NCBI RefSeq assembly: GCF_026151205.1
Contig: NC_087080.1
Location: 17,149,337 to 17,213,336, forward strand
Source of the DNA: Bolinopsis microptera
Taxonomy: Eukaryota; Ctenophora; Tentaculata; Lobata; Bolinopsidae
DNA length: 64,000 nt
Direction: 5' to 3'
Part shown: positions 1-64,000 of the stretch, piece by piece
Layout: each line of letters opens with the position of its first letter
How positions within the stretch are numbered: the stretch's first letter is position 1
Program-made: the position numbers and the translations under genes
The notes under the pieces: model-generated
The model's database searches: none
Seen by the model: only the letters and a program-made list of their open reading frames with translations
Told to the model about the DNA's origin: nothing

Positions 1-612
1 GTGTAATTGTATTGCGCGAACGTTTTTCTATCGCGCATTCTTAAAATCGAGTCTAAAAACCTATCTTCTCCTACAATTTTTGAGCAATCACCCTCAAAAT
101 TTCAGGATATGTTCTTAGGATCAGTTAGAGGCCCCCTTAATCACTGATCACTTCTTATTGATCTATAAGAACATTTGTTGTTTTGAGATACGAACATTTT
201 ATGTTTAATTTCAATTCTGTATTTTATGTAGGGTCGGCACTAATATCTTTAAATGGTTTAACCGTCGTATTTTTATTTAGCTGAAATAGATTTTTTAATT
301 TATGTTTTATAATTATGTACATTTTTCTCACTCCAGCTGCAGTCTGGTAGTGTCGAGATTCATGAATGTTTTTCTAGCCTTCTTTATATCAATAAATCAT
401 ATTGTTGCCTCATTGCTAAAAGAACTGGATTCTTCCAGGAAGCATCCCGTGCACAGAGCTTGGTCTACATATATATTAAATTATTAACCATTCATTCTGT
501 ATGTGCACGAAAATTTATTTCAATCAATCATTGTAGATATATTTTGGTCTTCAAGTGTAAATGTAATTGTAATACATTAATGTAAAATGTGTTTAAAAAA
601 AAGAAAACTCAC

Positions 613-723
613 CGTACATATCCTGGTTGAGGTCGATTGTTGACACAACTGTGACATCAAGAAAAATGTACAGAGGTTTCTTTTTTCTTCTAATTTTAAC
701 AGTCAAGTCATACTGGACCCTCC
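613..723 (-). CDS. ARRDC copy 1, exon C (end of arrestin N-domain)
   Basis: On the minus strand this exon follows an ACAG acceptor and ends at a GTGAGT donor. It continues the split glycine codon of exon B and reads GRVQYDLTVKIRRKKK, then a beta-strand-like YIFLDVTVVS segment ending in DQ-type NQDMY. This corresponds to the arrestin segment after the conserved GKHG turn. The length of 111 nt keeps the phase (2 + 108 + 1). The next exon (C-domain) would lie left of the window. The copy at 16134-16244 is identical in structure. Confidence 0.75.
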
Positions 724-899
724 CTGTGGGTATGTGTTGTAAGTTTCAATCTGTGTCGCTGTGTGTAATCGAGTTTCAAGTTAAATCTCAAAATCACAAA
801 CGATATGCAATGATAAATCATCATTATGTCAATTGTTCAATTTAGACTTTGGATTTAGACTTGATGCAAATTTAGACTCGATGCAAATTTAAGCTATAA

Positions 900-1110
900 T
901 ATCGAGATATTATTGGAGCCGTGGGCTTCATAGTATAGAGGAAGTTGTAAAGAGAGAGGAGAATGCACTCACCACTTATGTGGTGAGAAGTAGAGACCCA
1001 GAACTGATTGCTCTGAAGGACTACTTTGTCAAAGACAAGAAGAGATAGAGAAAGAAACTGACCGAACACAACGCGAGGAAATACGCAAGGAGAAGTGGAC
1101 AGCTAATATT
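900..1110 (+). pseudogene. LINE ORF2 remnant (post-RT region)
   Basis: The plus-strand frame reads RGLHSIEEVVKREENAL and then DPELIALKDYF, broken by an in-frame TAG and trailing into KYARRSGQL. 'RGL.S.E..V..E...L..Y' is a segment often seen downstream of the reverse transcriptase fingers/palm in LINE ORF2 proteins. It lies in an intron of ARRDC copy 1 and has stops, so it is a dead fragment. The duplicate is at 16421-16631. Confidence 0.45.
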
Positions 1111-1585
1111 AATAGCAATTGTTGCAATTTTTTGAATTTGCATATCATGAAGATCATCTGCCTGTATCCATACTACTTAATATAACATTAGTAACAGTTT
1201 GATTACAAGATGATTTCATCGATATTATTTACGAGATATGGATCTTTAAAGAGCACAACAATTACAAGTTAAGACTCCTAAAATAGCTTATCAAATATTT
1301 ATTCATTATTGCTGTAGCCTGTATTTATGATATGTTTAGAAGTTATAAATTAAAATTAAAGGGAGATTTGCAGGTGAATGATATAGTCAGCTGCAACAAT
1401 TATACATATCAAAGTAGTATGTAAAACGGTATCAATTGTGTGGACAGTAACCATAATGATAACGACTGTCCATCATAATGCCAGATATCTCCACTGATTA
1501 TGACTAATTATCATGATAATAATAGATAACTCTAATTGCAGTAAATATGTATAACCCCAGGTCACGAAGCAAATCACCCACTTAC

Positions 1586-1702
1586 CATGCTTTCCAGTGA
1601 AAGTGGCGGGTATGTTCGTGGGAAGAGTTATAGAGAAGGGCAAGTTGTGACGTCCAGCCGGAAGCTTGCTCTCCTCCCTGCCGTCCCCGATAAGATACAG
1701 TT
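1586..1702 (-). CDS. ARRDC copy 1, exon B (arrestin N-domain)
   Basis: The minus-strand translation includes LYLIGDGREE, LPAGRHNLPFSITLP and PATFTGKH before a GTAAGT donor. The L-P-x-G-x-H...F-x-F/I-x-LP...F-x-GKHG signature is the hallmark of the alpha-arrestin N-terminal domain. The acceptor is probably ACATAG, at 1703-1704 on the plus strand. The phase fits exon C exactly. A short exon is expected between this one and exon A, because exon A ends in phase 0 while exon B needs one carried base. Confidence 0.8.
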
Positions 1703-2578
1703 CTATGTTAAGGTAGGTCTCAGAGTTTTTATAGTGAATTGTGTGGTTTCTCTCTCCTCCACTCTGCTCTGTCCAAGCAACCTACGGAAGATACCCTGAG
1801 TTAAATAACCCATGACCCAGCAAAGTCCCCTATCATTGGTACACTCCCGATCACGAGCACGTGACTGTCCGCATATAGACGATTTACACATTTAGTTTGA
1901 TAGCTCCTGCTAAACTTACTTTTCGTATCAATTATATGTTTTAAATAATCCCGCTCCAGATCTAGGATATAATAATAATAATAATACATTGTTGCAGTTG
2001 TTTCTCTTGCTTTCTTCCCTTGATTTGCAAGCCCTCTTTCTAGTATAAATATTGTGTTTAGTATTTTGTATCAATATTCTTGTATTGATTGTGGTAATTT
2101 GTGTGTCAGATTTCAGTAATAGGTGTTTGCTGAATTACTGTATTATACATTCTGTGACTCTAGCGAGTTGTAGTGAGTCCCATCTCTTGCCCTCTAAGCC
2201 CTGTTTCTTGTTTATACTGTATACAACAAATCATACTTATGTAATAAACATTTTTTTGTAGTGAAGGGTTGTTTGAATCTCTATTTGCTAAGTTATATAA
2301 TATACACTTGGTGATCGTTTCTCCCGTTTTTCTTCCCTTGCATTGCAAAAACAATCAATACATAATGTTATATTCATAAATAAATTCAAATTTCAATTTC
2401 AACCATATATACAGCACGCCGGGCAAGCCCTGTCTCTTGTAAAAACAACCACTTTTGTAGATACACACAGTGTCTACGCCTTTATCCTCTGGTCTCTAGG
2501 GTCAGCTGACTCCAGGCCAGATGAAAATTACCGATTGCCAAGGTTTGATGCCTAGGCGGTCGAGACCTCTTATTGAGA

Positions 2579-3688
2579 GGTCTTAACAATGTCACTGAAA
2601 AAGTACTTCCTTTGGAAAGAAAATAAGTCACACGGAACCAGAATGATAGACCTAACGCAGCAACATTTCAAGGATCTGGCCTATTACACTCAGGCAGACA
2701 TAATGAGCTACAAAAATAAGATCTGGATTGACAGCATCGAAACAAATCTGCAATGCAGAACTGTCAGTAAGAACAAGGAGACCAAGATACTCGGTGCGAT
2801 CACAAAGATCAAAAACAGTGGGCTGCTCCTAGACAAAAACAACTTCTTATTCGGGCACAATATGAGTAAAAATCTAGACAGCCAAATAATGGACTACATT
2901 CACGGCAGCTCGCCACTCTTTGCGAATATCCAAAAGGTCATGGGTGGTGGCAGTGGTGAGGCCTGTCGTTTCTGCAACAGCTTCAATGATTCTCCTGTAC
3001 ACCAGCTCCTATTGTGTCTGGAGGTGCAAGACACCAGTTACCTGCAACTAAAGAATAGAAGAGCTGGGTGGGGCTGACTCACATTACTATCTAGATGAAG
3101 TGTTAACAAAAATCAGCACACAAAAAGTATTCATTAGAAGAGTCGAATTCCTTTGGGTACAAAATGATGCTCTCAAGGATTTATCCAACTAAAAGATCAT
3201 AAAATAATGACTCTGCAAACATCTCAGAGAAATAATACCACCGTAAAGAATAAAGAGGGGGATCCTGGACCCCGAAATCCACCACTTTTCTGTACTTTCA
3301 GAGGTACCAATGTGGCAGATAACCAGGGCTCATGCTGCCGCTGAGCTAAAGCAGTAGAGGGGATGGCGGCTTCTCTAGGATCTAACACGTCCTGAAGCAG
3401 ACCAACACTATGTCCCAACGCACTGGTGTTGGGATGTCTGCCCCCGGTACCTGTCCGGGTCAATAAAGCAGTCAAGCATCATGTATGTTATGTTGAGCAT
3501 TCTCAACCAACAAATGTGGGAACCCCCACGAAAGACCAAAACAGATCTAAAGAGACACTTAACAACATTGGAAAAATAGACTTCAATTTGTTTATATAAT
3601 TTATAAAGCATATATTATTGCCCACGTTAAGGGGCCTGTTAATAATTTAGTAAATTATTTGCTATTTTAGATTTAATAATAATAAAAA
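2579..3688 (+). mobile_element. 5'-truncated LINE insertion with 11-bp TSD
   Basis: The insert is bounded by TCTTATTGAGA at 2568-2578 and 3689-3699. The paralogous site at 10040-10050 has this 11-mer once with no insert. The first half encodes an ORF2 C-terminus (from 2589, about 160 residues) with a zinc-knuckle-like CRFCNSFNDSPVHQLLLC motif. One A fewer than in the right copy shifts the frame near 3055; the coding sense then continues in another frame to about 3190. The 3' end is A/T-rich (TTTAATAATAATAAAAA), as expected for target-primed insertion on the plus strand. Confidence 0.8.
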
Positions 3689-3749
3689 TCTTATTGAGAC
3701 CCGATATAATAATAATATAATATAACTCAGATTATGTAATTACACTTAC

Positions 3750-3911
3750 ATTGGCGTCACCATGCATTTCCAAGGTAATGGCACGGAAGTCAAGCTCAGC
3801 TGCTAATTTGAGAAACACCTGCCCTGCTATGGTCTGTCCGGGAGAGTATACTGGCCGAGGGTTCCGGTTGTGAAGCCGGATCTCAAACTTTGTTATCGAT
3901 TCCTTTTCCAT
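3750..3911 (-). CDS. ARRDC copy 1, exon A (N-terminus of alpha-arrestin)
   Basis: Encodes 54 residues from an ATG at 3911: MEKESITKFEIRL, then PVYSPGQTIAGQVFLKL and DFRAITLEMHGDAN, followed by a perfect GTAAGT donor. The pattern Y-x-PG-x-x-(V/I)-x-G-x-V with a following 'I.L...G.A' strand is typical of the first arrestin beta strands. Alpha-arrestins are adaptors that recruit NEDD4-type ubiquitin ligases to membrane proteins. Copy 1 has Arg at residue 19 where copies 2 and 3 have Leu, which is unusual in this proline turn. Confidence 0.75.
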
Positions 3912-4013
3912 CTTCAATAACAGAAATTCAGAGTCTGTTATTGATTTTAAAATCAAAATTTAGATGCATATTTAGATGCATATTTTTGATATATGCAATT
4001 TGTGTTGTATATA

Positions 4014-5212
4014 TACAGGGTGGCCCAGAAGTAACTGCCCAAACGCAACCCTTTAATAACTCACGTAATCCTTCTTAGATAGAATTGCACAGAAATTTCA
4101 GAGATTATAGATATGGGTCAAACTTAGATTTCCTAAAAGTTTCGTCAAATTTAATTAATTACAGTGGGTGTGGCATGCGACTCCCTCTTTTTCGCTATTG
4201 TCACCATAACATAAAGTGATAACGCTTTCAGCTAGGAACTTTAAAGTTTCTAGACATATTTGATCTGATATTATTATTATAACCAACATTGCTTATATTC
4301 TGCCTTGTAAACAAAGAGCAAATCTTCTTAATGCCTTCTTCCTGTCCTAAAACTAAAACTTCATCCTATTAAAGTAAAGGCCTGTTGTTACCACAAGCTA
4401 TTATACCGTCCCTCTCAAAAACATGCCTCAGCCTCCATCATAAACAATTTTAGTTTTCAGTCCTTCTAGTTTCCAAAAATCTACCGAGCTAGTGTTCTGG
4501 TGTGCACAAAAGCCCCTAAGCCCGTGCATTCCTTGCCCCCGCTAGCTGCCAGTCCTTGACAAACTTCCAATAGCAAAGATCAACTAGTCATTTACAAATT
4601 GAGCACTATACAATTTTAATTGTTTTAAATATTGACTTTGTAAAATGAGCTAAAACATTGATTTATTAGTTTCATTAGTTTCATTGATAATTGAATTGCT
4701 TTCCCAAAATTTCAAGTTGGTTTTTCACAATTTAACCGAGTTATGGCTCTTTTAAGATATTGCTGATACTTGATCTTGGCACTTAAGCAGTGATTTCGTC
4801 ACCCAATCAGTAATCTCATCGAAAGCTATTTGCTAGCGAGCAACAATGAGCTTCATTATGCGGTAACGAGTATGTTCAATGTTGGTGGATGAGGAGCTGA
4901 TCACTATGATTGAATAGTGACGTTCCTTAGAACCAATTTGAAATTTTAAGGAAAATGCTTTAATATTGAATATCAAACCAAATATGTTTAGAAAATTTAA
5001 AGTTTTTAGCTAAAAAGCGTAATCACTTTATGGTGGCAGTAGCGAAAAAGGGATTGGCGCGCCACACCCAATGTAATTTATTAAATTTGACGAATCTTTC
5101 AGGAAATCCAAGTTTAACATGACCCATATATTTTAATTTTTGAAATTTCTTTGCTTTGCAATTCTAAAAATATTTGCGTGAGGTATTAAAGGGTTGCGTG
5201 TTCATATAGCCG
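4014..5212. mobile_element. Candidate non-autonomous TIR element
   Basis: The left part begins TACAGGGTGGCCCAGAAGTA and continues with CGCAACCCTTTAATAACTCA. The right part, reverse-complemented, contains CGCAACCCTTTAATACCTCA, followed by matching blocks such as the repeated TCAAATTTAATAAATTAC and GTGGCGCGCC/GTGGCATGCG stretches. About 230-250 bp at each end are inverted copies of each other, with divergence, around a unique core of about 700 bp. No transposase is seen. The outermost right end is worn, so the limits are approximate. Confidence 0.55.
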
Positions 5213-5585
5213 TACCATGTGTATACACGTACGGCGGTCGCGCGCTACTAACGCTCTGGTTAGAGCAAGGTTGCGTGTGCAGTGTGAAAAGTTTCTTTTG
5301 GGACACATTGTATTTTAAATGTAATAGATTTGATTTTGTTTCATATGATCTAATGCGCGGCTTCTACCATTAAGTACGTTTACGATGCACAGGGGGGCTA
5401 AAACATAAAATCAGGTTTTCAATAAAACGGTGCCTTTTGTAGTTGAACTTCGCCAACAGTTGCGTTCGTCCAATGAAATCGCTGAATTTTGCAAGTCATT
5501 ATGAATAACCGAATTACATACAATCATACATTCATAAGCGGAGCTTGGCTTACATTTGATACATGTTTCGAATCGGCGGCGCGCT

Positions 5586-8254
5586 TCAGCAAAATATTTT
5601 TTGGTGGTTTCAGCTTCAGATTGTTATTGATATGTTAGCTTAAACAGCTGTTTGTGCGGTCTTTTTCGTTTTCAATACACCCTTTAGACATTCATGGCAC
5701 ACTTGGCTTTCAGTTCTGGTTGCTAAGTAGTCCTCTTCCTATTAATCTAGAAAATAGGTGAATAGTTTCTTGCCGTTTATATGCCATCCATAATGAGTAC
5801 ATTTATTACAGTGTATTAGACCATTGGATGTATACGTCTGTTCTTGTTGTGTGTTAAAAATTTACGGTAAAGGTTCCCTTTCATTTTCTTACTTTCTAAA
5901 ATTCTGGAGATGGCTTATGGATTGTAAATCACTAGGCCACCTTAATTGTTTAATTGGACAGAAGTGATCATAGTAGTGTCAATATGTTCGTTTTTAACCA
6001 TAAACTGCTCATTCAGACTAGTTGAATTCTTTTTATTGGTCTATAATCACAGGTTCAAAATTCTTTAAGGAGCAGTAACATTCATTTTGCTATGTGTATT
6101 CGCTTATTGTAACTTCTTGAATTTTGGGGCCTTATGCACTTTGAAATCGACAATGTATTACGATGATGGTTCTCCTATTACAATCATCAAGGACTTTGCA
6201 TGTCAAGTAAACTTGGAGTAAATGTTTGTTATGACAACATGATTGTGGTCTTTGTGATACTGTTTCCTAGTTTAGCAATGCGGGTAAATATCCTGACTAC
6301 TTGTACATTCCAAACATTTCATTGTAATGTCTAATTTCTTATAGTTCATACTGCTGATCGTTTTTTTGGTTACATTTTACATCACCCAGCAAATAACATT
6401 CTTACTTCCTTTAAATCATCATGCATCTGTATATAATCTAAATATTTGTCAAGAGACTAAACAACTTTCAGATCTGTAGAAACAGCAGATGAAATATTGC
6501 AATCTGTAAGATGGATCCAAATAGCCTCGATTTGGTCATATTGGCAAAAATAAGTTTAGTTGAATCATTTTAAACTTTATGTGCTCACTGATGAGAATGC
6601 CACATCCCATGACCCATTGTCGTTCATACGCTCGCACGCCAGAGACCTTATACGAGCAGAGCGGATAAAAGTAAAATTCCAGATGGAAGACGGTGAGTCG
6701 CGTATACTTTTCTTTGGGGGGTGGGGATCAATTCGTCCTCAGTAGACTTAGATTTGTTTCATTCAAGTCGAATTAAAACATCTAATTTCTCTTTCTGATT
6801 AGATTCGCGAGTGTCATGGATGATGAAGTGTTTTCTAAGACACTGCTGTGCTCGTGAGATGTGCTGTCTGTTTAATGTATATAGCAGTACCCTGATACTC
6901 TCGGCATGGACACCGGAGAACCCTATCCCCTGCTCAAGCTTTTTGGATGGTATGAAACTGTGATTTTACTAATGCACGGGATAAAGCAAGTACTGCTGTG
7001 AGAGCATGAAATTTTTTCCAATTTAGCTGCTATAACTTGTTCCAGTGATTACCAATATTATTATTATTGTTTAAAATCTGCACATAGAGATGTAGTGCAA
7101 ATATGTATGAGATCCATCTAACAAAACTATTCTATAACTTCAATAACATGAGGAACAATGTGTAATTATCCCTTCCCTAGGAATCTAGATGAAATAAATG
7201 TAACAATCTTTCTGAAATTCAAACTTGTTTGGGCCCATACTTCAGAAATTTAGCAGTCGAATAACACGCTTTGTATGACACGGTGGACAGTTATCAGATA
7301 TTTTTGCAGATGCGTCTTCTGGGCAACAATAAAATCTTTCCGGAATCCAATTCTATTATAGTTAAATAAATTATGGGTGCTAATGTAATTTAATACAAGA
7401 ACTCTTTGCTACACATATCCTTAATAACCTTAATTCAGCTCTGGCCACTAATCATTGCGGCCTTTTGTAGCACTGGGGAAGAACATTGAGAACTTTATTG
7501 TACGCCCAAAATTTTAAATTCCATATATTGTGACAGAATTAACCTCATTTCCCAATAACCGAGTGCCTGTATTAGTTAACTATTCAAAACAACATATTTT
7601 AGGGCTATGATTGGTAGATCAACCATCAGATAATGAGTTGAAAAGGTTTTTAGGACACCTCACAATAGAATAGAGGTATGGTATCATGAGTGTGACAAAG
7701 TTACCCAAATATTGCCTTGTAACCGTTCGATCCGTGCCCATTAACCAATGTTGTATCATAATTGTTAGATTGACCTAATTTACTATATTTCAGACCAAGG
7801 AATGATAATTAGACAACTGCAGTTAACTAACTCACACAAAATGTGACAATTGAAACATTATAGTGCCTAACAACAATAGATTTTCTTTCTGAGCGGTGCA
7901 TATGGGAGTATGGGTTACGTGGCTAATGTTCAGAACTTCTGAACGTGCTAGGTTAATAGATGTCAAAATTAAGCCACTATAGCTATCGTCAAAAACGCTA
8001 TTATTTTTGTTTACCAATATCCTCAAACTCAAATGAACGTGTCCATATACAATTGAAACGTTTTTGACTGGGTCAAATGCTTTAATGGCCTCCAAATCAG
8101 CATGAAAAAATAAAAAATAGGCCAAGAAATAGGAGTTTTAGACCCCAAAATTTGGACCCCCAAGTGGTGTCAAAAACGCAAATTAAATAGGTAATAATTA
8201 TTATAGTCTCTTGAGTCTTGACACCATTTTAGGGTTATACGGGTTCCTGCTAGT
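5586..8254. other. Unique-looking AT-rich DNA, mostly without recognised features
   Basis: No long ORF, RNA gene or clear repeat was recognised. One stretch (6560-6692) looks exon-like and is listed separately. A minus-strand reading frame at 7832-8125 of about 97 codons matches nothing I recognise and lacks convincing splice context. Confidence 0.5.
6560..6692 (+). CDS. Possible orphan coding exon
   Basis: The plus-strand frame reads HDPLSFIRSHARDLIRAERI and then KVKFQMED, ending in a good GTGAGT donor at 6693. Composition is less AT-rich than the surroundings and residue usage looks protein-like. The acceptor is unclear. No neighbouring exon was found and I do not recognise the family. It could be a chance ORF. 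Confidence 0.22.
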
Positions 8255-8405
8255 AATGATAACGACTGTCCATCATAATGCCAGATATCTCCACTGATTA
8301 TGACTAATTATCATGATAATAATAGATAACTCTAATTGCAGTAAATATGTAATATGTATAACCCTAGGTCACGAACAACACCCTGGAAGCAAATCACCCA
8401 CTTAC

Positions 8406-8519
8406 CATGCTTTCCAGTGAAAGTGGCGGGTATGTTCGTGGGAAGAGTTATAGAGAAGGGCAAGTTGTGACGTCCAGCCGGAAGCTTGATCTCCTCCCTG
8501 CCGTCCCCGATGAGATGCG
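8406..8519 (-). CDS. ARRDC copy 2, exon B
   Basis: Paralogue of exon B in copies 1 and 3, reading HLIGDGREE, KLPAGRHNLPFSITLP and PATFTGKH and then a GTAAGT donor. The acceptor equivalent to ATAG in the other copies is mutated to ATAA. A new AAAAG three bases downstream restores an AG in the same phase and shortens the exon by one codon. The frame is intact. No exon C or D follows before exon A of copy 1, so this copy is either a truncated duplicate or an alternative 5' cassette for copy 1. Confidence 0.6.
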
Positions 8520-8616
8520 CTTTTATGTTAAGGTAGGTCTTAGAGTTTTTATAGCGAACAGTGCGCCTATCGTCTCCTTTCCCCTCTTTCGCTTTCCAAG
8601 CAACCTATAGAAGATA

Positions 8617-9491
8617 TGTAGTAAAATAGGATTAGGGTCAATTTAGTAGGGTCAAGGGTTAAGTTAGGTTTTTAGTACAGTTTATATTATAGTTTAATAG
8701 TTAGTTCTTATAGTCCATAATTAGAGTAAAGTAATTTCGTAGGTTTTATATTGCAGCATCTTTTAGAATCCTTTTAGTGCTAGGTTACATTCATTTACAT
8801 TTCTTATCTTTAAATTTTAGTTTTACGTGTAAGTAAGAGCACGCGGAAGTTGTACTCATGCGTGACTTATATTCACGCGTGAGTGCAGCCTTTTTAAGGG
8901 CCTACTTGTTCAGTGCGGGCGTCTAGTCTGTGTCACGTCCCCCTTTTGGAGAGTTTTTAAGATTATCACAAAGTACAATACGTTTATTTACCGAATTATC
9001 CAAAGACTTTTTTCTATTCTATTTAGACATTTTTAGTGAGACACACTTCTCACCTTTATAAGTTTACTGTTGAAGTTTAGTAAGGCACACTCCTTACTGT
9101 TGTATCGGACACACTTCTGATACAAACTAAATTGTAGAGACACACTTCTCTCCTTTACTGTTACGTATTTATTGTTGAAGTTTAGTAAGGCACACTCCTT
9201 ACTGTTGTATCGGACACACTTCTGATACAACCAAATTGTAGAAACACACTTCTCTCCTTTATTGTTACGTATTTATTGTTGAAGTTTAGTAAGGCACACT
9301 CCTTACTGTTGTATCGGACACACTTCTGATACAACTAAATTGTTGAGACACACTTCTCTCCTTTTCTGTTATTGATATTGGGACATACTTCCCGATCGTT
9401 TGATACTAGTGAGTGTAGATTGACATAAGTTAGGAACGCCCACGTTCTCGCCACGTAAGACCACCTATAGTATAATACCTCGTTTACAACA
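8617..9491. mobile_element. Solo LTR of an LTR retrotransposon
   Basis: The 875-bp block starts TGTAGTAAAATAGG and ends TTTACAACA (TG...CA) and is flanked by GATA on both sides (8613-8616, 9492-9495). The orthologous positions in copies 1 and 3 (about 1790 and 17311) run straight through ...GAAGATACCCTGAG without it, so the empty site is visible. Inside are a palindrome TCACGCGTGA and a tandem repeat of about 110 bp. No internal coding region follows, so it is the product of LTR-LTR recombination. The family is not identified. Confidence 0.75.
9030..9370. repeat. Tandem repeat of about 110 bp inside the solo LTR
   Basis: About three copies of a unit with phrases such as GAGACACACTTCTC, TTTAGTAAGGCACACTCCTT and GTATCGGACACACTTCTGAT. 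Each unit holds several hairpin-like ACACTTCT/AGTAAGG submotifs. It probably expanded within the LTR. Confidence 0.8.
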
Positions 9492-9510
9492 GATACCCTG
9501 AGTTAAATAA

Positions 9511-9580
9511 CTGTGGGGTGTGGTGGGGTGGGGTGTGTGGGGTGGGGTGGGGTTGGAAGAGGGGGTGGGGTTGGAAGAGT
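9511..9580 (+). repeat. G-rich minisatellite (GGGGTGGGGT type)
   Basis: Irregular GGGGTGTGGTGGGGTGGGG and GGGGTTGGAAGAG units on the plus strand, present only in ARRDC copy 2. The four or more G runs could form a G-quadruplex. Confidence 0.7.
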
Positions 9581-10103
9581 TGAGTAATCCACAGTGAGAA
9601 CGAGGTAACTACAATGAAAACTTGTTTATCCTGTAATAAATGGCATAAAATTGAAATCGTTGTTTAACTGAATAAATAATTCATATAGACTGAATGAATA
9701 ATTTATATAGACTGAATGAATAATTTATATTGGAGACTAGACTAGGGACCATATCAATCTTCACATAGTAGCAACAAGTAAGCAAGCCAATCACTCGCTT
9801 CACTGGATGATCACTATTATAATTGACTATACAGTGTACAAGAAGGAAGTAAAATGGGGACCCCTGACCCAGCAAAGTCCCCTATCATTGGTCCACTCCC
9901 GATCACGAGCACGTTACTGTGCGCATATAGACGATTTACACATGTATTTTGATAGCTCCTGCTAAACTAACTTTTCTTATTAATTAATAAATCTTAAAAT
10001 TACCTATTACCAAGGTTTGATGCCTATGCAGTCGAGACCTCTTATTGAGACCCGATACAATAAAAACAATATAATATAACTCAGATTATGTAATTACACT
10101 TAC

Positions 10104-10265
10104 ATTGGCGTCACCATGCATTTCCAAGGTAATGGCACGGAAGTCAAGCTCAGCTGCTAATTCGAGAAACACCTGCCCTGCTATGGTCTGTCCGGGAGAG
10201 TATACTGGCAGAGGGTTCCGGTTGTGAAGCCTGATCTCAAACTTTGTTATCGAATACTTCTTCAT
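10104..10265 (-). CDS. ARRDC copy 2, exon A
   Basis: Encodes 54 residues beginning MKKYSITKFEIRLHNRN and ending EMHGDAN at a GTAAGT donor. The length and donor position match those of copies 1 and 3. An in-frame ATG lies further upstream (MGRLHRKMKK), so the start is uncertain. The intron to exon B (10103-8520) contains a solo LTR and a G-rich minisatellite and lacks the 1.1-kb LINE seen in the other copies. Confidence 0.6.
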
Positions 10266-10437
10266 CTTTCTATGTAACCTTCCCATCTTCAATAACAGAA
10301 ATTCAGAGTCTGTTATTGATTTTAAAATTAATCTACTAGAAAAATTTAAGAAGACTAATGTTTTAGTAGACATATAAGTGTCAGTTATGGGAAAATATTA
10401 TTATTATAAAACAGGATCTTACCGACAAAAATGATTC

Positions 10438-10745
10438 TTAAAAATACCTAATAATGCGGTATAAACTATATCCTTGAAAAAGATTTTCCCAACATCTGTT
10501 GCATGCAGCTATATCTCTAATTTCGTTCAATTCCTGCAAATTGTCCATTCGCAAATTTCTACTACTTATGTCACTTCTTAAAACCGATAACAAGTTCATT
10601 CTAGGTCTCCCCAATCTTCCAATGAATAATTTATCTGATTCAATAGCAAAAGAGAGAGCCGTTTGGGCTGGGATGTTCTCCATACTCCTGAGAATGTGTC
10701 CAACATCTTCTCTATGGGAAGACAGAGGGTGTAAATTATATCAAG
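10438..10745 (-). pseudogene. LINE ORF2 C-terminal fragment
   Basis: The minus-strand reading contains HREDVGHILRSMENIPAQT, then FIGRLGRPRMNLLSVLRSD, then AACNRCWENLFQ. 'GHILR.....P...L......GRPR' followed by an A-x-(D/N)-R-x-x-W box is the usual C-terminus of RTE-like or related LINE ORF2 proteins. No upstream RT was found, so it is a truncated relic just outside ARRDC copy 2. Confidence 0.5.
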
Positions 10746-11744
10746 AAGAAGAAGAAGAAAGAAGTAAAATATTTGCATAAAAATCCGTGTGTTGCCAAGA
10801 GAAATGGAGTAAATATCTCTTGATTTTTTCCATTCACACTCTTTTGTAAAAAGACAGTACTAGTGAAAGGTTAAGAATGGTCATTTTTGCAGAAAAAGAG
10901 GGATTTTGGAGACTTATTAGAATTAGAATTAGAATCAAATTTACACAGCAATATAATAAAGATAGTAAAAAAATTTAGAGATGCTTCGATCTGCTGTGCA
11001 GGACATTCAAATCAGTCCAAAACTGTTAATGGAGTGCCCTTCTAAGGACTAAAAATCAAAACATACTATAGTATGTATATAAATAATAAGTTATAAGTTA
11101 ATGATTATAAGGTATGGTAAATTGGTGGGTTGAAACATTGAACTGTGGGCATGAAGGCAACCATTAAATTATTACGAAAATTACATAGATACCCACTTTA
11201 ACATAACGTCAGAATTATGAACACAACAAGAAAATTGAGAATAATCTTGTGCAAGGGTAGGGACCCAGATGTCGATTCTAACCCAAATAAACTTTAAGGA
11301 GGCTTCTCATCAGTAGCCGCACCTCCTTACTCGGTTTCTGAACTGGAATTCTATGGGCTTCCAGACGGCCAGATCGAGTATTACCATCCCATCCTTCTAG
11401 AGTTCATCACAAGTAGCACCCACCTTGAAGATCTTTGACACCCAGACACACCCCCATTGGCGAACAAACTTTGGATATAATCTTACAAGCTATTGTTTAT
11501 TTCATTATACGATGAGACACCATTAATTACATCCTTTCAGCGCTGATACATAACAAATAATTTGAGGCGGAGAAGACAGAAGAAAACACATCGGCAAAGT
11601 CAATGGACGGCTATACAGCAACGTGGCTAGTGGCCCGCCTGCACGGAGGGGACGGAACGGTTAACAGGTATTATTATTATCACTTCGAGATGGCCAGGCC
11701 TACTCTCATGCTGTCTATATGTGATGATTAACTCTGAAAAACTA

Positions 11745-11816
11745 GGGACAACTGGGGAATGATCCCAGAACCTCGAGATTTCGCGTCTCTTGCTCTACCA
11801 ATTGAGCTACTGACCC
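11745..11816 (-). tRNA. tRNA-like sequence, pseudogene (left arm)
   Basis: The exact reverse complement of 11999-12070 gives the same 72-nt cloverleaf with a good A box (TAGCTCAATTGGTAGAGC). It lacks U33 and a normal T-loop, so it is a SINE head and not a working tRNA. Confidence 0.6.
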
Positions 11817-11998
11817 TGATTCTCAGAGCGAAATCACCACTCATATACAGCACAATTTCATGCTTTGTGTGGAATATCATTTATCAGTTATTTAGAATAT
11901 ATATTCGCATGTATATATTCTAAATAACTGATAAATGATATTCCACACAAAGCATGAAATTGTGCTGTATATGAGTGGTGATTTCGCTCTGAGAATCA

Positions 11999-12070
11999 GG
12001 GTCAGTAGCTCAATTGGTAGAGCAAGAGACGCGAAATCTCGAGGTTCTGGGATCATTCCCCAGTTGTCCC
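11999..12070 (+). tRNA. tRNA-like sequence, pseudogene (right arm)
   Basis: 72 nt fold as a cloverleaf. The acceptor is GGGTCAG/TTGTCCC with one mismatch, the D arm GCTC/GAGC, the anticodon stem GAGA/TCTC around loop CGCGAAA, and the T stem CTGGG/CCCAG around loop ATCATTC. The D arm carries a textbook pol III A box. Position 33 is G instead of U and the T-loop lacks TTCGA, so it is tRNA-derived, not functional. The nominal anticodon would be CGA. Confidence 0.6.
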
Positions 12071-13171
12071 TAGTTTTTCAGAGTTAATCATCACATATAG
12101 ACAGCATGAGAGTAGGCCTGGCCATCTCGAAGTGATAATAATAATTAAATGTTTCGCAGATTGGCAATTGATCGGTGTAGTTGGTGTTGTACACACTGCA
12201 CTGATAACGATATCACGTTGAACGTGTAATGTAAATATAGTGTGGATACATGCGAATATATATTCTAAATAACTGGTTAACAGGTATGGTTAATCGTGTT
12301 CAAAAGGAAATTTGCAATCACTGTCTGAAGAATATTGGAGTAGGGCTTCCCCACTTTGAATGTTTTGTCTCGGTATTGTCGTATACTTAGTACTTACCAG
12401 AATACAAATTTAATATTTCGATTTGATATAAATTCAAAATTAGAACATTCAAATGGTAAAAAATTGTGAATGATTTTCATGGTGAATCAAGTTTCCAAAT
12501 TGTAAAATTTCACCATTTTGTTTGTTTGGGGACCGGTTTTTGGTTCACCAGCTAATGTTTACAAAATCATAAGATACATAACAATATAATTTTATTCAAT
12601 ATAAGTGAGAATGAGAATTAAAAATTATGATGTAACCTTTATCGTTTATTCTTTTTTTTAAACCAAAAACTTTAAAAAACTTCATTCAACATTTCAAATA
12701 AAACAAACAGTTATACTCATCAACCACTTATCATACACTAAAAAGTTGTTTAAAAACGCTACAGTGTACAATTACATGCGGTACATTTTCTTTCGCAATT
12801 TTTAAACTTTCTTCAAAACATCATCAAACAGTATAAGAAAAAAAAACAGATATTTATTCCGGACCATGCCGGTAGTTCTAATGACCAATTTACAAAAATA
12901 GTTATATATAAATAATATTATAATTATTGTCACTACAACAGCTACAGTGATGATTATTTACATAGCTGACTAGTGTCTTATTATTGTGTTAATTATAACT
13001 TAGTGTGGAACCTGACAGTGACTTTATTATTATCTAAGTTAGTGATCAGTTAGTGACTAACATAAAGAGTATACTGTGTTGAAGTAATTAGCTATTATTA
13101 AATGCATAAGTCGGATAACTAGGAGCATAAGTCCCACCTCCCTGGACCTCATTCCCTTCTCCCTCAGTCCC

Positions 13172-13941
13172 TTACATCGCCGCCCAACCGTGCATCACTT
13201 CTTCATAGCTGGGTAGTGGTGGTGCACTAATGTCTGGTGGTGGTGCACTAATGTCTGGTGGTGGTGCACTAATGTCTGGTGGTGGTGCACTAATGTCTGG
13301 TGGTGGTGCATTAATGTCTGGAGGCGGTGCACTAATGTCTGGTGGTGGTGCATTAATGTCTGGAGGCGGTGCACTAAAATCTGGAGGCGGTGAACTAATG
13401 TCTGGCGGTGGTGCACCTATGGCTGGAGGCGGTGCGTTTGCGTCCGGCTGGTATTGGAGGTTGATGTGTTGCACCTGTTCTTGTTGACGAAGTGGGATTG
13501 TACCGATGGTGATGTTCAACGGAACGTTCAGATCATACCCAAACCATAAGGGATGCACACTGAGCACCACAGTGTACATTATATCTATGATGTTACAGTT
13601 GATGAGGCGGGAGGGCGGGAGGGGTGGTAGGAGGAGCCCGACATTACTCCACGTGAAACTGGTACCCGGTGCAATCCTTCCCCTCGTGCGGGTCAATATT
13701 GTCTTGTTTACGGTCTGCTTCTTACCACATGATGATGTGAAAATATTGCTCTCAATCAGCTTTATCTTTGATTTGGTCATGACCTTGTTGCTAAGATTCT
13801 CTATACTAGCGGAAAAGGAAATGCTCTCCCCACACACGAACCCCAGCTTGGGGAAGGAGAGTGAAGCGCTGAGTGGACCAGTAGTACAGCAGAGATATCC
13901 AAACTTTTTACTCCCACTAATGGTCTTCGGATGTGCTGCAC
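13172..13941 (-). CDS. ARRDC copy 3, exon D (arrestin C-domain and proline-rich tail)
   Basis: The last coding exon of an alpha-arrestin. It follows TTATTTCAG and joins in phase to exon C. It reads KKFGYLCCTTGPLSASLSF, FVCGESISFSASIENLSNK, and later WFGYDLNVPLNITIGTIPL. These are the arrestin C-domain landmarks: the G-x-x-I-x-x-x-x-x-I-x-N-x-S strand and the final 'pi.IGTiP' strand. The tail holds about ten copies of a heptapeptide APPPDIS/N and ends APPLPSYEEV...AAM. LPSY is an L/PPxY-type WW-domain ligand, fitting recruitment of NEDD4-family ubiquitin ligases. The stop is at 13172. The frame is open over 256 codons. Confidence 0.85.
13216..13436 (-). repeat. 21-bp coding minisatellite (APPPDIx heptapeptide)
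   Basis: About ten tandem 21-bp units (plus strand GTGGTGCACTAATGTCTGGT and variants) encode the proline-rich heptapeptide in the ARRDC tail. Unit-to-unit differences are mostly GGTGGT versus GGAGGC, which is silent. The opposite strands also read open because 21 is a multiple of three, but those frames are shadows. Confidence 0.9.
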
Positions 13942-14311
13942 CTGAAATAATTTGGTCGATCAGCAGTTATGTTTTAAGATATATTATGAGCTTTGTCGAG
14001 TAAATGTGGTGTATGAGCGTGTCAAATTTTGCAGAAATCTCAGAACTTGTTAAGGCCAGAGGGGGGAGGGTAAATGGCACTTTTCTAGTTTTCATATAAT
14101 ATTTGATAATAGCTGCTGGAGACGAACAAGAAGAAAAAAACCGGATCAAAATCTGACCTTGCGTTCCTGAGATATCGCGCGCTAAATTTTGAGGTTTACC
14201 TGTAATTATATGTTAAACTGGATCTTTAAACGGCTGTAACTTTTTTGACCTTTCGATTCCTTAGTTGAGAAAACCGGCCACTCCCTGATCTTGAGGTTTG
14301 GTACAGTGGTT

Positions 14312-14486
14312 CCTTGGACAATTATCCTTATTTATGGTGCAGCGATTTTTTTTATTTGAATCGGTTCTCGAATTATGAGGTTAACCATGTCAAAAATTCG
14401 ACAAATTTAGTTGGTTAACCTCATAATTCGAGAAACGAGTCAAATAAAAAAATCGCTGCACCTAATGTCTAGATAGTTGTCCAAGG
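14312..14486. mobile_element. MITE-like inverted-repeat element, copy 1
   Basis: 175 bp from CCTTGGACAA to TTGTCCAAGG, with arms of about 75 bp (AATCGGTTCTCGAATTATGA ... and its complement) around a loop of about 25 bp, so almost the whole element is hairpin. The second copy is at 15054-15228. The left flanks of both copies (about 50 bp) also match, while the right flanks differ. Confidence 0.65.
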
Positions 14487-14748
14487 TAGTGTTGCAAGTA
14501 AGAGAGGCATACAGTTATATACTTCTTTTAATGAAAATGAATAAGAACTTCGTGAATTACTTGGTTTGGTCAGAAATGCACGTATACACAGGGGACCCGC
14601 TATCCTAGCAAAGACTCCAGAACACTTTATTGTTTTCACAGAGCTGGAGTGTAGAAATAGTCAAAGCTATTGTTTATTTCATTATACGATGAGACACCAT
14701 TAATTACATCCTTTCAGCGCTGATATATAACAAATAATTTGAGGTTAA

Positions 14749-14852
14749 ATGGCGGAGAAGACAGAAGAAAACACATCGGCAAAGTCAATGGACGGCTATA
14801 CAGCAACGTGGCTAGTGGCCCGCCTGCACGGAGGGGACGGAACGGTTAACAG
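14749..14852 (+). CDS. Candidate first coding exon of an unidentified gene
   Basis: The ORF starts at an ATG in a GAGGTTAAATGG context and reads MAEKTEENTSAKSMDGYTA, then TWLVARLHGGDGTVNR, ending AACAG before a GTATGG donor. The length is 34 codons plus 2 nt. The same sequence occurs at about 11566-11664 without the ATG, and there the SINE-like element is inserted across the splice junction. I do not recognise the protein and no downstream exon was found. Confidence 0.3.
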
Positions 14853-15053
14853 GTATGGTTAATCGTGTTCAAAAGGGAATTTGCAATCACTGTCTGAAGA
14901 ATATTGGAGTAGGGCTTCCCCACTTTGAATGTTTTGTCTCGGTATTGTCGTATACTTAGTACTTACCAGAATACAAATTTAATATTTCGATATTTCGATT
15001 CCTTAGTTGAGAAAACCGGCCACTCCCTGATCTTGAGGTTTGGTACAGTGGTT

Positions 15054-15228
15054 CCTTGGACAATTATCCTTATTTATGGTGCAGCGATTTTTTTTATTTG
15101 AATCGGTTCTCGAATTATGAGGTTAACCATGTCAAAAATTCGACAAATTTAGTTGGTTAACCTCATAATTCGAGAAACGAGTCAAATAAAAAAATCGCTG
15201 CACCTAATGTCTAGATAGTTGTCCAAGG
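15054..15228. mobile_element. MITE-like inverted-repeat element, copy 2
   Basis: Nearly identical to 14312-14486, including about 50 bp of upstream flank beginning TCGATTCCTTAGTTGAG. The shared left flank suggests that either the true element is longer on that side or both copies arose by local duplication. Confidence 0.65.
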
Positions 15229-16133
15229 AACTAGTTGTTTTAAACGATTTTACTGATAAGAGAGCAACTGTTACGGCACAAAGAAGCGCAAGCATTACTA
15301 GCAATATAAGTGTCCAAGTTACCCTCCTAGTCTCCTACACAATTTGAACTTTTTCGTCATATTTGAACTAACTATGAATTGATTGTGGGTATAAAATAAA
15401 ATTTTGTTTTACTAACAAGAAATGCACCGGTTTTCTTTTGTGGATGGCCGCTCAATTTCCCGATCCGTGATGGCTTATTTTACTAAATTCAATATAACCT
15501 GGGTCAAAGGTCAGCGCTTATGTGTAATTGTATTGCGCGAACGTTTTTCTATCGCGCATTCTTAAAATCGAGTCTAAAAACCTATCTTCTCCTACAATTT
15601 TTGAGCAATCACCCTCAAAATTTCAGGATATGTTCTTAGGATCAGTTAGAGGCCCCCTTAATCACTGATCACTTCTTATTGATCTATAAGAACATTTGTT
15701 GTTTTGAGATACGAACATTTTATGTTTAATTTCAATTCTGTATTTTATGTAGGGTCGGCACTAATATCTTTAAATGGTTTAACCGTCGTATTTTTATTTA
15801 GCTGAAATAGATTTTTTAATTTATGTTTTATAATTATGTACATTTTTCTCACTCCAGCTGCAGTCTGGTAGTGTCGAGATTCATGAATGTTTTTCTAGCC
15901 TTCTTTATATCAATAAATCATATTGTTGCCTCATTGCTAAAAGAACTGGATTCTTCCAGGAAGCATCCCGTGCACAGAGCTTGGTCTACATATATATTAA
16001 ATTATTAACCATTCATTCTGTATGTGCACGAAAATTTATTTCAATCAATCATTGTAGATATATTTTGGTCTTCAAGTGTAAATGTAATTGTAATACATTA
16101 ATGTAAAATGTGTTTAAAAAAAAGAAAACTCAC

Positions 16134-16244
16134 CGTACATATCCTGGTTGAGGTCGATTGTTGACACAACTGTGACATCAAGAAAAATGTACAGAGGTTT
16201 CTTTTTTCTTCTAATTTTAACAGTCAAGTCATACTGGACCCTCC
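16134..16244 (-). CDS. ARRDC copy 3, exon C
   Basis: Same as 613-723: GRVQYDLTVKIRRKKK and onward, acceptor CACAG, donor GTGAGT. It ends with one base of a glycine codon that exon D completes (G|GT GCA GCA), which validates the join to 13941. Confidence 0.8.
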
Positions 16245-16420
16245 CTGTGGGTATGTGTTGTAAGTTTCAATCTGTGTCGCTGTGTGTAATCGAGTTTCAA
16301 GTTAAATCTCAAAATCACAAACGATATGCAATGATAAATCATCATTATGTCAATTGTTCAATTTAGACTTTGGATTTAGACTTGATGCAAATTTAGACTC
16401 GATGCAAATTTAAGCTATAA

Positions 16421-16631
16421 TATTGAGATATTATTGGAGCCGTGGGCTTCATAGTATAGAGGAAGTCGTAAAGAGAGAGGAGAATGCACTCACTACTTAT
16501 GTGGTGAAGAGTAGAGACCCAGAACTGATTGCTCTGAAGGACTACTTTGTCAAAGACAAGAAGAGATAGAGAAAGAAACTGACCGAACACAACGCGAGGA
16601 AATACGCAAGGAGAAGTGGACAGCTAATATT
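16421..16631 (+). pseudogene. LINE ORF2 remnant, duplicate copy
   Basis: Duplicate of 900-1110 with three or four substitutions, reading RGLHSIEEVVKREENAL. It keeps the same internal TAG. Confidence 0.45.
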
Positions 16632-17106
16632 AATAGCAATTGTTGCAATTTTTTGAATTTGCATATCATGAAGATCATCTGCCTGTATCCATACTACTTA
16701 ATATAACATTAGTAACAGTTTGATTACAAGATGATTTCATCGATATTATTTACGAGATATGGATCTTTAAAGAGCACAACAATTACAAGTTAAGACTCCT
16801 AAAATAGCTTATCAAATATTTATTCATTATTGCTGTAGCCTGTATTTATGATATGTTTAGAAGTTATAAATTAAAATTAAAGGGAGATTTGCAGGTGAAT
16901 GATATAGTCAGCTGCAACAATTATACATATCAAAGTAGTATGTAAAACGGTATCAATTGTGTGGACAGTAACCATAATGATAACGACTGTCCATCATAAT
17001 GCCAGATATCTCCACTGATTATGACTAATTATCATGATAATAATAGATAACTCTAATTGCAGTAAATATGTATAACCCCAGGTCACGAAGCAAATCACCC
17101 ACTTAC

Positions 17107-17223
17107 CATGCTTTCCAGTGAAAGTGGCGGGTATGTTCGTGGGAAGAGTTATAGAGAAGGGCAAGTTGTGACGTCCAGCCGGAAGCTTGCTCTCCTCCCT
17201 GCCGTCCCCGATAAGATACAGTT
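17107..17223 (-). CDS. ARRDC copy 3, exon B
   Basis: Identical in structure to 1586-1702. It carries LPAGRHNLPFSITLP and FTGKHG, the most diagnostic part of the alpha-arrestin N-domain. Confidence 0.8.
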
Positions 17224-17440
17224 CTATGTTAAGGTAGGTCTCAGAGTTTTTATAGTGAATTGTGTGGTTTCTCTCTCCTCCACTCTGCTCTGTCCAAGCA
17301 ACCTACGGAAGATACCCTGAGTTAAATAACCCATGACCCAGCAAAGTCCCCTATCATTGGTACACTCCCGATCACGAGCACGTGACTGTCCGCATATAGA
17401 CGATTTACACATTTAGTTTGATAGCTCCTGCTAAACTTAC

Positions 17441-17482
17441 TTTTCGTATCAATTATATGTTTTAAATAATCCCGCTCCAGAT
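17441..17482 (-). CDS. Candidate short exon between ARRDC exons A and B
   Basis: 42 nt preceded by ATATCCTAG and followed by GTAAGTTT read LERDYLKHIIDTK and end in phase 1, exactly what exon B requires (joined ...DTKKLYLIGD). Its 5' phase needs one carried base, which exon A (phase 0) does not supply. Either another microexon is missing or this is a coincidence. The same sequence lies in the left repeat at 1920-1961. Confidence 0.35.
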
Positions 17483-18099
17483 CTAGGATATAATAATAAT
17501 AATAATACATTGTTGCAGTTGTTTCTCTTGCTTTCTTCCCTTGATTTGCAAGCCCTCTTTCTAGTATAAATATTGTGTTTAGTATTTTGTATCAATATTC
17601 TTGTATTGATTGTGGTAATTTGTGTGTCAGATTTCAGTAATAGGTGTTTGCTGAATTACTGTATTATACATTCTGTGACTCTAGCGAGTTGTAGTGAGTC
17701 CCATCTCTTGCCCTCTAAGCCCTGTTTCTTGTTTATACTGTATACAACAAATCATACTTATGTAATAAACATTTTTTTGTAGTGAAGGGTTGTTTGAATC
17801 TCTATTTGCTAAGTTATATAATATACACTTGGTGATCGTTTCTCCCGTTTTTCTTCCCTTGCATTGCAAAAACAATCAATACATAATGTTATATTCATAA
17901 ATAAATTCAAATTTCAATTTCAACCATATATACAGCACGCCGGGCAAGCCCTGTCTCTTGTAAAAACAACCACTTTTGTAGATACACACAGTGTCTACGC
18001 CTTTATCCTCTGGTCTCTAGGGTCAGCTGACTCCAGGCCAGATGAAAATTACCGATTGCCAAGGTTTGATGCCTAGGCGGTCGAGACCTCTTATTGAGA

Positions 18100-19210
18100 G
18101 GTCTTAACAATGTCACTGAAAAAGTACTTCCTTTGGAAAGAAAATAAGTCACACGGAACCAGAATGATAGACCTAACGCAGCAACATTTCAAGGATCTGG
18201 CCTATTACACTCAGGCAGACATAATGAGCTACAAAAATAAGATCTGGATTGACAGCATCGAAACAAATCTGCAATGCAGAACTGTCAGTAAGAACAAGGA
18301 GACCAAGATACTCGGTGCGATCACAAAGATCAAAAACAGTGGGCTGCTCCTAGACAAAAACAACTTCTTATTCGGGCACAATATGAGTAAAAATCTAGAC
18401 AGCCAAATAATGGACTACATTCACGGCAGCTCGCCACTCTTTGCGAATATCCAAAAGGTCATGGGTGGTGGCAGTGGTGAGGCCTGTCGTTTCTGCAACA
18501 GCTTCAATGATTCTCCTGTACACCAGCTCCTATTGTGTCTGGAGGTGCAAGACACCAGTTACCTGCAACTAAAAGAATAGAAGAGCTGGGTGGGGCTGAC
18601 TCACATTACTATCTAGATGAAGTGTTAACAAAAATCAGCACACAAAAAGTATTCATTAGAAGAGTCGAATTCCTTTGGGTACAAAATGATGCTCTCAAGG
18701 ATTTATCCAACTAAAAGATCATAAAATAATGACTCTGCAAACATCTCAGAGAAATAATACCACCGTAAAGAATAAAGAGGGGGATCCTGGACCCCGAAAT
18801 CCACCACTTTTCTGTACTTTCAGAGGTACCAATGTGGCAGATAACCAGGGCTCATGCTGCCGCTGAGCTAAAGCAGTAGAGGGGATGGCGGCTTCTCTAG
18901 GATCTAACACGTCCTGAAGCAGACCAACACTATGTCCCAACGCACTGGTGTTGGGATGTCTGCCCCCGGTACCTGTCCGGGTCAATAAAGCAGTCAAGCA
19001 TCATGTATGTTATGTTGAGCATTCTCAACCAACAAATGTGGGAACCCCCACGAAAGACCAAAACAGATCTAAAGAGACACTTAACAACATTGGAAAAATA
19101 GACTTCAATTTGTTTATATAATTTATAAAGCATATATTATTGCCCACGTTAAGGGGCCTGTTAATAATTTAGTAAATTATTTGCTATTTTAGATTTAATA
19201 ATAATAAAAA
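18100..19210 (+). mobile_element. 5'-truncated LINE insertion, duplicate copy
   Basis: Duplicate of 2579-3688 within the long direct repeat, with the same 11-bp target duplication. The ORF from 18110 ends at LQLKE because of an extra A relative to the left copy. The remaining codons (ELGGADSHYYLDEVLTK and onward) lie in another frame up to about 18710. It sits in the intron between exons A and B of ARRDC copy 3, inserted opposite to the host gene. Confidence 0.8.
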
Positions 19211-19271
19211 TCTTATTGAGACCCGATATAATAATAATATAATATAACTCAGATTATGTAATTACACTTAC

Positions 19272-19433
19272 ATTGGCGTCACCATGCATTTCCAAGGTAA
19301 TCGCACGGAAGTCAAGCTCAGCTGCTAATTTGAGAAACACCTCTCCTGCTATGGTCTGTCCGGGAGAGTATACTGGCAGAGGGTTCCGGTTGTGAAGCCG
19401 GATCTCAAACTTTGTTATCGATTCCTTTTCCAT
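19272..19433 (-). CDS. ARRDC copy 3, exon A
   Basis: 54 residues, MEKESITKFEIRL ... NPLPVYSPGQTIAGEVF ... EMHGDAN, then GTAAGT. Relative to copy 1 it has Leu at residue 19 and Glu at residue 31. With exons B, C and D it makes a near-complete alpha-arrestin. Only the short segment between GDAN and the exon B start is unresolved. Confidence 0.78.
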
Positions 19434-19535
19434 CTTCAATAACAGAAATTCAGAGTCTGTTATTGATTTTAAAATCAAAATTTAGATGCATATTTAGATG
19501 CATATTTTTGATATATGCAATTTGTGTTGTATATA

Positions 19536-20770
19536 TACAGGGTGGCCCAGAAGTAACTGCCCAAACGCAACCCTTTAATAACTCACGTAATTCTTCTTAG
19601 ATAGAATTGCACAGAAATTTCAGAGATTATAGATATGGGTCAAACTTAGATTTCCTAAAAGTTTCGTCAAATTTAATTAATTACAGTGGGTGTGGCATGC
19701 GACTCCCTCTTTTTCGCTATTGTCACCATAACATAAAGTGATAACGCTTTCAGCTAGGAACTTTAAAGTTTCTAGACATATTTGATCTGATATTATTATT
19801 ATAACCAACATTGCTTATATTCTGCCTTGTAAACAAAGAGCAAATCTTCTTAATGCCTTCTTCCTGTCCTAAAACTAAAACTTCATCCTATTAAAGTAAA
19901 GGCCTGTTGTTACCACAAGCTATTATACCGTCCCTCTCAAAAACATGCCTCAGCCTCCATCAAAAACAATTTTAGTTTTCAGTCCTTCTAGTTTCCAAAA
20001 ATCTACCGAGCTAGTGTTCTGGTGTGCACAAAAGCCCCTAAGCCCGTGCATTCCTTGCCCCCGCTAGCTGCCAGTCCTTGACAAACTTCCAATAGCAAAG
20101 ATCAACTAGTCATTTACAAATTGAGCACTATACAATTTTAATTGTTTTAAATATTGACTTTGTAAAATGAGCTAAAACATTGATTTATTAGTTTCATTAG
20201 TTTCATTGATAATTGAATTGCTTTCCCAAAATTTCAAGTTGGTTTTTCACAATTTAACCGAGTTATGGCTCTTTTAAGATATTGCTGATACTTGATCTTG
20301 GCACTTAAGCAGTGATTTCGTCACCCAATCAGTAATCTCATCGAAAGCTATTCGCTAGCGAGCAACAATGAGCTTCATTATGCGGTAACGAGTATGTTCA
20401 ATGTTGGTGGATGAGGAGCTGATCACTATGATTGAATAGTGACGTTCCTTAGAACCAATTTGAAATTTTAAGGAAAATGCTTTAATATTTTTTATATTAT
20501 AATAAATAATAATAAATAATAATATTGAATATCAAACCAAATATGTTTAGAAAATTTAAAGTTTTTAGCTAAAAGCGTAATCACTTTATGGTGGCAGTAG
20601 CGAAAAAGGGATTGGCGCGCCACACCCAATGTAATTTATTAAATTTGACGAATCTTTCAGGAAATCCAAGTTTAACATGACCCATATATTTTAATTTTTG
20701 AAATTTCTTTGCTTTGCAATTCTAAAAATATTTGCGTGAGGTATTAAAGGGTTGCGTGTTCATATAGCCG
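19536..20770. mobile_element. Candidate non-autonomous TIR element, duplicate copy
   Basis: Counterpart of 4014-5212 in the right long repeat. It carries an extra AT-rich block of about 36 bp at about 20490 with TAATAATAAATAA-type sequence, which may itself be a microsatellite expansion. Confidence 0.55.
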
Positions 20771-21140
20771 TACCATGTGTATACACGTACGGCGGTCGCG
20801 CGCTACTAACGCTCTGGTTAGAGCAAGGTTGCGTGTGCAGTGTGAAAAGTTTCTTTTGGGACACATTGTATTTTAAATGTAATAGATTTGATTTTGTTTC
20901 ATATGATCTAATGCGCGGCTTCTACCATTAAGTACGTTTACGATGCACAGGGGGGCTAAAACATAAAATCAGGTTTTCAATAAAACGGTGCCTTTTGTAG
21001 TTGAACTTCGCCAACAGTTGCGTTCGTCCAATGAAATCGCTGAATTTTGCAAGTCATTATGAATAATTGAATTACATACAATCATACATTCATAAGCGGA
21101 GCTTGGCTTACATTTGATACATGTTTCGAATCGGCGGCGC

Positions 21141-21981
21141 GCGCTTCGCGCGCGAAAAGTGGCATGCAACGTATGTCAAGCAATTACATAATGCAGTTTT
21201 AATACTTTCAACACTACTATATAACAAATAATTTGAGGATGTACCATGGAAGTCTAGAGTACCCGCAACAAAGAATGCAGCTGTAAACGACTTGGTAATG
21301 GGGTGCATGTGAGCTCTTGGGGCCAGTGGCATCAGAAGACTGGCTATCAGCCTTGGAAATAAGATGAGTTTTCTTTAGATTCATGACACATCCGCACTGC
21401 ATCTCCATCACCATGACACAAACATTCTTTCCTCCATTACCCCACCCTTGCCTAGCCCCACCCCTCCCTCCCTCTACCTGTTGCGGGTACTCTGGACTGC
21501 ATGGACATCCTTGAATAGAGGTAATTTTTATAGTAGTGTTGTGGTATTATCTTGAGTACATGTATCTATTATCTATATTCTATATCAACAAACTAGTGTA
21601 GACGCCCTATCTAGCCCAACCCTTCCCTTAACCCTCTTCAGCCCCTTTACTCTATAATACATTGTACTCTTATCCCACGCCCAACCTGCTATAGACATTA
21701 AATTATCTCTATCCCTCCCCTTTGGGACCTTGCAGTCCAACCCGCCCCCGCTCCCCTGCCACAACATCACCACTACATACCACCATACACTCATTTATTT
21801 AGGCTTTGTGCTCTTTGAAAATTCTCTCTGCTTATTCCTCTTGTTTAATCTATCTTTCCATTTGATATCACTCACTCATTTCAAAACTGTTTTACTCTCA
21901 TCATCTTATTTTCAGGCTGTTGGTTGGTTCGATGGTGTCCTGGCCCCAATCTCATCATGTGCTCCCTACCATTCTCTCTTC
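21141..21981 (+). other. 5' region of the LINE and junction
   Basis: The junction with the long repeat falls at a palindromic GCGCGCTTCGCGCGC near 21136-21152. An imperfect 33-bp inverted repeat (21238-21271 against 21478-21511, GTTGCGGGTACTCT core) follows. From about 21600 the strand is pyrimidine-rich and rises smoothly into ORF1, so this is probably the LINE 5' UTR with an internal promoter. The exact 5' end was not found. The frame is open from about 21730, but the first in-frame ATG is 21982. Confidence 0.45.
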
Positions 21982-24213
21982 ATGCAAGACATAACTATTA
22001 CTGAAGACAACCCTCGGTCTACTAGATCGAGAAACAACTCCTCTCCTTCTGACAGAAATATCATCGATTTTACGAAACCTATTACCATCACAACCCCTGG
22101 ACAATACTTGCTCAGTAACCCTGACTCTGGTTGTAGTATTAGTCTCTTCCAGGATGTTTTTCCAAGTCAGCTATGTGATCAGTTCGCTTGTGAAATTGAA
22201 AACACTGGTGCCCTCAAACAGTACACCACAATCCACAAGCAGGCTCAAGTACAGCTCCCACGACTGTCATCTTGGTATGGCCCTGTTGACTACGCATTCT
22301 CAGGAATTGTAATGAAAGCCAACTCTGTGTCAGAATGTCCTCGTCTTATTGCAGCATATCAGCACATGGCGGAAAACATCTTTCAACCCAACAACATCGA
22401 TTGTTCCTCTGATTGCTTTTTGATCAACCAGTATAGGACAGGTCGAGATTCTTGTGGCGAACATAGCGATAATGAGCCAGAGGTTGACCTCTCTAAACCT
22501 GTTGTTACTCTGTCACTCGGTCAACAACGCTGTATGCTCATTAGAGAGGCTAAGAACTCTGGAAATGCCATCACAATCAAACTTGACCAAGGCTCAGTTC
22601 TCGTTATGCATGGTACTGATTTCCAAAAAAAGTACACTCACCAAATACCCAAAGACAATGCAATCACTGCTGCACGCACTTCAGTGACCTATAGGACCTG
22701 CAACTCCAGCTTCCTGCGTACCAGAAACGCTCTATCTACACCTCTTATTGATATGGCCATCACTCCTGTACTCGCGAACCTGTACTCGCGAACTGTACCT
22801 GCCCCCAAGACCCCAGGAGACTCCGCAAGCTCCCAGTCGCTTCAAAACAGACGTAGATCTTCTCTTACACTAACATCACTACAAACCATCATCACTGGAA
22901 GCTCCCCAGTCGGATCTCCTCTGGCCTCAAGCTCTCCCTCCGTGACCAGCAGTAAAACTTCAGTCTCTGATAGTGAGACATTCCCTCTCAGTCTAGAAGC
23001 AATGTTAGAAGCCGTTGATTCATTAAAAGAAAAAATGGTGAAAAGTGAACTTTCTCGTCATGGTAGCTCAAACTCAGGGTCCCTCATTGACTGTAAGAAA
23101 CGACTAAAGAAAGCTGTGAAAGCATGTCACAAACGCCTCAGCTTGCTTCTTCTTGAGCCTCCATCTACCTCAGCTGAGCCTGACTGCGTCACCCACTCCC
23201 TCCAAACCATGGAAAACTCTGTTATTGACCTTCAAGCTAAAATTAGCCTGCAACATACCACCCTGCAAACTCTTGTCTTGTGCTCTGACAACAAATCCAA
23301 TCAAAAAGGTAGCCCCAGCTCCCCTAATTTGTCTAACGAGCTGAATACTGTGGACAAGAGACTTGAAAAGCTTGAGGAAATCATGAGTAGCATCAACTCA
23401 AATCAACAAGACACTGCTACCTCCCTTAAAGCCTTTGAAGAAAATATCACTGCTATTAAAAACGAGGTTGAGGTCTCTAAGGCCTGCCTGCAGTCTCTCC
23501 AGCCCAATGGCCATAAAAATCCCCAAAAGAAAAGGCCCTCGCCTCATCCTGCTCAAAACCAGAACCGTGAAAGCTCAAATAGCACAACTCAGAACCCCCA
23601 TAGAAAAACCAGAAAACAGAGAAAAGTGCTCCTCCTTCATGACTCTCAGATGAACGGATTTATAGCCGAGTCTTTCTCTTCTGGGTTCAAGGTTGAAAAA
23701 AAGAAAGTAGGTTCCTTTACTGACCTGAACGGTAAACACATGAGAGATGTGATCAAAGAACCAGAAGTTGACTGCTACATTCTTCAGCTCGGAGTTAATG
23801 ATTACAGATATAATGACCGTCATGTTAATAAAGCAGTCAAGGATGCAAAAGAAGCCATCGACACACTCCTCTCAAGTTCCAGTGCTAAAATTGTTGTCTC
23901 CCTGCCCACTCCAACTCCTGGCCCAATAAGTGATCTAACAAATCAATTTGTTTCGGAGATCACCCAATTTGTCTCCACTAAAAGAGAGCTTAGTGACTTA
24001 TACCGGCGCCTCTTCACTGTAAACAACACTGGAAACTTCTCCCGAGCCATCTCTGCTGCTGAGTCATCTGAAGACTCTCCTAACCCTCTGAAGGAAGACC
24101 AACTTCATGTCTCAGAGTATGGTCTAAAAAAACTCTGTATGAATATCAAACTTGGCCTATACCGTGCCTTTGGTATGAGATCCTATAGAAAGCAGCCCCC
24201 CACAGAGCGTTAG
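21982..24213 (+). CDS. LINE ORF1: AlkB dioxygenase - coiled coil - SGNH hydrolase
   Basis: 743 residues. Residues about 40-245 form an AlkB-type Fe(II)/2-oxoglutarate dioxygenase. It has a substrate-lid region PRLSSWYGPVDYAFSG (93-108), N149-x-Y151, metal ligands H161-x-D163 and H220 (in THQIPK), and 2OG-binding R232 and R238 (RTSVTYR). The N-to-H spacing of 12, H-to-R of 12 and R-to-R of 6 resemble ALKBH2. A Ser/Pro-rich linker (about 250-310, 370-440) and a coiled coil (about 454-507) lead to a basic stretch. Residues 548-730 form an SGNH-type fold: HDSQ with S555, GVND (606-607) and DQLH (D706, H709). Esterase-like ORF1 domains are known in CR1-group LINEs; the AlkB module is the oddity. 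ORF2 starts 7 nt after the stop. Likely roles are RNA/cDNA binding with alkyl-lesion repair (inferred). Confidence 0.88.
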   Translation: MQDITITEDNPRSTRSRNNSSPSDRNIIDFTKPITITTPGQYLLSNPDSGCSISLFQDVFPSQLCDQFACEIENTGALKQYTTIHKQAQVQLPRLSSWYGPVDYAFSGIVMKANSVSECPRLIAAYQHMAENIFQPNNIDCSSDCFLINQYRTGRDSCGEHSDNEPEVDLSKPVVTLSLGQQRCMLIREAKNSGNAITIKLDQGSVLVMHGTDFQKKYTHQIPKDNAITAARTSVTYRTCNSSFLRTRNALSTPLIDMAITPVLANLYSRTVPAPKTPGDSASSQSLQNRRRSSLTLTSLQTIITGSSPVGSPLASSSPSVTSSKTSVSDSETFPLSLEAMLEAVDSLKEKMVKSELSRHGSSNSGSLIDCKKRLKKAVKACHKRLSLLLLEPPSTSAEPDCVTHSLQTMENSVIDLQAKISLQHTTLQTLVLCSDNKSNQKGSPSSPNLSNELNTVDKRLEKLEEIMSSINSNQQDTATSLKAFEENITAIKNEVEVSKACLQSLQPNGHKNPQKKRPSPHPAQNQNRESSNSTTQNPHRKTRKQRKVLLLHDSQMNGFIAESFSSGFKVEKKKVGSFTDLNGKHMRDVIKEPEVDCYILQLGVNDYRYNDRHVNKAVKDAKEAIDTLLSSSSAKIVVSLPTPTPGPISDLTNQFVSEITQFVSTKRELSDLYRRLFTVNNTGNFSRAISAAESSEDSPNPLKEDQLHVSEYGLKKLCMNIKLGLYRAFGMRSYRKQPPTER

Positions 24214-24220
24214 AATAACC

Positions 24221-27200
24221 ATGAAATTCAATAAAAAACAAGCCTCACGAGATCAACTCGCTGTAATGTCCTGGAACATTCAGGACAGCACAGGAGATGG
24301 GTCTAACAAATTTGAAAATAAAGAATTTCTTTCAATCCTCAATCAAGCTAACATTCTGTGTCTCCAAGAAACAAAGAAACAAGTTAAGATTGAAGGATAC
24401 CTTTCTTTTAATAGCAACCGCAAAAATTCTCGCTCAGGAGGGGTCTGCATTCTTGCTGAAAATGATTTAAGAAAAGGTGTTTCTTGTGTGCCTTGTAGCG
24501 AATCTGACGATATTATTGTTGTCAAACTTGACAAAAACTTTTTTAAGCTTGATTTTGACCTATTTTTAGTATGTTACTATATTAGCCCTGCATATTCGTC
24601 CTATGTCAAAAAAAATCCAGACTATACTGCTAATACTTTCTCCGCTCTTGACTCCATCTGTATCAGACTACGTCAAAAGGGAGAGGTTATCATGTGTGGC
24701 GATGCAAATGCAAGAACTGGAAAACTCCCAGACTATATCCTCTCTTGTAATGCACCTGCCATGCATGACATTTACAATGACATTGGACTTGAACATGACA
24801 TCGAAGAACCCAGAAACAACTCTGACCTGACTATATCTGAACCCCACTGCCAACATTTTCTTGACATGGTTATTAATAACCAACTCAAAATTCTTAATGG
24901 CCGTACCCTCGGGGACACCACTGGAAAAATGACCTGTCACAAATACAATGGGAGCAGTGTGGTTGACTATTTCGTAATCACCTCATGGGCAAGGGATCAT
25001 GTAAACTCTCTCCAAGTGAAGGAGTTTACATCATACTCTGACCATTGTCCATTAGTCTTGAAACTTACCACATTTGAACCATTTGTTGCCAACTTCCAGC
25101 TCCCAGACTTTTCTAATTTTCCTTGTGGCTATAAGTGGGACAGCAACACCTCTCACTCACTATTTAAAACAGCCCTTAACTCGCCCGAAATTGTTAGTAA
25201 CCTGGAAAACATTGCAGCAAACGAATTTAGCAGCACCTTGGAGGGCAATCATGAACTGAACGATGCAATTACTAACTGTCTCCACAGTGCTGCTGATATA
25301 GCGTTAAAAGTGAAAAAACCTCCTAAAACTTCCGCCCACAAGAAATGGTTTGACCCACAAATCAACTCCTCGAGGCGAAACCTGAATAGGCTAGCAAACC
25401 GGCTAGGTAGTAAGCACTGCAACAATATTCTCAGACGTGAATATTACAAGCAGCGCAATAAGCACAGTAATCTTGTTAACAGTAAGAAATTATCTTTTCT
25501 TAGGAAGTTAAATGAAGCTATTGAAGAGGGTCATATTCTTGACTGGAAAAAATTTAAAAGGCTTAAACAAGAACATGACACTAGCCCCCTACTAGACAAA
25601 TTCGATCTAGCTAGCTTTCATGATTTCTTTGCATCCCTCTATAAGAAACCAGACCAGGAGCCCGATCCCACTCACCACAATCACAATCATTACCCTGAAC
25701 CACCAGATCTGGATATCCTAAACAAGCTCATATCTGAACCCGAACTAACTTCTGCAATCAAAAAGCTCAAAAAGGGTAAAAGTTGCTCAAATGACTTGAT
25801 CTCAAACGAAATGCTTCAGAGCCTAACTCCGCTTTGTCTCCAAGTCATCCTCAAAACGTTCAACCACTCTCTGGTCTCAGGTTACTATCCATGGCATACC
25901 AGTATTATCACTCCTATCTACAAATCAGGCAACCCCTTCAGCCCAGACAATTACAGAGCAATAGCAGTTGGCAGTTGTATGGGTAAGCTGTTCTCTAGCA
26001 TTTTACTTGAACGTCTGTTATACTTCAAAAAGCTCTACTGTCCTGATCCAAAAGAACAGCTCGGTTTCTCGAAGGGTGCTCAAACTAATGATCACGTTTT
26101 CACCCTTAAGACAGTCATTGATAAATACACTAAAGTTAAAAAAGCTCGTCTCTATGCATGCTTTGTTGATCTAAGAAAGGCCTTTGACACTGTATGTAGG
26201 GACCTTCTTCTGCACAAAATAACATGCCTTGGAATTACCGGTAACTTCTTCAACTGCTTAAGTGATATGTACAAAAACTCAATTGCTCATATAAAAATCT
26301 CCAAACTCTTGTCCCCTAAAATTGATATTGGCAAAGGAACGGAGCAAGGACACCCCCTATCACCAGACCTTTTTAAAATCTATATTAACAACTTGTCATC
26401 TCTTCTGAAATCTGTTGGTGATTATCCAGTTCTTGCTGACGTTCTAATATCACATCTGCTCTGGGCTGACGATCTTGTCCTTCTTGCTCTAAGTCCCAAG
26501 GCCTTGCAAGTCAATATCAACATTCTATCTGACTTCTGTAACTCCATGGGCCTTGAAGTAAATATAAAGAAAACTAAGATTGTCATATTCAGCCCTCCCA
26601 AAAAGAAGCAGTCCCATGAAACATTTACATTGGGAGGTCAGCCCATCCAGCACACCGAAAAGTACTGCTATCTTGGCATAATATTCCACAGAAATGGATC
26701 CTTTACGGCAGCAAATACTGAGCTGAGGGCCAAAGCTCTCCGTGCTCTATATGGCCTTAAAGGCAATATAGTTAAAGATGCCCTCTCTCACCGTGCCCTT
26801 AATATTCTATTTGATTCCTTAATCAAACCAATCCTGCTTTATGGCTGTCAAGTCTTATGCCCCCACTCTAAAACAATGAGATACCTTTCAAAAATAGATG
26901 ACAAAGCCAGCCCCCAGCATACCCTGAAGTACATTGCACAGGACCACTATGAGAAATTCCACCTAAAATTTATCAAGTGGTCTTTGTCCGTCCATTCAAA
27001 AGCATCAAATATAGGTTGCTGGGGCGAAAGTGGGCGCCACCCCCTATTCTTTGAAGCCTGCAAACTTGCAATAGATTACTATAGTCGCCTTGAAAGCACC
27101 GAAAATGAACTACTTTGTGCTGCATTTCACGAGCAGATCATGCTGGGCCTTCCTTGGTATACCAACATCTCAAAGCTTCTCACCAAATACAACTTCCCCC

Positions 27201-27754
27201 ACTCATCTTCATCAAAATCTAAGCTCTCCACCCAAATCAGTCATAATATGAGGGAAGAATTCGTGAATACCTGGAAATCTGCCAAGGCCTCCTCACCAAA
27301 ACTAGAATTCTATAACTTAATTAAACATGATTTTGAACCAGAGGCATACCTACGAATAATCAAAGTACCTGATTTTCGAAAAAGCTTGACAAGGTTTCGT
27401 ATCAGCTGCCACAACCTCTACGTTGAAAGGGGCAGATACGAAACCCCTCTTGTACCAAGAGAAGAACGTTGGTGCACTTACTGCTTTTTCAGTAAAGGGC
27501 TCAAACCTATCGAGGACGAAAGCCATGTATTAATTGACTGTTTGCTTTACTCCTCAGTTAGGGAAAAATTCAACTTTTATCCCCAAAACATCACTGACCT
27601 AGCCGGTCTGCTCTCCAACAAAAATCTAGATCCTACCAAATTTACTGCCACAGCAAGAGCAATCCATTCAATTCTCTCTGTGAACGAACAATATACAGCC
27701 TATTATAAGAGCCCAGATTTCCACTCAAATACTGGCAAGTGCATAATGCTCTAG
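24221..27754 (+). CDS. LINE ORF2: AP endonuclease and reverse transcriptase
   Basis: 1177 residues. The N-terminal exonuclease/endonuclease/phosphatase-type nuclease shows WN19, E50 (LQETK), CGD161-A-N163, D249 and SD274-H275, which are the catalytic set for target-site nicking. The reverse transcriptase follows: FVDLRKAFDT (D650), GTEQGHPLSPDLF, LLWADDLVLL with W748-A-D-D751 in place of the usual F/YADD, then GLEVNIKKTKI and YLGIIF. A C-terminal C1085-x2-C1088-x13-H1102-x4-C1107 motif is probably a zinc knuckle. No RNase H was seen. With the octamer 3' tail this fits the CR1/L2 group. There are no stops or frameshifts, so the copy may be active. Confidence 0.93.
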   Translation: MKFNKKQASRDQLAVMSWNIQDSTGDGSNKFENKEFLSILNQANILCLQETKKQVKIEGYLSFNSNRKNSRSGGVCILAENDLRKGVSCVPCSESDDIIVVKLDKNFFKLDFDLFLVCYYISPAYSSYVKKNPDYTANTFSALDSICIRLRQKGEVIMCGDANARTGKLPDYILSCNAPAMHDIYNDIGLEHDIEEPRNNSDLTISEPHCQHFLDMVINNQLKILNGRTLGDTTGKMTCHKYNGSSVVDYFVITSWARDHVNSLQVKEFTSYSDHCPLVLKLTTFEPFVANFQLPDFSNFPCGYKWDSNTSHSLFKTALNSPEIVSNLENIAANEFSSTLEGNHELNDAITNCLHSAADIALKVKKPPKTSAHKKWFDPQINSSRRNLNRLANRLGSKHCNNILRREYYKQRNKHSNLVNSKKLSFLRKLNEAIEEGHILDWKKFKRLKQEHDTSPLLDKFDLASFHDFFASLYKKPDQEPDPTHHNHNHYPEPPDLDILNKLISEPELTSAIKKLKKGKSCSNDLISNEMLQSLTPLCLQVILKTFNHSLVSGYYPWHTSIITPIYKSGNPFSPDNYRAIAVGSCMGKLFSSILLERLLYFKKLYCPDPKEQLGFSKGAQTNDHVFTLKTVIDKYTKVKKARLYACFVDLRKAFDTVCRDLLLHKITCLGITGNFFNCLSDMYKNSIAHIKISKLLSPKIDIGKGTEQGHPLSPDLFKIYINNLSSLLKSVGDYPVLADVLISHLLWADDLVLLALSPKALQVNINILSDFCNSMGLEVNIKKTKIVIFSPPKKKQSHETFTLGGQPIQHTEKYCYLGIIFHRNGSFTAANTELRAKALRALYGLKGNIVKDALSHRALNILFDSLIKPILLYGCQVLCPHSKTMRYLSKIDDKASPQHTLKYIAQDHYEKFHLKFIKWSLSVHSKASNIGCWGESGRHPLFFEACKLAIDYYSRLESTENELLCAAFHEQIMLGLPWYTNISKLLTKYNFPHSSSSKSKLSTQISHNMREEFVNTWKSAKASSPKLEFYNLIKHDFEPEAYLRIIKVPDFRKSLTRFRISCHNLYVERGRYETPLVPREERWCTYCFFSKGLKPIEDESHVLIDCLLYSSVREKFNFYPQNITDLAGLLSNKNLDPTKFTATARAIHSILSVNEQYTAYYKSPDFHSNTGKCIML

Positions 27755-27956
27755 GAACTCAAAATAAACTCATGAACCATACAAATTTGATTTACTTAAA
27801 GAAAATAGCATTATATTATAACATTTCTATTTTATCCCTACACATTTGTAAATGATTAGAAGTGTGTAACTTAAATTATTTCAGAATTATAACTATTGTG
27901 AACTCAATAAAATAATTATCACTTTTGTATCCTTGTATCCTTGTATCCTTGTATCC
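27755..27956 (+). mobile_element. LINE 3' UTR with octamer tail (TTGTATCC)4
   Basis: A short AT-rich 3' UTR of about 170 bp ends in four perfect copies of TTGTATCC (27925-27956). Tandem octamers in place of poly(A) are characteristic of CR1/L2-type LINEs. This fixes the 3' end of the element. Confidence 0.85.
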
Positions 27957-28190
27957 TAATGCAGCGATTTCATTGGACGCGAACGAGAGCAATTGTTGGC
28001 GACGTTTGACTACACATGGCAGTGTTTGATCGAAAACTTGGTTTCAGATCCCCCTTTGGATGTAAAATAAAACTTGGTGTACGAGGCATATGCGCATAAA
28101 ATTAAAATGCATCGCGCGCCGTAGAAACTAAAAATCTTTAGTTAATTTGCGCGTCTTAGAGGGTTCAGTTTATACTACAGGCTATAATTA
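27957..28190. repeat. Diverged inverted counterpart of the LINE's left flank
   Basis: Directly after the LINE tail, GCAGCGATTTCATTGGACGC and TTGGCGACGTTTGACTAC resemble the reverse complement of 20995-21045 (CCAATGAAATCGCTG and AGTTGAACTTCGCCAAC). The LINE therefore sits between inverted, diverged copies of another repeat. Confidence 0.5.
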
Positions 28191-28191
28191 T

Positions 28192-28970
28192 AAACATAAT
28201 AGCCTGAGGTCCCCAGGTAAGTGTTATGGTTTATAAATTTTATTTGTTTCCTTGAATTAGTTGTTGTTTTCTTAATATTTGGACTAAAAGTTTTTAAACC
28301 AATGTTTATAATGGTTTGGCTCAGCGCGCGCTAATTTGCAGCACTTGCTCTCGGGCCACATTTCGAGAAGAAAGCGGCGCGCGCTACTTCCAATAAATTG
28401 AAACGAATAACATCCGTTAAAAAGGTTTTTTAACACTCAAATTTTTACTATCAGTTTTTAGTTTGATAGTATGTTCAATGTTTATTGTGTGGTAATCCCA
28501 GCAAACCCTACCGGCTGGTGTATATCTCCAAAAGTAAAATAAATAGAACCTTCCGGTTTTCAACAAAATTTCCGTCTCGCAAATTTAAAGTTAGCTCCCC
28601 AGGAGCCAAATTTGGAACAACTTTGTAGCGCGATGCGTTACTGTGCCGCGCCGCGCACTCAATAAGGCTTCTCACAGCGACATCGGCGAAATGCGCTACT
28701 GTGCCGCGCCGAGCTGCCATAAATTGACATCGTCAATTAAGAACAACTTTGTCATACGTTGTATGACCCGCCGCGCACGAAGTGCGCGGCTCCCCCTGTA
28801 TCGTCAGGACCATAGTGAAACGACCGTGGGGGTCGCAACGTGATACAAGAACAACTTGGATTCTGAATTAAACCGAAAAGTTTGGTTTTGAGCTAAATAA
28901 AAGATCACAGCTTTTAAATTTTGCAAAGTCATGTTTACCTGGGGACCTCAGGCTATCATGTTCATAAATA
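28192..28970. repeat. Inverted-repeat element bounded by CTGAGGTCCCCAGGTAA
   Basis: AGCCTGAGGTCCCCAGGTAA at about 28200 recurs inverted at about 28940 (TTACCTGGGGACCTCAGGCT). A third end lies at 29632. The interior is CG-rich in places and contains the repeat at 28749-28849. No coding sequence was recognised. Confidence 0.5.
28749..28849. repeat. Small hairpin-rich repeat, copy 1
   Basis: A unit of about 100 bp from TTGTCATACGTTGTATGACC to CGCAACGTGATACAAG, containing the hairpin CCGCGCACGAAGTGCGCGG. The ends are imperfect inverted repeats. Near-identical to 29028-29149. Confidence 0.7.
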
Positions 28971-29027
28971 GAGATTCGACGGAATGACAAGCTGAGCGTG
29001 GCCTAGTAAAAGCGGCCCAGTAAAAGC

Positions 29028-29149
29028 TTGTCATACGTTGTATGACCCGCCGCGCACGAAGTGCGCGGCTCCCCCTGTATCGTCAGGACGATAGTGAAAC
29101 GACCGTGGACGATAGTGAAACGACCGTGGGGGTCGCAACGTGATACAAG
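29028..29149. repeat. Small hairpin-rich repeat, copy 2
   Basis: Same unit as 28749-28849, with an internal 21-bp duplication of ACGATAGTGAAACGACCGTG. The high identity suggests recent mobility or local duplication. Confidence 0.7.
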
Positions 29150-29159
29150 TAAAAGCTGA

Positions 29160-32100
29160 CTAGATTTTTATGTTTGAAATTTTGGACAGTTAATATATGT
29201 AATATTTTAAGTATTGTCTCTACTAGTTGAAATCTTAGTCCGAAATTTAAATTACTTGTATATTGTACAAAAAAGTCGATTGTATCACCAAAAATTTGCA
29301 AAAAATCTTTATTTCTTGTTATTTTCTGATTTACTACGCACTACGGCTTTTTGATTTAAAACGGCTATTTGAGGATAAAAATCATTCTTACGGCTTGTTT
29401 GAAATAATTTTGTACTGGGCTACCAAGTTCGCAAAGATACCTACCCAACCAAGACTTTAGGAGGCAAGGGTGGGTTTGTAAACTTAATGGTCTGCACTCT
29501 TCGATCTTTTATCACCTGGATTCTTTTTGACATGTTTTTGTAATGGGTATATACTTACTGGGCCTCGCTCAGCCTGTCATTCCGCCGAATCTCTATTCGG
29601 TTTATGTTTTTATGTTTGTTTATGAACATAATAGCCTGAGGTCCCCAGGTAAGGTATATACCCTCTATCACTCTCTTGATACTCCAAGTCCCCTAAAATA
29701 TTTGCTATAAAGGTCTTGCTAGTTATGTATGAAATATATTTATGTTTGCTTTTGATACTAAATAAAATTGTTGTTTTCTTGAATTGTTGTTTTCTTGATA
29801 GTGTAAAAAATTAAAACGTTTAATTTCGCTATTATACTTTAATACCGTCCACTTCGATGGACACGGAAGAATATGAGCTGAGGGATCAGAATGCTCTCAG
29901 GGGACGGCAAAATGTTACTGGGCGGTGCTCAGCCTGCCATTCCGCCGAATCTTTATACGGCGTGCCTTTTTAGCACATTAGAAATGTTTTAGTGGCAAGT
30001 TTAAACCTAGTGACTTTTGTAGTTCACTCCAGGGCCCAAGGATTGATGTCGCCAGCGAGACTCGAACCTGAACGTTCTGATCATAAATTATTAGCCCAAG
30101 GTATTTGATCTGGCAGGAAGCAAGTGATTTTATGAGATGTTCAATCGAAATCATTATTGATACATTATTGATCATACATTACTGTACTATTTATATTGTA
30201 TACAATTTTACGGACAAAATGATTCCAGCAGGGGGCACTCCCAACCCACCGCTTCTGCGGGTAGTTGATGCACTGTTCACAAGCAAGAGCCACTTTGGTC
30301 TACCTGCTGTGAGGTGTCTCAGCTAAATGAGTTGATACCTGTCTCTTCCTTTGTGACTGTGATTAAATACAGGAAATTATCACAATTTCTTGTTTTGGTT
30401 ATAAAATCATGCTTTGAATGAGCCAAAAATACACTAAACCACTAATATTATTAAATTTTGTATTCGGGCCCTACAATCCTACAAACGTGGGTATTCATAC
30501 AATATCTGCAATTATTTTAAAAGTTGCTTCAATCCCTCAGCTGTATGTTGTCTCACTATTACACAAACTTATTATTATTCAATACCTTAAGAACGACAAA
30601 TTTAGTCTACCATAAATTTAGTCAAACTTTTTACTAAAATTGTTGTAAACCAAATTTCATGTGACTAAATTTTTTGGCAATTACTTTTGAAGTAGACCAG
30701 AATTTTAGTAGAGCACATTATGAATTGAATTTTATTGAGCTTACATTCTTTATCATATGCTTATGATAAAAAGTTAAATATGGCTAACTGTACATATAAC
30801 AGGTCCCTACTGTGTGTAATAAGAGTTTGTAAGCTATGGTATGTAACTAATGTGTGTAACATGTTGGCTCGCCGTTGGAATTTTCCCAGATCGAGAATAT
30901 TCCTCCTTACCAAAATACGCGCATTTGGTGTAAGTTACAGGATCACGAGGTTGATAATTTGTCCACGTGACCGTTTGGCGCACGGTGTGCACATGGGCCC
31001 ATTGGAAATTTCTGATACATGTGTTCCCTTGTCTGTACTTAGTTCACTATAAATATAAAGTATGACATTTATGCGAAATTGGAAAAAAAACTAGCTTAAT
31101 AATGGAAATCTCAAATAAATGAAATGGAAAATGGCCTCGAAAAGTCAAAAATTCGACTAAAATTGTTGTAGACTAAAAATTTGCGAAATTTGTGCCTAAA
31201 ATTATGGTAACCAAAATTATAGTAACCAAATTTATTGTGACCCAAATTTGTTGGCCCTAAGGTAATGATAAGTATACATTTTGAATTTTAAGTCCTTTGT
31301 AAAGTATTCTATTAAGTGATCATAGGACTGATTTTATATCCTTCATATAGATAGAGGCCTTACCTTTAGCTTTGTATATTGCGAATTATTTAATCTATAT
31401 TATATTTTAAACTTGACGAAATTTCCCCGGCAACGGGGACATAGAAGAAAAAACACCGAAAATCGACCTCAAAATGACCCTCTGGTGATGCCAAACCCAG
31501 CTCGCAAATGGAGTTGAAACCTCGCCATTTTTAGCAGGGTTGTAGAAAAAGGATAGGAATAGGCTATAGCATTCTTAGAATTTTGATTTAGGCTTTAGAT
31601 TTTTTATAATTAACGTCGGAAGTGAGGTTAAATAATCGTTAGAATAATGGCGTTATTTAAGCAAAGGTTTACTGCGCTGTTGCGTAGCAACGATAAAAAT
31701 GCACGTGCGCGAGCAACCACAGATTAACAACGCGCGTTGTTATGCTGTATGATACATCATAATTTCAAAACTAGCTCACATTTACGCTCACGCTATGACT
31801 TCTTATAACTTTGTTTGTGATTGCAATATTTTGATGCAGTAAAAAGTATCGATACTTTTTTTTCGATACTAAATTCGCTAGAGCTACACACAATGCTGAC
31901 ATGACGCCGCGCACACACAATCAACAAAAATATTGTTGTTTTCTAATTACGCAAATAACTTTGCGCAGTTAAACATTTTAATTGCCTGGCAATAATTCAA
32001 TTGACTGTCATTCTCGATTGAAATATCAGAATTTCACAACTAGCTCACATTTACTCTCATGACGCTATATACCTATATATAACTTATAACTTTGGTTGTG

Positions 32101-32476
32101 ATTGAAATTTTTTGATGCGGTAAAAAGTATCGTTTTTGGGCTATATGATGAAGAGAAATTAAAACATAACTGATGCTTAAAATTTCCTCGAACAAAGCTT
32201 TCGACTAGCGGCGGGTTTCTAGTATTCTATAATTGATAATAATATTTAATATTCTTATTGCATTGCTGTGAAAATTTGATTATAATTTTAATTCTTAATG
32301 TTTAAAAAGTTTTTTTTGTAAGAAGACTAAGTTCAGGACAATTGCTAGTGTTAATGTCATGGAAAAGTACAGCACTGAAAATTACATGTAATTTGCATAT
32401 GATATGCATCATATAATATATTGATAATGTGATATAATATCTCATCAAAATGAATTGAAGGAAGAAGGAGGATGTT
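29160..32476. other. Repeat-strewn intergenic DNA upstream of ABL
   Basis: Inverted pieces of the GCTGAGCGTGGCC/TGTCATTCCGCCGAATC family occur at about 28975, 29545-29600 and 29915-29960 (a relative is near 40795). A direct repeat, AGCTCACATTTACGCTCACG, lies at about 31770-31856 and again at about 32040-32129. No gene was recognised. The ABL promoter should lie in the last few hundred bases, but no core element stands out. Confidence 0.5.
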
Positions 32477-63267
<30,791 letters not shown>

Positions 63268-63310
63268 GTAGGTGGCACTACTTTACCTTGTTAAATAATA
63301 CATTAGTAAT

Positions 63311-63731
63311 AGGGGGGGGGGGGGGGCCAACGCCCAACGCCCCAAAAGGCCCCCTAGAAATCGGGGCCTTTTGGGGCCTTATGACCCTGACCACTATTTG
63401 ATAGTGTTTATGGACCATAATCTCCATGTAAATACACTCAAATAAACATAAAAGTACTGTGCAAGTAGTCAGATAATATCATTAAAGCACTTAGCATATA
63501 TCAAACTTGATGAAATTATTACTGGCCAAATAAATCCTTCGGCTTCCTGTAATTGGCTGGTTGCACTTGTGTAATGTGGCTGTTGGAATACACCGAAGTA
63601 AAATAAGTGTCTTGATAAAAAAAAGTTAATTCTACGGCCCCAAAAGGCCCTACACATATCGAAAATCCAAAAAGGGCCCTAGAAATCGGGGCTTTTTGGG
63701 GCCTTTTGGGGCGTTGCCCCCCCCCCCCCCT
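63311..63731. mobile_element. TIR element bounded by poly-G and poly-C
   Basis: The left end is 15 G (63312-63326) followed by CCAACGCCCAACGCCCC and AAAAGGCCCCCTAGAAATCG. The right end carries the inverse (CGGGGCTTTTTGGGGCC, GGGGCGTTG, then 14 C, 63717-63730). The internal 300 bp are AT-rich and non-coding. Inverted ends of about 60 bp mark a MITE-like element in ABL intron 14. Confidence 0.65.
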
Positions 63732-64000
63732 AATAGTTATATTTATATACGTGCTCACTGCTCAGTAATCAGTACCGTATTGGGTAATGATTATTAACCT
63801 ATTGGGTAATGATTGTGTTCATCGAAGCATCAAAGATGTATATTGTTTTGAATCCTAATTTAATGTTCCATAACGTTCAACGTTTATGCACAGGCAGTTG
63901 GATGAATTTTCATTAAGTATTAAGAGGTAAAGTTATGAGTGGTCTTCAAGCTTATCTAAATTCTTAACTCCTATTTTATATTTTTCTGAGGTTCCCTTGT

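Follow-up and report, generated by a model that had tools for sequence, protein, structure and literature searches.

Organisation of the element

The window, that is, the whole stretch of 64,000 nucleotides of the Bolinopsis microptera genome that was analysed, contains a full-length LINE with two open reading frames on its forward strand. The features that define the element are as follows.

21190..21196, no strand, left copy of the target-site duplication AATGCAG (by eye; the final G is possibly the element's own)
21197..27956, + strand, full-length LINE (5' end at 21196 or 21197, 3' end at 27956 or 27957; ends common to copies with differing flanks)
21982..24213, + strand, ORF1, 743 aa (start codon uncertain)
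24221..27754, + strand, ORF2, 1177 aa, endonuclease and reverse transcriptase (Pfam; GDxN, SDH and ADD boxes)
27925..27956, + strand, 3' tail, (TTGTATCC)n (repeat scan of the window; tail shared by copies)
27958..27964, no strand, right copy of the target-site duplication AATGCAG (by eye)

ORF2 begins 8 bases after ORF1 and matches the Pfam profiles RVT_1 (E 9.3e-28) and Exo_endo_phos_2 (E 2.1e-6). Both are open reading frames in the window copy. The frame of ORF1 also stays open upstream of its annotated start, and three related copies (L010, L011 and L014) have an in-frame ATG 40–41 codons earlier.

Twelve copies were compared, namely the window copy and 11 others fetched from the genome. 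Every copy that reaches the 5' end starts with (G)TTTTAATACTTTCAACACTAC, and all copies that extend to the 3' end terminate in the TTGTATCC repeat. Among the flanks that could be read by eye are AATGCA(G) on both sides of the window copy, TAATGTA at L010 and ACAACA at L018. Copying has been recent, since L009 is 99.85% identical to the window copy across 6,757 columns. Five of the 12 copies (window, L009, L010, L012 and L013) combine an ORF1 of 729 codons or more with an ORF2 of 1,162 codons or more, and a search of the same genome with ORF1 returned at least 61 matches (60 scored of 945 candidates). With its endonuclease and reverse transcriptase ORF2, multiple copies, target-site duplication and 3' repeat tail, the element is a complete, autonomous comb jelly LINE.

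An AlkB domain in ORF1

The N-terminal part of ORF1 has the following features, with conservation counted over those homologue rows that carry a letter at the site (alignment gaps, left uncounted, affect two to three of the 27 rows at the AlkB sites and five at the lid positions).

22096..22710, + strand, AlkB domain, residues ~39–243 (Pfam, PDB sequences, predicted fold)
22426..22434, + strand, N149-x-Y151 (24 of 24 rows, of 27; 9 of 9 copies)
22462..22470, + strand, H161-x-D163, iron ligands (24 of 24 rows, of 27; 9 of 9 copies)
22639..22641, + strand, H220, iron ligand (25 of 25 rows, of 27; 9 of 9 copies)
22675..22695, + strand, R232 to R238, 2-oxoglutarate binding and second arginine (25 of 25 rows, of 27; 9 of 9 copies)

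A sequence-only reading of this locus had proposed that ORF1 carries a complete AlkB-type dealkylase. The profile PF13532 (AlkB-like 2OG-FeII_Oxy_2) bears this out, matching residues 74–238 at E 2.3e-22 and 80.6 bits, so far over the curated cut-off of 31.2 that the match is not due to chance. The residues N149, Y151, H161, D163, H220, R232 and R238 stand where that reading had placed them, so that the HxD...H iron triad and the R-x5-R of the AlkB family are both present, and the catalytic residues are kept in all nine copies compared. Structure prediction likewise yielded the correct AlkB jelly-roll, so that neither a wrong fold nor copies lacking the residues, two outcomes that would have told against that reading, were seen. 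Fold comparison places the domain nearest to ALKBH3 and ALKBH2, with ALKBH3 first. The proposed likeness to ALKBH2 stood in part: the N–H, H–R and R–R spacings of 12, 12 and 6 are as described, and are equally those of the ALKBH3 alignment, but a sequence search of solved structures ranks ALKBH3 first (E 3.2e-15), ahead of ALKBH2 (E 1.2e-7). The label 'ALKBH2-like' was consequently replaced by a placement beside the ALKBH2/3 clade, with ALKBH3 nearest. Profile match, conservation, predicted fold and purifying selection all support AlkB as the N-terminal module of a LINE ORF1, an arrangement that the sequence-only reading had put forward as unfamiliar.

Two further details concern the substrate side of the domain. 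E165, which follows the HxD motif, is conserved in 24 of 24 rows; the acid at this position contacts the methylated base in ALKBH2/3. The hairpin that distinguishes ALKBH2 from ALKBH3 is polar or basic in the homologue rows, a character that we take to favour single strands.

Judged by its residues, the active site looks intact, and the domain is very probably catalytically active on nucleic acid. Catalysis might instead have been lost, leaving AlkB as only a nucleic-acid-binding fold within the ORF1 protein. A LINE ORF1 needs nucleic-acid binding, and Pfam lists neither RRM nor CCHC for the window ORF1. However, the iron and 2-oxoglutarate residues are all kept in every covering row and copy, and loss of catalysis is accordingly considered improbable.

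The remainder of ORF1

Three features that the earlier reading had left out lie downstream of the AlkB domain.

22993..23115, + strand, weak SAP-like motif, residues ~338–378 (PF02037; placed by eye on predicted helices)
23329..23496, + strand, long predicted helix, probable coiled coil, residues 450–505 (structure prediction)
23620..24171, + strand, SGNH/GDSL hydrolase domain, residues ~547–730 (homologue alignment, fold comparison)

The Pfam match to SGNH/GDSL is weak in the window ORF1 (E 0.045), and a sequence search with the C-terminal domain alone returned no solved structure, while fold comparison did give a solved-structure match. As in type IV (esterase) ORF1s, an SGNH domain with its catalytic residues is present, and ORF1 is thus a two-enzyme protein that combines AlkB and SGNH. 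Seven of the 27 homologues match the SAP profile PF02037 at E<=1, the best of them at 0.0087, and the profile is absent from the matches of the window protein itself; the motif is probably nucleic-acid-binding. The helix at residues 450–505 is, in the structural model, a probable coiled coil for self-assembly.

A close relative, P0002, appears in NCBI among the uncharacterized LOC genes of B. microptera, which would fit a host AlkB gene, or an assembly artefact, lying beside the LINE and outside the element. However, AlkB and SGNH share one frame, and host-like exons sit elsewhere: L047 is ALKBH3 (45% to human), L048 is a second ALKBH3-like exon and L049 is ALKBH2, all called host-like from their tree placement with human genes. 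Copies elsewhere with common ends and differing flanks rule out a host gene or artefact, the probability of which is close to nil.

Selection on ORF1

Rates of dN/dS were computed by the Nei-Gojobori method for nine copies, excluding L016, L018 and L019, in which ORF1 is broken or cut at its start. For the pairs window/L010, window/L012 and L010/L012, respectively, values were 0.07, 0.05 and 0.06 in AlkB; 0.12, 0.12 and 0.15 in SGNH; 0.12, 0.22 and 0.22 in the middle part; and 0.49, 0.24 and 0.29 in the linker. AlkB thus has the lowest value among the parts of ORF1 in all three comparisons, which share branches. Its dS values were 0.30, 1.11 and 0.93, near 1 in two of the pairs. The near-identical pair L012/L017, with three non-synonymous and no synonymous changes in AlkB, has too few changes to inform. 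Homologues average 63% pairwise identity in AlkB, 61% in SGNH and 36% in the linker.

On these codon comparisons, AlkB in the window's type (type 1) is under purifying selection, with values of 0.05–0.07 across the three subfamily comparisons; the earlier reading had suggested testing for such selection. Purifying selection means that the domain is in use; it says nothing of the reaction.

A second type of LINE with AlkB

A protein-database search returned 29 proteins, of which 26 are of the window's type (38–93% identity) and three, at E ~1e-4, are not: P0028 and P0030, both from Mnemiopsis leidyi, and P0029. Named homologues in NCBI come from B. microptera and M. leidyi only. A search of the same genome with P0029 gave at least 66 matches (66 scored of 998 candidates), and 10 of these type-2 loci, representing about five distinct ORF1 families, were fetched.

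In type 2 the order of ORF1 is coiled coil, AlkB and SGNH, preceded in some members by a PHD finger. The PHD matches lie under the Pfam cut-off (best PHD_4, 25.6 bits against 30.6) and are absent from some families (L037). All 10 loci have an ORF1 of 657–722 codons followed by a frame bearing a reverse transcriptase, which is 982–1,169 codons long in nine and split into 792 + 342 codons in L040. All 10 also keep the HxD and a histidine 12–21 residues before R-x5-R, as well as the SGNH motifs GDSN, GxN and DxxHL. Pfam finds RVT_1 in both type-2 ORF2s examined, and the reverse transcriptases of types 1 and 2 are only 23.6–28.5% identical over 328–444 residues. AlkB is therefore present in ORF1 of at least two very different LINE groups of this genome.

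Four near-duplicate loci were excluded from the type-2 alignment, and a type-2 structure model (P0030, three sequences) was excluded at a mean pLDDT of 43. In the informative pair L038/L040, dN/dS is 0.12 for AlkB and 0.06 for SGNH, so that in type 2 another part, SGNH, is under tighter constraint than AlkB.

The type-2 elements also appear to be mosaic. L037 and L038 are 97.6% identical in ORF2 and only 53% in ORF1, and L038 and L040 are 94% identical in ORF1 and 64% in ORF2, which points to swapping of ORF1 and ORF2 between elements. In the type-2 ORF2s (L035 3661–7089 and others), a PHD/zinc-finger-like stretch precedes the endonuclease (PF00628, E 0.001, below cut-off).

Further relatives and origin of the domain

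A genome search with the human ALKBH3 domain gave at least 150 matches (150 scored of 489 candidates; all at E up to 2.8e-9), a list that mixes host genes with types 1 and 2. By manual count, about 130 of the listed matches lie in open frames of 400–850 codons. Three further families (L050, L051 and L052) have AlkB followed by an SGNH-like stretch, recognised by eye, in one frame; these type-3 families appear to be LINEs. AlkB-like matches also occur in frames of 2,225–3,366 codons (G000 C9:15868162, C9:11092847, C12:2469562 and C12:8338471), which are atypical for a LINE ORF1 and are possibly other mobile elements or large genes.

Trees were built with 13 (first tree) and 12 (larger tree) of the 27 type-1 rows and with seven type-2 rows; E. 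coli AlkB, ALKBH8, one type-3 row and one phage row have long branches. Type 1 clusters in the first tree (97/98) with bacterial and phage AlkB and with ALKBH2/3, away from type 2; forcing types 1 and 2 together gave a p-AU of 0.047. The larger tree also takes in type 3 and the host exons. There type 1 forms a supported group of its own (100/99), which clusters at 94/97 with bacterial and phage AlkB and with ALKBH2/3, the inner forks of that cluster being unsupported. Type 1 lies beside ALKBH2/3 and not inside the ALKBH3 clade, the forks there being weak. Types 2 and 3 are set apart at 81/84, which is not strong. Forcing all LINE AlkBs together gave a p-AU of 0.16, and a single origin is therefore not rejected; forcing types 1 and 2 without type 3 gave 0.008, although this constraint splits a group joined in the tree and is not a proper test. 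In profile searches type 1 is nearest ALKBH3, and type 2 is nearest ALKBH8 and ALKBH2. On such comparisons two captures of AlkB are favoured, and one capture is possible.

Neither ORF1 type had a relative in scans of IMG/VR. Ten matches to AlkB alone (28–42%) came from phage records, and a contig scan with two narrow patterns gave one actinobacterial MAG locus, which has little bearing on bacteria at large.

What the domain may do for the element

LINE ORF1 proteins bind their RNA. The lesions 1-methyladenine (1mA) and 3-methylcytosine (3mC) block pairing and stall polymerases; ALKBH3 removes both from single strands, and the substrates of ALKBH3 and ALKBH2 are mainly these two. The following mechanism may be proposed. 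The ORF1 protein would coat the RNA of the element, and the tethered AlkB would oxidatively strip methyls from the base-pairing face (1-methyladenine, 3-methylcytosine) of the single-stranded template RNA, the first-strand cDNA, or both. Removal of these methyls would allow the reverse transcriptase to make full-length, less mutated copies.

Because selection has preserved the active site, the transposon probably uses AlkB to rid its own genetic material of damage or marks, and the main substrate is fairly likely to be the RNA or cDNA of the element. That the main benefit is unblocking or repair, and not the erasure of host marks, is an evenly balanced proposition. The best explanation overall, to which we give about an even chance, is an autonomous LINE whose ORF1 combines an ALKBH2/3-like AlkB with a weak SAP-like motif, a probable coiled coil and SGNH, and whose AlkB clears RNA or cDNA.

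AlkB might alternatively counter silencing by removing m6A from RNA of the element, or else 6mA or some other mark from DNA, and so block recognition or silencing by the host. An ALKBH5-like domain in orchid Ty3/Gypsy elements, described as binding RNA and demethylating m6A in vitro (PMC9289625), offers a precedent, and part of type 2 has a weak PHD finger, a reader of histone marks in other proteins (PMC4120745), within the same protein. However, the ORF1 AlkB is nearest to ALKBH3 and ALKBH2 in both sequence and predicted fold, and it is because of this ALKBH2/3-like signature that clearing of template or cDNA is moderately preferred; erasure of host marks is a minority possibility.

General DNA repair, directed at the site of integration or at host nucleic acids (DNA or RNA), would aid insertion or ease methylation stress without the element's own template being the target. 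Relatives of ALKBH2/3 are established DNA repair enzymes, and the SAP-like match, albeit weak, would fit such a role. Nevertheless, LINE proteins favour their own RNA (a cis preference established for L1), and nothing in this analysis points to host DNA, which makes general repair unlikely.

A broader proposal, which we hold tentatively at somewhat less than even chances, is that AlkB is a recurrent module of ctenophore LINE ORF1s, which acquired it on two or more occasions from separate AlkB lineages and carry it at differing positions. Retrotransposition of these elements would then include, as a built-in chemical step, the removal of methyls from the template RNA, from cDNA or from host marks.

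Relation to known systems

Among the modules known from LINE ORF1s are RNA-binding, PHD and esterase modules. Among the matches listed in a literature search at title and abstract level, with subscription papers outside its scope, no published report of AlkB in a LINE ORF1 was found. AlkB domains are present in the replicases of some plant RNA viruses, where they presumably protect viral RNA; these too are RNA-replicating parasites with an AlkB of their own, but there the domain belongs to a viral polymerase polyprotein and not to a retroelement. Animal ALKBH3 and ALKBH2 share the fold, the iron and 2-oxoglutarate residues and the spacings of the ORF1 AlkB, but are cellular repair genes.

Metcalfe and Casane (2014; PMC4120745) distinguish five ORF1 types among 448 elements, and 'alkb', 'dioxygenase' and 'oxygenase' have no occurrence in the main text of that paper. 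Their type IV ORF1 of CR1 and L2 LINEs resembles the present one in having an SGNH/GDSL esterase ORF1 upstream of an endonuclease and reverse transcriptase ORF2, but is described there without AlkB (PMC4120745). As esterase ORF1s are reported in that text only in two vertebrate groups, the comb jelly elements widen their range. The orchid Ty3/Gypsy elements are likewise retrotransposons with an AlkB-family domain; as described, however, they are LTR elements in which an ALKBH5-like, m6A-active domain occupies a separate additional ORF, recent in one orchid genus (PMC9289625). In the comb jelly elements, by contrast, the domain lies in a LINE ORF1, is ALKBH2/3-like and occurs in several divergent families.

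If the proposal is true, a conserved methyl-removing enzyme would add a chemical step to retrotransposition and would open to experiment the question of whether methylation of bases, be it damage or a mark, restricts LINEs. The position of ctenophores close to the root of the animal tree, together with the many AlkB-bearing copies in the genome, provides ample material for study. The elements also represent a natural library of AlkB enzymes, possibly with new substrates.

Surroundings in the window

Three host-gene-like exons lie in the window.

13172–13837, − strand, arrestin C-terminal domain
58316–59134, − strand, rhodopsin-like receptor
61076–61516, + strand, tyrosine/serine-threonine kinase domain

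Repeats occur both next to the LINE and away from it. A 5.6 kb direct repeat, 99.06% identical, occupies 1–5584 and 15522–21142, its right copy ending just 5' of the LINE. Inverted arms flank the element at 20966–21046 and 27958–28044 (62 nt at 77%, 22 nt at 95%), and sequence resembling them is also found near copy L011. A near-perfect palindrome at 11670–12145 (476 bp) is its own reverse complement at 98.7%. Related repeat units, 77–98% identical, form two blocks at 36406–37793 and 41195–42879 and are direct within blocks and inverted between them. Finally, a tandem array at 47174–51372 comprises 100 copies of a 42-bp unit with 98% matches, and accounts for the chance long ORFs there.
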